A stretch of 64,000 bases of DNA from Phytophthora colocasiae (lineage: Eukaryota; Oomycota; Peronosporomycetes; Peronosporales; Peronosporaceae). Location of the stretch: positions 1,240,001 to 1,304,000 of the forward strand of contig JAGKQI010000047.1 in NCBI GenBank assembly GCA_018806915.1, in the 5' to 3' direction. The position numbers and the translations under genes are program-made. The notes beneath the pieces are model-generated. The model worked only from the letters and a program-made list of their open reading frames with translations, searched no databases and had not been told where the DNA came from. The first letter of the stretch is position 1. Every line of letters starts with the position of its first letter. This document shows, in pieces, positions 1-64,000 of the stretch.

Positions 1-516
1 CGAGGGTTTCAAACAGTTTAGACGCTGGTGTTTAAACCAAGAGAATGTTGAGACGCTGTAGTATAAAACATCAATGTTTTAATCCACTTGAAGATCGATT
101 GCCGTTCGCTATTCTGTATTGTGGATTTCATTCAAAATTCCCAAGGGCGGTTCATTGAATCGACCCGAGGCGAACCGCCGCCCAATCGCCAGACCTATCA
201 AAATGACTAGATTTCATGACTGTTCAGTGTTTCATCTCACAACAATGGCGAGCGTGGATAGCACTACAAGCGAAGACATGGTTGGTCGCGGCGACACGAC
301 AGACCCCTCGCCGCAGCGAGAGGATGCGCGTAGCAGACGTGTTTCGCAGCGAGTCCATCCTTATTCTGCTTGCTCACATGCGAGGAGGTCTCTGCATGAA
401 GAGCTGAGTCCCGAGAGCATCCAACTGGCACAAGATTCGCCGCGCTTCACTTCATCAACAGCGAGCACGGCTGAAAGCAATGCTCATGGATCCATAACTC
501 CGCAGCACCCTGCTAC

Positions 517-921
517 ATGTCCATCCTCACCATCAAGTTCAGCGAGAACTCCCCCATAAGAAGGTCACCAAGGCTGGGTCAGATTGAGTCAGCTGGAGCT
601 GGCATTAGCACTCCAGAAGCGGACTCGTTGGCGCGGGTTGCAGCAAACACCGAGAGCGTGGCATTAGTTCGTCGATCACCCCGTCTTATGCAGCGAGCTA
701 CACGCGATGGTGGTGAGCGTCCATCGACTGATGGACACCTATACAGGCTTGTCGTGAAGCCGATAGTCAAGGCCGCTGTCAGCCAACGTGACACGTCCGG
801 TGACGCGCTGGAAGTGTATGCTGTTGAGGGCGCGTCGTTCAGCAGCATTGTGGAGAAGATATGGCATAAATTCCGCGAATTCATGAAGGGGAGGGCGGTA
901 AAATCACAAGAGACTTCGTAA
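517..921 (+). CDS. Hypothetical protein inside TIR element
   Basis: A 134-residue frame of unknown function. It contains two copies of the short motif RRSPRL (about residues 15-20 and 52-57) in a basic, Ser/Arg-rich N-terminal half, then a less biased C-terminal part. An overlapping frame at 119-559 is Ser/Arg-rich as well, so the two may be pieces of one decayed accessory ORF. I recognise no domain. Its position between the TIRs suggests it belongs to the element and not to the host. Confidence 0.25.
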   Translation: MSILTIKFSENSPIRRSPRLGQIESAGAGISTPEADSLARVAANTESVALVRRSPRLMQRATRDGGERPSTDGHLYRLVVKPIVKAAVSQRDTSGDALEVYAVEGASFSSIVEKIWHKFREFMKGRAVKSQETS

Positions 922-1249
922 ATTTCTTGTCGGTCGAGGTCGTTGCTCGTTGGTATGTCCCTGTGGATTCATAGACGCGAATCCAATTGCTTATTGTCTT
1001 CAAATCCTTGTTGTAAACGCGAGCGAGCTCCTTTTTTGAGTAACCAAGGTTGTAGTATCCGTACAAACAGTGTAAAACTGTGTTAGGGTGGGCATGTTGT
1101 GTCGCGACCGCAGCTTCCATCTTACACAACGCTGTTTGCCTTAGATGAGAGAGTGAAGCAACGAAGATCTTGCTTTGGTCGATTGCCCGTCGGTTCGCCC
1201 TAAGGGTCGCGAATCGGCCCAGTTTGGGAAATTTCGCTGAAAACGACAA
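881..1249 (-). pseudogene. Transposase N-terminal HTH fragment
   Basis: A 122-residue leftward frame that starts inside the right TIR. Residues about 55-100 (motif GYSKKELARVYNKDLKTISN) read as a helix-turn-helix of the IS630/Tc1/mariner type, followed by a short linker. The frame stops before any catalytic domain, whereas a full transposase would be 300 or more residues. It overlaps the 3' end of the rightward frame at 517-921. It could be a truncated transposase or a small DNA-binding protein kept by the element; truncation is more likely. The first codon of the open frame may not be the true start. Confidence 0.45.
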
Positions 1250-1715
1250 TACCTATGAGCATACTTAAGTAATCATATTTAGTTTGACTCCAGTGATAAA
1301 TTCCGCGCGACAGCACGAATTCGATAGTGAAACTTGCTAGATTATTTATGCTGATAGCTGGTCACAGCTGGACGACGCCACGCCCAAGAATGGCGAGTAT
1401 AATACAACATTGAACTGCAGCCAATGCGGGCCGTCAGGGAGGCAAGAAGCCGCTGGGGTAGAGGCAGTTTGTGGAGGTGTTCGTGCACGCAATGGATACG
1501 GCGAAAAACGCGCCGTTGAAGATGAACTTGACGATGGTGTTCTTCGCGACGTCGGTTTGCTGGTGGTGTCTGGCGGGACTCTGTAGCTTCATCGTCTTGG
1601 ACACTCTGCGTCAAGGGGGTGAACGTACCGCTAGGCAAAGCCAAAGTGGAGCCCGAGGAGCTTGTGACAGCCTCCTCGATGGTGCGGGTGGCGTCGGAGG
1701 TGGACGAAGTGAAAT
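1250..1715. other. Flank of DUF7869 element; possible broken coding frame
   Basis: No complete gene. A forward frame from about 1616 reads without a stop up to the transposon junction. After removing the transposon and one AAAT copy it continues into 4456-4560 before stopping, so the transposon may have entered a coding stretch. No family is recognised. Confidence 0.3.
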
Positions 1716-4451
1716 GAGGCCCCGCAAAACAAAAGAATGCTAGTTAACCATTTGTTGAAGTGCGAGTTGCGTACACCATTGTAAAGAGGGAAGTCTCCTC
1801 TATCTCTTGAGGGTCTCAAAAAAATTTCCATTCAGCCGTTTCAGAGAAAAGTGACATTGAAAAAGTTGCCTCGGACTCGCCGAAGAAATATCGATTTTTT
1901 ATTGGTCAGATTAGTGCAAAATTTCAAGCGGAATCGATTGGTGCTATTTATAGCACTCAATTCACAGTCCTTCTGTGTTTAACTGAACTTTTGAATTTTC
2001 AAAATTCGGATCTATATTTTGGTTTTTAGACATTTTGGATACTAGAATTATTTTTAACTACGCTGGAGAATCGTAGTTGCGTTCGCCCTGACAGTTCCAA
2101 AGCATTATCCAGTTTCTTTGCGAGTGCGTTTCTTGGCGCGCGGAACGGACTTCTCATCAGAAACCTCACTACTAGCCGGGGTAGTTCCCTGGTCATGACG
2201 TCCGTCCGTCTGTATAGCCTCACCAGTAGTCACTCTGGGAGTCTCTTTTGCAATCTTCGCCGCTGCAGCGGCAGTTTCGCGCTCTCTCTTCTTCTTTTTA
2301 GACGCGGCTTGTCGATCTTTCTGAATCTGCTTCGCTCTGCGTTCATCCTCGTCGTTTGGTGGGTCGTACAATGGATCATTTTGGAATTCCTCCGGAACAA
2401 ACGGGCGGACCTTATTGTAGAAGGACTGGATCTTCTCGGAATTTGGGGGAGGGTTCGGCAAAGGCTCTAGGTGCATTGTTAGTAGGACGTGTACGCGAGT
2501 AGCCTCCGTAGTGATGCCGTCGTACACACGGCGAAGGTCCTGGGTCACCGTGTCAGAGTCTGGACCCTTACGGCACTCTACCACACCAGGATTGCTCTCT
2601 ACTTTTGAATATATTTCAACTTCTTGTATGCTTCCTCCATGGCGTCGCGGTAGATTTTGAAAATTGTGTTTTGGTTCGGAATGTGCACTAGAGCAGACGA
2701 CGAAGAAGCTTCATTCACAGCACAGAGAAGCTGGTCCATTGTCCACACATCAGCTCGAGCAATGTGCTTTCGCACGTGGCCAAACCCTCGATCCACAGCA
2801 TTCTTTGTATGGCCTTTGACAAAGAACTTGAGATTGATTTCATCCAAAAGCGACGTATGGGCCAGTGCCAGCAGCATCCGCACGACAAAATTGTTCTTGT
2901 TCTGTCCACCACAGTTATCGGCATAAATGGTGAGCTTTCGGAACCCCGCAGAAACGACGATCTGGCTGATGAAATGGTGCAGCATCGAATTAACTTCATC
3001 GGTACCTTTACCAGCCACACTCTCGTCGTACACGTAGTTATACTGGATGTTCTTGTTTGCGTAGAATACGCCAAACATATTCACATTCCGAAGCGAAAGG
3101 AAGTACCACTGCGACGGTGTATTGCTCACACTAGGCAGTGTAAGGTTCTGACTGAAATCAATGATAATCACGGCATGCGTGTCGTCGCATGAGGCAAGAT
3201 CAGACTTGTATTCTTCCCTGTAAAACAAAACGATGTTAGTATCCACACGATACTGCCCATAAAACAATTTGATTCTAGCATCCATCCTTACCGCATACGC
3301 CGTGCCGTTGTTGTATGCTCACCAAAAGCCTCGGTCTCTGCTGCTCTAGCTCCACTCTTCATCCGCGACCAGTAGATGGTACAAACGTCACACACGTTTG
3401 AACGTGGAGAGCGAATTCGAATATTTGGACAAAGCTTCGTCAGGTTGGCGAAACGTGCTTGGCCTTGGTTCACGGACTCGGAGAGCTATCTCCTCCACGT
3501 AGTTGTGCATTTCAGTGTACAATTGGTCCCACGTAAAGAACGCCGGCAAAAGTGTGTACTCTGTGTTACTGTAGTACAACTTGATCTCTCCTTCTTTCGT
3601 TTCCTTACGTCGCACTCGCACTGGCACGACATCACCCACAGAATCAGCGAATCTCTTGAACCACGAAACCAACCAGCGGAGATCTACAGCACTAGCGTTT
3701 TGGTTGAGAAGATTACCATGGGCTTTTACTGAGATAATGCCATCGTTAATACGCTTCCTGTAGCGTGTAACTGTAGCCGTCGATATCCCGTAACACTTAC
3801 ACCACGCCGTTCGACACACATGTCCGATCAATGGCAGATAAAAGTTAAATTGCTCACGTAGGCCATAACCCCGATGACGCAGCACGGTATCCGTCTTCTT
3901 GAGAACCGCCAACGTCGTTAGGACGCTCTGCTTCTTCTCCCCACTAGTCATTTGCGATAGCGAACACAGAAACTGTTCCAACTCCATGGCTTTCCCCTTC
4001 AAGCACTTTTTGTCGCAAGAATCCTCTTGAATAAGACGAGTGACGAGCTCGCGAAGCTCTCCGTAATTCAAATTAATGCTAGTTGCCACAGTATTGGAAT
4101 CTTCGTCACCTTCACTGTCGCTTGTCTGGATCTCGTTACCGGATGAGCATTCTTCCTCTGAGTCTAGGCCCCATTCGCTGTCTTCACTGGCGTCTCCACT
4201 TCCAGCGCTAGTGTCACTGTGAGCTTCATCGTGAGCTACCACAGCGTCATTCTCTGTTGTTGTGGCGGTGTCTGCGAGCGCAGCGAGCTCCTCCATCGTG
4301 GCCTCTTACCACCGATACACCTCCTCTAAATTTAGAGATTTGACAAAATCCCCTCTCCTGAAAAAATCACTTAAGTACGAAAAACAATTAAAGGCGATTA
4401 TATCAAAAAGTCAAAAATGTTAACTAGCATCCGTTTGTTTTGCGGGGTCTC
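1716..4451. mobile_element. DUF7869-type DNA transposon with TIRs
   Basis: The left end at 1716-1749 (gaggccccgcaaaacaaa...) and the right end at 4418-4451 are inverted repeats of about 34 bp with only a few mismatches. The 4-bp sequence AAAT lies directly outside both ends (1712-1715 and 4452-4455) and is the best candidate target duplication; the TIR could instead include one more base (T...A), which would remove it. The element is 2.7 kb and carries a single leftward transposase gene broken by frameshifts. The clean TIRs point to a cut-and-paste element. Confidence 0.75.
2105..4296 (-). pseudogene. DUF7869-like transposase, frameshifted
   Basis: Reading leftward, frame 1 (4296-3388) starts with an acidic region (DSEWGLDSEEECSSGNE) and a helix-turn-helix-like stretch (CKCYGISTATVTRYRKR). 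It shifts near 3470 into a frame with a small Cys motif (SNVCDVCTIYW), then into 3285-2599, and shifts again near 2600 into a charged, coiled-coil-like tail (2584-2105). The 3285-2599 part has the hallmarks of the DUF7869-type domain seen in oomycete and invertebrate mobile proteins: an IIDFSQN segment, YADNCGGQNKNN, and GHTKNAVDRGFGHVRK, probably the acidic residues of an RNase H-like fold (inference). At least three single-base shifts break it; introns could account for some. A GTAAGG near 3297 could be a donor, but I found no consistent splice model. Confidence 0.65.
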
Positions 4452-4455
4452 AAAT

Positions 4456-4910
4456 CGGTGCGTGGGGCAGCCGTCTACCGCGCGTCTCCCTTGATGCTTC
4501 GCCGAATGGTGCTAACCAAACCGTTCTGCCCTTGGTTGTGGACGGGATTTTGAAGAGCACGGACAGCGGGATAATAGAGGCAGAAAGCTCGGACTTTTGC
4601 TGCAAATAGTGCATCATTTGATGATATCATGCACGAGATATGGGAGAAGTTTAGTGTTAACATCAAGGGGCAGGCTACGCTGGTAAACGACACTTGGTCA
4701 GTGGAAACGCCAACGGAAGCATCCTGGACCAGTGTAATGCAGTTTAAGGTCAACGCACGCCTTGTTTCGGCAGCAAAATCTCAACATCTTTGGAACAAAT
4801 GGGTGACATCGCAAAGCAACAATACTGTAAACCTGACGATCTATGAGTATGCAACAAACGAACAAGTCGTGCGTCTGTTCAACTCGAGCAAAAAGGTGTA
4901 TTTTTGACCA
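4456..4910. other. Spacer between transposons with one small open frame
   Basis: The only open frame of note is 4629-4907 on the plus strand, 92 residues with no recognised domain. It ends a few bases before the Gypsy target site. It may be part of an older repeat. Confidence 0.25.
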
Positions 4911-4915
4911 ATCAG

Positions 4916-5375
4916 TGTAACGGGGTTACACGTACAAGTGATTGTACCACTTGTAACTCTAACAGTTAGGATAACTGTTAGAGGTTGGAAATGGGCCTCA
5001 GACCTTGGTGTGCAATACACACCAATGGATACATGGGCGAACCACATTATTGGATGGTTCGTGTGCATTTGTGCATATTATTGGTAGAAAGTAACGGATT
5101 TCTACCAATCACTGAGCAGAGTTTCTGCCAACCACACGTTGGCAGACCCTTTAGAAATAGATAATAAACAGTTTTAGGAGGTCCATAATTGGCTTATGCC
5201 AAATTCAATAACAGTTCTCATTTTACGGTATTTTGCAGTTTAATTTAGTTATATTTGATTTAATTATACTTATTTAAATAAGTATACTTAAATTAAGTCT
5301 ATTCTAATTGCACGCTTCCTCATACACGTAAGCGCACGTGTACGCCATCTAATAGGTCTAGGTAGACCTATTACA
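4916..5375 (+). repeat. Left LTR of Gypsy element
   Basis: 460 bp, beginning TGTAACGGGG and ending CCTATTACA. It contains at least six short-loop hairpins, for example 12-bp arms at 4957-4968/4972-4983, 11-bp arms at 5080-5090/5099-5109, a 22-nt perfect palindrome at 5265-5286 and 10-bp arms at 5350-5359/5364-5373. The AT-rich part around 5220-5290 is a plausible promoter or polyadenylation area. I could not assign a primer tRNA to the sequence after 5375. Confidence 0.95.
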
Positions 5376-5424
5376 CCTGGTAGCACTTTGTAGTCCGTCC
5401 CACGACCGACTGCTGTTCGTTCGT

Positions 5425-6381
5425 ATGGAGTCATATGAACGCGGGGTAGAGAACTCCTCAATGAATCAGGGATCCACTGGGACCCCACACATGTCCGTGA
5501 CGCGCACGGACTGTGCCCACCTGTCGGACCCAGAGTGGGAAGATCTCCAAAGACTTTCGCAAGTCATTGGAGAGGCGGCGGTAGCGACGATGCTTCGTAC
5601 GCTATCGCCAACAGAGCAACATGGTGTTGCTCTGGGGTACATTGTTAAGGAGCAACGAGATGTAGCTGCCTCGGTGGCTTCTCCGAAGCCACGCGTGGAG
5701 TCGTTGAAACTCCACGTGAGTACCTACACGGGGAAGGAGGACGAGACCCTCCTTCGTTGGCTTGTCGAACTTGACACAGCCGTTGCGGCTCGACGTATCG
5801 TCGATCCGATGTCGAAGGTCGCGTTCGCCATGTCATGTCTTGGCGGACATGCGAGGAGTTGGGCCTATGGGCGCCGACTCTCGGATCCTACGTGCTTCAG
5901 CACGTACGAGGAGTTCAAAGAGGAACTCAAGATTGCGTTTGAGCCTCCGAAGAACGAGTTCAGATCGAGAGCGGAGTTTCTCCATCTGCAGCAGGGCAAG
6001 GATGATGTTCACACCTTTGCCCAGCGTGCTCGATACTTGGTATCGAACATAGTGGCCAACCCGATCGACGAGGCGACCAAGGTCGTCACGTTCATGAAGG
6101 GACTAAGAGATGGTCCCGTCAAAACATATCTCTTTCGAGAGTATCCGAATACTCTCGAGGAGGCGATCAGCCTTGCGATGCAAGAGGAGTTTAGCCGACG
6201 TCAAGCTAAACTCCATGCGAAGACGGGAGGTCCGGAACCTATGGATCTCTCGAGTGCTACGACGGCTGGTCAACAGTAGCGTAAGAACGTCAAGGTTCGA
6301 TGTTACCTGTGTGGTAACATCGGTCACTATGCATGCAAGTGCACAGCGGGCGGGCGTTCAAAAAACGCCAAGGACCAGTAG
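5425..6381 (+). CDS. gag: Gag polyprotein (Gypsy), in-frame TAG before zinc knuckle
   Basis: Starts at ATG 5425, 50 bp after the LTR. Residues about 95-270 are a retrotransposon capsid domain (LRWLVELDTAVAARR, GGHARSWAYGRRL, FMKGLRDGPVKTYLF). The frame meets TAG at 6277-6279. The same frame then continues with a CCHC zinc knuckle (CYLCGNIGHYACKC, about 6301-6342) before a second TAG at 6379-6381. The first TAG follows CAA CAG and could be a CAG to TAG change or a readthrough codon. A slippery heptamer A AAA AAC at 6360-6366 in this frame leads to the protease frame. Function: capsid assembly and RNA packaging of the retroelement. Confidence 0.85.
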
Positions 6382-6401
6382 GCGCGGGGCGTCCTACTGG
6401 T
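6360..6401 (+). promoter_or_regulatory. Predicted -1 programmed ribosomal frameshift signal
   Basis: The heptamer A AAA AAC occupies 6360-6366 and is in register with gag (tcA AAA AAC), the canonical X XXY YYZ form. After a 7-nt spacer (6367-6373) comes a perfect 9-bp stem, 6374-6382 with 6393-6401, and a 10-nt loop. The gag-frame stop TAG lies inside the stem (6379-6381). A -1 slip moves ribosomes into the frame that encodes the protease. Slippery site, spacer length, stem and stop position all fit a Gag/Gag-Pol switch. Not tested experimentally. Confidence 0.8.
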
Positions 6402-6980
6402 AATGCAGTCTCGCGTGTCGAACTCGGACACGCGACGTTGAAGGCTGCTGCCCCCAGCGAGAAGGTTTCTCGCTGCGAGATGCAAGATGACAAGCCAGGC
6501 CTTGTCATCCTGAACGTGATGTCGAAGAGAGTGAACTCTCTTCGTGCCCTAGTGGACTCGGGCGCGTCGAACAACTTTGTTCGACAGGGAAGTCTTCGAA
6601 GGCTTGACTTCGAAGAGACCGACACGCCTCGCGGCGTGTTGGAGGTGCGGTTGGCAACAGGTGCCACCGTAAGGAGTGAGAAGCGCGTGGTCCGTGTGCG
6701 CTTCTCTTACAAACGAAGGACGTTTGTGGAAGACCTTATCGTCTTGGATCTAGACGATAAGTTCGACTTGGTATTAGGCATGCCGTGGCTTGCACGGCAT
6801 GACCCGGTGATCAACTGGAAGAAGCGTACGCTCGTACGCTTCAACAACGCGTGCGCGACAGAGAGCGATGGCCCTGTCAGTGCTGCACATGCACCAGGCG
6901 GTGCATGTGATTCCCCAGTTGAGGCAGCAGCGTCCGCCGCTACCTCCGATCGCCGCCAGCGACTCAGGGAGTCGTTGTGA
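6367..6980 (+). CDS. Gypsy aspartic protease domain
   Basis: Read in the -1 frame after the slippery site. The retroviral-type aspartic protease active site LVDSGASNNFV is at about 6548-6580, and a flap-like and C-terminal motif DLVLGMPWLARHDPVI is at about 6766-6813, as in Gypsy proteases. The frame ends at TGA 6978-6980. The RT frame (shifted again by -1) is open from 6923, so the two overlap by about 55 nt. I see no canonical slippery heptamer in that overlap, so either a second recoding event or an indel separates protease from RT in this copy. Confidence 0.8.
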
Positions 6981-9802
6981 GAAAATGTGTGTCGACTCAG
7001 AAATCTGAGCCGAAGGGTCGCGGTCACATGAGTGATGGTCAGGTGAATGTGAATCACCTGACGCATAAACATCTGAATGATGTTTGTCACATGAGCGATG
7101 GTCAGGTGAATGCAATTCACCTGAGAGAAGGTAAAATACCGGTATTACCGGTATCCTTGGAGGTACTTCAAGCCCCCAAGGGTCGCGCCGACGACGTCGC
7201 GTCAACTCTGGGAGTTGACGAAGAAAATAAAATTCGGGGAACCGAAAGACGTGCGTCAGCTCTGGGAGCTGACGCCACTGGCGCTTCGCTGCTGGGAACT
7301 AGCGATCGTTCATCAGCTCCGGGAGCTGATGATGCGTGTATAGGCGAGCGTTCGCTGCTAGTTCCGGGAGCTAGCGATCGTGCGTCACCTCTGGGAGCTG
7401 ACGATATGTGTACAAGCGAACACTCGCTAGCGCAGGAAGCTAGCGAGAGCACGTCGACTCCGGGAGTCGACGATGCGGTTGCTTCATCCGTAGGAGCGGA
7501 TGGAGGCGCAGCGGTTCAGGGAACAGACTGCGCGGCAGGAGGTGCTGGCGGTTGCAATCGCCCAGCACCCGAACAACCTGCGTGCTCACGTGCAGCGGTG
7601 CTGCACGCGATGAGCGGCACACAATCAGTGCTTGAATGTGCGAGTCAGCGGAAGGAATTCGCTGACGATGGCGATAAAGTCCCGTCCAAGGTGAGATGCC
7701 TTGGACGTGGAGCGCCTGGAGTTGAGCTCCATGGACCTTCGCGGCGCAAGCTCAGGGAGCTTTGCGAGTCGCAGTCCGGGACTGAGACGGGTGTATCTGC
7801 AGTGCAGACACCAAGTGTCGAGACGTTAAACGTCTTGACACGTACTGGTACTGGGTTACAGTACCAGAAGATGCGATTGGACAACCCGCCGACGTGTGCG
7901 TCGGCGTTGATTGCACTTCCAACGATGAGTTGGAAGCGCTTCGCGCGGGACTTGTACGATGGACGCATCGAACAAACTTGCATTCTCTTGGATATCGAGA
8001 GAGTGGATCGCGAAGCCGAGGAGCTGAAGCAGCTCGTCGTCGATGGCATCACTGAGGGCGATGACCCCCTCAGTGCGAAGACCAAGAAGCAACGCTTCGA
8101 GGAGCAGAGTTGGGACTCGTTGAAGTCGAGTCCCTATTACGAGATTCTGCGGGAGTACAAGGATGTACTCCCGGACGAGATTCCTTCGGAGCTTCCGAAG
8201 GACAAGGGCGTACAGCACGAGATTGATCTCGTGCCGGGCACGAAGTACTGTGTTACACGGCAGTGGCCACTGCCGCGTGAACAAGTTCAAGCGATCGACG
8301 ACTTCTTTGAAAGTCGTCGCCTTGCAGGTCAAGTGCGGGAATCAAAGTCCCCGCACAGTGCCCCAACGTTCTGTGTTAAGAAACCACAGGGAGACTGGCG
8401 CATCGTTCATGCGTATAACAAGCTGAACGATGCGACGATACCGGCGCAGACGCCGATACCGCAAAAAGATGTTATCATCGATTCGATGGCCTTGAGCACT
8501 ATCTTCAGTGCTCTAGATCTGCGTGATGGATTTTACCAAATCCTCATGCGTGAGAGGGACATCCCTCTCACAGCGGTAAGCACTCCAAGCGGTATGCTTT
8601 GGGAGTGGCTCGTCATGCCACAGGGCCTTAAGAACGCCCCTGCGACGTTCAATAGATGCGTGACACATCTATTGCGCTCGGTGCGCGACTTCGCACCGAG
8701 TTACTTCGACGACGTGTTCGTCCACAGCCGGGCTGTGAACGGGAAGACGGACATTGAGATGCACAAAGTGCATCTCCGGAAGCTGCTAGAGCTTATGAGG
8801 AAACATAAGCTCTATGCGAACCTGAAGAAGTGTATCTTCGGGGCGAGCGAGATACCCGTGCTGGGGTGTCTCGTGGGGAAAGACGGCGTGCGCCCTGACC
8901 CAGAGAAGGTCAGAGTGATCAATGAATGGCCCACGCCATCCAATGTGAAGGAACTGAGGCAGTTCCTTGGGCTTACCACGTACTTGTGCAAGTACGTGGA
9001 CAACTATGCGGGCAGGATTCGCCCGTTGCCACAGCTTCTTAAGAAAGAAGCTGAGTGGATTTGGACGAACGAGTGCGAGGATGCATTCGGTGCAGTCAAA
9101 CAGGGCTTGACTGAAGCGCCGATCTTGGCCGTGGCGGACCAAGATCGTCCATTCCACGTAGTGTGTGATGCATTCGACTTTGCGGTCGGATGTGCATTGA
9201 TGCAACACGATCACGAAGGGCGTGATCGTGTAGTCTACTATCAATCGCGTCAGCTGAAGCCAGCTGGGCGTAACTATCCCGTACATGACAAGGAGCTACT
9301 TGCCATGAAGTATGCACTCGCAAAGTTCCGAGTGTATCTACTTGGGAGTAGACCGTTCGTGGTCTATACAGACCACGCATCATTGCGTACGGCGATTAAG
9401 TCGCCGCACATCTCGCAACGTATGGCGAGATGGTTGTTCTTCTTCGCGGAGTACAACTTCCGGGTGGAGTACAAACCCGAAAGACTCAATGTAGTGGCCG
9501 ACGCGTTATCGCGTCGACCTGACTATGCGGAGACGGTCGACGCCAACGCAGTTGGCGTCGTGAGGACAAGTGTGCCGTCGTCAACGTTGATTGACGACGT
9601 GAAGAATGCGTATGCAAGGAATGCAGACGCGAAGGGGCTGCTGGAGTTCCTCGCAGCACCTTCCGACGTGGCACGTCGGAAGTTAACCTCTCATCTTCGA
9701 GCTCGTGTACACCGCTATCGTGTACACGAAGGCCTACTGTTGTATAGTGCAGTAGACGACCGGATCGCATTGTCGTTCCGAATGATCATGACCTCCGGTT
9801 GA
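6977..9802 (+). CDS. pol: Gypsy reverse transcriptase and RNase H
   Basis: A 941-residue open frame; its first codon is not ATG, as expected for an internal piece of Gag-Pol. Residues 1-380 are a low-complexity spacer with repeated GADD/SDR units (see the 7201-7471 entry). The RT domain spans about residues 385-640: SALDLRDGFYQI, VMPQGLKNAPATF, and catalytic SYFDDVFVHS at about 8699-8728. RNase H follows at about 715-850 (VVCDAFDFAVGCALMQ, DKELLAMKYALAKF, YTDHASL). The frame ends at 9802 by a shift relative to the integrase, whose linker reads on in the adjacent frame from about 9770 (PNDHDLRLRIIFEYHDAP). It makes cDNA from element RNA. Confidence 0.9.
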   Translation: MRKCVSTQKSEPKGRGHMSDGQVNVNHLTHKHLNDVCHMSDGQVNAIHLREGKIPVLPVSLEVLQAPKGRADDVASTLGVDEENKIRGTERRASALGADATGASLLGTSDRSSAPGADDACIGERSLLVPGASDRASPLGADDMCTSEHSLAQEASESTSTPGVDDAVASSVGADGGAAVQGTDCAAGGAGGCNRPAPEQPACSRAAVLHAMSGTQSVLECASQRKEFADDGDKVPSKVRCLGRGAPGVELHGPSRRKLRELCESQSGTETGVSAVQTPSVETLNVLTRTGTGLQYQKMRLDNPPTCASALIALPTMSWKRFARDLYDGRIEQTCILLDIERVDREAEELKQLVVDGITEGDDPLSAKTKKQRFEEQSWDSLKSSPYYEILREYKDVLPDEIPSELPKDKGVQHEIDLVPGTKYCVTRQWPLPREQVQAIDDFFESRRLAGQVRESKSPHSAPTFCVKKPQGDWRIVHAYNKLNDATIPAQTPIPQKDVIIDSMALSTIFSALDLRDGFYQILMRERDIPLTAVSTPSGMLWEWLVMPQGLKNAPATFNRCVTHLLRSVRDFAPSYFDDVFVHSRAVNGKTDIEMHKVHLRKLLELMRKHKLYANLKKCIFGASEIPVLGCLVGKDGVRPDPEKVRVINEWPTPSNVKELRQFLGLTTYLCKYVDNYAGRIRPLPQLLKKEAEWIWTNECEDAFGAVKQGLTEAPILAVADQDRPFHVVCDAFDFAVGCALMQHDHEGRDRVVYYQSRQLKPAGRNYPVHDKELLAMKYALAKFRVYLLGSRPFVVYTDHASLRTAIKSPHISQRMARWLFFFAEYNFRVEYKPERLNVVADALSRRPDYAETVDANAVGVVRTSVPSSTLIDDVKNAYARNADAKGLLEFLAAPSDVARRKLTSHLRARVHRYRVHEGLLLYSAVDDRIALSFRMIMTSG
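7201..7471 (+). repeat. Seven-hairpin array with constant loop in pol spacer
   Basis: Seven hairpins lie within 270 nt at 7201-7219, 7255-7273, 7311-7331, 7357-7375, 7384-7402, 7423-7447 and 7453-7471. Six of them have the same pentaloop C(T/C)GGG with a T-A closing pair, while their 7-8 bp stems differ yet remain complementary: GTCAACT/AGTTGAC, GTCAGCT/AGCTGAC, GTCGACT/AGTCGAC. One stem has a single C-C mismatch and one has a G-T pair. At protein level the units read like repeated LGADD/PGASDR segments. The changing but matched stems cannot follow from simple tandem copying. Confidence 0.85.
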
Positions 9803-10539
9803 GGATCATTTTCGAGTATCACGATGCCCCCATGGCAGGGCATCCGGGTCGTGAGAAGACATACACTCTTCTCACGCGTGACTTCTACTGGCACCACCAG
9901 TACAAGTGGGTGCGCAAGTACGTACGTGCTTGCGAGGTTTGTCAACGCGTGAAGCCTGCGCAGTTCTCGCAGGCTCCTCTTCAATCACTACCGACTCCGT
10001 CGGAGTGTTGGCAGTCCATGTCCATGGACTTTGTCTTCGGTCTTCCGCCTGACAGCAAGCGGAGGACGGGCATCGTTGTCTTTGTGGACCGATTCAGCAA
10101 GATGGTTCATCTTGCTGCCGTCCCGGCTACTGTTACAGCCGCGCAGACTGCGCGACTGTTTGTTGACATAGTGTTCAAACACCATGGCATGCCGCTCGAC
10201 ATTGTGTCGGACCGTGATCCACGCTTCACAGCGCGGTTCTGGCAAGAAGTGTTTACACTTCTTGGTTCACAGTTGTCAATTTCGACTGCGGATCATCCGC
10301 AGACGGACGGACAAACCGAACGTGTCAACCGCGTACTGGGTGACACGCTGAAGAGCTACGCTCACTCGTTCCCGCATTGGAGTGAGTGCTTGCCGATGGC
10401 AGAGTTTGCCATCAACAACTCGGTGCATGCCTCGACAGGGCATACACCGTTCTACGTGAATGCCATGAGGCATCCACGATTGCCGAGCATGCTCGGGAGG
10501 ATCTACGGTTGCGTCCGAACAACCGCAGAATGCAACTGA
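9799..10539 (+). CDS. Gypsy integrase, zinc-binding and catalytic core
   Basis: Contains the HHCC zinc-binding module (HPGREKTYTLL ... CEVCQRVK, about residues 15-52) and an rve catalytic core with the DDE residues in MDFVFGLP, SDRDPRF and QTERVNR. It follows the RNase H by a one-base shift and itself ends at 10539 by another shift; the remaining C-terminal part is in the next entry. Its role is integration of element cDNA, here with a 5-bp duplication. Broken reading suggests this copy could not make a full integrase without correction. Confidence 0.85.
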   Translation: MRIIFEYHDAPMAGHPGREKTYTLLTRDFYWHHQYKWVRKYVRACEVCQRVKPAQFSQAPLQSLPTPSECWQSMSMDFVFGLPPDSKRRTGIVVFVDRFSKMVHLAAVPATVTAAQTARLFVDIVFKHHGMPLDIVSDRDPRFTARFWQEVFTLLGSQLSISTADHPQTDGQTERVNRVLGDTLKSYAHSFPHWSECLPMAEFAINNSVHASTGHTPFYVNAMRHPRLPSMLGRIYGCVRTTAECN

Positions 10540-10561
10540 TAGCAGCACATTATCAGCTGCG

Positions 10562-11100
10562 GTGACGCGTGCGACGTCTCGTTCGAGCAGGAACGAGCGC
10601 GCGATGTCTGTGCCGGGCACAGACATGAGAGATGATAGCGAGCAGGTAGGGCCTGCTGCTGGCAAGGGCGACAAGCTGAAAGGATTCAGCTCGGGTGCGC
10701 TAGACTTTGTCCAGCGAAGACAAGCCGTCATACGGTTTGTCCAGGATGCTATCGCAGCTTCTGTCGATCGACAGAAGCTGAACGCTGATTATGTTAAATG
10801 AATTCAAATTGGGTTCATTGGTTTTGTTAGCTACTCAAAACCTACCTAAACATGCAGTGTCTGATTTTGGAGCAAGCTTGCTTGCTCCAAGATTCATTGG
10901 GCCGTTCAAAGTACTTGAACGGCACGGCAACGCGTACCGGCTGGACATACCGTCCAGCATGAGGCTCCACCCGACCTTCTACGTCGGGCGGTTGAAGCCG
11001 TACGTGCAGCACGGACTACCTAGGGTTGGTAGTCCGACTGAGGAGTGCGAGAGGCCTGGAAGGCCTTCTCGAGACTGTCGACACGGTCGATCAACCGTTT
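10562..11100 (+). pseudogene. Gypsy integrase C-terminal part, frameshifted
   Basis: Two overlapping frames (10562-10801 and 10791 onward) continue the integrase. The first has a linker ending DRQKLNADYVK. The second holds the SH3-like C-terminal domain of Gypsy integrases (FKLGSLVLLATQNL, APRFIGPFKVLERHGNAYRLDIP, LHPTFYVGRLKPY). At least one base shift near 10790 separates them. Pol homology fades after about 11010. Confidence 0.75.
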
Positions 11101-11195
11101 CACTCTCGTCCCAAGACCGGACGAGAGGTTCGAGGCAGTCTGAGCTGCCTTGCAGACCTCAGCACGGAGGACACGAACCTCCTGCTTCAGAGCAG

Positions 11196-12464
11196 CTATC
11201 TCAGCGCTCTGTGTCTGCTCCAGCCAGCAACTCGATCGTGCAGGGCACGATCGTCATGGTCATAGCGTTGACCATGCGGAGGGAGTGTTCCCACCCCCTC
11301 CGCCGCCGTTGCGCGACGCGCGTTGAGCGATCCGCTGGATTGTTGAGCGGATCGTGGCTCATAAGAGAACGAACTCTCAAGGGGTTCGTTTTCGTATTCG
11401 TTGGAGAGGATTTCCTCCCCATCGAGATACATGGGAGCCGCGGAACGTCCTGATGGAGGACGTTCCGGAAATGGCGAGAGCGTACGAAGCCCACCATAAC
11501 TTGCAGGGGTAAGCCCTGCACGAGGAGTGCTGCGGTCAGCCACAGCACTCGGAGCTTCGCGTAGCACAATACGAACACGGAGCTCCTTGATGTGATCGGG
11601 TACACGGACGACCGTGTACCCCAGGAGATCACTTTCGGTGAGACGTGTTGCCAAGGGTTGGCAACACGGACAGGGTGTGCCAAAGGGAACGGCACATGGG
11701 ATCCCCGCTTCCATGGACTGATCATGGAGGCGTTCACACTTACCACGCGTAGTGTAAGTGTAGTAGCGATCGCGAGCCGCAGCAACGCGCTCGCGATATG
11801 CCTTCGGGTCTTTGTTGAAGTTTTCAACAAAGGCGTTCCACGACTGACAAAGTGCCTGCCACTCTGGCACTTTGCTCTTGCGTGAAGTCTTCTTCGCTGC
11901 ATAGAATCGGAGCTCGTGGAAGAGCCCGATATAGTAGTCGCGTCTTTGAGTCTCGGACTCAAAGTCTCGTCGTCATTGATACTGTTGCATGAGTACAACA
12001 TTATTGGGTTCGGTGGTGAACTAGCACCGAACCGGTCATGGATCTCTGCCTCAGTAGGCATCCAAAAAAGGTGTGCGCACTGGCGGATCAGTGCGCGGGG
12101 CAGTGAGCGCCCTCGACATGGGGGACGCTTCATCATCACTGCGCGGACGCTTCGAGCTTGAAGCGTCCGAGGCCTCATCACGAGGTCGTCGAGATCCCAT
12201 GGGTGGGTCTGACGTGTCTTCAGACGAAGACACGGGAGCGGGAGTATTGACATCAACCTCCCCCTCCTCGACATCCTCGTCGTAGTCGAGGATGTCTTCG
12301 TAGTCCTCTCCAAAGAGTTCTTTGAGAGGGACAGCAGGATTCTTAATCTCTGCTAGAGAAGAAGACTTCTTCTTCTTCTCATGCTTCTCTTTATGGAGAG
12401 CATGGTACTTGGTGACAGAGAGCTTCTCTGTCGGACCGCTGGAAGCAGCAGTGCTAGTGGGCAC
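11196..12464 (-). pseudogene. Antisense ORF in 3' region of Gypsy element
   Basis: On the strand opposite to gag-pol. A leftward frame from 12464 has a Ser/Thr-rich start, a basic run (HKEKHEKKKK) and an acidic run (DYEDILDYDEDVEEGE). It is interrupted near 12051-12070 at a run of six T, continues in a shifted frame to about 11920, then shifts into 11870-11196. That last part (VPEWQALCQSWNAFVENFN) has a helical, possibly structured stretch followed by a Cys-rich segment (PCPCC). Summed length would be about 420 residues. I do not recognise the family. Antisense ORFs downstream of pol are known in some plant Gypsy groups, but I claim no homology. It could be random, although amino-acid patterning across shifted frames argues otherwise. 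Confidence 0.45.
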
Positions 12465-12639
12465 TGCTGAAGTCGTTGTTCCTGCTGCAGAGGCAGCGGT
12501 GAGGCTTGCGCGTCCGCAGAAGCGGACGGAGACGTGGGCATTGGCGAGTCCATTGCGAAATGAACTCGGATTTCTCTCGGGAACTTGACGGTCTTGTCAA
12601 GTTCTGTTGATTGACGTATCGAGACCGATACGTCGAATC

Positions 12640-12654
12640 TTAACGGGGGGATAG
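12640..12654 (+). other. Polypurine tract of Gypsy element
   Basis: The stretch ACGGGGGGATAG sits directly before the right LTR (TGTAAC at 12655), where the plus-strand primer is expected. It fits position and base content only. Confidence 0.6.
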
Positions 12655-13114
12655 TGTAACGGGGTTACACGCAAAAGTGGTTGTACCACTTGTAACTCTA
12701 ACAGTTAGGATAACTGTTAGAGGTTGGAAATGGGCCTCAGACCTTGGTGTGCAATACACACCAATGGATACATGGGCGAACCACATTATTGGATGGTTCG
12801 TGTGCATTTGTGCATATTATTGGTAGAAAGTAACGGATTTCTACCAATCACTGAGCAGGGTTTCTGCCAACCACACGTTGGCAGACCCTTTAGAAATAGA
12901 TAATAAACAGTTTTAGGAGGTCCATAATTGGCTTATGCCAAATTCAATAACAGTTCTCATTTTACGGTATTTTGCAGTTTAATTTAGTTATATTTGATTT
13001 AATTATACTTATTTAAATAAGTATACTTAAATTAAGTCTATTCTAATTGCACGCTTCCTCATACACGTAAGCGCACGTGTACGCCATCTAATAGGTCTAG
13101 GTAGACCTATTACA
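12655..13114 (+). repeat. Right LTR of Gypsy element
   Basis: 460 bp, matching the left LTR except for three changes near position 20-30 of the LTR and one near position 205, followed by the target duplicate ATCAG at 13115-13119. Confidence 0.95.
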
Positions 13115-13119
13115 ATCAG

Positions 13120-13373
13120 GGCTAACTATGGATTCTGTGTGGATTGAGCCAATCGTCCCGTTTCGGCAAATTTGGCCCGAAAGGACAATAGCATGTCTTG
13201 TATAAATATAGAGATTGTGCGATTGCTTGTCGGTTGGATCAAAGAACCGCGCACAGAAATTTTGAGTAGAAAGCACAATAATGAATACTTCCTCTGATTG
13301 TCATTTTCGCCTTTCCACTCAGCGAGTGCATAACCCAGCTCACTACTTCAAGCAAAGAAACACTCACTTGTAT
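13120..13373. repeat. Tc1/mariner-like terminus interrupted by the Gypsy insertion
   Basis: Read leftward from 13192, the sequence TATTGTCC...CGGGCC...GGGACGATT resembles the TIR of the element at 119-1249. The Gypsy target site (13115-13119) lies just inside it, so the Gypsy element may have entered an older copy. The rest up to 13373 shows no gene. Confidence 0.4.
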
Positions 13374-14725
13374 TTATACGTTTATGACAACTCCTTCAGG
13401 GAGTAACCTTACACCTTCTTCATACACCGCTGGATCGCAATACAATGAAGTTGGCAGCTCTCCGCGACGCTGCAGCTTCTCCTTCCCAATATGTGGGAGT
13501 TTGTACTCGTTCGAACCCCCCCCCGCTATCAGCACGCATTCCATAACCTTGTGCAACGTCAGAAAGATGTTGTTCAGCTTGTCCGTTTCCAGTATCCTGT
13601 ATGAGCCTTTGACTGCCGCAATGAGCTCATCGATATTGAAGCAGTCCTCACGATATTGCAGCGATTGCAACGACGAAAAGTACCCGAGGTCCAGCACATT
13701 AAGATCAGGACTGTTAGGCGATTGGTACTTGACACGGATCCAGCCGTCAGACAGTCCAGCCCACAGCACGTCGGGGTCATTGGTGATTGCGTGTGGCGTA
13801 GCATTGTCTTGCTGTATGAAAATTGGCATACCTCGCTCACATACCGGCCACGTAGCCTTGATAGCTGGTATAACGTAGTCAATTATGTAGCGCTTGTAAA
13901 CCTCCTTATTCACGAAGTCCAGGTTTTTAGTCTCGATGGTGCCGGCGGGTCTGTTACAACTTGACCGTAGCGCGACAACTTGTTTCGTGAAGTCCCATTT
14001 TCCAATTTTCCCGTCGAAACCAACACGACCAGCGCGATTGTATCTGGTACAGAGCGTAACAGGAATGTTAGAGCTGTAACTAATTTAAAGCTTAAGCCAT
14101 TTCATATCTGAGGCGAGCCACAGCAGCTAGAAACATAGTTTTTTTGATGAATCGCTTGCTTTTGCGCCGACGGTGAGGTGGAACTTCGCCTGGAAGCATG
14201 CAGTATGTGCACGTCAGTATCTTCATTGAACCACCTTTCATCCACGTGTACAACATTGTACATGGGGAGAAGTGGCCGTGTACGATGTGGTTTAGCACGT
14301 AGCGAAGCCGAGCCAGCTTGTTTTCTCTGGTGGGGAGCGGATGAATTGTGCTGGTGTGACGAATAATTTTCCCTTCGGCGATAGCATTGCGGACAATGGA
14401 ACACGAGACATGCAGCTCATCAGCCAAGGTTTGTACGGCGCCGAAAGGGAATGCAACTAACCTTCTTCAGGAGGTCGTAGCGATCGATCTTCTTGCGGCC
14501 TGACGAGCCCTTAATCCTGCTCGCGACACCTTTTAATCCTTCTTGGTGGTGGTTATCGAGAGAACGCTTCCAAACGCGGTCGAATGTGCGCTTTACGCTC
14601 GAGCCTTTGTCGGGTCGGCCGTGCACACCATTCATCAGCATGAAGACCACAATGTTCTGCCGCTCTCTCGTCGTCAAATTGGGCTTTTGGCGGTGGTAGC
14701 TTGTGTAGCCATCGTTAACAGGCAA
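13374..14725 (-). pseudogene. Tc1/mariner transposase, frameshifted
   Basis: Leftward relic with three blocks. 14725-14420 holds the N-terminal DNA-binding part (LTTRERQNIVVFMLMNG). 14427-14092 and an overlapping frame hold the first catalytic block (NVVHVDERWF). 13913-13374 holds the second (FIQQDNATPHA) and third (SPNSPDLNVLDLGYF) blocks. The DDE/D triad motifs HVDE, QQDN and SPDLN are therefore visible, but at least two shifts separate them, so it is not functional as read. Oomycete genomes carry many such copies. I could not define matching TIRs with confidence. Confidence 0.8.
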
Positions 14726-15397
14726 GGTGGAAGCTGGGACTCGGCAAATGACACGTTCTCGGTCAATACTAAAGTTTTTTTGCGCTTAAAAAAAGGTCGG
14801 GCTTAACGAATGGCCCAAAGCTAATACGAATGGTTGTGCTGCGTTTTGGCGCCATTTCCGACCTGCAGAGGCTTCAGCTCTTGTGGACCACCTATTAGGG
14901 AGTCTCAGAATTACGAAAGGTCGCGCCAAAATCGCATGCGATTTCGCCAAAAGGGTCGTCAAAATCGCACGGGGGTCTCAGAATTGAACGCTGTAGTCTC
15001 TACCCGAGCTGCACTCCGCACTATCATAATTGGAAAAACACAAAGCGAACATCACTCCAACGCGTCGAGTGTAATGTTTAAATCGAGTTCACCCTCTTGT
15101 AAACCAAAACCAGATTGCCGTTGCTTTGCCTCTAGAGTGTTCTTGTAATGTGCCATAAACGTACGCCAGCGACTCTGCATTTGCAGTCCAGTCAGGTGGC
15201 TCAACGACTTGCTGGACGACCATGCGAAGAGATTAATAATATGTTACTTGGCTATTAATGGGTTACGAATGGGTTACTTCGGCCTACACTTACTTTTTTT
15301 CGATACAATCAGCTGTACGATTGAGAAGTGCAACCGCTGGTAACCATCCATTACCAAGAGAAAACAAGGATGTGCTAATGCGCCTTTAGCCATCGAA
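14726..15397. other. Intergenic repeat debris
   Basis: No gene. 14898-14990 contains two direct copies of GTCTCAGAATT about 80 bp apart, enclosing a 14-nt palindrome (AATCGCATGCGATT). This may be a small solo repeat or MITE remnant. Confidence 0.3.
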
Positions 15398-16250
15398 TTG
15401 CAGCGCTCTTATGGTAATGCTCCATTTCTAAATATTCCTTGCACGGCAACTATGAATTTCAACGGCCACAGATACATAGTCAACACGAAACGCGGTCTTA
15501 CAACCTACTACCAGTGTTTTACCTATCGCTTTAGTGGCTGCCAGGGCAAGCTGAATGTTAAGTTCCTCGACAGCGGCGGAAGCGATGTGCGAAAAACCGA
15601 TGAACACAGCTGTAGAGTTCAATCACGCGCTACTGTGCGTGAATGCGGGGAAGGGATGAGGGCAATCCTCGAGACAGAGGCGATAAGTTCGCCTGGGATC
15701 CTCCCTGGTCGGATTTGGGATCGGGTCACCCGTTAGCTATCAGCTAAGTACCGGGGCCAAGCCGTAAAAGGTGTTGGTTAGGGACGAGGCAATCAGTTTC
15801 ATCAAGTTGATGCTCAAATACACGAGGAGACAGGCCGGAGGCGGCGATGTTTACCGCCAAGTCGAAACCCTTCCGGTGGTGGCCGTGTCTGAATCATCAG
15901 AGAATCGTTCCTTTGTGCAGTTCAACCTTTTCTACGACAATTTCGGTAAACGACAGCGCATCTTGGGCATGGGTCATCCAGATTTGATTCGACTACTGAT
16001 GTATCCTGGCGCGTCTCTGTTTAATCGATGCTATGTACAGTATAACGCCCAGGCCTTTTCAACAGACTCTGGTCATCATGGCGCATGACCCCGCTTACGA
16101 CGTGTACATCCAGTGTTGACGATTTTATTGGAGGCAAAACATGAGTGGAGTTACTGGCATGCGCTGCACTGGGTTTGTGTGCTTGGTAATGAAAATGACA
16201 CTTGCCAGTATAAGCTGTGATTTTGAGGCTGCTCTAATTAACCCCTTCGC
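15398..16250 (+). pseudogene. MULE transposase relic (FLYWCH end and N-terminal part)
   Basis: Frame 15398-15736 shows a FLYWCH-type zinc finger (YIVNTKRGLTTYYQC ... KTDEHSC). Frame 15771-16088 carries the linker and start of the catalytic domain (RQAGGGDVYRQVETLP, GMGHPDLIRLLMYPGASLF). It breaks off shortly after the first catalytic region (about 16140). It is closely related to the inverted copy at 18565-19809, which has the same motifs (RQATGGDVYRLIETFP, GMGHPDLIRLLRYPAASIF). Stops and shifts mark it as dead. Confidence 0.75.
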
Positions 16251-17064
16251 GAACACAGTGACTTTGTATACTATACAAACTCAATACAATTGAAAATAGA
16301 AGGTAGCAAAACGCCTCCTTCGACGTGTAGTCATTTCGAAGGGTCGGCGACCGTTAAGATGGCTACAACACAGATGGGAGCAAAACGCTACCTTCGAAGC
16401 CTTTTAAATAAGCTCTGCTATTGGCCAAAAATAAAACTTTAATCTGCGAGTTCCAAAACACGGCGATTTTCAGCCAACCAGATATCAGAAGCAATGGCTC
16501 CGGGAGTGTTAGACGTCCTTAATGTTATTCCGCCAGACGAAATCTGGACTAAAGGTATCCCGAATGCGATGTCGTTGATGTCTACAAAGGGATACAGAAG
16601 GTCATCGCTATCAAAGCTATCATCCACGTAGTCATCACTGCACGAGAAATCACTACTCTCGCTTTCAGCCGACGACAGTGGTAAAACTCGTCGACGGGAA
16701 GCCCAAGATAACCAAGGGGGGAATGGAGTGCAACCAGAAAATACCACCTGCATCGGACATAATGTCCTGCAAATGCAGGACCACGTCACTTTACATGTGT
16801 TCTGTACCGAGTGCAGGACAAAATACACATGACATTTTGTAGGAGTAGGTCGTTTTGTAGGATGCATTAACAGCACATACATGTACACGCCACTAAAGAA
16901 ATTAAACACAGAAGTGCTTTGAAGCGGAGCCTTTGTTCTCAAGAATAACACCTTACTTTTTTGCTTTACGACGTTTTGGCATTCTAAACGCCAGATATCC
17001 AGCAGGGACTGATAGCGTAACCGGGTCTGCATGAGGTGGAGGGGGCCGGCGGTGCATGGCGATG
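16251..17064. other. MULE end-region with TGCAGGAC repeats
   Basis: No intact gene; one leftward frame (16439-17068) looks like tail sequence of the MULE at 17065. Positions 16736-16870 contain several TGCAGGAC/GTCCTGCA units and resemble 17385-17540, so two copies of the same element end are present. Confidence 0.4.
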
Positions 17065-17348
17065 TCATCCATTTGCTAAAGAAAACGTTCTGCCTCTCTT
17101 GGCTCTCTCTACAAATACCACCAGGGTTGGATGTGAGCCAAACGCTTCCTTAGCTCGACGATTGTAGCTTTCGATCGGGTTGTTCGTGCAATTTTGCATA
17201 GCAATTTCTTTTTCAAATAGGAGTTCACGTTCCAGACGGTAGGCGGGAACATGGTCATCCATGTCCGAGTAAAGTAATCCCAGATCTGTGTCCACAGCTG
17301 CGCCAGCGACGGTGACTCAGGGGAAGAACTCGACCCATACACTAGCAA
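17065..17348 (-). pseudogene. MULE transposase C-terminal fragment
   Basis: Carries the characteristic C-terminal motif NCTNNPIESYNRRAKEAFG of oomycete MULE transposases, matching NRTNNPLESYNRRAKSA in the copy at 18565. Only the last part is present. It is flanked on the right by the TGCAGGAC-repeat end region and the piggyBac-like MITE. Confidence 0.75.
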
Positions 17349-17546
17349 GGATGAAGACGTCTCAGAGCCGCTTTGGGGAGAAATGAATGCAGCCAGAAAG
17401 TGTGTCCTGCATCAGACATAATGTCCTACAAGTGCAGGACATTGTGCAGGACACCATCCTCCAAATAAGGACATATTCAACCCGATAACTTGCACGGAAA
17501 TAGGTCATTCCGCAGGATAAATTACCGTACTGTCAGGACAGATTAA

Positions 17547-18481
17547 CCCTTCAACCCCCATATGTTGAAGCTACCAACATAATGGGTGTATAGCTCTTAA
17601 AACCTAACCACAGCATCTATACGCATCTTGGAGGTTCCAACATATTCGAATTTAGACTATAAATTTGTATTGAAAGTAGCTCAATACTAAAAACAAGTGG
17701 AAAAACTGTGAGAGAGAAGTGACGATGCACAGGGGTAGGTCGAATCGAAAGGAGAAAGTCTACACAAACGGACAAAGGCAGAACATTATCTGATCTGTAA
17801 CGAAATACGGTGCTGTTTCCTTGCTATGTACACCATTACTTTTTTTTAATTCGTTAACAATGAACATAAATTCCTGCCAATACATTTCCCATTAGATTGT
17901 GCCCCCTCTAAGCGCATCACTGGCCTTGATTGATCTCACAAGCAGGGCCCATTCTGTACATATCATGATTTAGATTGATGGAAATAGCACTACTAGTGCT
18001 GCTACTTTTTAGGAAATTATTTCAAGTGCATTATATTTTACTGTAATCTAGTGGCCTATGCATAGCTGTCATATACGTCGTCTTCAGCTTGACCGTGCGC
18101 GTAAATCCAAGCATGTCTAGCTACAGCCATATTTCTATAATACTACGTAAATAGTAGTACAAAGGTACATGCGTGAGGTGAGTAAGCAAGTGATGCGTTC
18201 CTTAAACACACTCTTTGTACGACTGAGGCATGCATTTTCTGAACTTGTGTTCGTGCAAAAACTTGATATTTAATAAAAAGTGCATTTCTGAAGGTTGGAT
18301 CCTCCATCATACTGGATCGTATTTGGCGATTTTGCCTACATATAGCGCAATATGTTAGAGGTCTCCCGCCAATAAATTCGTACTTAGAGTAGACATATAA
18401 AAACATCAAGACTAATTATGTTGGTGGCTCCAACAAAATGGTCAAAATATACCCCTCGAGTTTTGGTCGGGGGTTGAAGGT
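17547..18481. mobile_element. piggyBac-like non-autonomous element (MITE)
   Basis: 935 bp with short TIRs: left CCCTTCAACCCCC (17547-17559) and right GGGGGTTGAAGGT (18469-18481), one mismatch. TTAA stands directly outside both ends (17543-17546 and 18482-18485). A TTAA duplication with CCC-starting TIRs is the mark of the piggyBac superfamily. Subterminal inverted segments (ctaccaacataat, with tatacccc) also pair. No transposase frame is present. It sits in MULE end sequence: TGCAGGAC-type repeats continue on both sides. Confidence 0.75.
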
Positions 18482-18564
18482 TTAAAGTGCAGGACACATT
18501 CAACTATACAGAGCTTACTATTGAATCAAGTACAACGCGTACATGTATTCAATCAGCTTGTTAT

Positions 18565-19809
18565 CTACTTTTTACCTTTGTGGTGCTTCGGGGTCCGGAA
18601 TGCAGTATACGCTGTCGGGATCGACAAAGTCACAGGGTCCGCATGCGGAGGTGCACGGCGGCGATTCATCGCGATGTCATCCATCACCTGGAGATAACGA
18701 TTCGCTTCTTTCTTGGCCTTCTCGATGAAGACAGGTAGCGTGGGGCGTAGCCCACAAGCACTCTTTGCTCTGCGGTTGTAGCTTTCCAAGGGGTTATTCG
18801 TCCTATTCTGCATGGCTATATCCTTCTCGATGTATGCGTGGACGTTCCAAAGCTCTGGTGGGCACACTTTCATCCACGTTCAAAAGGAATAGGTCCAAAA
18901 CTGCGTCCACAAGCTGATGGTGCCCTTTTGAGCTACTAGCGACATCACGTACGGGATTAACTTGGTTATGATCTCGTCAATTGGAATGACAGTCAAAATA
19001 TCGATCACTCCGGGGGCCATGGCTTCTGCAATCTGATTGGCTGCAAATCGAAGGTCGACTAATTTTCGGCGAATGGCTTGTTTCCAATGAAACAAACATC
19101 CAATCACCGCGGACGAAGGAAATTGATCGCGTACACCCTTAATTAGGGCTGCTTGAAGTACATTTAGCCAGTGCAACACATGCCAATACGTCCACTCGTC
19201 CTTCGCTTCAACAAGCACCAATAGCACTGGGATGTAGACGTCGTAGGTCGGATCGTGGGCCATGACGATCAGCGTCTGCTGGAAGGGCTTTGGCGTGATA
19301 CTGTAGGTGGCGTCAATGAATATAGACGCGGCGGGGTATCTCAGAAGTCGAATCAGATCGGGATGCCCCATGCCTATCATGCGCTGCCTCTTCCCTCCGT
19401 TATCATAGAACAGGTTGAATTACATAAATGAACGATCGTCCGTATCAGACACCGTCACGGTTGGGAAGGTCTCGATTAGGCGATACACGTCACCTCCAGT
19501 AGCCTGTCGGCGCACGTAGTTGATGAAATTGACGGCCTCCTCCCTCCGTAGGAGTTTTACTGCTTCGTTCGAGTACTTGGCGACGACGTCACGAGATATA
19601 CGCTCCCACAGTCGCGTAGGGAGGCCACTAGGCGATGTGATGGCTTCGACCTCGAGAGTTTGCTTCATTTCCTCGGTGCAGTCTCGCACCGAGGCTCCCG
19701 TCGCTGCCTTGCACGTATGCTCTCCTGTCTCAAACGCCTGAGTCGTGCCGTCGTCTTTTCGTTTTACATTGAGTTGCCCTTGCAGCCGGACGTGCGGTAC
19801 GTTGAGCAC
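18565..19809 (-). pseudogene. MULE transposase, most complete copy
   Basis: Leftward: 19809-19420 has the zinc-finger remainder and N-terminal region (GEHTCKAATGASVRDCTEEMK). 19380-18880 has the catalytic part with IFIDATYSITP (first acidic residue) and GCLFHWKQAIRRK. 18873-18565 has the C-terminal NRTNNPLESYNRRAKSA motif. Two breaks (near 19400 and 18878) prevent a single product. Family: Mutator-like with FLYWCH N-terminus. It is arranged tail to tail with the copy at 15398. Confidence 0.8.
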
Positions 19810-20169
19810 TGGTAGTAGTAGTGGCGCCCCGCGACGTGTTGATGCAGTACTTGTAGCCGTTGTAGAGCATGTTTAAGCGTTGTAAAACAGCAAGGAAGAA
19901 CACGAATGCAGTCTCTACAAGTTTTCAATTGTACAATTGGTCTACAGCGCTTTAAAACACCATCCTGAGTGACTGGACATCAAGCATGATCGTTTTAACC
20001 TAGTCATTTAACCGGGTTATGTTGATGTTTAACCCCCACTGATTTATTAAATCATACATTAATTTAGATAAAATGTATCGTTTTAGATTAAAAAACTGCA
20101 GTCGTTTGCAGGATATATTCCTGGATCCTGCAGGACATTTTTCTGTTTGCAGGACCGATTTCTAACTGC
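19810..20169. other. Probable MULE terminal region
   Basis: No coding sequence. 20100-20160 has three TGCAGGA-type units, as at 16740 and 17390, and likely marks the outer end of the MULE read leftward from here. Confidence 0.35.
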
Positions 20170-20858
20170 ATAAAACTATCTTTCGCTTTGGGATACAGAC
20201 CCGGATCGCAATTGGCCAGTCTGGCAGATCGATGATGTGCGGCTCAGCATCGGTTCCGAGACTTCCGAAGTCAGCGTGCAGTGGGACTGGCGTCCGGCTG
20301 AGAACGCGAAGCGCTATAGGACCTGGGAGCCAATCGATCGAATGTCTGAGACTCATGCCCAGGAAATCCAGCTTGCCATTCGTTTCAAGGCTAGCAGCTT
20401 CACCCACTTCTATCAATTCTGCAAGCAGGATGACTACGGCAAACGCATTATCGCGGCCAGTGACGATTACAGCTGCATTTTCAATGCACTGAACTTGGCA
20501 ACTCGTTTGATCGGAAGACCGACCCTATTTCCTCAGGACGTGGTGGATAAGTTTCTCGCTGATGAGCCCAAGGAGGGTCGTGATTTACGCACAGGCTGTA
20601 CATGGAAGACGTTCGCCAAGTTACTACCAAGATTGCGGAAGGCCAAGTGTTGACATTGTGGTCAACCTGCTCCGACAGAACAAGGTGCAGGGTGGTCGTC
20701 GTGGAGCTCGAGTTCTCCTAGAACTCCCTTTGGATGATGGATTGTACCTCGTTGGTGCCTACAACCGCAACTTCTATGGACACTGTGTCGTGCATCGTGA
20801 GGAGAATAACGACAGGGACCGCATGGTGATCGACAAGACAGCGACGGCAATATTTTGA
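20170..20858 (+). pseudogene. Chromo-like plus cysteine-peptidase-like fragment
   Basis: A forward frame open from at least 20176 has a chromodomain-like segment (VSVQWDWRPAE ... YRTWEPIDRM). It is followed by a stretch with ASDDYSCIFNALNLATRL and, after a one-base shift near 20640, GLYLVGAYNRNFYGHCVVHR. The Cys in DYSCIFNA and the His in YGHCVVHR could be the catalytic pair of a papain-like fold peptidase. This is inference; no family is confirmed. It lies between a MULE end and the 3' end of a Copia element and probably belongs to a mobile element. The frameshift suggests it is dead. Confidence 0.35.
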
Positions 20859-21026
20859 AAGTGTCTGTGGCCAAGTAGGAGTGGATTAACTTCTACTCAT
20901 TTGTGCGCCCGTTCCGCGTGTTCAAGTCTCGTGAATAGATGAGAGAACTGTCTAAGGTGGTTTTCGGTAGGTTTTACATCGAGGACAACAAATTGCATGC
21001 CTGCCATTCTATTGTTTATCCAATAC

Positions 21027-22827
21027 TTAGTTCTTAGTTGTAACTCTTAAGATCTCTCTCATTTTTTTGAAATGATGGTTTTGCAAGTGTTTTCGTAAAG
21101 ATATCCGCACAATTGTATTGTAGTACATAATAGTGAACTCCTTACGAGATACTTTCTCCTGGACGAAGAAGTATTTAATGTCGATGTGCTTACTGCGTCC
21201 ATGCAACTCGGGGTTATTGCATATTTTAATGCAACTTTGGTTGTCGTCTAGGATTAGTGTGGATTTCGTGCTTTCATAGCCAATTTCTCTAAGCAGCAGT
21301 TTGATGTAGATCAGCTCTTGCATACAGTAGCAAAGCGCAATGTACTCTGCCTCAGTCATTGAGAGAACGACTGTGTGGTGTCTACGCGATACCCAACTGA
21401 TGGGACTGTTGCAGAACATGGTGATGTATCCACTAATGCATCTCCGAGTGTCAGTGCACTGGGCGTAGTCCGAGTCTGTAAAAGCCATGAGATATTCATC
21501 TGACTGTAGAAGCTCTAAGTGTTCGGTTCCTTCTAGAGTAATGCCATAGTTGCGTGTACCGCTAAGGTAGTGTAGATCATGTCTGACTGCTCGCCAGTGC
21601 GGCTTGCCAGGGTTGGTCAGGTACTGGCTCACTTCTCTAATGAAATAGGCGAGATCGGGTCTAGTTCCAACAGCTTCACGGTATGGTTTGGCAGCCATTT
21701 CAGCCTTGTCGGCTTCGTTGTCAGGGCAATCAGCGGCACTCAGCTTCTGAGCAATAGGCACGCTTTTGGGGTGGCAATCTAGCATTAAGAACCGATCCAG
21801 AACTTTGGTAGCGTAGCTAGTCTGGTGGATAAAGATAGAGTGAGTGGCTCTGTTCCTCTCGATGGTCGAGCCAAGTAGGTAGGATACTCTTCCTAAATCG
21901 GTCATGTGGAACTTAGAGTGCAAGGTCGATTTCACCGTTGCAATGACTTGCTTGGACGGCGAGATGATCAACAAGTCATCGACGTAAACCGAGATGTAAC
22001 AGGGTGCGTTGAAAATCATTTTGTAAAACACGCAACGATCCTTGACTAGGCGACTGAATCCGAGTTCTTCAAGGTAGGTAGCAAAGGTGTGGTACATGTA
22101 CTAGACTCTTGGAGCCTGCTTGAGGTCGTAGAGGCACTTACCAAGTTTGCAAACAAGGTCTGGGTGATCTTTAGATTGAAAACCTTCGGGCTGCTCCATG
22201 AAGATCTCGACATCCAAGTCGCGGTTGAGAAAGGCAGTTTTACATCCATCTGCTCAATCTCGTAATCAAGGATTACCGCCAGAGTGAGCAATAGTTGGAG
22301 GACTTCAATACGCACAACCGGAGAAAAGATCTCTGTGTAGTCTTACCCGTGTTTCTGCTGGAATCTTTTGATGGCTTAAAACGAACGACGCTGCCAGTTT
22401 CATCACGCTTACGAACGAAGACCTATCGACACTGCAGGACCTTACGGTCGCGAGGGCGAGGGATTAGAGACCAGGCACGGTTCTCTATTAGCGAGTGATA
22501 CTCGGAGAGAGCCGCAGCATGCCAGTCAGATGCGTGATGAGAGCGCATGGCTGCTTTGCATGTGTTGGGTTCAGGGTCGGGGTCGTAGCGAGCTGCTATA
22601 AGTGCGATGACCGTGTCATGAGTAACCATCCCCTCCTCTAGATCGATAGGCTCGTTAAGCAGTAAAGCTTTTGAGTAGGTGGACGAGATCTCCACTTTCG
22701 GGCGCTTCTGCGTAGGAAGAACGGTGTCTTCGGACGCGGCCACTAAAGAGGCTTGATTGCGTTTGAGCAGAGCACTTAGAGGTGGTAGGAGTTCTTTTCG
22801 AACAGGTAGGGAACTGTTGACTGGCAC
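21027..22827 (-). pseudogene. Copia reverse transcriptase and RNase H
   Basis: The RT starts near 22560 (SHHASDWHAAALSEYHSLIENRAW), is broken between 22423 and 22100, and continues in the longest frame (22097-21027, 356 residues) with the catalytic motif VYVDDLLIIS, then RNase H (LMAFTDSDYAQCTDTRRC, SMTEAEYIALCYC, KHIDIKYFFVQEKV). Frames and stops make it non-functional. Confidence 0.85.
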
Positions 22828-23352
22828 GCTCGAGGAATGTCAGAGTAGGGAATGTGGGGTTAATTATCCAGTTTATGAAGGAGATGCAAGGTGCTGCGTT
22901 ACATGGGGCTGTAAATGATCCTGTTCTCCGTTTTACTGAGGAGTCGGTAGCCTTTTTTGTTTTGAGGCAAGCCGAGAAATATGCAGAGTTTGGCACGAGA
23001 ATCAAGTTTGTTGCGGTGTGCTGCTGGTGTCAAAGCAAAGCTGCGCAGCCAAACACTTTTACATACTGCAGGGAAGGCTTTCGTCCATGCCAGAGTTCAT
23101 AAGGTGTGACCCGGGTGGCAAGACTCTGCTTGGTATCACATTGATCAGATGAGCGACGTATTGGCAGCACTCCCCCCACAACTGGCGTGGTAAATCACCG
23201 TCAATGAGGAGAGCTCGGACACACTCAAGGATAGTGCGCGCCCGGCGTTCTGCTACTCCGTTCTGCTGTGGTGTATATGCGTTGGTGAATTGAGCATGGG
23301 TGCCATACTTATCGAAGATAAAGTCTGCCGAGCTTTTCGTACTCTTTACCAT
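22655..23352 (-). pseudogene. Copia integrase fragment
   Basis: Contains the integrase core segment FTNAYTPQQNGVAERRARTI, with the catalytic Glu, followed by the Copia-typical stretch on relocation of the host site (LPRQLWGECCQYVAHLIN). The remainder to 22655 is Ser/Lys-rich and broken. The first catalytic Asp region is not recognisable in one frame. Confidence 0.7.
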
Positions 23353-24149
23353 TGTCGCTCTGAAGCTGAGAAATTTCGGGGTCGTACTGATTCGGTTATT
23401 GAATGGAGCACGATGTGCTTTAGCAAAGATGCATGATGGACAAAAATACTTCTGGATGCCAGATGCCTGGAGAATGCTAGCTCAGGAGCTGCTTGGTCCT
23501 TAGACATTGTCTGTAGGAGACGAAAGGTAGGATGACCAAGTCGTTTGTGCCAAAGTAAAACAGTAGGGTCCATACCTGGTTGAGCCACTAAGGCTTGAGC
23601 GGGATTGTCGTCTGCAGTTGGCTCAGCCACGAGTGCCTTGGGCGGCATCGGTGGAGGCGCTTGAGCCTTGACTTGGAACAGATCCATGTCGGGGGATTGA
23701 TGGACGTGCATCTTGAAACCCTTTCCGACGAAGAAAGTGCATTGGTGCACCGAGTTGAACACTACGCGAATGCCGATCTTCAATAGCTGGGCAATAGACA
23801 TTAGGTTGAGCTGCATATCTGGGATGTATAGCACGTCGCGAAGTTCAAGTTCACGTTGCACACCAGTGGTGTCGGATACGTGGAAAACCACGTCACCAAT
23901 CCCGTGTATGGGCAGCAGCTGCTTGCCTCCAACCATGGTGGATCCGGCGTATGGGCGGATCTCCTTGAACCATGATTCTTGGTAGGTAGCATGGAGCGTA
24001 CAGCCAGAGTCCACAGTCCAGATAGGATCAAGAGGTGGGGTGGTGGTCGCTAAAAGGTCAATCGCTGGAGACACCGATGTAGTGAAAGCAATCAGACCGG
24101 ATTCGTGACCACGCGAGTTGGGCTGGCGCTGGAGTTCCTGAAAGCTCAC
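23346..24149 (-). pseudogene. Copia protease and GAG-pre-integrase
   Basis: 267 residues. Aspartic protease active-site motif TVDSGCTLHAT at about residue 45, the Copia protease signature GIGDVVFHV, and the GAG-pre-integrase motif LLWHKRLGHPTFRLL near residue 200. The frame is lost shortly after into a scrambled tail before the integrase core. Confidence 0.8.
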
Positions 24150-24387
24150 CGGGTTGCCAAAGCGATCGTAGATGTGAGGGCCTTGTAGCCATTGTCCGCA
24201 TGTGGTGGACCAGGGCGCTGGCGATCCTCTTGGCGATTCTGCCGATGGTGCTTCGCCGGGAAGGTGTTGGCATCGTCACGCGGTTTGCGATCAATGATGG
24301 CAAAGTTGGCAGGTAGGACTGTGCCTTCCTTCACCGTTCCCGTCCGCAGATGCTTCTGCAGCACACGGCAGTCGCGTCAGGGTGGAC

Positions 24388-25372
24388 TCAGGGCTCCCTT
24401 TCGCGATAACGTACTTGCGCTTGGCAGCACCTTCCGCTCGATGTTGTTCTTGAAGTCGGTGTACGGGATAAATTTCTTGCTTCCCTTCCTGATCGCGAGG
24501 TCCGGCTTCCATGGCGTGGTAGAGGTAGAGAGACTTTCATGACGATTCCAGTCGCCTCAGCCGCACCCTTGAGCGCACGCTCGAACTCGAGGAAGCAGCC
24601 CATGAGGTCGGTGCCCTCCTCGTACTTGATCGTCATCAGATAATGATTGATATAGTAGGATCTCCGTGAGCAGTGGAACCTTCGTAGCGGTCACGCAGCT
24701 TCTGGTAAATGGCAAACGCGGACGCGCACCCCTCGACGAGGAGCACGTGGGCGTCATCAATCGTATCGATCAGGAACGATCTAGTTTTGCGCTCCATGCG
24801 GCGTCTTTGGTGCGAGCTCGGTATGCGAGCTGCACGATTCTTGGCCGCTCGGTGCTTAGCACGAAACTTCTTGGCCTGTGCGCGGAGCATTGCTCGGCGT
24901 CTTTCCCTGTCCCGCTTTGTGTCAGCAAAGGACTTGATGGGAGGGGGCTTGGCCGCGGCCTTCGGTGGGGCCGCCTTACCTTGAGGCAGTACCTCAGAGG
25001 AGTTGCCGGAGGAAGAATCCGAGGCAGCATCCGATGACGAAGCAGGAGTCTTGGGTTGAGCAGTGGGGTCGAGCGAGTCGACGTCCTCCTCACTACCCGG
25101 AGGCAGAGTGCCTGTGTCGGAGAGCTGTTGTTCAAACGGCGTGGGCGAGGGCGACCGGGGGACCTTGGGACCTTGGGTGGGCGGGCGTCGAGGGCTTCGT
25201 CGTCCGAGGAGTCAGGAGAAGGCTCGGAGTCGCCGTCGTAGTCTTCTTGATCGATGAAGCCGAGGAGTACACGACCGTCGAGAGCCGCTCGGACGCGGAC
25301 GTTCCACACGGAGAAGTTGGACCCGTTCAGCCTTGGAAAGTCGTTGGGCTCTTCCCAACGTGGAGCTCATAA
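24388..25372 (-). pseudogene. Copia Gag
   Basis: Begins with the typical start of oomycete Copia Gag proteins (VWNVRVRAALDGRVLLGFID), then an acidic and Pro-rich region, a UBN2-like region (SFLIDTIDDAHVLLVEG, YQKLRDRYEGS) and a Gag core that is split into three frames (25309-24770, 24890-24636, 24636-24388). Confidence 0.7.
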
Positions 25373-25654
25373 CCTGTCGTGGCATGACAACTTCTTGGGA
25401 GCGAGGGGGCACTACAGAGACGATCTGCAGACTTGAGAAGTAGAAGCAAAGAAGCAAAGTGATATTGAGAGAGTAAAGAGTGAGAGCACGACCTGCCAGC
25501 CACTCATGTAGTAAGTGTCTAGAAACTAACGTGATTAACCTTTACAGAATAGTCACTTAAGAGAGATGTGAGCTGTTACTTCACAGATTTTAAAAAGGGT
25601 TAATCCTTGAAGATGTTTAGTGTTGTCCACACCACAATATGTGTGGTACACACA
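25373..25654. other. Kinase promoter region and Copia 5' remnant
   Basis: No gene. It contains the likely 5' flank of the Copia element and the promoter of the downstream kinase. Confidence 0.3.
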
Positions 25655-28220
25655 ATGGGTCATTTTCGAGAGAAGGTTGAAAGCTCAACTGCCCTTTGGA
25701 CGGGTAAGTGACCTCTTGGGGCCTCTTCCGATGCCTGCGGGAGCGTCTGTCGACCGTCGAAGTAGCTCTGTTTCTGATACAGACGCCAAGTTATTGATAT
25801 TGACCGCTTTGAGCTCCAAAAGCGCTCTGGAAGTTGAGATATCTAGCGATAACCAAGACATTTTAGACGCAGAGGACTACATCACCGGCGCTTCCCGTGG
25901 GGGATACGCAGGCAGCATCATCAGTAGTGAAGGCAGTAGCGACAGCAGTGAAGATGAAGACGGCATCAATTCGCTGGATGTGACGCAGTATTCTGCTGCA
26001 GAACTTCAGGAACAAATCGGACAGCAATTCGTGGAAGGTATTAACCCTTACGTGGAACAACATCAAGGAGACGAGGAGGAGTTTTATATCGAGGATTCGT
26101 CGTCTGATGAAGAAGATGGCAACAATCAGGAGAAAACGATTGCAGAAAAGGAGAAGGAACTAACAGAATGGGAAAATCCGTCCTATTTGGTGAAAGATTT
26201 GGACACGGGGGAAAGCTACAAGGTGGAAGAGATCGACCAGCAATTCACACTCGTCACTTTAGACTCAATGGCTGCTCAACATGAACACAAGTACGTAGAG
26301 AATTTATTCTTTTTTACTACTTTTTTTTTACCAATTTGTATGATATTCTTTAGGGAAGAACAACAGGGAGAGGAAGTGACCGAGTCCACTTCGTCGTACT
26401 TATTGTCTCTGTATACGGCAGATGAAACTGCGGATATTGAGATCGAAGATGATTTACCAGGAGATGCAGAAGAAATTCCTACAGTCAACTCGATGCGAGC
26501 TCGCAGTTCCAACATGTCGGCAATCTATGCGCCAAGTGACGAGCTGCCGACAGGTCCGCCCGTCAAGTGCAATTTCTCTGGATGCTCGGAGATGCATCAG
26601 CGGGTTTCTGGATATTGTGCAGACCATGAGATGATCGCTAGGGAGGAAGAGGATTCCCGTGCACAGGCGTTGTATCTGATCCCCAGTGGTGCTCGAGCGG
26701 AGTTTATCAAGATCGGAAGCCACGGGTTTGCGTACGATGCGTCTAACCGACTGTACACTGTGTACGCCATCGAGATGCGCTGTGTGCAGTCAGGAGCGAC
26801 GTGGGTAATTTACCGTCGATACCAGCAATTTAAGGAATTGAACGACCGCTTACGTCCGATGGGAGTCCGTGTGCCGTTGTTGCCACCGAAGAAGCTCCTG
26901 GGATCATTTGAGCCGGATTTTATCGCCAAACGACAGAGTGAACTATCCGATTGGCTCCGCTGTCTTTTAAACTACGACCGCGTGGACCAATCCGCTAAAA
27001 ATCCTCATTTGGTGGACGAGGTGCGTAAATTCCTGACCAGTAAAGCCGATCAGCCCCCACTACTGCTGGATAGATTACCACTGAAGCGCTCGAGGTTCTT
27101 TGGAGCTTCTCTGGCTGACGATGGAGATGACGAAACGACCAGATTGTCTGCTAATAATCAGAACGTGACGTTGCAAGATTTTAGGATGATTCAGGTGATC
27201 GGCCGTGGGTCATTCGGTAAGGTCGTGCTGGTGGGCCACAAGACGACGAAGAAGCTGTACGCCATGAAGATTTTATCCAAGGAGAATATCGTGAAGCGTA
27301 AGCAGGTGGAGCACACTCGGACAGAGAGACGTGTGCTTGGTTGTACTCGCCACCCGTTTATCGTCGGTCTTCACTACGCTTTCCAGACAGCTCAGAGATT
27401 GTATTTTGTCTTGGATTATTGTCCCGGGGGCGAGTTATTTTACCATTTATCACGGATGAAGAAGCTGCCGGAGCACATGGCGTGCTTCTACGCTGCTGAA
27501 ATCACGTTAGCACTGGAGCACCTACATGGTCTCGGGGTGGTGTATCGAGATCTCAAGCCTGAGAATATTTTACTTACCAAGGATGGACATATCAAGTTGG
27601 CTGACTTCGGCCTAGCGAAGGAAGGAATCCGTGACGGCGTCAACGGTACCAACTCACTGTGTGGTACACCTGAGTACTTACCTCCAGAGATCCTCGATCG
27701 TTTGGGCCATGGCACAGCAGTGGACTGGTGGAATTTGGGAATGGTACTGTACGAGATGCTCACGGGTTTGCCGCCATGGTACACGAATGACCGTAAGAAG
27801 CTGTTCGAGCGACTTCGCTCTGCCCGATTGCACTTCCCGCCGTACGTTTCGCGTCGAGCCGAAGCACTTATCCGTCAGTTGTTGAACCGCAATCCGGCGG
27901 AACGTTTGGGCTCGAAAGGAGCTCATCAAGTGAAGAACCACCTCTTCTTCGAGAATATTGACTGGGCTAAGTTAATGAAGAAGCAAGTGACACCTGCGTT
28001 TCGCCCATGCCACTCTGCGATGAATGATGGAGAAGCTCCGCTTAATTTCGAGGCGGAATTTACGCGTTTGCCACTACCGAGCGCAGAAAACGCAGCTGGA
28101 AGTCCACCTGGTCGCGGGTTGAGCACATTGGGCGTCCGACGAGACTCGGACACGTTTAAGGACTTTACGTATGAGAGTCCGGGATATCTGGAATCGGTGG
28201 AGAAGAAAGAGGAAGCGTAA
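25655..28220 (+). CDS. PX-domain AGC protein kinase (SGK3-like)
   Basis: Best splice model: exons 25655-25703, 25783-26290 and 26354-28220, 807 residues. Intron 1 has donor GTAAGT and acceptor ATACAG. Intron 2 (63 nt) is a multiple of three without stops, so an unspliced reading would add a false hydrophobic segment. N-terminal 300 residues are acidic and low-complexity. A PX phosphoinositide-binding domain follows at about 300-418 (YTVYAIEM, WVIYRRYQQFKEL). The kinase domain is at about 462-722: GRGSFGKV, AMKILSK, YRDLKPEN, ADFGLAKEG, and LCGTPEYLPPE with a Ser where AGC kinases often have the activation-loop Thr/Ser site. A hydrophobic motif FKDFTYES lies near 787. PX plus AGC kinase is the SGK3/CISK layout, suggesting endosomal PI3P-linked signalling. 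The start Met is inferred. Confidence 0.85.
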
Positions 28221-28261
28221 GAAGAGAAGTTTATATAAAATTGAAGAGTGTTTACTTCGTT

Positions 28262-29140
28262 AAAACATGTTTGAAGCACGATCGTCCGTTGCAGAGCTCG
28301 ATCCAGCAAGAGAGTCTCCACCGTTTCAGTTAGCGCCGTGAGTTTTTTTATTCACCAAAAAGGTGATCAGCGGGCGTCTTCTTTGAGTTTGGGATCCAAA
28401 AAGTGAGGCGTGATCACGTAGCAAGTAGACAGACGCGTACAAAACCCATTGCCTTCCACATCCACGCGCTCTGAACTCCAGTCTTCAGGTTGGATCAACA
28501 CATAATTCTGCTCTAGAAAATAGACACCACTTATCCTGTCGTTGGCGAAATCCAAATGGTTCAGTGTACGCATCCCACATCCGATCATCTTCGACATGTC
28601 GATGGGTAATCTGCTGTGAGTAGGCTGTGGCTGACATACTGGTTTTCAAGTCATTCATCTCGAGCCCAAAACTCTCGGTAATTTCGTTCGCTGCGATATC
28701 TTGAAATCGCTGGCCTCTGTAGTTGTGCCAGTTTTCCCACCATGCAGCTCCAGTCGTTCGCATATCGAAGGGCGTTGTTCTTTTGTCGTAAAAATCCGTT
28801 GTTCTGCGCCTTTCATGCTGATCCCCTTATCAAGCATGGGGCTGTGTGTCACCAAATTCATAGGAACTGGTCGATCGGCCTCGAAAGCGATCCAACTTGC
28901 TGTAACAAGTCTTCTCAATCCCAAGTGTTTTCAATCCAGCCGAAAGTTCTTTAAAGACCAACGAGGTCATTCGTTCAATGTATCCAGCTGGAATGTTGGA
29001 ATATCTACCCGTCGGGTCTGCTTCGTAGTTTGGGGTTCTGCCATGAACGGTCCTTGCCGCTTATCGATCAACTTCTTAAAGCTCTTGACGAGCTGCTTCT
29101 CCTTCTCGTACTACTCCCATTCCGGCCACTTCCAGAGCGT
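28262..29140 (-). pseudogene. M96 mating-specific / START-like family relic
   Basis: Leftward segments in different frames resemble the oomycete M96/START-like family: MRTTGAAWWENWHNYRGQRF, HRHVEDDRMWDAYTEPF, RISGVYFLEQNYVLIQPEDW, CYVITPHFLDPKLKEDAR, then LLLDRALQR near 28300 as a C-terminal piece. Frames change at about 28760, 28590 and 28370, with stops between. It converges with the kinase gene, whose stop is 40 bp away. The family name rests on remembered motif patterns only. Confidence 0.4.
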
Positions 29141-29266
29141 TGAATGACACCAGTTCTGTACCAAAGTCTACTATTTCGTTGTTCATTCCACTCAGAAGCT
29201 CTCCGCCTCCCAGACGCGACAGAGACGAATCGGAAGGGATTCTTCGTTTCATCGGTGAAGGGGTGT

Positions 29267-29511
29267 TGTAACGGAGTTATTAACTCCGTTTACGACCTCA
29301 CTGAGGTCATTGAGGTTTACTCCAATGATAATGACCTCAGCAAGGTCGAGTTGATATGCATAAACTAGTTTACTTGCTACTTGAGGTAGCTCAGGTTTAC
29401 TCCTTTTTGACTGGCTGCAACAGAGCAGCAGTAGTAGGAAAAAGCAAGTAAATATCAATACACTTTTCAATTTACCTTTCAAGGATAACAGCTTCCTCTC
29501 GCTACATCACA
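29267..29511 (+). repeat. Left LTR of gag-only element
   Basis: 245 bp, starts TGTAACGGAG and ends CTACATCACA. Near its start are two perfect short hairpins (AACGGAGTTA...TAACTCCGTT, then GACCTCA...TGAGGTC). Confidence 0.95.
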
Positions 29512-29663
29512 TAGTAGCACTTGTCGTTGTCAAGTCCTCGACGTCCATCGAGCCGCCGAGTCCATGTTCCAGTTGAAGCCATCGAGCAACCATCAAGTCA
29601 CCTTCGAGTAACCTTCAAGTCACCTTCGAGTAACCTACACACCTTTTTTCCTACCCCACGACC

Positions 29664-30418
29664 ATGGAGGCCAACCAAGTTCCCCAAACTTTCGGAGAAA
29701 TGCTACAATACTTCGCACAGCAGCAAGAACAATTCCACGCTCGCATGAATGAGCAGATTGCTGCTCAAGCAGCACGAATGGAAACGTTGACCAGCAAGCC
29801 ACCGGCTGCACGGAAGGCGGAGCCTCCCAAGTACCATGGAAGCCTCAATGAGGACCTAGAGCTCTGGTTTTTTACCATTGAGCAGTACTATGCCGACTAC
29901 CACCCCCTAATGGTGGAGAACTCGGCTGCGTTCGTCACTATGGTGTCGTGCTACTTAGCACCGACACCGATGAACTGGTACAGGCAGTTCGTGGCAGACT
30001 GTGACCGTAATCAGGTTGTCCGCACGTGGGATACCTTCAAGATTGCCATGCGGAAACGTTTTTACCCCCCGATCACGAGTATTCTCTTCGTGAGAAGTTG
30101 TGTAAGATTACGCAACTCGGATCACTTCATGATTACGTGAGCGAATTCCAAGATGTGCTGATTCAGTGCAAAGTACCAATCTCTCCTCTAGAACTACGGT
30201 TCTACTTTCAGCAAGGTCTGCGGTCTGAGACCGTTCACCACCTCCGCGAACACCACCCAGCAACCCTGGACGAGACCATCGAGCTCTCCCTCCGATTTGA
30301 CCACGGAGTCAAGGGTGGGAGCACTCCCAGTGCAACCGCCGAATGGATGGAACGGGCGACCTGTCACAAGTGCAAGAAGGTCGGCCACATCGCACCCCAC
30401 TGTCCATCGACCAAGTAG
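29664..30418 (+). CDS. gag: Gag of gag-only element, one shift at a C run
   Basis: ATG at 29664. Capsid-like region (EPPKYHGSLNEDLELWFFTIEQYYADY, WDTFKIAMRKRFYPP), then at 30063-30070 the run TACCCCCCG puts the frame out by one: the downstream frame from about 30026 continues it (EYSLREKLCKITQLGSL) to the CCHC knuckle CHKCKKVGHIAPHC and stops at 30418. A one-base deletion in the C run is the simplest cause. The run also forms C CCC CCG, a possible -1 slippery site, so slippage cannot be excluded. The C-terminal half stays open to the end. Confidence 0.75.
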
Positions 30419-30440
30419 GCCGCTCTTTGAAGCGGGGTCG

Positions 30441-30685
30441 TGTAACGGAGTTATTAACTCCGTTTACGACCTCACTGAGGTCATTGAGGTTTACTCCAAT
30501 GATAATGACCTCAGCAAGGTCGAGTTGATATGCATAAACTAGTTTACTTGCTACTTGAGGTAGCTCAGGTTTACTCCTTTTTGACTGGCTGCAACAGAGC
30601 AGCAGTAGTAGGAAAAAGCAAGTAAATATCAATACACTTTTCAATTTACCTTTCAAGGATAACAGCTTCCTCTCGCTACATCACA
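30441..30685 (+). repeat. Right LTR of gag-only element
   Basis: 245 bp, no difference from the left LTR seen. Followed by GGTGT (30686-30690). Confidence 0.95.
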
Positions 30686-30690
30686 GGTGT

Positions 30691-31556
30691 ACAGTGATTG
30701 GCAACGCGAAATCTGTCTCTACGCTGCTCAAGTCTCCGATATCCTCATCTGATATCCCCCACTGCAACTCAGGACCAAAGGATGAGAGAAAATCGGGCAC
30801 TTGGAGCGCTGTTAAAGCGTGCGAGGCCTCCTCCAGCAGCGCCAACGTAGTCTTTATAGTGCATTGTATACACCGTCGTACGCGTCGTAGCCGTTCAGGT
30901 AGCCCGTCGTAATGGTAATGTTGAACGCAGGCATCTTCTTCACACACGATTTATCCATCTTTTTCAGGTTCCCGCCGTTCTTAGTGTACGATATACAAGT
31001 ACTTCCATTCAGGACTTTCGAGATCACCAGGAATTAACAGTCTCGACAGGATCGTACATGACCGGCGTGTTCGAACGTGATGAGCTCCTTGTTGTCGCCT
31101 TTGAGAGCACCCAGCAGAAGCTCTGCGTACTTGTGTGTCGTCTGTCCATCAAGCTTACTTAATGGTCCCTGCCAATCCTTTCTTCTTAAACCGGCGAGAA
31201 ATCTCTTCATCTTCCTGGCACATCGACAGAAATCTATCGCCAACTTCGCCAAAATTTGAGTCCCAGTTGGAATCGTACGGGAAATCAGTAGTCTGTGCGC
31301 CCATCGACACCATATTACCGTCTAAAACGTATCCAGTGACTTCAGGCGGGTCTAAGTGGATCAAACGTTTTCCCAACATGGTGCCGTAGCTCACTCCGTC
31401 CGTAAACAATAGTGTCTTCTCCATTCCCATGAAACTTGCCACATCCTTTGCAGCGCTCGTCGTGGAAAATGACGTCATGTCTCCGTACTTGGAAGCAAAT
31501 TCCTGCGCACATTTACCAACGTTTGATGCTTCGACATCGGGCTCCAAAGAGAAGAA
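30691..31556 (-). pseudogene. S33-family serine peptidase (alpha/beta hydrolase) relic
   Basis: Leftward frame 31547-31155 contains the nucleophile elbow DGVSYGTMLGKRLIHLDP and VTGYVLDGN, which match the TAP-like S33 peptidases abundant in oomycetes. Further pieces (31252-31034 and 30947-30681) continue it with changes of frame; the catalytic Asp/His region is present only in part (ELITFEHAGH). When the gag-only LTR element and one target copy are removed, the frame ending ALPITVH reads on for about 60 codons into 29261-29080, so the transposon entered this gene. Degradation before and after insertion cannot be separated from one copy. Confidence 0.6.
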
Positions 31557-31922
31557 CTAAGCTTTGTCAGTTGTTGGTACTAGCTTTAGAGCGATCAGTG
31601 ATCCCAGTCTGGTACGGAAACTAATGTGCAAATGTTTGGGGAATTTGCCCCTTACTCCCTGCGTGTTGGACCGTAGAACATAAGAGGTATAACTTGTGGA
31701 TCCTAAGATGCACGGCGCATATCCAAGTGTTGAAAGTATGTAGTCGTATTCTGAATGAGGCAATGCCATTGTTCAGTGCCAAAACTCTGCTGGAAAATGG
31801 ATGCCATGAGAACAGTCTGGAGAGCAGTCGGCTTAGAAAAGTTTTCATGAATACAAGCCGAAGACCTGCAGTGTAATGGTTTGTATTTCTCTCGCGTTTT
31901 AAGCACTTCGAGGTCAAAAATC
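31557..31922. other. Upstream region of S33 relic; downstream of Rab gene
   Basis: No convincing gene. It may hold the decayed 5' part of the peptidase; a secretion signal is not recognisable. Confidence 0.3.
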
Positions 31923-32822
31923 CTAGCAACATTTCATTTTGGTAGCCTTCACGTTGGATGTCTGTGCTGTAGACGATCGCTGGTCGAGTTTGACAACCGG
32001 TACTGCATCAGGCTTTTGAGTCTTCATTTTGTCAGCATTGTAAATGCCAATCACGAGTTCCTCGAACGCCCGACGCACATTGTAGCACGTTTTAGCCGAT
32101 ACTCGGCAGTGCATGAGCCCTAACGTTGCAGCTGTCGACTCGTGCAGCTCCTGATCCACGTAGTTTGCATCTTGAAGTACGTTGGACGACTCCAAGTCGA
32201 CTTTATTCCCCACAAGCATGAGGCAGTTCATGAGTGTACTGCTCAGACCTGCTGCTGCTTTAAGCTCCTTAAGCCAATGCTCCTGAGCATTAATGAACGT
32301 CTCACGATTCGTGACATCGAACACCACTAACGCTCCTGCTGCTCGTCGATAATGGCTACGTAAAATAGTTTATCATAAACACAGAACTTAATAAAAACCA
32401 TCACCACAAACCTTACGAGCTGGTGATTGCACGGTAACGTTCCTGGCCAGCTAGACACAACAGTGATACGTTCTTAGAGGTGACGAGCGATATGAACAAT
32501 AGTATCATATAAGCAAGTTACCAGTGTCCCAGATCTGTGCCTTGATGCGTTTGCCATTGGGGTGGCGAACGATAGCAGTGGCGAACTCAACACCAATGGT
32601 GGGTTTCCGTACAGCGGAGAAGCTGCGTGGGATCCCTTGGTCATTGGTAGAGTTTGATGCGAGGAAAGCAGCGAGCAAATTGGTCTTGCCAACACCAGGA
32701 TCGCCCACCAGCACAACTTTCAATAGTCAAAGGCAGACACAGAGGTTACTTGCTGTGCGAGTATTAGTTAGTGTCATAACAGCTCTCAAACCTTTGTACA
32801 GCTCGTCGTAAAGCTGCTCCAT
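31923..32822 (-). CDS. Rab11-like small GTPase
   Basis: Four exons on the minus strand: 32822-32792, 32716-32522, 32450-32417 and 32355-31923, giving 230 residues with all junctions in frame. P-loop GDPGVGKTN (start [18 protein letters not shown]), switch I effector PTIGVEFA, switch [28 protein letters not shown] and VSAKT for guanine binding, C-terminal KMKCC for double geranylgeranylation. Switch II and the TIGVEFA motif are Rab11-like, pointing to recycling-endosome/exocytic traffic. The loop before switch I ([19 protein letters not shown]) is longer than in typical Rabs. Intron sizes are 75, 71 and 61 nt. Confidence 0.9.
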
Positions 32823-33983
32823 TGCGCTGAAGTGTCGAAGATGTTCCTTTTTCAGGAGTCGTTACGTCAGAATTGTACCCTTCGTGTGGTACATTTGATA
32901 GGTGACTGATAATGGAGTGGTGTACATACTTTAGTGACATGAGCAGTTAAAGAGCTTCAACAAAACACCTACTTTCAAAGACTAGCACAACTTGACATTA
33001 ATGCACTACAATTGCTCTCATGAATGTACTTGTCCGCTCAGCTACTGTACTCCTTCGCTCTCAAACTTCATTCTCGAATTTGTGTCGCTGCCACTAAAAC
33101 CGAAGGTGTGATTTAAGAGCATTATTTGCGCGTTGAATGAATACACATGGCCAATGATGAATCGAAGCTGCCCGGCGACGTGGTCTATGCGATGAATGAA
33201 CTGCTTCTCCGAGCACGCACACAGCGGAGCTGCCCAAGCTGGCCAGCGGAGCCAGCAAGTGTCGGACTATAAAGCCGATGCGTTCGACACTTGATGTTGT
33301 CACGCTACACGGCCTGATGTCGTCAGAACAGATACCTCGAAACACCCACCTCATTATTAGACTGGCTTCCATACTGAAAGCAACAGCTCTATGCGTACGA
33401 CTTCGAGGACAACGCGCACTCAGGTTTTATACATGACCTTGCACATTGAAGCTGTTTTCGATGACTTTTCGCGAACAAAGTTGAAATAGTGGGCCAATCA
33501 GCATCCGCGAATCTGCGCCTCTTCTCAATTCTTTTAGATATCGCAGTATTTTGAGCAACTCGAACGCAACCAAAAAGCTTCACAACTCCTTATCAAGCCT
33601 ATCGCCTTGGGACACAGAGTACATTGCTCGCCGGCTTCCAGCGGATTCTGGACGACGCACCGTCCTTTTTGAAGCCGATGCTGCTTGGGGGAACTTGAAC
33701 CCTTCTGGAAGTCTTCCATCACTTGGTTTCACTATACCCCTATCGTTTTTCCGTGAAAACGCAAATGTTGTACTGGGTTTCACTATACCACACGAAAAAG
33801 ACATGCGCGAACAGCCGCAATAAAAAAGAAGCGGTCAAAGAGCTGACACTCGCCCTGAGCAGCTCTCAGAATCTGAACGGCACGCTAGCGCTCACATCGA
33901 AACGCACCGCAGCGAGGAACTGCATCATATTAGTTAAAAAAAATCGTTTTTAGTACAACATTTAAAGTTTTGACGGCCGAAAC
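32823..33983. other. Intergenic region with only weak coding hints
   Basis: No gene that I can support. A short frame starting at ATG 33149 (MANDESKLPGDVVYAMNELL, about 40 codons) could be a decayed or small gene. 33720-33780 has a two-fold direct repeat of GGTTTCACTATACC. The region right before 33984 should hold the promoter of the next gene. Confidence 0.3.
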
Positions 33984-34670
33984 ATGGTCACCAGCTCCAT
34001 CGTGAGGATCCCCAAGTGCTCCGACCCGGCGGCCCGCCCGCCCTTACAGCGCAGCACCAGCATCGACAGCCGCCCCAGTCTACGTGGCTTAAGCCACGGG
34101 CTGCAAATGGACTTGAAACAAGCAGTGCAGCTCGAGAAGCAAGAGTTAAAGAAAATGGGGCTTGTACCGCCTTCTATTGTGATGGAACCATTGCCTAAGA
34201 TGACCTCGTCGGAAGAAGAGGAAGAGCAGAACTCGTCCTATTGGCTGTATCGACAGCAGAGACTTGTCCGCAGAGCTGCGTCCTTTACTAATGGGCAACC
34301 GCCGATGCCTTGCTCCCCTCCAGTACCAATCCCTCAACATGAAGCTCAACGTCGCTACAGTACTGGAGAACACTTGACACATGGAGATGCTGAAGAACTT
34401 GAACATTTGAACAAGGCCCAGTGTGAGGCGAGACTCTGGGATGAATTCTGGAACTACAAACTGTCGTTTGAGTCTCGAGAGTCATTCGAGACACTGAAAG
34501 AAACTTCCAGAGCTCGTGCCAACAGTGAAGGAAAGATGTGTCTGCTCAAGGACAGATCTGCGTCGTCTCTTACTTCTACAGCTGACACAGTGAACGAGGA
34601 TGAAGACTGCGAAGGACCAGAAGAAGAGCACGTGCAACATTATGGAGACGTATTCAAGATGGATCTTTAG
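33984..34670 (+). CDS. Conserved-looking hypothetical protein
   Basis: 228 residues from ATG 33984, no introns needed. Ser/Thr-rich N-terminus with possible phospho-motifs (QRSTSIDSRP), a helical segment (MDLKQAVQLEKQELKKMGL), an acidic run (SSEEEEEQN), a segment WLYRQQRLVRRAASF and a later helical stretch (ARLWDEFWNYKLSFESRESFETL), then an acidic tail. No signal peptide or membrane span. I do not recognise the family. It converges on the large ankyrin gene with 69 bp between stops. Composition looks like a real gene. Confidence 0.6.
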   Translation: MVTSSIVRIPKCSDPAARPPLQRSTSIDSRPSLRGLSHGLQMDLKQAVQLEKQELKKMGLVPPSIVMEPLPKMTSSEEEEEQNSSYWLYRQQRLVRRAASFTNGQPPMPCSPPVPIPQHEAQRRYSTGEHLTHGDAEELEHLNKAQCEARLWDEFWNYKLSFESRESFETLKETSRARANSEGKMCLLKDRSASSLTSTADTVNEDEDCEGPEEEHVQHYGDVFKMDL

Positions 34671-34739
34671 GCCTAGTGATACGTGTCCTAAATTAAGTGT
34701 TGAGTTAAAGGAATTCCGTAATAATGAACACATATATTG

Positions 34740-37700
34740 TCACAAGAGATCTCGGATAGAAGCTTCAAGTTGTAGCTGTCGAAGTTGCAGCGTTTCCAGT
34801 CGATTCCGACGCATTTCAGCCGTAACCAGCTCGAACCGACTGGAGAGACGGTGGTGAGTGACTTCCATAGTCGTCCGATGGTTTTTCCAGCGTTGAAAAG
34901 CCATAAACACTTGCCCGTATCTCCAGTGGAACAGCAGACTGCTCAGAGTTCTTGGCAACGGCTTACGAACGGCTTCAAGTGGTGATTGCTTTGCAACGAC
35001 ACGCCAGTGCTCAAAAGCCGGCTGAACGGAAGCCAACGCAACGATTGAGCTCGCTGTATCTCTTGCCTTTTGCATGCGGATCGCCATGCGCCGCAACCAT
35101 CGACACACTGCAACGTGAACCAGTTGACTCGGATATACTGCAACACTCGAAGATTGACAAAGACAACGCGGAGAGTGAACCATCCCAATCTCATGGCGTA
35201 ACCACCACGCGCCCGTAAACCTCCTGCAGTTCGCATCCTTGCGATTTTCATCGAAGACGTTGAAGTCAACGCATTGATCATCTTGTTGATCTTCAGTATG
35301 AAAAGCCACCGTTGACACTTCTTCCAGTATATCAATGGGGATCTCTGATGGACTGCAGTTATTGTCACTGGCTGTTTCTTCAGCTATCTGCTCAGTTACA
35401 ACAGATAGTCCGTTAGCGCGAAGGATGTCGTCATATCTGAGTACCGTAATTCGCTTTAGAAACTCAACGTTGAGCCGTCCACGGGTGTTTTCGAGTACTA
35501 TTTCTTCATCTTCGTCACGAGAGAGATCTTTACCCGTTGGATTTAATTGGGATGCTTCATTTTCACTGTCGTCACCTTCATCCGAACGGGAACGAAAGCG
35601 TTTCATAGGAGACTTTAGATACGTGTCGTACTGGTCTCGAAACCATGAAGGGAGAGGTACGACATGATGATTAGTGTAGCCATGTTCGCAAAAACCACAT
35701 AAAGCTCCTCCTCCTTCGAAACCTTTGCAGCCGCAGGTTCTGTCTTCAGCATCACAATGGAGGAAAGCTCGATCGCGTAGTACTAATAATTCACGGAGTA
35801 TTAATCGCCATGAAAAAGATGGAGCGAGGTGGAGCACGTAGTAAAAGCTCGACTGACCTTCATACTCCGCTTCCAGTCGACACTTGGCATTCTGGATGAG
35901 GAAGCAAGCGTTACGGATACATCCACTGGCAATTGCGTATGATACAGCAGTGTTTCCAAAGGCATCCAGGACATTCACGTCACAATCCGATCTTTCCAGT
36001 AGAATTGTCATGAGTCGACAAGCTAATGTAACATTTGAGAAGCAAGCAGTACGGTGAAGTAGTGGGATCCCCATTCCGTCTCCGGATAAACGTCCTGGAT
36101 TCAGTTGATTTTCCAGCAATAGCAGCGTCATTGTAGCGTACACAGAACTTGGATGTTTAGCAGCAGCATACAGACACTCAATAGCTTCTTCGTCTGATAA
36201 ATGTTTCGAAATGGGAGTGAAAGAGTTCACTATCCACTTTAAAGCATCCAATGAAGCAGCTTTGATCGCTTCAAGGATTAATATACGAGTAGATACGGCT
36301 GGATCAGGAGTACGAGATAGAGATAAAGCTTGCAGATGAGAGACTTGGTTTTGAGCCACTGCAGACATCCACGGATCTGGAATGACAGGATAACGCTGAT
36401 ATCCTTGGAATGTTTCGTGGGGCTCCTTTGTTTTCTCATTGAGATCAATAACAGTTCGAAGTAGACCATATCCTACAGGTTCGTAAGCTGCTGGGTCGGT
36501 ACTATCGGGTTCCAATGTGCCAGTCTTCTCGCGTCTCGTTTCTGGAAATGTTGGCTGAACTCGGGAAGACAGGAGTTTATACAGGTAGTTGTGCCCGAGT
36601 AATCGACATAATTCCAGTGGAGTGCCATCCTCGCTCTCTTGCAGAAGTGCCTGCCAGTTTATTTGATCAGATATTTGGTCGGCGAGGCAAAATTCCGCAA
36701 TCCGAACTGCATTCCAGTGCACAATCAAGTGAAGAAAACCCGAAAATGTCTGTTTATCACAATCCAAAGCCAATAATTTCAACAATTCTGTGAAGAGATC
36801 AACAGAATCGGTTGGGATAGCGAATCTTGACATCAAATTCAGTAGTAATTCCCCGTTTTCATCACTGCTGAGATGGTTTTGAACATGTTCGTGATAAATT
36901 GAAAATCGGATTTCTCCGAATTTGGCATTGCCGTTGCCAATAGAAGCAGCTACAAACTCTGCCCAACACAATCCACGTTCGACTCCGCCGGGGAAGAACT
37001 CCAGCAGCCATAGCACGACGTCACATCTATCGTGGTAAATGACCCATTGAAACATTGTTTTCCCTCCAACTCGTGCAGTTTTCATTGCTGAAAGAACATC
37101 AGAATGGCTACTTTCTGCGGGGAATACCATATCGAACCAAGCTGCTACAAGAGACAGCGGTAAATTGGCAGCACACATGTGCACAATTGAGCGAATAGAT
37201 GCCACTTTCCTCTGTGTCTGGCCTTCACCAATTGTAACGTTGTTTTTCAGGAGATTTTCAGTACACAAAATCAAAAATACTCGATGGTACCTCAGTTGAT
37301 CATCTTCTAAGCGTGGGGCTGCAGCATACGATTCAAACACTGTATCCAGTAAGTTACTGGTGGTACCCAATTGAACAAGCGCTTCAAGTATCACCAAGGC
37401 GCAGTCAAAATATCCTCGTATTATTAAAGGCTCAAGCCAATTTGCAGCCTTAGTCTTGGCCAATTCATCGGCCCCAGTACGATTCCAGTGTTGAAATACC
37501 ATCTGAATACAGAGCAACAAAGTCTGTTCCCGTTCGTCTCTGTTTTGGTTCGAGTTGATATCACATCGTTGACGAAGAACTGAGCCCAGACAATACTCGA
37601 AAAGATCCCATACATGAAGATTATCCTTCTCAAAAGGAATACCTGAACTTGATCCGATTAAGTTACACAAAAATTTCAGGTGTTTAATATCGAGAATTCC

Positions 37701-39740
37701 CTCTCCAATTGGTCGTTTTCTCACTTCTCTCCAAGTCACCATCGTTTCATGAATACATGCCCATGGTGTGCCACCTTGAGACCAATTATCAACCTCTTGT
37801 GAGGAATAATTATGTGCCTTTAGTGACCACAATTCACACAATGCCGTAAAATACTTTTGAGTAAAGAGCATCGTCAAGAACTCAGAGCTGGATTGAATAA
37901 TTTCCAAATCAATCAATTGCAACAACACAGCTTCGACCTGCTTTGATTTCCTTCGAGATACAGCGGTACACCACTGTGTAAGACTCGAAATACTGATCTC
38001 TTCAGCCCCATACTGACGTAGCAGTGGAATTAATTGTGGGCATCGGAAAGATGAGCGCAGTCCCTCATTTAAAACCGATAAATTGTCGTTTATAAACGCC
38101 CCACTCGAAAGAAGAAGCTCCACGATATCAACTCGGGATACCACTGAGTCATTGTCAGGTTCGAGAGCACACATACGTAACGCTAACAACAGTGGTGATA
38201 ACTGCGTTGAAGCAGAAAGTGAAGGTTCTGACGAGGCATTAGTGGTTAAATTCTGACAGCGACAGCAGATTCCGCCGTATTTCCTACATCCCAGATCTTC
38301 TTCGCTGTTTCTAGGTTCACATTCCACGTTCTTCGTTTCACTTGCTGTGTTACAGGAGGGTATATTCACTTTTCGTGTCCAATACCACAAAGTCTCGACT
38401 GGATGCTGAATATTTGCCCAGTCTGGTGCAGACCTCTCGCTGTTGATAATATTCTGACCAGAAGGTTGCGTAGACGCGAGTTTCTCAACATTTTGCAGCT
38501 CATGACGCTGAAATACGATGCCACACGGTGCCCAGGGTGCTTTTTCAGGATATTCCCCGTAACTCGGCTGTACCGCACTGGATAATGCACAAACACTAGC
38601 ACCCAGGTAAATGAACTCTTGGACCAGCTGTACATCTCCTCGTGTAATAGCAAGATGAAGTGGGGATACACCGTCTTGATCACAGATATGTAGAGCTTCT
38701 GGGCATGTCGTAGCTAACAGCTTAGCGATTTGACATCTCGCAATTGAATCACCAAATCCAACCAAACTCCAATGTAACGCAGTTCTACCACGTTTGTCTT
38801 GAAGAAGTATCAAGTCATCGACGTTTCCGTTCTCTTCACTGCAGAATGATGTAAATTTATCCAGCAGCAATTTGCAAACGTCGAAATATCCTCTTCGAGC
38901 AGCGCAGTGTAGCGCTGTACAATTGGAAGAATCTTGTGCTTGTACTGTTATTTCAACAGTAGATAGAAGGAAATAGATAACTTGTAGTTGTCGATTCTCA
39001 CAAGCTTCATGCAATAGTGTCCACTTCAACTCGTTTAAATCCCATTGCTCCTCCAAGCAGCCGAAAATCCTAGCAATAATCTCCAATCGTTCCAAGTCTC
39101 CAGAGCGACAAACATCCCACAAATCTCCACGACAACGCAGATCCAGATCCTTAATACTTTCTCTAGCACCTCCATCTTCCAATACCTTTTTACTAAACAT
39201 CTCAAGCATTTTATCTGCCAATTCCCACAATTGACAGTATCGTTTGTTCTCCGCTCTCAACTCCACAGTGCTTAAACTTCTTCGGTGAGATAAAATCTCT
39301 ATTTTCTCGAGTACATAATGAAGAGCAGTTCGACAGGAATTATCTCGAACATGAACTTGCAATTTCACATCTCGACGTCGTAATAATCGCTTAACAATCT
39401 TCAAATTCTCGTTAATAACTGCGTGATGAAGCGCAATTCGTCCACAAGTATCTCGCTCTAGTACACACACTCCAACAGTGTTAAGAAGAATACGTACGAC
39501 GTTTGTATCCCCAGAAATACACGCTTCATGCAGTATTGGGAAGTTTCCAGAGCGTTCAAAACTCAATTTTCGACGATAAAGTATTCCATCAATGTAGCCA
39601 TTACAAAATACCTCCCAGGGCTTGTCATTACTGATAACAAACAAACGTTCTTTGGATGCATCTTGGGTCTGTTGTAATTGCTGGAATCGACTCTTACGAC
39701 GTCGATAAATACTTTCATAGTCTTCTCCATTCGTCTCCAT
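34740..39740 (-). CDS. Large ankyrin-repeat protein with C-terminal SFI1-like repeats
   Basis: About 1666 residues from METNGEDYESIYRR (39740). An upstream in-frame ATG at 39842 exists but adds a non-conserved-looking lead. Ankyrin repeats occupy about residues 60-390 (NFPILHEACISGDTNVVRILL, TALHCAARRGYFDVCKLLLD, GVSPLHLAITRGDVQLVQEF) and recur near residue 1300 (VNVLDAFGNTAVSYAIASG). A Cys cluster (CDAEDRTCGCKGF ... CGFCEHGYTNHH) follows at about 1370-1410, then an acidic stretch. The C-terminus has W/R-rich helical units (AFEHWRVVAK, VFMAFQRWKNH) resembling SFI1-type centrin-binding repeats. No membrane span. It may be a cytoskeletal or centriole/basal-body scaffold (inference from the SFI1-like units). 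A single exon of 5 kb is not unusual in oomycetes. Confidence 0.8.
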   Translation of the reverse strand: METNGEDYESIYRRRKSRFQQLQQTQDASKERLFVISNDKPWEVFCNGYIDGILYRRKLSFERSGNFPILHEACISGDTNVVRILLNTVGVCVLERDTCGRIALHHAVINENLKIVKRLLRRRDVKLQVHVRDNSCRTALHYVLEKIEILSHRRSLSTVELRAENKRYCQLWELADKMLEMFSKKVLEDGGARESIKDLDLRCRGDLWDVCRSGDLERLEIIARIFGCLEEQWDLNELKWTLLHEACENRQLQVIYFLLSTVEITVQAQDSSNCTALHCAARRGYFDVCKLLLDKFTSFCSEENGNVDDLILLQDKRGRTALHWSLVGFGDSIARCQIAKLLATTCPEALHICDQDGVSPLHLAITRGDVQLVQEFIYLGASVCALSSAVQPSYGEYPEKAPWAPCGIVFQRHELQNVEKLASTQPSGQNIINSERSAPDWANIQHPVETLWYWTRKVNIPSCNTASETKNVECEPRNSEEDLGCRKYGGICCRCQNLTTNASSEPSLSASTQLSPLLLALRMCALEPDNDSVVSRVDIVELLLSSGAFINDNLSVLNEGLRSSFRCPQLIPLLRQYGAEEISISSLTQWCTAVSRRKSKQVEAVLLQLIDLEIIQSSSEFLTMLFTQKYFTALCELWSLKAHNYSSQEVDNWSQGGTPWACIHETMVTWREVRKRPIGEGILDIKHLKFLCNLIGSSSGIPFEKDNLHVWDLFEYCLGSVLRQRCDINSNQNRDEREQTLLLCIQMVFQHWNRTGADELAKTKAANWLEPLIIRGYFDCALVILEALVQLGTTSNLLDTVFESYAAAPRLEDDQLRYHRVFLILCTENLLKNNVTIGEGQTQRKVASIRSIVHMCAANLPLSLVAAWFDMVFPAESSHSDVLSAMKTARVGGKTMFQWVIYHDRCDVVLWLLEFFPGGVERGLCWAEFVAASIGNGNAKFGEIRFSIYHEHVQNHLSSDENGELLLNLMSRFAIPTDSVDLFTELLKLLALDCDKQTFSGFLHLIVHWNAVRIAEFCLADQISDQINWQALLQESEDGTPLELCRLLGHNYLYKLLSSRVQPTFPETRREKTGTLEPDSTDPAAYEPVGYGLLRTVIDLNEKTKEPHETFQGYQRYPVIPDPWMSAVAQNQVSHLQALSLSRTPDPAVSTRILILEAIKAASLDALKWIVNSFTPISKHLSDEEAIECLYAAAKHPSSVYATMTLLLLENQLNPGRLSGDGMGIPLLHRTACFSNVTLACRLMTILLERSDCDVNVLDAFGNTAVSYAIASGCIRNACFLIQNAKCRLEAEYEGQSSFYYVLHLAPSFSWRLILRELLVLRDRAFLHCDAEDRTCGCKGFEGGGALCGFCEHGYTNHHVVPLPSWFRDQYDTYLKSPMKRFRSRSDEGDDSENEASQLNPTGKDLSRDEDEEIVLENTRGRLNVEFLKRITVLRYDDILRANGLSVVTEQIAEETASDNNCSPSEIPIDILEEVSTVAFHTEDQQDDQCVDFNVFDENRKDANCRRFTGAWWLRHEIGMVHSPRCLCQSSSVAVYPSQLVHVAVCRWLRRMAIRMQKARDTASSIVALASVQPAFEHWRVVAKQSPLEAVRKPLPRTLSSLLFHWRYGQVFMAFQRWKNHRTTMEVTHHRLSSRFELVTAEMRRNRLETLQLRQLQLEASIRDLL

Positions 39741-39862
39741 TAACCAGAATGACCTTTCATTGTCATTATATTTGAAAATACACTTCAGTGTCAATTTACT
39801 CGTATACCGTATAAAAGAGACAGTTACTGTCATTTCAACCATACAGCATAACGGCAGCTTTC
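39741..39862. promoter_or_regulatory. Divergent promoter, 122 bp
   Basis: The ankyrin gene starts leftward at 39740 and the HTH gene rightward at 39863. The 122-bp space must hold both promoters; I do not see a clear Inr or FPR motif by eye. Confidence 0.5.
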
Positions 39863-41059
39863 ATGACGATGACTCGTAGTCGCCATCACTTGACCATCGC
39901 CGACAAGAACCGTCTGCGACGTCACCATCGCCAACACCCAGAGCTCACACAGGAACAGCTACGTGAATGGGCGTACGCGGCTTTTGGCCAATGGGTGGCA
40001 CGTTCTACGGTGGGGCACATTGTGCGTGCTCCGGAGGAAGCGAGTGCCAATCCGGAAGCCACACGCTTCCAGAGCGGTCGGTATCCGGACATGGAGGAGG
40101 AACTATACGCGTATATTGTGGCTAGAGCCACCCAATTGGGGGTGGATATCAAGCGTTTGGATGGGAATAGCGGTACTGGCAGTGTACTAAGTGACTCGGA
40201 GCTCTGGACGAAAGCTAATGAGATCCTCAAACGGACAAGGGGAAGTGATGAGAGTGTGTCAGTTGCGTGGGTGCATCGCTTTAAGAAACGCCATGGACTA
40301 CATCGCTCACAGTTGAAGAGAGCTGTGGAGATGGATACATTTGTAGAGCAAGTTGAGACTGTACAAGAAGAACCTGCCAGGAAGAGAATTGCGACGGAAA
40401 GTGGCAATCGCTCGCACTTTGTGTCCTCGGACGACGTGTTGCTGCTGACTCATGTGTTGACGGTTAAACCTTGGGGATTCCCGTACGTAATGGATGGATG
40501 GCAGCAAGTGATGGAGAGATTGAGGACGGAGGAGAATTTCCGACTGGACAAGACGGCTGGAGCCTGTCAAGCGAGAGTGAACCTGTTGTTAAATCACTTG
40601 AAATCAGGCAACACCTCTGCGTTACGGAAGTCAGGGACAGAGGACGAATTCAACAGGAAATGCACGTTAATTGCTGAAGTGGCGGCACAAGTTGATACAT
40701 TCGAGAGTTCGAACGAGAACAACTCGTCACCAGTTGCAGATGTTGTGATGCCTCCTGTTCAAGTGGAACCTGCTACGATGAGTACCGGTAATGGAGTGCT
40801 GGACCTTGCTCAGGAGAGAGAGAAGATGGCTCAACGTCGTCTGGAACTTATGGAGCGGAAAATGGAGCGTGAATTGGCAGCACAGAAGCGCCATTCAGAG
40901 GAGCAAGTAGCTCGGCTTGAGAAGCTGCACAGAGAGCAGCAACAGGTTCAGCAAGAGCAACACGCACAGTTATTGAATACCATCCAGCAACAGCAGGCGA
41001 TGATGCTTGAGCTGATCAAGTCGCTGGCCCCTACCGGTAGTCAAGGTGAAGAGACGTAG
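39863..41059 (+). CDS. CENP-B-like HTH protein, copy A
   Basis: 398 residues. An N-terminal HTH resembles the CENP-B/Tigger psq-like domain (LTIADKNRLRRHHRQHPELT), with a second HTH_CENPB-type unit ending WVHRFKKRHGLHRSQL (residue about 145). Around residues 190-270 lies a conserved segment (FVSSDDVLLLTHVLTVKPWGF, DKTAGACQARVNLLLNHLK) that recurs in copy B. A C-terminal coiled coil rich in Gln (MAQRRLELMERKMERELAAQ) follows. No DDE domain is present, so this looks like a transposase-derived DNA-binding protein used by the host. Coding density and location in the gene island support that. Confidence 0.75.
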   Translation: MTMTRSRHHLTIADKNRLRRHHRQHPELTQEQLREWAYAAFGQWVARSTVGHIVRAPEEASANPEATRFQSGRYPDMEEELYAYIVARATQLGVDIKRLDGNSGTGSVLSDSELWTKANEILKRTRGSDESVSVAWVHRFKKRHGLHRSQLKRAVEMDTFVEQVETVQEEPARKRIATESGNRSHFVSSDDVLLLTHVLTVKPWGFPYVMDGWQQVMERLRTEENFRLDKTAGACQARVNLLLNHLKSGNTSALRKSGTEDEFNRKCTLIAEVAAQVDTFESSNENNSSPVADVVMPPVQVEPATMSTGNGVLDLAQEREKMAQRRLELMERKMERELAAQKRHSEEQVARLEKLHREQQQVQQEQHAQLLNTIQQQQAMMLELIKSLAPTGSQGEET

Positions 41060-41102
41060 AAATGTAAATGCTGTGCATATATTAGTCCATGACACGTCTA
41101 TC

Positions 41103-42678
41103 TTACGCGGACTGTAGCTTGGCCTGGTGGTCAGAGCGTCCGCGCTTGACACATTCCTGGAATCGGCGCTTGAGTAGTTTGTCATCAGGAGCGAGCTGCA
41201 TGGCCGCCCACATGGCACAGGCAGCTTCTTCGTAGAGTCCTAGAGCTTCCAGACACTGGCCCTCGCGGAAAAGAGCCTTGGGCCATTCGGGACGCAACTT
41301 CTTCGACACACGAACATCGTGGAGCGCCTGCTTGGCGTCGCCAGCTCCTAGGTGAGCAGCACATCGGTTACTGTAAAGCACGGCGTCAGCTGGTGTGATA
41401 GCGATAGCCTTCGAATAGAGGTCAACAGCCAGCACGTAGTCCTTGGCCAGGTACGCCTTGTTGCCGTCATTCTTAAACTTAGTAGCTTCAACCTTCTCCT
41501 CTTCTGTAACTTCCACTGCTTCCGGGATGGCGATATCCTCCTCCTTCTCAATCTCCGCAAGTTTCTTCTGGTTCTCCGCTTCCAACTTTTCCTCAGCTGT
41601 CTGGGGCTCATCAACCGAAGCAGGTGCAGCCGACGTCTTGTTCTTCGCAGCGTCTTCGTAGTACGCGTCCAACTTGACCTTCTCCTCTGCCATCAGCTTG
41701 TCCAGATCGACGTCCTCAAATCCCTTGGTAATGGGCTTCAACAGGTTCACAATCTCATGGTGTCCCATGCCAGCAGCGAGCTGGAGGGGTGTTGCACCAG
41801 CGTCCGACTTCAAGTTGGCCACCTCCTTCGTGTCCTCCGCACGGCAGTTCAGGAATTCCTGCACCACCTCAGTAAAACCAGTCTCAGCGGCCATGTGGAG
41901 GGCCGTGAGGTTTCCTTCCATCGTCAAAGTCAGCGAAGCGCCTCCTTCCAGCAGCTCCTTCACCACAACAGGCTTGTTCATAAGGCAAGCTAACATCAGA
42001 GGAGTCACACCACCAGCGTTCGTCACATCTGCCTTGGCGCCAAGACGCAGAAGTTCTGCCACCGTCTTCTCGCGGTTCTCACTCACAGCAAAGTGCATGG
42101 CCGTGCCATTCTTCGTGGTAGCTTCAAGCTGAGCCTTCTGCTCCACCAATAGCTTCACCGTTCGGATGGATCCATTGGCCGCAGCCTCGTGCAAAGCGGT
42201 CGTGCCATTGTTCATGGCCGTGTTCGGGTCGGAAAAGTACGCCAGCAGCAGCTTCACAGCCGCAAACTCGTTCTCCTTAGCTGCATACAGCAGCGGCGTC
42301 GCTCCTTCCTCGTCCACACACTCCACGCACTCAGGGGCACGCTCCAAGATGAAACTGATGACTTTCCGACGTCCTTTAGCCGCTGCAAAGTGCAGAGCCG
42401 TACGCTTATGGGCATCCTTGAAGTCCATAAGCGCCTCCTTAACGTCGGTCACACCCATCACCTGCAGAGACTCAATGGTCTTCTTCAACTGATCCACGTC
42501 GCCATCTACAAAAATAACATAAAGCGTTAGTTTGTGTGTGTGTACTGCAATAATTACAATAGAAATACGCACTTTCAGCACTGGAGAGCAGTTCGCCCAC
42601 CACCTTCTTCTGCTTCTGATACTCGGACGCGCCTTCCTCCTTCTCCTTCGCGAGCTTTTCCGCCGTATTCACCGCCAT
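41103..42678 (-). CDS. Ankyrin-TPR protein, co-chaperone-like
   Basis: Two exons on the minus strand (42678-42573 and 42505-41103; intron of 67 nt with GTGCGT donor) give 502 residues, start MAVNTAEKLAKEKEEG. Six to seven ankyrin repeats at about residues 60-280 (KRTALHFAAAKGRRKVISFIL, GTTALHEAAANGSIRTVKLLV, GVTPLMLACLMNKPVVVKELL). A linker with coiled coil follows. Three TPR units at about 380-490 (ATKFKNDGNKAYLAKDYVLA, AVLYSNRCAAHLGAGDAKQA, WPKALFREGQCLEALGLYEE), as in Hsp70/Hsp90-binding co-chaperones. It may link an ankyrin-bound client to a chaperone (inference). It lies between the two inverted HTH paralogues. Confidence 0.9.
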
Positions 42679-42823
42679 GATCCTCTCTTTGCTTTGCCAG
42701 TCAAAAGTGATGGCTCCAGTCTACTGTGGAATTTCAACCAATGACATGCTATCCTAATAAACAGAATTATGACAATTCAAAGGCAAATATCTTCAACTTG
42801 AACAGCCAATCACAGACAGACAG

Positions 42824-44095
42824 TTAACAGTCTTTCTTGGACTGAGCTGCTACCGACTTAATGAGGTCCAGCATCGTCGCTTGTTGCTGCTGGATGGTGG
42901 CTAGAAGCTGTGCGTGTTGAGTCTGTTGAGCTTCAAGCTGTGCGCGTTGCAGTCGCTCCAGTTGCCTCACCTGTTCGTCAGCGTATCGTCGCTGTTCTGC
43001 TAATTCACGCTCCATTTTCATCTCGAGCAGTTCGAGTCGGCGCTGGCCATCGAGATCTGCTTCTCCAGTTGCTTCTTTAACTGCAATAGCAGCAGCGACT
43101 TTCCCCACTTTAGCGACAGCAGCTTCATGTTGAGTGACGGTGGAAGGTGGAGCTGGGTCGCCTCTCCTTTTGCGTAAATCTTCTTGGAACTCTTCAAAAG
43201 CTGTTTGTTTGGCTTGAACTTCGACCAGAAGCTCCCGCTTGCGTTCATATTCCTCTGAAGTACCAGATTTACGTAACGCAGCAACGTTTCCAGCACGTAA
43301 ATGGTCTACCAGCAGCAGCATACGCGCTTGACAAGCACCTGCCGTCTTCTCCAGATTAAAGTCACTATGTTCGCGTAACTGTTCACACACTTCCTGCCAA
43401 CCATCCATCAGTTGCGGATATGCCCATGGCTTGGTGATCAGTACTTGAGTCAGTAACAGGATATCGTCAGCCGATACAAATTGTTTCCTGCCTGGTGTCG
43501 TCTTCGGAGCCACTGGAGCCTTCTTAGACGGTGCAATTAACGACAGATCAGGTTCATCCACTTCCAATCTCCGTTTCTCCCCTACAGAAGAACTGTCGTC
43601 AAATGCTACTGGCACAGTCTCCGTAATAGTCTCAAGTCCAAGATCTTGAGCCATTGCAACGTTCTTCCCTGCTTTTTGAGACCGATGCAGACCGTGACGT
43701 TTCTTGAATCGTTGCACCCAGCCTAATGACACCGACTGAGTGGGGCCTCTAGTTCGCATGAGGATTTCATTGGCCTTGGTCCACAATAAACCTTCACTCA
43801 TAACTGCCTGTTCGCTATGAAGACATTCCTCGTCATTCTTACTCATAACGAACGCGTACAGTTCAGCCTCCATTTCCGGATAGCGACCGCTCTGTATACG
43901 TTTGGCGGTGGGGTTGGCACAGACTTCTTCGGGTTGACTGGCAATTTTACCGATAGTGGAGCGTCCAATCCACTTGCCAAAATGCGCGTGAACCCATTCC
44001 CGTAGCTGCTCCTGCGTTAAGTCTGGACGTTCGCGATGATACGCACGTAGCTGGTTCTTCTCGTGGATGGTTAAATGATGCCGCGCAACTGCCAT
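42824..44095 (-). CDS. CENP-B-like HTH protein, copy B
   Basis: 423 residues, the inverted paralogue of copy A. Same order: N-terminal HTH (LTIHEKNQLRAYHRERPDLT), second HTH ending WVQRFKKRHGLHRSQ, conserved middle (FVSADDILLLTQVLITKPWAY, EKTAGACQARMLLLVDHLR) and Gln-rich coiled coil (QRRLELLEMKMERELAEQR). About half of positions are identical to copy A by eye. It is divergent from the RluA gene with 136 bp between starts. No DDE domain. Function unknown; DNA binding is very likely. Confidence 0.75.
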   Translation of the reverse strand: MAVARHHLTIHEKNQLRAYHRERPDLTQEQLREWVHAHFGKWIGRSTIGKIASQPEEVCANPTAKRIQSGRYPEMEAELYAFVMSKNDEECLHSEQAVMSEGLLWTKANEILMRTRGPTQSVSLGWVQRFKKRHGLHRSQKAGKNVAMAQDLGLETITETVPVAFDDSSSVGEKRRLEVDEPDLSLIAPSKKAPVAPKTTPGRKQFVSADDILLLTQVLITKPWAYPQLMDGWQEVCEQLREHSDFNLEKTAGACQARMLLLVDHLRAGNVAALRKSGTSEEYERKRELLVEVQAKQTAFEEFQEDLRKRRGDPAPPSTVTQHEAAVAKVGKVAAAIAVKEATGEADLDGQRRLELLEMKMERELAEQRRYADEQVRQLERLQRAQLEAQQTQHAQLLATIQQQQATMLDLIKSVAAQSKKDC

Positions 44096-44231
44096 AAGTG
44101 CTCTTACTCTCTTACTCTCTTACGCTCTTGAAAGAATGGGCGGTACAGGAGAAAAATGCTCTTTAAGCTGTTAGAAGTGTGTCTAAGAGCATAAAAATGC
44201 TGTACAACTGTTAAAATTAATTGAAAAACAA
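44096..44231. promoter_or_regulatory. Divergent promoter, 136 bp
   Basis: Space between the starts of copy B (44095, leftward) and the RluA gene (44232, rightward). It contains a short CTCTTACTCTCTTACTCT pyrimidine tract near 44101-44126. Confidence 0.5.
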
Positions 44232-45221
44232 ATGTGGAGCGAGGAGCTACGCTGGATGCGGCACGTTGTGCGCGCTGCGGACCAAGAACTGCGTCTTGAC
44301 CGCTGGTTACGTCGCCAGTTCCCTGGTCTACCACAGAGTTTCTTGCAGACGCAATTACGGAAGCGTAAGATCCGATTCCAAGTTGATACAGTGTCGAGTT
44401 TGCAGACTGCTCGTGGCAATTCCCAATTACTCGAAGGCTCCGTAGTGGCCATTGATGCTCATTTGTTCAAGTCCAAACTTCAGTCATTGATAGTGCAGCA
44501 GTTAGAGAATGAAGAAGCAAAACGGACTCAAAATGTAAACAAGAAGAGACTCCAACTGCTGCTACAGAGTGTTATGTACGAGGACAAGCATTTTGTGATG
44601 CTGAACAAGCCAAATGGACTGGCAGTTCAGGACGGTTCGGCGTTAAAAGAGTCGTTAGCACAGTATCTTCCGTCTATTGCTCAGGAATTAGGAGCAGGTG
44701 ATGAGGAGGAGCTGAGACTGGTGCATCGGCTGGATAAAGAGACGTCGGGTGTGTTGGTTCTGGCTCGTTCCCGACTCGCAGCAGCGAAATTCTCCGAGCT
44801 GATGAGAAACGGCGCCGTCCACAAGACATACGTTGCGTTGGTGGCGGGGTCAAATGCTACAGAGGACAGTTATTCGAGGTTGAAGCAGTTTGAAGGACGC
44901 GAGCTCAAGTTTCAGGTGGATGGTAAACCGGCCTGCACACTTGTCGAGCGGGTGTGGACGCAGGATCGTACTGGAGTGTGGCTTCAACTCCAGCCTCACA
45001 CCGGACGCAAACATCAGCTCCGCGTTCATTGTGCTCAAGAGTTGGAGGTCCCAATCGTTGGCGATGCCAAGTACGGTGGGCGTCCAGCTGATCGACTGTA
45101 CCTGCACGCCAAGCGTATTCGGTTTCCAGATCCGTTCACTGCAGGGCAGATCATCGACGTTCGGTGCAAGATGGAGCCAACGCTGTGGACTCCGAGTACT
45201 AAGATCACCGAACGGCTGTGA
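44232..45221 (+). CDS. RluA-family pseudouridine synthase
   Basis: 329 residues, ATG 44232. An S4-like RNA-binding start (ELRLDRWLRRQFPGLPQSFL) is followed by the catalytic domain with YEDKHFVMLNKPNGLAVQ and the signature HRLDKETSGVLVLARS, whose Asp is the catalytic nucleophile. LQPHTGRKHQLRVHCA and GDAKYGGRPADRLYLHAKRI complete the family motifs. It converts uridines to pseudouridine in structured RNA; the presence of an S4-like domain and a basic N-terminus suggests organelle rRNA or tRNA (inference). Single exon. Confidence 0.92.
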   Translation: MWSEELRWMRHVVRAADQELRLDRWLRRQFPGLPQSFLQTQLRKRKIRFQVDTVSSLQTARGNSQLLEGSVVAIDAHLFKSKLQSLIVQQLENEEAKRTQNVNKKRLQLLLQSVMYEDKHFVMLNKPNGLAVQDGSALKESLAQYLPSIAQELGAGDEEELRLVHRLDKETSGVLVLARSRLAAAKFSELMRNGAVHKTYVALVAGSNATEDSYSRLKQFEGRELKFQVDGKPACTLVERVWTQDRTGVWLQLQPHTGRKHQLRVHCAQELEVPIVGDAKYGGRPADRLYLHAKRIRFPDPFTAGQIIDVRCKMEPTLWTPSTKITERL

Positions 45222-46015
45222 AGGTTGCTACCTTCCTTGGCTGCGTTCCTAGCAGGTTCGGCCAAGGTGGCGACACTTGAGCGACTCACGCAATGGGTCA
45301 ACGAAGCTACTTCACCGAAGTGAAGACAAGTAGCAGCAGCGGAGAGAGTTTGACGCATGATCCGCTGTCAGTGAGGGAACGCTACGTCACAGTGCTGCTG
45401 ACTCAGGGGCCGAGTGACATTGGCGGTGCTAGGCTGGCGTTGGTGGCAAGAATGTCGCTGCATGGCGCAAGAAGAGCGTAACGGTTTGGTAGCATGGCGT
45501 GCAGTAGATTTCGAGTTGGAGTAAGGTTACCACAAGGCATTCGACACGGTAGATCACAAGTTTCATAGCCTCGCAACCGATGCTAATTGCGGCTGCAGAT
45601 GTACAATCGCCACACTCCGGCCACTGGTAACTTCACCACAATAACAATGGTCGCAACAGCCACAGCTTTCTTAGTCTCATGTTCGAGTCTCAATCCCAGA
45701 ACCCACTTAGCAGCTACAGTCTCGAGGCAGTAGACACCCCGTACATGTGCCACCTTCTTGGCAGCTTTGCTGGCACCATATCCAGACGAACCCGTGCGGA
45801 ACTCGCGTACCTAGCGATCTTTCGGTGAGCTCATTTAACTTTGAGAGAGCTGGAATGGCCATCTTGCATGTATTTTTCGACTCACAGTGCCGGCTCAGAG
45901 CTGTCCGGAAATAGAGAGAGGAAGGGCCTGCCACGCGCGACTTTGCCGACTTCATGCACTCTGCAATCTGCGATCGACCCGGAAAAGCTCTCGACGTTCA
46001 AGCTCAGCCCCAAAT
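45222..46015. other. Intergenic; faint reverse-transcriptase-like remnant
   Basis: No gene. Near 45517-45570 a short frame reads YHKAFDTVDHKF, similar to a non-LTR RT core, but it is flanked by stops and too short to rely on. The end of this stretch is the 5' region of the next gene. Confidence 0.3.
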
Positions 46016-46531
46016 ATGAACCAAGTACCGGTAGAAACCTCCCAAGAGCTTCTCAACAACGTTGTGTCTCCTACTGCCCCAGTTAAAGCGGAAAAGCTCC
46101 ACGACAGCCCCGAAGTCGACCGTGATGAAGACAGTGAGAGAACTGGAAAGAAAGGTGGATGTGGTGGGAACCAGCTCGGTTTCGACAGTATTTCGGACGA
46201 ACCGATGGTCAAATACGAGGGTTTCCAGTCAGTAGGGAAACCATTCCTCCATCATTTACGTGATGAGGATGAAGACGTGGTGAATGTCCGGTCACCTATT
46301 ATCTGCAAGCTGTCAGGGAGTCGACGCACCACTTCAAGCCCTACATGCGTGTCTGCACTCAAAGATGACGAGCCTTCGTGGACGATCCAAGAGTTCCAGG
46401 AGTACTTAGGCATGTTGGAACTGTTGCAGGACGCGTGCAGCAACTCAGACGGCGAGGAAATGCGTCTGTCTGCTGCCAGTCTTGGTAAAATGGAGAGACT
46501 ACTCACGTCTCTACTGCCTCAAGGCGCGTAG
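46016..46531 (+). CDS. Hypothetical protein, Ser/Asp-rich
   Basis: 171 residues from ATG 46016 (MNQVPVETSQELLNN). The open frame extends upstream to 45887, but that lead is Arg/Cys-rich and looks non-coding. N-terminal half is acidic and disordered (EVDRDEDSERTGKK). The C-terminal part has a helical segment (WTIQEFQEYLGMLELLQDA, MRLSAASLGKMERLLTSLL). No signal peptide or membrane span. Family not recognised. It converges with the BTB gene with 51 bp between stops. Confidence 0.55.
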   Translation: MNQVPVETSQELLNNVVSPTAPVKAEKLHDSPEVDRDEDSERTGKKGGCGGNQLGFDSISDEPMVKYEGFQSVGKPFLHHLRDEDEDVVNVRSPIICKLSGSRRTTSSPTCVSALKDDEPSWTIQEFQEYLGMLELLQDACSNSDGEEMRLSAASLGKMERLLTSLLPQGA

Positions 46532-46582
46532 ACAACTAGAGTCGGATTAAACATTAGACTTTGTTTCCGCTGTACAAGTTAC

Positions 46583-48289
46583 TCATCGAAATAGACGCGG
46601 CTGCATCTCGTGATACGTTGTGCTTCTGTCGGGGCATGTCTTACTGGTTGGGCTTTCGCTGGCTGGGTCCAGCTCCAGTTTATCCGGTCGGTAGACTGTG
46701 ATCTTGCCTTCTGCAGGTCGGGGGTGAGGTATTTGGCTGCCACGCACGATAGCAGCTCCTATACGTCGGATCGGAGACGAAGACGCTTCCAGCTGCTGGT
46801 TTCCACGCTTGACTCCGTTCTTCTTCGTCGACAAAGGTGACAGTCGCTTAGGTTTCTTGTTAATATCGTCCGTAACCCCTGGAGTGCGCTTCACTTGCGA
46901 TGGAGGCATGAATAAACACGGAGAAAACCCGTTGTTCCCGTTTGAGTGTGGAGCATCTTCAGGAGATAACGACTGAATTGCATCGTTGTTTTCTGATGTT
47001 GCACGCGATAGTTCCGCTTCCATTGACGGTGTCACGCGGTCGCTGACTTCGAACGTGAAGATGAGCTGGAAGTCGATATCGAGCTGTAACGGAGCTGACG
47101 TTTGAACACCAGAGCCATTGGTATTCTCCTCCATCCAAAACGTATATACGTGATCTCCTGGAAGTAGCGCATTGTGTTGAAGCTGTGCACGTCCTCCTTT
47201 GAGGTAGAATCGGGAATGACTGTCGAATAATACGGCTTCCGATACCTCCACTGTCTGCATCCCTGTAGCGTCGCAAACTCGAAGCATAAGCTTTCCTCTC
47301 CCCTTGACGCTCTCTACTAGTAATTGCTCCAATGCACGGATTTTAAACACCAAAGGGATGCTAGTAGGCGTCAAAACTCGTCTCTCACGTCGGAAGAACC
47401 GCAACGGACCGTCATCTGTACCTGTAGGAAGCCCTACATCTTGTGGTTTCTCGTTATTCTCATCTTCTGCCTTGATAGGAGCTTCGGCCTTCTTTGATTG
47501 AACACTACCGGGTGGAGTGGGCATATTAGCGAACATACTAACACGTTTCGTGCGACCCAAGTCCACATCATTAACAGATCGTCGACGAACTGGTAATCCC
47601 GGTGGAGACTTAGTAGTTGGCCATGACTGAGGCGGTTCTCCAGCTGGAGTCGAGGGGAATAACTCCTCATACAAATCAAAGTAAATAGCATCGTCCTTGA
47701 ATGCTTCTTCGTCCACATTGCGTTGTCGAACAAGCTTCCCCGTACGATACCAGTCCAAAATCATCTCAAAGTGCTGTGGGTTCCGGTCGATGAAGAAGGC
47801 GTCGTCTAGGCAACTGATCTTTCCGCAACCGCACGTGATGATCTGGTTGAGTCTTTTTAGAGGGTACTTGGCTATCAAACTCTCTTTACAACGGAAGAGT
47901 TTACCACCGACATCGAACGCGACGATACGTGTAGGCTTCGAGTTGGCATCTCTTAAATCCGAGACGCTCTTTGAGTGCCATGGGACACGAGTCCTCCCCA
48001 CTGTATGATCCGGATCCAAACTACGGAAATGCTCATCGAAGTACGCGCCTTGACTACTGGCTCTTGCAAGAACAGGCAAGCGATCAGCACTGTTTGGTAT
48101 ATCGGAGTGTGAAGATCCCATTTTGGATCTTACAGAGGCATTTCCACCCTCATTTTGTCTGCTCCAGAGCGAGAGAGCGTCCTCTTTGTCGTCGACGCTG
48201 CGCTCCGTGAACATTTCGTCCAGGAGATCATCGTCACTGGTCACGACATTAGTGTCTTCGTTCTCGTCCCCGTCTTTTCGTCTGTTCAT
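46583..48289 (-). CDS. BTB/POZ (T1, KCTD-like) protein
   Basis: 568 residues, ATG 48289. After about 115 disordered residues comes a potassium-channel-tetramerisation-type BTB domain: IVAFDVGGKLFRCKESLIAK, CLDDAFFIDRNPQHFEMILD, WYRTGKLV. A Pro/Ser-rich linker and a beta-rich C-terminal domain of about 110 residues follow (RGKLMLRVCDATGMQTVEVS, DSHSRFYLKGG, GDHVYTFWMEE). No channel pore or transmembrane segments are present, so it is a soluble KCTD-like protein, possibly a cullin-3 adaptor (inference). Single exon. Confidence 0.85.
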   Translation of the reverse strand: MNRRKDGDENEDTNVVTSDDDLLDEMFTERSVDDKEDALSLWSRQNEGGNASVRSKMGSSHSDIPNSADRLPVLARASSQGAYFDEHFRSLDPDHTVGRTRVPWHSKSVSDLRDANSKPTRIVAFDVGGKLFRCKESLIAKYPLKRLNQIITCGCGKISCLDDAFFIDRNPQHFEMILDWYRTGKLVRQRNVDEEAFKDDAIYFDLYEELFPSTPAGEPPQSWPTTKSPPGLPVRRRSVNDVDLGRTKRVSMFANMPTPPGSVQSKKAEAPIKAEDENNEKPQDVGLPTGTDDGPLRFFRRERRVLTPTSIPLVFKIRALEQLLVESVKGRGKLMLRVCDATGMQTVEVSEAVLFDSHSRFYLKGGRAQLQHNALLPGDHVYTFWMEENTNGSGVQTSAPLQLDIDFQLIFTFEVSDRVTPSMEAELSRATSENNDAIQSLSPEDAPHSNGNNGFSPCLFMPPSQVKRTPGVTDDINKKPKRLSPLSTKKNGVKRGNQQLEASSSPIRRIGAAIVRGSQIPHPRPAEGKITVYRPDKLELDPASESPTSKTCPDRSTTYHEMQPRLFR

Positions 48290-49363
48290 GAGTTTTATTT
48301 CTCTTTGCTTATATTTTTTCTCTGCGCGTGTTGAGCGTTCTCTCTGCCTCTAGGACGGAAGGCAAATGAGCAGAAAGCTACAGGAAGAACACGGCTTCGC
48401 TGCAACGCGTATCACTGCGAAAGGTCGTAATGGCTATTGGTAGTTATCCAGGTTCAACCTGACTACTTGTCCGTCGTGGCGCGATTCAGACAGGCAACGC
48501 AATTTGAACGCTGGCAAGATGACGCACGCGAGTCTGACGTCGTCGAGTCGACCGTAGCGACTTTAAAACCATGGCCATTTCGGTCGTCGCAAGTAAGAAA
48601 ACTTGGCATGAGACTCGGATGACCTACATGCAACTCTGATAGAGGTACTCAGGGTACCGTACTCTATACGACGCAGTTTCGAAAGAAGCGACGTGGGCTC
48701 AGTACGAGCTTCTTGTGTGCTTGGACAGTAATACCATGACTTCGTTAATAATGTATCGAGAAGTTTCAAAACGGATGTGATGCAGCTGAGGATGTATTGT
48801 TCGCCGTGATGGTGCATCTTATTTGCCACTTCGTTAGCTTTGCATTGCATGCGTAAGAGCTGATAGGGTCGGACTGAGTGCTCTTCAGATGCTGCTGTTT
48901 TTAGGCCGTCGTCTCCTTTTCCGACGCTTTTTGAGCTCCTCTATCGCCCTCATCGTCACGCAAACCTGATCGAAGGTTGATTCTTTCTTGCTGCAGTGCA
49001 TGATGCACTGTGCATCAGATAATGAGAGTAGCTGTCGTGAAACGGAACTTTCAGTTACACTTGGAGCAGATGTCGGAAGTGATGACCGGCTCCGGTCGGT
49101 TCAGCGCGCAACTTGCCTGCTCCATCGACGCCACAACTTCCACCACACAGCAGTGCTTGATTGCCAATCAAAATGCAACCAAAGCTGTTGGTCCACAGGC
49201 ACGCTCGATGTTTCATGTGTTGCAGTTAGTTGGAGCCTTGTCTTCCTCTGCTGAAGTTGAAGTTGATCCAGCCAATCACCATGGAGTTCTCTTCGTGTAA
49301 CATTCTATACTCAAGCAACCTTCAAACAACATCTTCATTTTGTGCGGATCATACAGCTCAAAA
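48290..49363. other. Intergenic, no gene seen
   Basis: Several short frames on both strands, none with a recognisable domain. 48300-48350 is pyrimidine-rich and probably the promoter of the BTB gene; the last 100 bp serve the AspH-like gene. Confidence 0.4.
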
Positions 49364-50222
49364 ATGACGCACAGAGCTGCACTGCTCCGCTCGGCGCTGT
49401 GCCTCACCACAGCGAAGCCCCGACCGTCTCCCACGCTCTTCTGCTTCCCTGGTATTGAGTCCGCTCCATGGCACGACACCAGCAAGTTTGAATGGGTGAA
49501 ACACCTCGAGGCTAATCGTGAAACCATCACGAACGAGTTCCTGGCACTCAAGCAGCAACGTGATACGCTGGCCGCAAACGCGAAGGAATCAGATACTGAG
49601 GCAAGCGACTACAAGGTGTACGATAAGGAGCATCAGCTACACCAAGGCCAATGGGATTGGCTCTCGTATGTGACACAGGGCCGACGTCAAGCGGATTTTG
49701 CAGTGCAATGCCCTAAGACGGTGGAGATTCTCGAGAACATCCCTGGGTTCATGGCTGGATTGCCGTTTGCATACGCGTTCTTCTCCATCTTGAAGCCAGA
49801 GGTAAATTGTGTGGAATTGAATGGTTGGAGAATTGTTACTAATGAGTTGCTTTTGCAGTCGAGTATTAAGGCGCATTCGGCTCCGTGTAACATCCGGCTG
49901 CGTTGCCACTTCCCGCTCTTTGTGCCGGAAGGTTGCGGTATTCGCGTTGGAGACGAAACAAGACAGTGGGAAGAAGGCAAGGCACTTGTGCTAGATGGTA
50001 AGACACGCGTAGTTTTAGAGCAATGATATCATTTTGATGCTGAGTATTGTACTTCTGGTAGACGCATTTGACCACGAGGTGTGGCACAACGGAAAGAAAG
50101 GAGACCGCGTGCTATTGCTGTTCGACTTCTGGCATCCGGATCTGGTCCAGGGCGAGCGCGAGGCGATCACCGAGATGTTCAAGGAGGCGAAGGAGAAAGG
50201 CTGGCTCAAAGACTACGAGTAA
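49364..50222 (+). CDS. Aspartyl/asparaginyl beta-hydroxylase-like dioxygenase
   Basis: Three exons: 49364-49801, 49859-49997 and 50062-50222, 245 residues; introns of 57 and 64 nt. The first intron is a multiple of three without stops and would be missed in an unspliced reading. N-terminal about 100 residues are family-neutral. The AspH core follows: SAPCNIRLRCHFPLFVP (first metal-binding His), IRVGDETRQWEEGKALVL, DDAFDHEVWHN (second His), RVLLLFDFWHPDLV (2-oxoglutarate region with Arg). Family: 2-oxoglutarate and Fe(II)-dependent hydroxylases. No signal peptide or TM is apparent, unlike animal AspH; a mitochondrial start (MTHRAALLRSALC) is possible. Confidence 0.85.
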
Positions 50223-50260
50223 TAGAGATCTCGTCGACAGAAGTAGAGTTTGTGTCTTTA

Positions 50261-51200
50261 TCAGGGAAGCAGATCATCAAACCCGCTATCGCTCTTTACC
50301 GAGGCTTGTATCCGAGAAGCTCCTGCGGGATACGCAGATTTCTGATCTGCGTTTATCTTCGCGCATAACTGGTGGATGTCTCCATTAGTATCTTGATCCT
50401 CATTACCAGAACTTCCATCGCTCACTTCACTGCTGTCTGGATCAGAACGTGGCGTTGACTGCCTACGTCTTTTTGCCTTTTGTTTAGCACCGTCCTTCTC
50501 CAGCCGCTGTCTCTTCCTCTCCTCCTTCTCTTCCTTCTTCTTCATTTCAGTCATCTTTTTGTAAAATAACTTTCTAGCACATTCACCGCACGCTCGGACC
50601 TTTACCAGGCACCGCTTCCGCTCTCCATGCTCCACATACGCGAACAGCAGCTCGTAACTGTGCAGCTCTTCGCGTTTATCGCAGCGCTTGTTCCCACATG
50701 AAAACTGTCCTTTTCCGGCGATAACTTCCAGCTCTGTGCGCCAGCGGAGCCCAATCTTCCCTTCCTTGTAGCGAGATAGATCAGCCAATGCGTACTCGCG
50801 GAATAGCTGCCGGTAATAGCGTACACTCATGCGGACCTGCCAGTCGGTCTCTCCCTGCTCTGCATCGACCTCGTCGTCTCGAATAAACTGGAAATTCTGC
50901 TTTAGCACTGCCAGATCATTCGGTGATACTTGGTTGGCACTATTGGCTGCTACTGAGCTATCACTGCTGATGCTAGCGCTACGGCGAATGGAGGCTGTAT
51001 ATACCCTCATGAGCTCTTGGTGGCTGCAGAAATAATCGATTTTCTCGTTAGTAACGAGGTGATGAAGGGTAAAAATGGTATGGATAGATAGAGGAGACAG
51101 AGAAGAACGTGAATACATGGTTAGAAAGCTGCACTTACCGACGGAGCATGCGCTCGGGAGCGTCAGGATCGGCATCGACGTCTTGAGTCGGAGGAGCCAT
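50261..51200 (-). CDS. FRA10AC1 homologue
   Basis: Two exons on the minus strand (51200-51139 and 51023-50261; intron of 115 nt with GTAAGT) give 274 residues starting MAPPTQDVDADPDAPERML. The conserved FRA10AC1 core is clear: VRYYRQLFREYALADLSRYK, GLRWRTELEVIAGKGQF, SCGNKRC and VKVRACGECARKLFYKK (Zn-like Cys pairs). It is followed by a basic coiled coil and an acidic tail. FRA10AC1 proteins are nuclear and linked to spliceosomes in animals. The gene converges on the AspH-like gene with 38 bp between stops. Confidence 0.9.
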
Positions 51201-51959
51201 TGAGTTTGGGAGACTTTTTGTTGTGAGCAAAGAAAGGGTGGTAATGTCGGCAGGATATTCGTTTTCACGGACAGCAATTTAGGATGTGCTCAGCAATCCA
51301 CACGAACCACTGCCTGGAATTGAGAACGGACTGCAATGCATATGGAGTAGTCATTGTGGACACGAATGTAGGTCATGCATCTTATGATGCAAACGTCTCG
51401 TAAGTCGATCCTAGTTTGGAGCTCTACATAGTGGTTGATACTGTAGATTTCTTGAAACCAATGACTCTTCCGCTGGAGCCTGAACAATAAAGCAGACGCC
51501 GGAAACGTGTTTAAGTGTACCATTTATTAACCGCCAGCTTGATTCGGTTTCGCCACTTCCCAGTCGCGTGGAAGTCGGATAGAATAATTTCTCTAGGTGG
51601 CTAGACGCCAGAAGTCAGTCAAGTGGCATTTTGGGTACCCTTGCTTTGTAGGAATTGAAACTACAGCTATCCATCTGTATTTCTATCTATCCACCTCAAT
51701 TACAATACCTCGTTAAAATAAACGATTCAAGGTCAATTTATATAATTTATCCAACACACTAAGAACAAATAAACAAAGGATATCAATATTGAAAGTTCAA
51801 ACAAATTCAGCAATACTGTACTGTCATGTCCCGAAAATTATCGTAGGACACAAACTCTGCCGATGGCTCCAGCACCGAAACCGCACTCTTCAATATCAAA
51901 CTGGCCGCTCACCCAGTGACCATCACTCTTGGTGGGAGCGCGCACTCGAGTCCGCAGCC
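51201..51959. other. Intergenic, promoter of ABCA gene
   Basis: No gene seen. The frame of the ABC transporter is open from 51789 but has no ATG before 51960, so that stretch is treated as 5' leader. Confidence 0.5.
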
Positions 51960-54900
51960 ATGATGCCCACTGGCGGACCGTCGTCCCCTACTACAACCAG
52001 TCCAGCCACCACTGCGCCCTCCTCCAGTTCTTCCGGGTCTGCTGCGTCGCTTTTAACCTCTTCCGGCTCCAGTTCGTCCTCTTCCGATGGCACAGCGTTG
52101 CTTACCACGTGCCTCTCCACTATCGTCACGTACGACTACAACTACGCGCTATGCGTCATGAATTCAGGCTTCTTCGAGCTGGACTCGTCTCCTTTCGGGG
52201 ACGCCACGTCCACTGCCATCTCGCTTCCTTCTGGCTCGAGTGCGAGTGGATCTACAACTGTAGACGCTTCTGGCTCCTGTACGCTAATGTGTACTAAACC
52301 AACACTGTCAGCTTCCAGCTCGTGCTGCTCGGCAGCCAGTACAGTCATGAGTTGCAAGCAGTCGTCGTCCAGTATCGACTACTGCAAATCTGTTATTGAA
52401 GACACAGTGGCTGAGAGTCAGCAGTGCGGTCTCTCGTCAGAGAACACTGCTCTAATTGTGTGTACAGCCATCATTGTGGCTTTCTTCACTGCTGTGATGA
52501 TCGCAGCTAGGATATATGCCAAGAAACGAGCGGCTGCAGCGTTCGAAGGCGGTGCTGTCGAGTCTAGACTGGCGCTGGCAAGTAGAGCAACGTGGGAAGC
52601 AGTGTTGGCTGCTTGGAGACAGGTGACCAACCTCATCTGGAAGAACCTGATCATCCGGCGACGTAAACCCGTGTCATTTGTTTTTGAGCTGTTTCTTCCA
52701 GTTATATTGACATTTGCCCTGGTGTTTATTGCCAACCTGGACTCGATCTTCGGCACAGGAGATAATTACACAAGCTCATCAGAGGCAGCAACTACATCGG
52801 ATACGATCCTGTGTACTGGCTTGGACTCTTTGGCGTTTACAGACTACGGTGCATTGAGTACCAACATGTCGACGTTCTACAGCAGTGGGCAGAGTGTCAT
52901 TGGCCTCTTTCTGCTGATCAGCTACATCAAGTTTGTATCTACGACAACAACCACGATGGTTGTTGAGAAGGAGACGAGGATTCGAGAGGTCATGAAGATC
53001 ATGGGGCTGTCAAACTTCACGCTGCTCTGTTCCTGGTGCCTCACAACGGCGATTTTGGCGACGCCGCTTGCGTTTATTATTGCCGCAGAGCTGAAGTTTG
53101 GCCAGGTGTTTCCGATGACAGAGTATGCGACGCTTGTTTTCCTGTTCTGGTCGCTGAGTTTGTCTATTGTGAGCTTCAGCTACTTCATCACACCGTTCTT
53201 CAGTAAGTCCCGAGCAGCCTCTATTGCGTCTGTGCTGCTGTGGCTGGTGCTGTTCTTCCCGTTTTTCTCCGTCATGTCGAAGCCCAATTCGTCCAAGTAT
53301 CTAGGTGCCCTTGCACCACCCACTGCATTTGCGTTGGGTATTGACGACTTGGTGCGTCGTGCACAGCTTGGCAGAGGTCTGGCGTACGCGATGGGATTGG
53401 TGGAGTCTCCTATCACGGTTCCCTCTGCTTTTTCGATGAGTTGGTTTCTGATTTTGGACTCGTTCATTCTGGTTGCTCTAGGCTGGTATTTCGACAACGT
53501 GATCCCGCAAGAATTTGGCGTTCGTAAACCGTGGAACTTCCTTTTCGTGAAGGAGTATTGGATTCCTTGCACGGGGAATAGCAGCGATAAGGAAGTTATG
53601 GTGCTGGAATCCCCCAGCACAGCCTCATCACCTCAAACGGATTACGTTTTCGCATCACCTCGTGGAATGCGACTGTTACACCAAACTTCGTCGGACGGCT
53701 CTATCGTGATGATGAAGGACCGACCTGGACTTGTGGCTTCTGTAGAGCCGGTCAATGCCGTGCTTTCAGAACAGGAGCGCAAGGGAACATGCCTTCAGAT
53801 TCAAGGTCTTCGCAAGGAGTTTCCGTCAGACGATGGAGAGATGAAGGTAGCTGTACAAGGATTGAACCTTACTTTGTACGCCGGTCAGATCTCTGCTTTG
53901 CTTGGACACAACGGTGCAGGAAAGACAACGACGATATCGATGTTGACGGGGCTCATCCCGCCTACGTCAGGGGATGCAACGCTTTACGGCCGCTCTGTTA
54001 ACACAGACTTCAACGAGCTTCGTCAGATCATGGGAATTTGTCCTCAGCATGACGTGCTTTTCAACGAGTTGACTGTGGAGGAGCATTTGCTGCTCTTTGG
54101 GACGATGAAGCACGTTCCATATGGTAATCTGAAGGAAGAAGTGGAGCGTATGATTCGAGAAGTTGGACTGGTGGAGAAGAGAAAAGTCGCTGCAAGGAAT
54201 CTCTCTGGAGGTCAGAAGCGCAAGCTGAGCGTAGCTTTGGCGTTCATGGGAGATAGCAAGCTGGTCTTCCTGGATGAACCCACATCTGGCATGGATCCGT
54301 ACTCTCGTCGCTTTACGTGGAACTTGCTACAGCGAAACCGCGACGACCGTGTCATTGTTCTCACGACGCACTTCATGGATGAAGCTGACATTCTTGGTGA
54401 CAGGATTGCTATTATGGCGGACGGGCAGCTTTGTTGTGCTGGGAGTTCACTTTTCCTGAAGAACCGGTATGGTGCTGGGTACAACCTGACCATGATCAAG
54501 GCTCCTGGATGCAACGTGGAGGCAGTTGGTACTTTCCTACGCAATTTTGTGCCCGAGGCTAAATGCTTGAGCAACTTTGGCTCTGAGGTTGTGTTCCAGC
54601 TTCCGTCTAAGTCTTCCGGAGTGTTTTCGACGATGCTGCAAGTCCTTGATGACGAGAAGCATGGATTGCGCATAGTTCAGTATGGAGTTAGCGTCACGAC
54701 GTTGGAAGAGGTGTTTTTACGCATCTCACAGGACCGCGAGGAAGAAGCTGCTATGGGCATTGCGGTTTGCGGGCTCGAGGCTGTGGACCAAATTCGTAAG
54801 ACGTCAGCAACTTCAGCGAATTCTCGAGGCACTCTGACGGGTCCAATTTCGTCTGAAATGACCAACCGTGCAACATTGTGGAGCCAATACACTGCTCTGT

Positions 54901-57431
54901 TGACGAAGCGTGTGCGTATTGCGAAGAGGGACAAAAAGAACCTTCTGAATGCTGTTTGCATCCCGCTACTCTTTTTGATCATCCTGGTTTCGCTTCCGGA
55001 AATCGACGTGGCCAGTTTTATGACGACAAGTGACTATGCTACGGAGCTCGCGACTTCTTCTCGTCAGGGCAGGTGCTCCAGTGCGAACTTCACGTTGGTG
55101 ACGGTCCCAAGTTCTTGCGACAGCTACAGTTTCAACTACTGTGAACTTGGCGTGATTGATTGCAACCCGTCAACATGTTGCGATAAAACAAATGTGGAGT
55201 CTCCCTACTACGCATGCAATATGTGTGATGGAACCTCGTCGTCCAACCCGGTTACCCCGTGCTACAACAAATACTGTCTCGACCAAGACGGCGCGAAACT
55301 CCAGGCCACTTTGAACGCTTTCCTGACTTCCGTCGTGGTGATGCTGGCGTTTGCGTTTGTTCCGGCTGCTATTGTGGCATTCATTGTCCGCGAGAAGAAC
55401 CCTATCCAGAACGCGAAGAGTTTGCAGCTCATTTGTGGTGCCAATGTGTCGGCTTACTGGTTATCAACATGGACGCACGACATCGTTATCATGATGGTGA
55501 CTGTCATTGCCGCCATGATCATGGTTCCGTTGTCTGACCGGACACTAACTAGTTCGATGGAGGTATGGGGAGTTGTGTGCTTGGTTGGCTCGCACGCTTT
55601 GGCCGTGATTCCAATGGCGTATCTGTTCTCATTCAAGTTCAAGAAGCATGCTGTAGCCCAGACGTCGTTGCTCGTGTTTGCACTTTGCACGGGCGGTTTA
55701 CTGAGTATTTTCTCGTTCCTGTGCCGACTCATCGACTTCGACTTGACCCCAGGGAATTCGTCCGACAACTTAACTTTGTCGTCTCTTGACAGAAACTACC
55801 TCCGATGGATTTTCCTGCTTTTCCCGGGCTACAGTTTGAACAACGGCATTTACGAAATTGCCACACGGAAGCTCAGTCGAAGCGCCTTGTATGGGAGTAG
55901 CAGTGACACGGTTGCCCCACCATCGTTTTTTGGGCTCTGGGAAGGCCTAGGAACAGACTACACGTGCACTTCATGCTGGGACGCAGGTAGCGGAGAGACT
56001 TGCTGTGTCCGCAACGTGTTCGATCTTGATGTGGCTGGAGCTCCTGTCGCCTACGCAGTGGTTGAAATTGTGCTCTTTATGCTGTTGGTATTTATTGTCG
56101 AAACACGCAGTTTGTCGTGGCGTCCGGAAAAGCGATCGGAGTGGGCTCCTAATGAGGATGATGACGTGGCACGGGAACGTCAAAAAGTGGAGCGTTCGTT
56201 TCCGACGCAGAACGACAGTGTCTTCATTCGCAATTTACGCCAGCAATACGGTGATGGTGGGAAAGTTGCACTGGATAATTTGTGCCTGTCCATCACCAAG
56301 GGAGAATGCTTCGGGTACTTGGGCATCAATGGCGCTGGCAAGTCAACAACTATGAAAGTACTGACGGGCGAGATTGCTCCAACAAACGGATTTGTGACTC
56401 TGGGTGGCTACGATTTATCTCGTGATCGGGATAAAGCTCGCCGTGTTGTTGGCTATTGTCCTCAGTTCGATTCTCTACACGACTTGCTTACTGTCGAAGA
56501 ACAGCTAGAGCTGTACGCTCGACTCAAGGGAATTCCTAGCAACCGTGTTCAAAAGGCTGTTGATCAGAAAATCGAAGAGGTGGGGCTCACTGAGTATCGC
56601 ACGAAGTTGACGCGAGGTCTCAGTGGAGGAAACAAGCGGAAACTCTCGACTGCAATCGCCTTGATTGGTTCGCCGAGCATCATCTTCCTGGACGAACCTT
56701 CAACGGGAGTGGATCCGAGCTCACGAAGGAAAATGTGGGATGTTATTGCCAACGTTTGTGCAGCGAAGGAGTCGTGTGTGGTCCTCACGACCCATAGTAT
56801 GGAGGAGTGTGAAGCTCTTTGCACTCGTGTTGGAATCCTGGTGAGTGGAAAGCTGAAATGTCTTGGAAGTGTTGAACATCTGAAGCAAAAGTTCGGTCGA
56901 GGATATATCGTGGAAGTGAAACTTCGGGAGCCAAGTACGTCGTCAGTGGGAAGATTGCAGCTTGAGGTGTATCGCATCCTTGGAGGCAACTGTGCTGGTA
57001 TTTCACAGGACCAAGTCGTCAGTTTGTGCTTATCGCTTGGAGTTCCGAACCGTGCACATGAAATTACAAACGGTGAAGGCAACGGCAGTGTGCTCAGCAG
57101 CTACCTAGACACATCTGGCATAATTCCCATTGACGTTTTTTGCGCGTGGTGGCACACAGAGAACATGGGCTCTGCGTTACAAGAGTTTTTCCAGTCCAAG
57201 TTCCAAGGCAGCCAGCTGATTGAACATCAAGGCGGCCACTTCCGGTTCCAGGTCCCGAAGCAGTCGCTGCGGCCGTACGCGATCTTTGGTCTGTTAGAAG
57301 AGAACAAGGAACAGCTGCATGTGAGCGAGTACGGCGTGAGCGAGACGTCCCTGGAACACATTTTCAACACGATGGCCGCCCAGCAAGGAGAAGAGCAACT
57401 GTTAGGCAGTGCTCGATATCGCGGAGACTAG
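51960..57431 (+). CDS. ABCA-type full-size ABC transporter with N-terminal extension
   Basis: 1823 residues from ATG 51960, single exon. Layout: Ser/Thr-rich, Cys-containing lead (about 1-165), an extra membrane segment (ALIVCTAIIVAFFTAVMIAA), then the standard ABCA start (IWKNLIIRRRKPVSFVFELF), TMD1 with about six spans, NBD1 (Walker A GHNGAGKTT, signature LSGGQKRKLS, Walker B LVFLDEPTSGMDP), TMD2 with a large Cys-rich outer loop (about 1020-1100), NBD2 (GINGAGKST, LSGGNKRKLS, IIFLDEPSTGVDP) and the C-terminal regulatory part ending QGEEQLLGSARYRGD. Both NBDs have all catalytic motifs, so it should be active. ABCA proteins move lipids across membranes. The N-terminal extension is not part of the common family layout. 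Confidence 0.93.
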   Translation: MMPTGGPSSPTTTSPATTAPSSSSSGSAASLLTSSGSSSSSSDGTALLTTCLSTIVTYDYNYALCVMNSGFFELDSSPFGDATSTAISLPSGSSASGSTTVDASGSCTLMCTKPTLSASSSCCSAASTVMSCKQSSSSIDYCKSVIEDTVAESQQCGLSSENTALIVCTAIIVAFFTAVMIAARIYAKKRAAAAFEGGAVESRLALASRATWEAVLAAWRQVTNLIWKNLIIRRRKPVSFVFELFLPVILTFALVFIANLDSIFGTGDNYTSSSEAATTSDTILCTGLDSLAFTDYGALSTNMSTFYSSGQSVIGLFLLISYIKFVSTTTTTMVVEKETRIREVMKIMGLSNFTLLCSWCLTTAILATPLAFIIAAELKFGQVFPMTEYATLVFLFWSLSLSIVSFSYFITPFFSKSRAASIASVLLWLVLFFPFFSVMSKPNSSKYLGALAPPTAFALGIDDLVRRAQLGRGLAYAMGLVESPITVPSAFSMSWFLILDSFILVALGWYFDNVIPQEFGVRKPWNFLFVKEYWIPCTGNSSDKEVMVLESPSTASSPQTDYVFASPRGMRLLHQTSSDGSIVMMKDRPGLVASVEPVNAVLSEQERKGTCLQIQGLRKEFPSDDGEMKVAVQGLNLTLYAGQISALLGHNGAGKTTTISMLTGLIPPTSGDATLYGRSVNTDFNELRQIMGICPQHDVLFNELTVEEHLLLFGTMKHVPYGNLKEEVERMIREVGLVEKRKVAARNLSGGQKRKLSVALAFMGDSKLVFLDEPTSGMDPYSRRFTWNLLQRNRDDRVIVLTTHFMDEADILGDRIAIMADGQLCCAGSSLFLKNRYGAGYNLTMIKAPGCNVEAVGTFLRNFVPEAKCLSNFGSEVVFQLPSKSSGVFSTMLQVLDDEKHGLRIVQYGVSVTTLEEVFLRISQDREEEAAMGIAVCGLEAVDQIRKTSATSANSRGTLTGPISSEMTNRATLWSQYTALLTKRVRIAKRDKKNLLNAVCIPLLFLIILVSLPEIDVASFMTTSDYATELATSSRQGRCSSANFTLVTVPSSCDSYSFNYCELGVIDCNPSTCCDKTNVESPYYACNMCDGTSSSNPVTPCYNKYCLDQDGAKLQATLNAFLTSVVVMLAFAFVPAAIVAFIVREKNPIQNAKSLQLICGANVSAYWLSTWTHDIVIMMVTVIAAMIMVPLSDRTLTSSMEVWGVVCLVGSHALAVIPMAYLFSFKFKKHAVAQTSLLVFALCTGGLLSIFSFLCRLIDFDLTPGNSSDNLTLSSLDRNYLRWIFLLFPGYSLNNGIYEIATRKLSRSALYGSSSDTVAPPSFFGLWEGLGTDYTCTSCWDAGSGETCCVRNVFDLDVAGAPVAYAVVEIVLFMLLVFIVETRSLSWRPEKRSEWAPNEDDDVARERQKVERSFPTQNDSVFIRNLRQQYGDGGKVALDNLCLSITKGECFGYLGINGAGKSTTMKVLTGEIAPTNGFVTLGGYDLSRDRDKARRVVGYCPQFDSLHDLLTVEEQLELYARLKGIPSNRVQKAVDQKIEEVGLTEYRTKLTRGLSGGNKRKLSTAIALIGSPSIIFLDEPSTGVDPSSRRKMWDVIANVCAAKESCVVLTTHSMEECEALCTRVGILVSGKLKCLGSVEHLKQKFGRGYIVEVKLREPSTSSVGRLQLEVYRILGGNCAGISQDQVVSLCLSLGVPNRAHEITNGEGNGSVLSSYLDTSGIIPIDVFCAWWHTENMGSALQEFFQSKFQGSQLIEHQGGHFRFQVPKQSLRPYAIFGLLEENKEQLHVSEYGVSETSLEHIFNTMAAQQGEEQLLGSARYRGD

Positions 57432-58410
57432 TAATCCATCACGTACAATACTAATTGAATGGAGAGATACTCTTTAGAGTCTGTGTTTCTTAGTAACAAT
57501 ACGTGTGATTCAGCCATCCCGCAAAGTGTGAACGATCTAAATTTCTGTTTCGATAGATTCTCACAAAGTGCTCAGCAGTAAAATATCCCTGTTCGCCTTG
57601 CCAGAAGCAACTCCACCCGTAGATTTCCGCTAGGAAGAACTGAGTCTGTTGTAAAATTTAAATTTTACAAACAAATTATCTTGTCGTGACGTGGTTGTAA
57701 TTCATCGAAGGAGTACAAAGTCACGTAACTTTGATTCATATCGTAAGTAGAAAATCTCTGGGCATTTAATGAACATTCTGTCATGTCAGACGAAATAGTC
57801 AAATAGCTTGCAGTATGTCGATGTGAATCATCTGTTGAAATTAAATACACTCATGGTAATACCGGTAAACATGCTGTCGTTAATGGAGACCTTTGATATG
57901 CTATGTACCTACGTTGAGATCAAAATGAAGAATGAGGGAGGTAGGCTAGGCAGATACTGTACTCATGTCAGCCTTAGTCATTGTGTTACAGTGCGCGCCA
58001 AATCGATAGGACCCCCCCTGAAAATGCCCATAACTCAGTCAGTTTTTATCATTTTAAGTTGCGGTTTTGACAGTAGATCCATAACACGGTAAGAAAGGAC
58101 CTACGGGCGTTTGTTTTAGCGTTTTTGCACCCTAAAGTATGGCTCCCATACAAAAAACTGTTTTTTGCCAAACGACACAATTTAGGACCCCCATGCTTCA
58201 ATACAAATCCCTATACTAAATAAAACCCGCTCAAAATGATATGACTGGGGATTTGTATGGGGACATGTTCTAAACCTCTGTAGAGTGAAGGTGAGTGCAG
58301 GTATCATGGCTCTGAATTACACAGAACATTGATAATAGATAAGTGCATGTTTGGTAGAGATCATTTACGCTTTAGAGAGTTCTTATGCAAGGTTTCTGTG
58401 TTGACGACAT
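57432..58410. other. Intergenic accessory sequence
   Basis: No gene. 57980-58260 is a T/A- and C-run-rich stretch with no coding potential that could be part of a decayed repeat. Confidence 0.35.
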
Positions 58411-58541
58411 AAAATGACTAGCAGTAATCTTTGCTTGCGTGCAGTGGCAAATCTTTGATCGTGCAAGTTGTATGCTGTATGTATCTACAGAGTACATCGA
58501 CAACAGAAATTGTATAGTGCCTATTTCGAAGTATTCATGCT
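58411..58541. repeat. Left arm of inverted repeat next to the effector
   Basis: 131 bp, the reverse complement of 59027-59150 with about 93% identity: two small insertions (5 nt and 2 nt) and a few substitutions. Arms are 485 bp apart. Confidence 0.85.
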
Positions 58542-59026
58542 GGCTAATAAGAAATACGATATGGGGCTGAAAGACGACGATGCTCTGGGTTTAATGCTTG
58601 AGTGTGGAGATGTTCCTGCATTTTTTAAAGAGGTTCGAGTTGTGAGAATGCATTTTGAGAATGAGTTGTTTTGATCGAACATACATCTCTTGGTAAATTC
58701 TGTAATGAAAGACAAAATGTAAGTACCTGTGTGTTATGGTGGGGGGTCCATTCGTTCCCTCCTTTATGCATTCGAGGTGTTGAGGCAAGCATAATGAAGT
58801 TTTTTCTGTATGATCGTTGGTATTCGAGGTGGATATTGATGGTATCCAATCTGTTTCTATGCTGAAAAACGGCAATGAACCAGAGCGATGTGTTAATTGC
58901 GGACGTTAGAGCTCTTCTTCGCGAAGAATAGCACCGTGTGGCTGCGATGGGCTGTGAAATTGGGTTCCGGAAGGCGATTAATCTAGAAGTTCTACACTCT
59001 TGCTAACTACCAACGGTCGAACGACA
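58542..59026. other. Spacer between inverted repeat arms
   Basis: A forward frame 58468-58674 runs from the left arm into the spacer and ends with about 45 residues (MLANKKYDMGLKDDDALGLM) of unknown family. No full gene. Confidence 0.3.
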
Positions 59027-59150
59027 AGCATGAATACTTCGAAATAGGCACTATACAATTTCTGATGTACTCTAGATACATACAGCATACAACTTGCACG
59101 ATCGAAGATTTGCCACTGCACGCAAGCAAAGATTACTGCAAGTCGTTAAT
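59027..59150. repeat. Right arm of inverted repeat, upstream of the effector
   Basis: About 124 bp, inverted copy of 58411-58541. It lies 128-250 bp before the effector start codon, so it is likely part of the effector promoter or 5' UTR. Confidence 0.85.
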
Positions 59151-59277
59151 TAACACAATGACTAAGGCTGACATGAATACAGAAACGACAAGAGTGTCTA
59201 GCGTACCTCCATCAATGGTGCCATTTTCCATTTCGCTTCCAACTAGCAACCTCTCAAGTCTTCAAGCAATTCAAACC

Positions 59278-59661
59278 ATGCGTCTGTCCTTCATACTGCC
59301 CGCTGTGATGGCTGCCATCTACTGCACGACGTGTAACGCAACTGCGAACGCCAATCAAAACAAGATGTCCATGGTGCACTCGCTCGATACACGACTGGGC
59401 GATGATGCTGGTGGCAGAGGATTTCTTCGGAAGCACCAACAGAGAGATTCCGAATCGGAAGAACGCATGTTAGAGAAGGTTACAGCAAAACTATTGGCCA
59501 AGTTAATTATTGCGGATCCTACGAAGGCAACTTCCACTTACAACAAGTGGGAGAAGAAGTATACTCTGTCGGAACTAACCAAGCTCTTGACGTCCAAGAA
59601 GAAAGGGAAATACGATCAGGTACTCAACGGCTACGCGATCCACCTGGATCTCGCGGCGTGA
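59278..59661 (+). CDS. RxLR-type secreted effector, degenerate RxLR
   Basis: 127 residues from ATG 59278. Signal peptide MRLSFILPAVMAAIYCTTCN is followed by a short linker. The host-targeting region has GFLRKH at about residues 43-48, where a canonical RxLR would have Arg in place of the first Gly (RGFLR), followed by an EER motif (SESEER). The C-terminal about 65 residues are helical and charged, with W and Y positions (STYNKWEKKYTLSELTKLLT) as in WY-type effectors. The open frame extends upstream to 59065, but the signal peptide marks this Met as the start. It is expected to be secreted during infection and act in the plant cell; its target is unknown. The frame is intact, so it may be functional. 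Confidence 0.85.
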   Translation: MRLSFILPAVMAAIYCTTCNATANANQNKMSMVHSLDTRLGDDAGGRGFLRKHQQRDSESEERMLEKVTAKLLAKLIIADPTKATSTYNKWEKKYTLSELTKLLTSKKKGKYDQVLNGYAIHLDLAA

Positions 59662-60143
59662 TTTCGTCTCTACTGGAAGACTACTACTGGAGTACAAATT
59701 GGTTCCAGAATAAAATCAATTACAAGTTCTCCTTCTGTCCTGCTGTAAACATTGTCTTCTGTTCATCTAGGTACGGTAAGCAGATCTTGGAGATCGCAAA
59801 CGAGTACGGCGGATCACAATTGATAAAAGTCAAAGGCTTTATTCATCGCTACATAGAAATCAGTGCTTGCAAAATGACGGGGATTAATGTGCGTTTGCAG
59901 AAATCATCTGATCGGAGTGGGAATCAATTCACTTCTCTGCTGGGCGCTTCGCTGAACGAGTACAGTCGAGCTACCAGCTTGTAGTGTTCTGTAATGATTC
60001 TCCCATCATCACCACTACTGTGTCTTGTCTTGGTGGCTCTATTCGACGCAATTCATCATGAAGCTTCAGCCACAGGTTTTACACCCAGCACTATGACTTG
60101 AATTCAAGTAACTTTGACCTGCCTCATTGGTAGATTCTATATG
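59662..60143. other. Downstream of effector, up to MULE TIR
   Basis: A frame (59547-59984) crosses the effector stop in another phase and has no recognised domain. No gene seen. Confidence 0.35.
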
Positions 60144-60539
60144 GGTTCGTATACTGGTCGGCTCGTATTTCGGATCGTGTGTTAGGGCGGGTCGCCTTTT
60201 TTACAGATCGTCGTTTCGATCGTGCCTCTTCCTAACGGCATGGAATCCATGCCGCCCTTTTGGTCTGTGTGCACGAGTCGAGTACGAGGAGTCTGCCCGT
60301 GCCACCGCGTGGCGTTTGTCCGCGTCACTATGTGACGTTCTTCCATGGTGGTAAAAGGCAATGCAAATATCTACTGGCATAGAACTTCCTCGAATTGGAG
60401 CTCACATACCTTCGAACCTGAGTTTGAGCCCTCCTCCACACATACGCAACCTGTCTTATCGGTCTATCAAATATTCCTGTGCTGGAAGCAACGGAACGTT
60501 GTTGAGAATTTGTCTTCTAACTGCCATGGCAAGTCAAAT

Positions 60540-62114
60540 CGTGGACAGAGGAGGAAACCTCACAGCCCTAGCGACAGGAGAACGAGAGTTTGATACGACA
60601 CTGAATCATCGGGGATTCGAGTACACGCGTGCGTGGTATCGAACGTAAAGATGGTGTTCAGGTGCAAAGTAAACCGAAGCAAGAAATGCAAGGTACGTTT
60701 GGAGCTTAAACCTGCCGTGGAAGGATACACGTTGGTGAACGTACACACATGTGTCGAACCTCTGCGTTCATCGGCCGGTATAGAAGATTGTACAAAGGCG
60801 ATGAAAGAACGTATTGATACGCTGGCCATCTTTGACTTGACTCGTCTTGTACATGAGCTGTGGAAACAAGTCCGTTCAGAGTTCTACAAGGATGACGATA
60901 CAATTCGCAAAGGACTGTCGGAAGAACAAGTCTCCAGTCGTGTTTATCGTGCTCGGCAGAAACACTACGGCTCTCACATGCTAGAGCTTGTCGAGGTCCC
61001 ACCTCTCTCGATGGTAGAGGGTAAACCGCTGAGCTTTTTCCAGTTCCATGTATCGCGCCTTAATGCTGACCCCACCGCAAGCCTGACCGTCTCATTGGCT
61101 GGGCTCATCCAGAACTTCGACAACTATTGATGTATAATGGGGTATCGGTGTTTTCGACGACACCTTTCGTTGCGTGCCACCTGAGTTCAAACAGTGCATG
61201 GACATGATCAAGCGAGCAAGCTGTTCATTCCTGTATACTACGTCCTATGCAGTTCCAAAGCAAACGACATGTACTTCGACATTTTGGAGATGATCTACCG
61301 AGACACAGATGAAAAGCTCGAGCCGTGTGACGTTGTTTGCGACTTCGAGCTGCCGCTCATTCACGCTGTTGAAAAACAGTTTCCCAACACAGGCTGTTTG
61401 TTTTACTTGAAGCAGGCAGTCCGTAGACGCATGAGAGCTACGTACGGGATACCCGACCGGCAGGTTTGAATCGCAATGGAGAAAGGTGTCTTGGATGTAC
61501 TTACGGTGATTGATCCAAAATTAGTGTCCCGAGAGGGTATTCGATGGGTGAAACGTACAATTCGATCCCGGTGTATCCAAGCGGGCCTCTTATACTCTCG
61601 ATCCAAGTGGAAGTTGTTTTGGGGGTACTTTCGCGCTACGTGGATTGACCGGTACAACATTGAGTCGTGGAATGTTCATGGTCTCGAGAACAGCCTCGTT
61701 GCGAGGACAAACAATCCGCTTGAGCGATTCCATCGTGAGTTGAACCGCTCATTTCCAACCCCGCATCCCAACATTCCAACCTTTGTGCGTACAATTCGGA
61801 CCATCTCACAAGATTTTGTGACGAAGCTGTCGGACGTTGCTCAAGGCCGCCGAAAGAGAGGCAGAAAACGCAAAGCAAACAAACGGAAACATCACAGCGT
61901 TCTCGCAGCTCTGAGCAGCACAAAGAACATATTGATCTTCCATCGCCAGTGGTGTTCACTGAAGCTGACGCTGCGTCTGACTCCGAGAGTGAAATCGAAA
62001 TCTTCTGGCGATGACACAAACCGCAAAGACGACGATAAGAAGACTGAAAGCATTCCAGATACTTCCTACGAGCCCACGGAGTATTGCAGGGCTCTCCAAA
62101 TAAGTAGGGATTAG
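60540..62114 (+). pseudogene. MULE transposase (FLYWCH type), frameshifted
   Basis: Frame 60361-60648 ends with the start of a FLYWCH-like finger (GFEYTRAWYRT), which continues in 60633-61130 (MVFRCKVNRSKKCKVRLELK ... VNVHTC). The catalytic domain follows around 61194-61469 (SKLFIPVYYVLCSSKANDMYFD, CDFELPLIHAVEKQFP, GCLFYLKQAVRRRM). The C-terminal motif ARTNNPLERFHRELNRSF is in 61476-62114, and a basic nuclear-type tail (GRRKRGRKRKANKRK). Frame changes at about 60650 and 61140 and a stop at 61467 break it. The protein C-terminus is interrupted by the hAT insertion. Confidence 0.8.
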
Positions 62115-63017
62115 GGATTGGCGGGGCTGGAGGCGTCTCAATCCCTTATTGATGAACGTACCCTTAATTGACAATATTATTGTCAACTTCAACTTATAGG
62201 ATACTATAAAGATCCGGTAAGAGTCGAGGAGTAAAGCAGTCCTCGAAACCTCTCCCGGTGGGCGTTATACCGTGCCGGGGACCACAGTCACTCTCATGCT
62301 GGCATTTCCGATTTTGCGAACCAAGTCCAACACTCTTCTACTCAACTTGTTCACCCTCGTCATCCATGGCTACCTTAGACCCTGGTCTCTCGAACAAGGA
62401 GATCTGTTCGTTGATGTATCGAGACCAAACAAGCGGAGGAAGAACCTGCAACGGATGCAACACCTTCATCTTTCAGGACCGAAGTCGCTGCAAAATCTGC
62501 CAGTAAGAAGGCAAAACGGCGCCGTATCCAAGAAGAACCGGAAACCAACTTGGAGACATCAGGCAAAAAACGACGGCGTACAGGAAAAGAAGTGATGGAG
62601 TCGATCAACATTCGAGCTGCACTGCGCGTAAAGGAGGCATCAATATACTCGAATCTCACGTGGCTGCCAGCCACTTCGGTACAAGTAGAGCGTCTTTTCT
62701 CCAAGATTAAGTGCATGCTGGGGTATCTTCGGAAAAGCATCAGTCATGAGACGCTCGAGACCTTACTTTACCTGAAGATGAACTGGGACTTAGTGACGGA
62801 CGAAGTGATTTCGAACGCCGTGAAACGCGCAGTTGAGGACGACAACGAAGAAGAAGCAGATCTCTAAAACCGTAGTTCTTAATCTGTAAGAAGTAGATAG
62901 AGACCCCCTTTTCAATAATTGCGTAAGTGCCAAATATTGAGATGGCCGCTCCCTCCCTTATTGTCCCCCTACAATAATACCCCTTTTTCAATAACAATAC
63001 ATTTTTGGAGACCCCTG
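62087..63017. mobile_element. hAT element nested in MULE coding end
   Basis: Left tip CAGGGCTCTCCAAA (62087-62100) and right tip, reverse-complemented, CAGGGGTCTCCAAA (63004-63017). The 9-nt sequence GGAGTATTG lies directly outside both ends (62078-62086 and 63018-63026); hAT elements normally duplicate 8 bp, so one of these bases may be chance. The interior holds start and end pieces of a hAT transposase. Without the insertion the MULE frame reads EPTEYCDDVESNC and ends at a stop about ten codons on. Confidence 0.85.
62369..62867 (+). pseudogene. hAT transposase, internally deleted
   Basis: A start piece (MATLDPGLSNKEICSLMYRD) carries a Cys pair motif (CNGCNTFIFQDRSRCKIC), possibly a zinc finger. 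After a change of frame near 62500 comes a basic linker (SGKKRRRTGKEVMESI) and the hAT C-terminal dimerisation domain (TSVQVERLFSKIKCMLGYLR, LETLLYLKMNWDL). The catalytic middle is absent. It cannot encode active transposase; the element would need help from a related copy. Confidence 0.75.
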
Positions 63018-63411
63018 GGAGTATTGTGATGACGTCGAAAGCAATTGTGAAGCTGTCGTGTAGTGGCATCTCAATTTCGTGTAGCCAGAGCTTCATTTTA
63101 CATTTATTGTATCACATTCGTTTGTCGTAGGACCTAGATGTAGTTTCGTCTTTAGGTGTAGCGAACTAGTACTCCTTGATCGACTACATATAACAGTACT
63201 GTACATGACTATTGATCGGACCTGGTAAATTGATCGGCATAATCACACGACCCAAACACACGAGCCGACCAGTATACGAACCACGAAAAAGTCTATCGCC
63301 TCATTTACACTCAGATTCAATTCTGCAGTCCACACCTTAAGTTAACCCCATACGAAGACACTTTACCTCTCCAGGTTCTAGCTAAAGACAAAAGTCGAAG
63401 ACGGTCGAGAG

Positions 63412-64000
63412 CTCAGTATGTTCACGGAAGGAAACCTCCAGACCAACGTGCTGTTCAAGGCCGCCGGTGCCGTTGGCAAAGAGACACCGCAGTGGGTGCA
63501 GACCTGCAGAACGCCAACAAGGTGCCGCTCCTTGCCGTCGGACTCATGCAGCCCATTCCCAGGGTGCCCAACATCCTACCCGTGCAGGTCGTCAAGATCG
63601 GCCAGTTTGCTCTTGCTGTCACCAACTTCGAGACGACCACCATGGCTGGACGACGCATCCGTTCCACACCCAAGACAGCACTTAAAGGTGCAGGTGTAAC
63701 AGAGGTCGAGTTGGCTGCTGTCAGCAACGCCTACGCGCAGTACATGACCACCAAGAAGGAGTACTTGACACAGAACTACGAAGGCGCGTCGACGCTCTTT
63801 GGTCTCAACCAATTGGCGGCCGTGCAGCAGGAGCTCGCCCGCGTCGCCTCATCCGTGGCCGATTCGTCTGTTCCGCTGGACGTGGGTCCCACGCCGACCG
63901 AAGTTCACTGATCACGTTGCAGACGGGTGTGGTGCTCGATTCAGCGCCGTTGCTGAAATCCTTCAACTCCGTGCGCACTCAGCCGTCCAGCTCGTATGCT
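63412..64000 (+). pseudogene. Neutral ceramidase fragment, frameshifted, cut by window end
   Basis: From 63418 the frame reads MFTEGNLQTNVLFKAAGAVG. A one-base loss near 63510 moves it to the frame 63492-63911 (QNANKVPLLAVGLMQ, PVQVVKIGQFALAVTNFETT, TMAGRRIRSTPK, YMTTKKEYLTQNYEGASTLF). These motifs match the end of the catalytic domain of neutral/alkaline ceramidases, which hydrolyse ceramide to sphingosine. Another shift near 63905 leads into the start of the C-terminal domain (LQTGVVLDSAPLLKSFNSV), which runs off the window. Nothing upstream of 63412 resembles the N-terminal catalytic half, so it is 5' truncated. An intron instead of a shift near 63905 is possible. Confidence 0.7.

Follow-up and report, generated by a model that had tools for sequence, protein, structure and literature searches.

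This locus raises a key question: why does an LTR retrotransposon of Phytophthora colocasiae carry short perfect hairpins along its full length, and are they kept by selection, written by the copying enzyme or produced by base composition? The element lies at positions 4916-13,114 (plus strand, 8199 bp) of the window, i.e., the whole 64,000-nucleotide stretch that was analysed. It is flanked by the 5-bp target duplication ATCAG (4911-4915 and 13,115-13,119) and bounded by two plus-strand LTRs of 460 bp (5' LTR, 4916-5375, with the ends TGTAAC...TTACA; 3' LTR, 12,655-13,114), which differ at 4 of 460 positions. The short duplication and the TG..CA ends, together with Pfam matches in the order gag, protease, RT, RNase H and integrase, identify a Ty3/Gypsy LTR retrotransposon. 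Its plus-strand frames comprise gag (5362-6279, stop to stop; Retrotrans_gag, 1.7e-14; Ty3_capsid, 1.1e-9), protease (6318-6980; RVP_2, 4e-9), RT and RNase H (6923-9802; RVT_1, 2.9e-26; RT_RNaseH, 1.8e-32), integrase (9748-10,539; Integrase_H2C2, 3.1e-21; rve, 5.7e-10) and a frame with an SH3_Tf2-1 stretch, the C-terminal part of integrase (10,782-11,453; Pfam 1.8e-14). On the minus strand, between pol and the 3' LTR, lies an antisense gene in two parts (first part, 12,051-12,596, broken in the window copy; second part, 11,196-11,972). An Rfam search of 4900-13,150 gave no matches. The coding frames of the window copy are broken, and long open frames are present in other copies of the genome; since the RT-containing frames of those copies reach 1753 aa, the frameshift assumed in the original prediction is probably a break in the window copy.

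The ten stem pairs named in that prediction are exact reverse complements, among them two hairpins inside the 5' LTR (4957-4983, 12 bp; 5080-5109, 11 bp). In the stretch singled out as densest (6298-6909, plus strand) the stems are likewise exact; seven of the quoted stems, not eight, lie there, and further unquoted ones are present (12 stems of at least 9 bp in the protease region, 6318-6977). Counting non-overlapping perfect hairpins with stems of at least 9 bp and loops of 0-15 nt, we found 83 in the element against a mean of 0.35 (maximum 2) in 20 dinucleotide shuffles, a stronger excess than first stated; the shuffle mean, ~0.026 per 600 nt, is close to the earlier chance estimate of about 0.02. 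The neighbouring sequence lacks the pattern, as had been claimed: the flanks hold 8 such hairpins in 55.8 kb, none in the 4915 bp on the left and 8 in the 50,886 bp on the right, where shuffles of five 10-kb pieces sum to ~3.5, i.e., a slight excess far below that of the element. Centres of stems of at least 7 bp are spaced at a median of 45 nt (interquartile range 36-75), and hairpin density over the LTR, gag and pol is about the same as over the antisense gene. Thus, hairpins do occur throughout, but the description of an element built "almost entirely" from them is overstated, because stems of at least 7 bp plus their loops cover 38% of it. The excess of these stems is 19.3 fold for loops of 0-15 nt, 1.4 fold for loops of 16-60 nt and 1.0 fold for loops of 61-150 nt, and only 5 mirror repeats of at least 8 bp with short spacers were found, versus 110 inverted repeats.

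Could the excess be an artefact or an effect of composition? In codon-preserving shuffles (100 each, stems of at least 8 bp), the observed and expected numbers were 7 and 0.22 in gag, 12 and 0.64 in protease, 38 and 1.5 in RT-RNaseH, 6 and 0.34 in integrase, and 7 and 0.54 as well as 12 and 0.58 in the two antisense frames; for stems of at least 9 bp the RT-RNaseH frame had 31 against 0.4. An artefactual origin, for which we found no supporting evidence, is contradicted by both kinds of shuffle, the flanks, other elements and 38 further copies, and we regard it as having a negligible chance of being correct.

The shuffle comparison proposed at the outset extends to folding energy. In 40 element windows of 200 nt, the mean folding z was -4.7 for the sense and -5.9 for the antisense strand, well below shuffled sequence, compared with 0.13 and 0.23 in 27 flanking windows; these values refer to dinucleotide shuffles, the codon-preserving control covering hairpin counts only. 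The antisense strand folds at least as well as the sense strand relative to shuffles. A strand preference was considered and rejected: the two strands differ against shuffles, yet their shuffled baselines differ too, so that no strand is inferred. Genome-scale ordered RNA structure along the whole genome is described for RNA viruses in the available text of PMC9784701, and the element resembles these genomes in folding better than shuffles throughout, coding regions included; it differs from them, on the same partial basis, in being an LTR retrotransposon with short perfect Watson-Crick hairpins and no G-U preference. As in the leviviruses MS2 (NC_001417) and Qbeta (NC_001890), the stem excess is limited to loops of 0-15 nt, where it amounts to 4.8 fold in MS2 and 6.7 fold in Qbeta against 19.3 fold here. 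Stems of at least 9 bp number 1 in 3.6 kb of MS2, 5 in 4.2 kb of Qbeta and 85 in 8.2 kb of the element.

Pair types separate these systems further. The phages lean to G-U (28 vs 13 for both together; 36 vs 22 at a looser setting) and the window element does not: it shows no preference for G-U over A-C, A-G or C-T, and the window family counts 45 G-U versus 64 A-C (10.3 and 8.8 in shuffles). An excess of G-U over A-C on the RNA strand was our own expectation for ordered RNA structure, absent from the definition of such structure in the source text available, and it was not borne out; the absence of a G-U preference is unexpected under RNA-level selection. In the related family D, an apparent G-U lean of 17 vs 6 on 1.9 kb faded to 33 vs 18 on 5.3 kb (6.2 and 4.3 in shuffles). 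Without such a preference, what counts may be the two strands together, or DNA. This bears on the possibility that selection acts on the structure of the sense genomic RNA only, to the benefit of packaging, compaction or nuclease protection in virus-like particles, on the model of RNA phages and of viruses with genome-scale ordered structure. The short-loop profile shared with MS2 and Qbeta, the similar density along the entire element and the avoidance of stems by variants common to several copies (see below) are in its favour, whereas the missing G-U preference, unlike in the two phages, and the at least equal antisense folding speak against it; we consider it unlikely.

The most direct evidence on selection comes from the other copies of the element. 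We used copies scored by searches, namely 40 of 657 LTR candidates (30 fetched) plus 10 less similar RT copies chosen from 150 scored; L001 and L002 (the window copy) and the chimeric copies L061 and L062 were excluded from these statistics. Alignments had at least 300 bp and at least 85% identity (88% for the list of hairpin gains), with a minimum of 8 copies per site for variant counts, 6 per pair for the compensated-pair test and 5 for the G-U test. All 38 of the 38 other copies examined are hairpin-rich, and the hairpins at 6298-6639 are present in the 12 copies covering them. Of 988 sites in stem interiors, 4 have a variant found in at least 3 of the 38 copies, the window copy being omitted; the corresponding numbers are 20 out of 373 for loops and 104 out of 3606 for the remaining sites. 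Fisher tests of stem interiors gave p 6.9e-6 against loops and 1.2e-5 against the remaining sites, and 3.6e-4 and 4.1e-4 when the strictest version was applied. Singleton variants number 94, 48 and 382, respectively. Spreading variants thus spare the stems and single-copy changes strike them freely, i.e., the hairpins are maintained. For the 3' part alone, the contrast of stem interiors with loops gave p 0.012 and that with other sites was not significant (p 0.6); in the gag part alone, neither contrast was significant (p 0.065 and 0.22).

The same copies bear on a purely mutational origin, put forward in the original prediction as template-switch repair, in which snap-back of the reverse transcriptase makes one arm the template for the other, perfecting near-palindromes in each cycle without structural selection. 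With repair of this kind, roughly half of all changes would be expected as pairs; the search for compensatory changes in aligned copies found no compensated pair common to several copies in stem interiors and one at a terminal pair, and the haplotype tally was 1 compensated versus 159 broken cells. The exception is an array of related hairpin units with the core CTCYGGGAG or similar (7199-7480, plus strand), whose arms vary from unit to unit with pairing mostly kept and in which, at 7357-7403, copies carry differing paired arms. Stems that pair perfectly by Watson-Crick rules without favouring G-U, and the restriction to short loops, are also what repair would give, as is a mild lean in one-sided pair changes relative to family E (67 right, 45 left); this arm split, however, lies within random dealing (p 0.29), with third positions near saturation. 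Fourteen hairpins occur in at least two copies but are absent from the window copy, and 8 of them, outside the array units, differ there by a single substitution, which argues against repair, as does the trade-off of stem length against GC. Selection on local folding is favoured over template-switch repair because of the stem avoidance, the longer AT-rich stems and the lack of a shared compensated pair, and we judge repair improbable.

The trade-off is seen in 92 internal hairpins, in which stem length falls as GC rises (r -0.25, permutation p 0.008). Mean energies for stems of 8, 9, 10 and 11 bp are -11.4, -13.1, -13.9 and -13.3; the typical selected hairpin would have mostly 8-11 Watson-Crick pairs and about -13 kcal/mol. 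Stems with a loop of 0 average 11 bp (n=4) versus 9.2 bp for loop 4 (n=9). Over its full length a hairpin measures 23.7 +/- 3.0 nt (99 hairpins), which varies less than in permuted stem-loop pairs (p 0.001) and is close to the Phytophthora small-RNA sizes of 21 and 25/26 nt. A small-RNA size ceiling was nevertheless not supported, the effect being non-significant for loops of at least 3 nt (p 0.12) and longer stems having no steady decrease in loop length. Hairpins acting in DNA, as cDNA hairpins or cruciforms of integrated copies that, e.g., protect minus-strand cDNA or control copying, would agree with Watson-Crick-only stems without strand preference and with hairpins in the LTRs; short-looped stems of 8-11 bp fit RNA equally, we know of no precedent for a whole element, and we hold such a function to be quite improbable, slightly more so than repair.

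Is the habit confined to this family? Four relatives in the same genome, B, C, D and E, show 6.6, 5.6, 9.8 and 3.1 fold excesses (stems of at least 7 bp, loops of 0-15 nt), and the four distant Gypsy loci tested showed none. The expectation that other Gypsy families would differ thus holds for the distant families tested but fails for the nearest relatives. Folding z is about -2.5 and -2.2 in family E (the control mixed strands of E) and only about -0.7 to -1.7 in B and C, despite their antisense frames. Hairpins of families B-E lie at mostly different sites from those of the window family, with some paired synonymous differences; centres shared between families exceed sliding controls (4 vs 0.59 between the element and D, 3 vs 0.57 between the element and B). 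Shared ancestry of the hairpins was rejected: of 227 pairs at the hairpins of the window element, 97 also pair in relative E (88 without any change), and 9 of 27 pairs with both sides changed still pair, about the third expected by chance. Gypsy RTs of P. cactorum, P. cinnamomi, P. fragariae, P. rubi and other Phytophthora species, compared as proteins alone, share 60-91% identity with the RT-RNaseH query in the best 120 of 4613 matches. A scan of viral contigs gave no relatives of the element. In line with the statement that no description was known, our literature searches found no retrotransposon with hairpins at this density. Local RNA structure tied to small RNAs is reported for maize transposable elements in the part of PMC10760457 available, where the folds are pre-miRNA-like and dozens of perfect 9-11 bp hairpins are not mentioned. 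The ordered-structure reading of the original prediction is supported in part, by stem avoidance, the GC trade-off, short loops and a habit common to relatives, and is at odds with the lack of a G-U preference.

The antisense gene suggests what the folding might be for. Of 626 candidates, 150 were scored, and many of these have it in open frames of ~550 aa; it lies in the same place as in the aORF-3R elements of PMC7264820, from which the element differs in its oomycete host; in the accessible text of that source, the hairpin habit is not described and the term "secondary structure" occurs 0 times. Antisense frames are present in the window family and in three of the four relatives (B, C and D); those of B and C are homologous (E 7e-17), and the second part of the window gene has weak homology to the frame of C (E 0.001). 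In E, which has the fewest hairpins of these families, two copies have no antisense frame of at least 130 aa except one overlapping the sense frame, the association of antisense genes with hairpins being based on five related families. According to the portions available, Phytophthora antisense overlaps yield small RNAs of 21 and 25/26 nt (PMC10080066), and it has been suggested that LTR elements are silenced through duplexes between their genomic and antisense RNA (PMC7264820). Our leading but unproven guess is that hairpins prevent the sense RNA from pairing with the antisense RNA and so shield both from RNA silencing. Predicted 8-nt windows open on a single strand are modestly rarer than in shuffles (sense, 0.011 and 0.017 observed, 0.018 and 0.022 shuffled; antisense, 0.023 and 0.018 observed, 0.042 and 0.034 shuffled). 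Windows open on both strands at one place are not (0.006 and 0.008 vs 0.005 and 0.004), and the least open family is E, which has no separate antisense gene, so this test does not support the strand-separation step. The guess is also opposed by the better-than-chance folding of E, by the weak folding of B and C and by the even hairpin density outside the antisense gene.

Starting from the excess of hairpins, their presence in the examined copies and relatives and their maintenance among spreading variants, we somewhat favour the reading that this multi-copy Ty3/Gypsy family has been shaped by selection to fold locally, the self-pairing of single strands being selected for its benefit in strand separation and silencing evasion. 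Coding and non-coding sequence alike would be selected to form a hairpin every ~45-60 nt. The selected trait would be local self-pairing of genomic RNA and perhaps of antisense mRNA or cDNA, the latter two being considered because G-U pairs are not favoured. The benefit, a weaker step, might be that long sense-antisense RNA duplexes are prevented and the RNA is hidden from host small-RNA silencing. A bolder version, which we find doubtful if conceivable, is that in a clade with genes on both strands a hairpin code has arisen that is strand-symmetric, uses Watson-Crick pairs only, spans the full length and is written largely in synonymous codons, so that sense, antisense and small RNAs fold on themselves as an armour against silencing.

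It appears that natural selection preserves the hairpins, and this suggests that the element depends on the shape of its single strands besides its proteins. RNA viruses are known to have selected structure throughout their genomes; at this density it is new to our searches for a retrotransposon. The relatives within one genome, ranging from 3 to 19 fold and with mostly differing hairpins at homologous sites, offer a system in which to ask what drives the writing of hairpins and if RNA silencing is responsible. In such elements the use of codons may be non-neutral, which would affect dating based on synonymous sites.

The genome (92.5 Mb in 105 contigs) was searched for copies and relatives of the Ty3/Gypsy element at 4916-13114, which is bounded by 460-bp LTRs differing at 4 positions and flanked by a 5-bp duplication, ATCAG. 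Gag, protease, RT-RNaseH and integrase domains are present, and an antisense gene sits ahead of the 3' LTR. The frames of this copy are broken. In other copies, open frames stretch to as much as 1753 aa with RT included, and antisense frames of ~550 aa occur in many of 150 rows scored; 10 antisense frames of 411-503 aa were found in the fetched loci. Among the best 120 of 4613 protein relatives, those named by organism were from Phytophthora, plus one from Globisporangium, which points to a Phytophthora as the probable host.

All ten hairpins quoted in the original prediction are exact in the sequence. The element holds 83 non-overlapping perfect hairpins of at least 9 bp, compared with 0.35 in dinucleotide shuffles; the corresponding values are 105 and 1.75 for at least 8 bp, 136 and 6.7 for at least 7 bp, and 175 and 25 for at least 6 bp. 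The commonest stem length is 9 bp (41 of the 136 stems of at least 7 bp), just 3 stems exceed 11 bp, and the excess is restricted to loops shorter than ~15 nt. Codon shuffles in six frames of the element did not reproduce it. Folding z-scores were -4.7 and -5.9 in the element versus ~0 in 27 flanking windows; distant elements gave +0.7 over 54 windows. Among the papers listed by searches of an open-licence library, no title or abstract opening described hairpins along a whole retrotransposon.

Elsewhere in the window, 7-bp stems are mildly in excess at 14000-24000 (21 versus 6 in shuffles), several of them bearing a TGCAGGA motif (16764-20154). Two 252-bp direct repeats (29260-29511 and 30434-30685; 99% identical, starts 1174 bp apart), each with one 10-bp hairpin, are possibly a short non-autonomous LTR element, and a 78-bp inverted repeat (58413-58490 and 59070-59147; 95% complementary, arms 579 bp apart) is MITE-like.

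Do other Gypsy families differ in hairpin excess, as originally expected? They do in the case of distant Gypsy loci (four pooled, 0.3-fold), but not in that of four nearer families, B, C, D and E (RT-RNaseH 60-64% identical), with 6.6-, 5.6-, 9.8- and 3.1-fold excesses, respectively; the element itself reaches 19.3-fold, in contrast to 4.8-fold in MS2 and 6.7-fold in Qbeta (all for stems of at least 7 bp with loops of up to 15). For loops of 16-60, B shows 1.9-fold and D 1.8-fold. The thirty LTR-fetched loci, two of them the window copy itself, have 12-41 stems of at least 9 bp each, and ten further RT copies have 17-37, while such stems are absent from 29 of 30 loci fetched by Pfam RT (nine groups, partly near-identical), the remaining one having a single stem. 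The four distant loci (L037, L046, L052 and L059; 3 stems of at least 7 bp versus 11 in shuffles) look as if they avoid local hairpins. On contig C99, L026, L061 and L062 represent two chimeric elements in which a hairpin-poor upstream pol part resembling family E (87%) joins, within RT, a hairpin part whose RT belongs to the hairpin family. Hairpin positions mostly differ from family to family; where centres coincide, some pairs carry synonymous differences on both sides (for example, alignment columns 310-326, window family versus E). The array at 7199-7480 consists of paralogous units with a common core, whose arms differ yet mostly still pair.

Comparison of 38 copies shows that the stems are maintained among copies that spread, since variants present in at least 3 copies spare stem interiors (4/988 sites, versus 20/373 in loops and 104/3606 in the rest), whereas singletons are more evenly spread (94, 48 and 382, respectively). 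The contrast persists when the count is limited to positions with the majority base in the window copy (3/987, 12/352 and 68/3476). Single-copy changes, presumably the result of post-insertion decay, strike stems freely. Stem ends are not clearly spared by shared variants (5/274; a separate test gave p = 0.45 versus other sites). By region, the contrast is clear in pol, where none of the variants present in at least 3 copies hits a stem interior (p = 0.0025 and 5.9e-6). Gag is too small a part for significance (p = 0.065 and 0.22), and in the 3' part stem interiors are distinguishable from loops (p = 0.012) though not from the remaining sites (p = 0.6). Stems are shorter at higher GC and longer where the loop is 0, the pattern that retention of folding energy would produce.

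The alternative in the original prediction, repair by arm-to-arm copying, predicts that about half of changes are compensated pairs. Among the aligned copies, no compensated pair is shared in stem interiors and one lies at a terminal pair. Certain copies carry different paired arms in the array at 7357-7403, which may reflect shuffling of array units. Relative to E, differences are divided between the two arms no more unevenly than random dealing would give (mean absolute difference 0.185 versus 0.171 at random, p = 0.29), although one-sided changes affect the right arm in 67 pairs and the left arm in 45. Third positions approach saturation in this comparison, with 0.39 identity within stems and 0.44 elsewhere; at the protein level, identity to E is 0.57 over 101 stem codons and 0.65 over 369 non-stem codons.

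No G-U preference was found in stems of at least 9 bp with one mismatch class (G-U 42, A-C 54, A-G 44, C-T 36); our reading is that both strands, or the DNA, need to pair. Family-fixed mismatches under strict criteria comprise G-U 5, A-C 6, A-G 5, C-T 3, A-A 2 and C-C 1; under looser criteria, A-C accounts for 17 and G-U for 10 of 44. Families B, C and D pooled give G-U 66 and A-C 61. In contrast, MS2 and Qbeta pooled lean to G-U (28 versus A-C 13), a modest control because the contrast weakens at stems of at least 8 bp (36 versus 22).

Antisense frames lie ahead of the 3' end in the window family, B, C and D, that of C having been predicted before its sequence was inspected. Those of B and C are clearly homologous (E = 7e-17; 34% identity across 157 aa), that of the window family shows weak homology (E = 0.001), and that of D has no detectable homology. 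Several Gypsy families of the genome retain the antisense gene (window 11196-12596, minus strand; L087, L089 and L090), which has no Pfam match above the curated cut-off. Family E, with the fewest perfect hairpins, has in the two copies tested no antisense frame of at least 130 aa except one of 228 aa overlapping the sense frame. The association covers a small number of families, five, which are mutually related.

A proposed role of local structure in RNA phages is to hold plus and minus strands apart. Here, hairpins would keep sense and antisense RNA from pairing, and thereby away from RNA silencing. In plants, antisense/genomic RNA duplexes have been suggested to cause LTR element silencing (PMC7264820); in Phytophthora, antisense overlaps yield 21 and 25/26 nt small RNAs, far fewer than transposons do (PMC10080066), and most P. 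infestans small RNAs map to transposable elements, chiefly LTR elements (PMC3522703). Against strand separation, E, which lacks a separate antisense gene, is the least open in predicted 8-nt sites and shows good overall folding, B and C show only a slight overall folding advantage over chance, and hairpin density far from the antisense gene is about that over it. Predicted open 8-nt sites are only modestly rarer than in shuffles on single strands, but not on both strands at one place. Given the antisense frames in hairpin families, together with the plant, Phytophthora and phage background, strand separation with avoidance of silencing is our leading guess for hairpin function, much less certain than selection on the stems.
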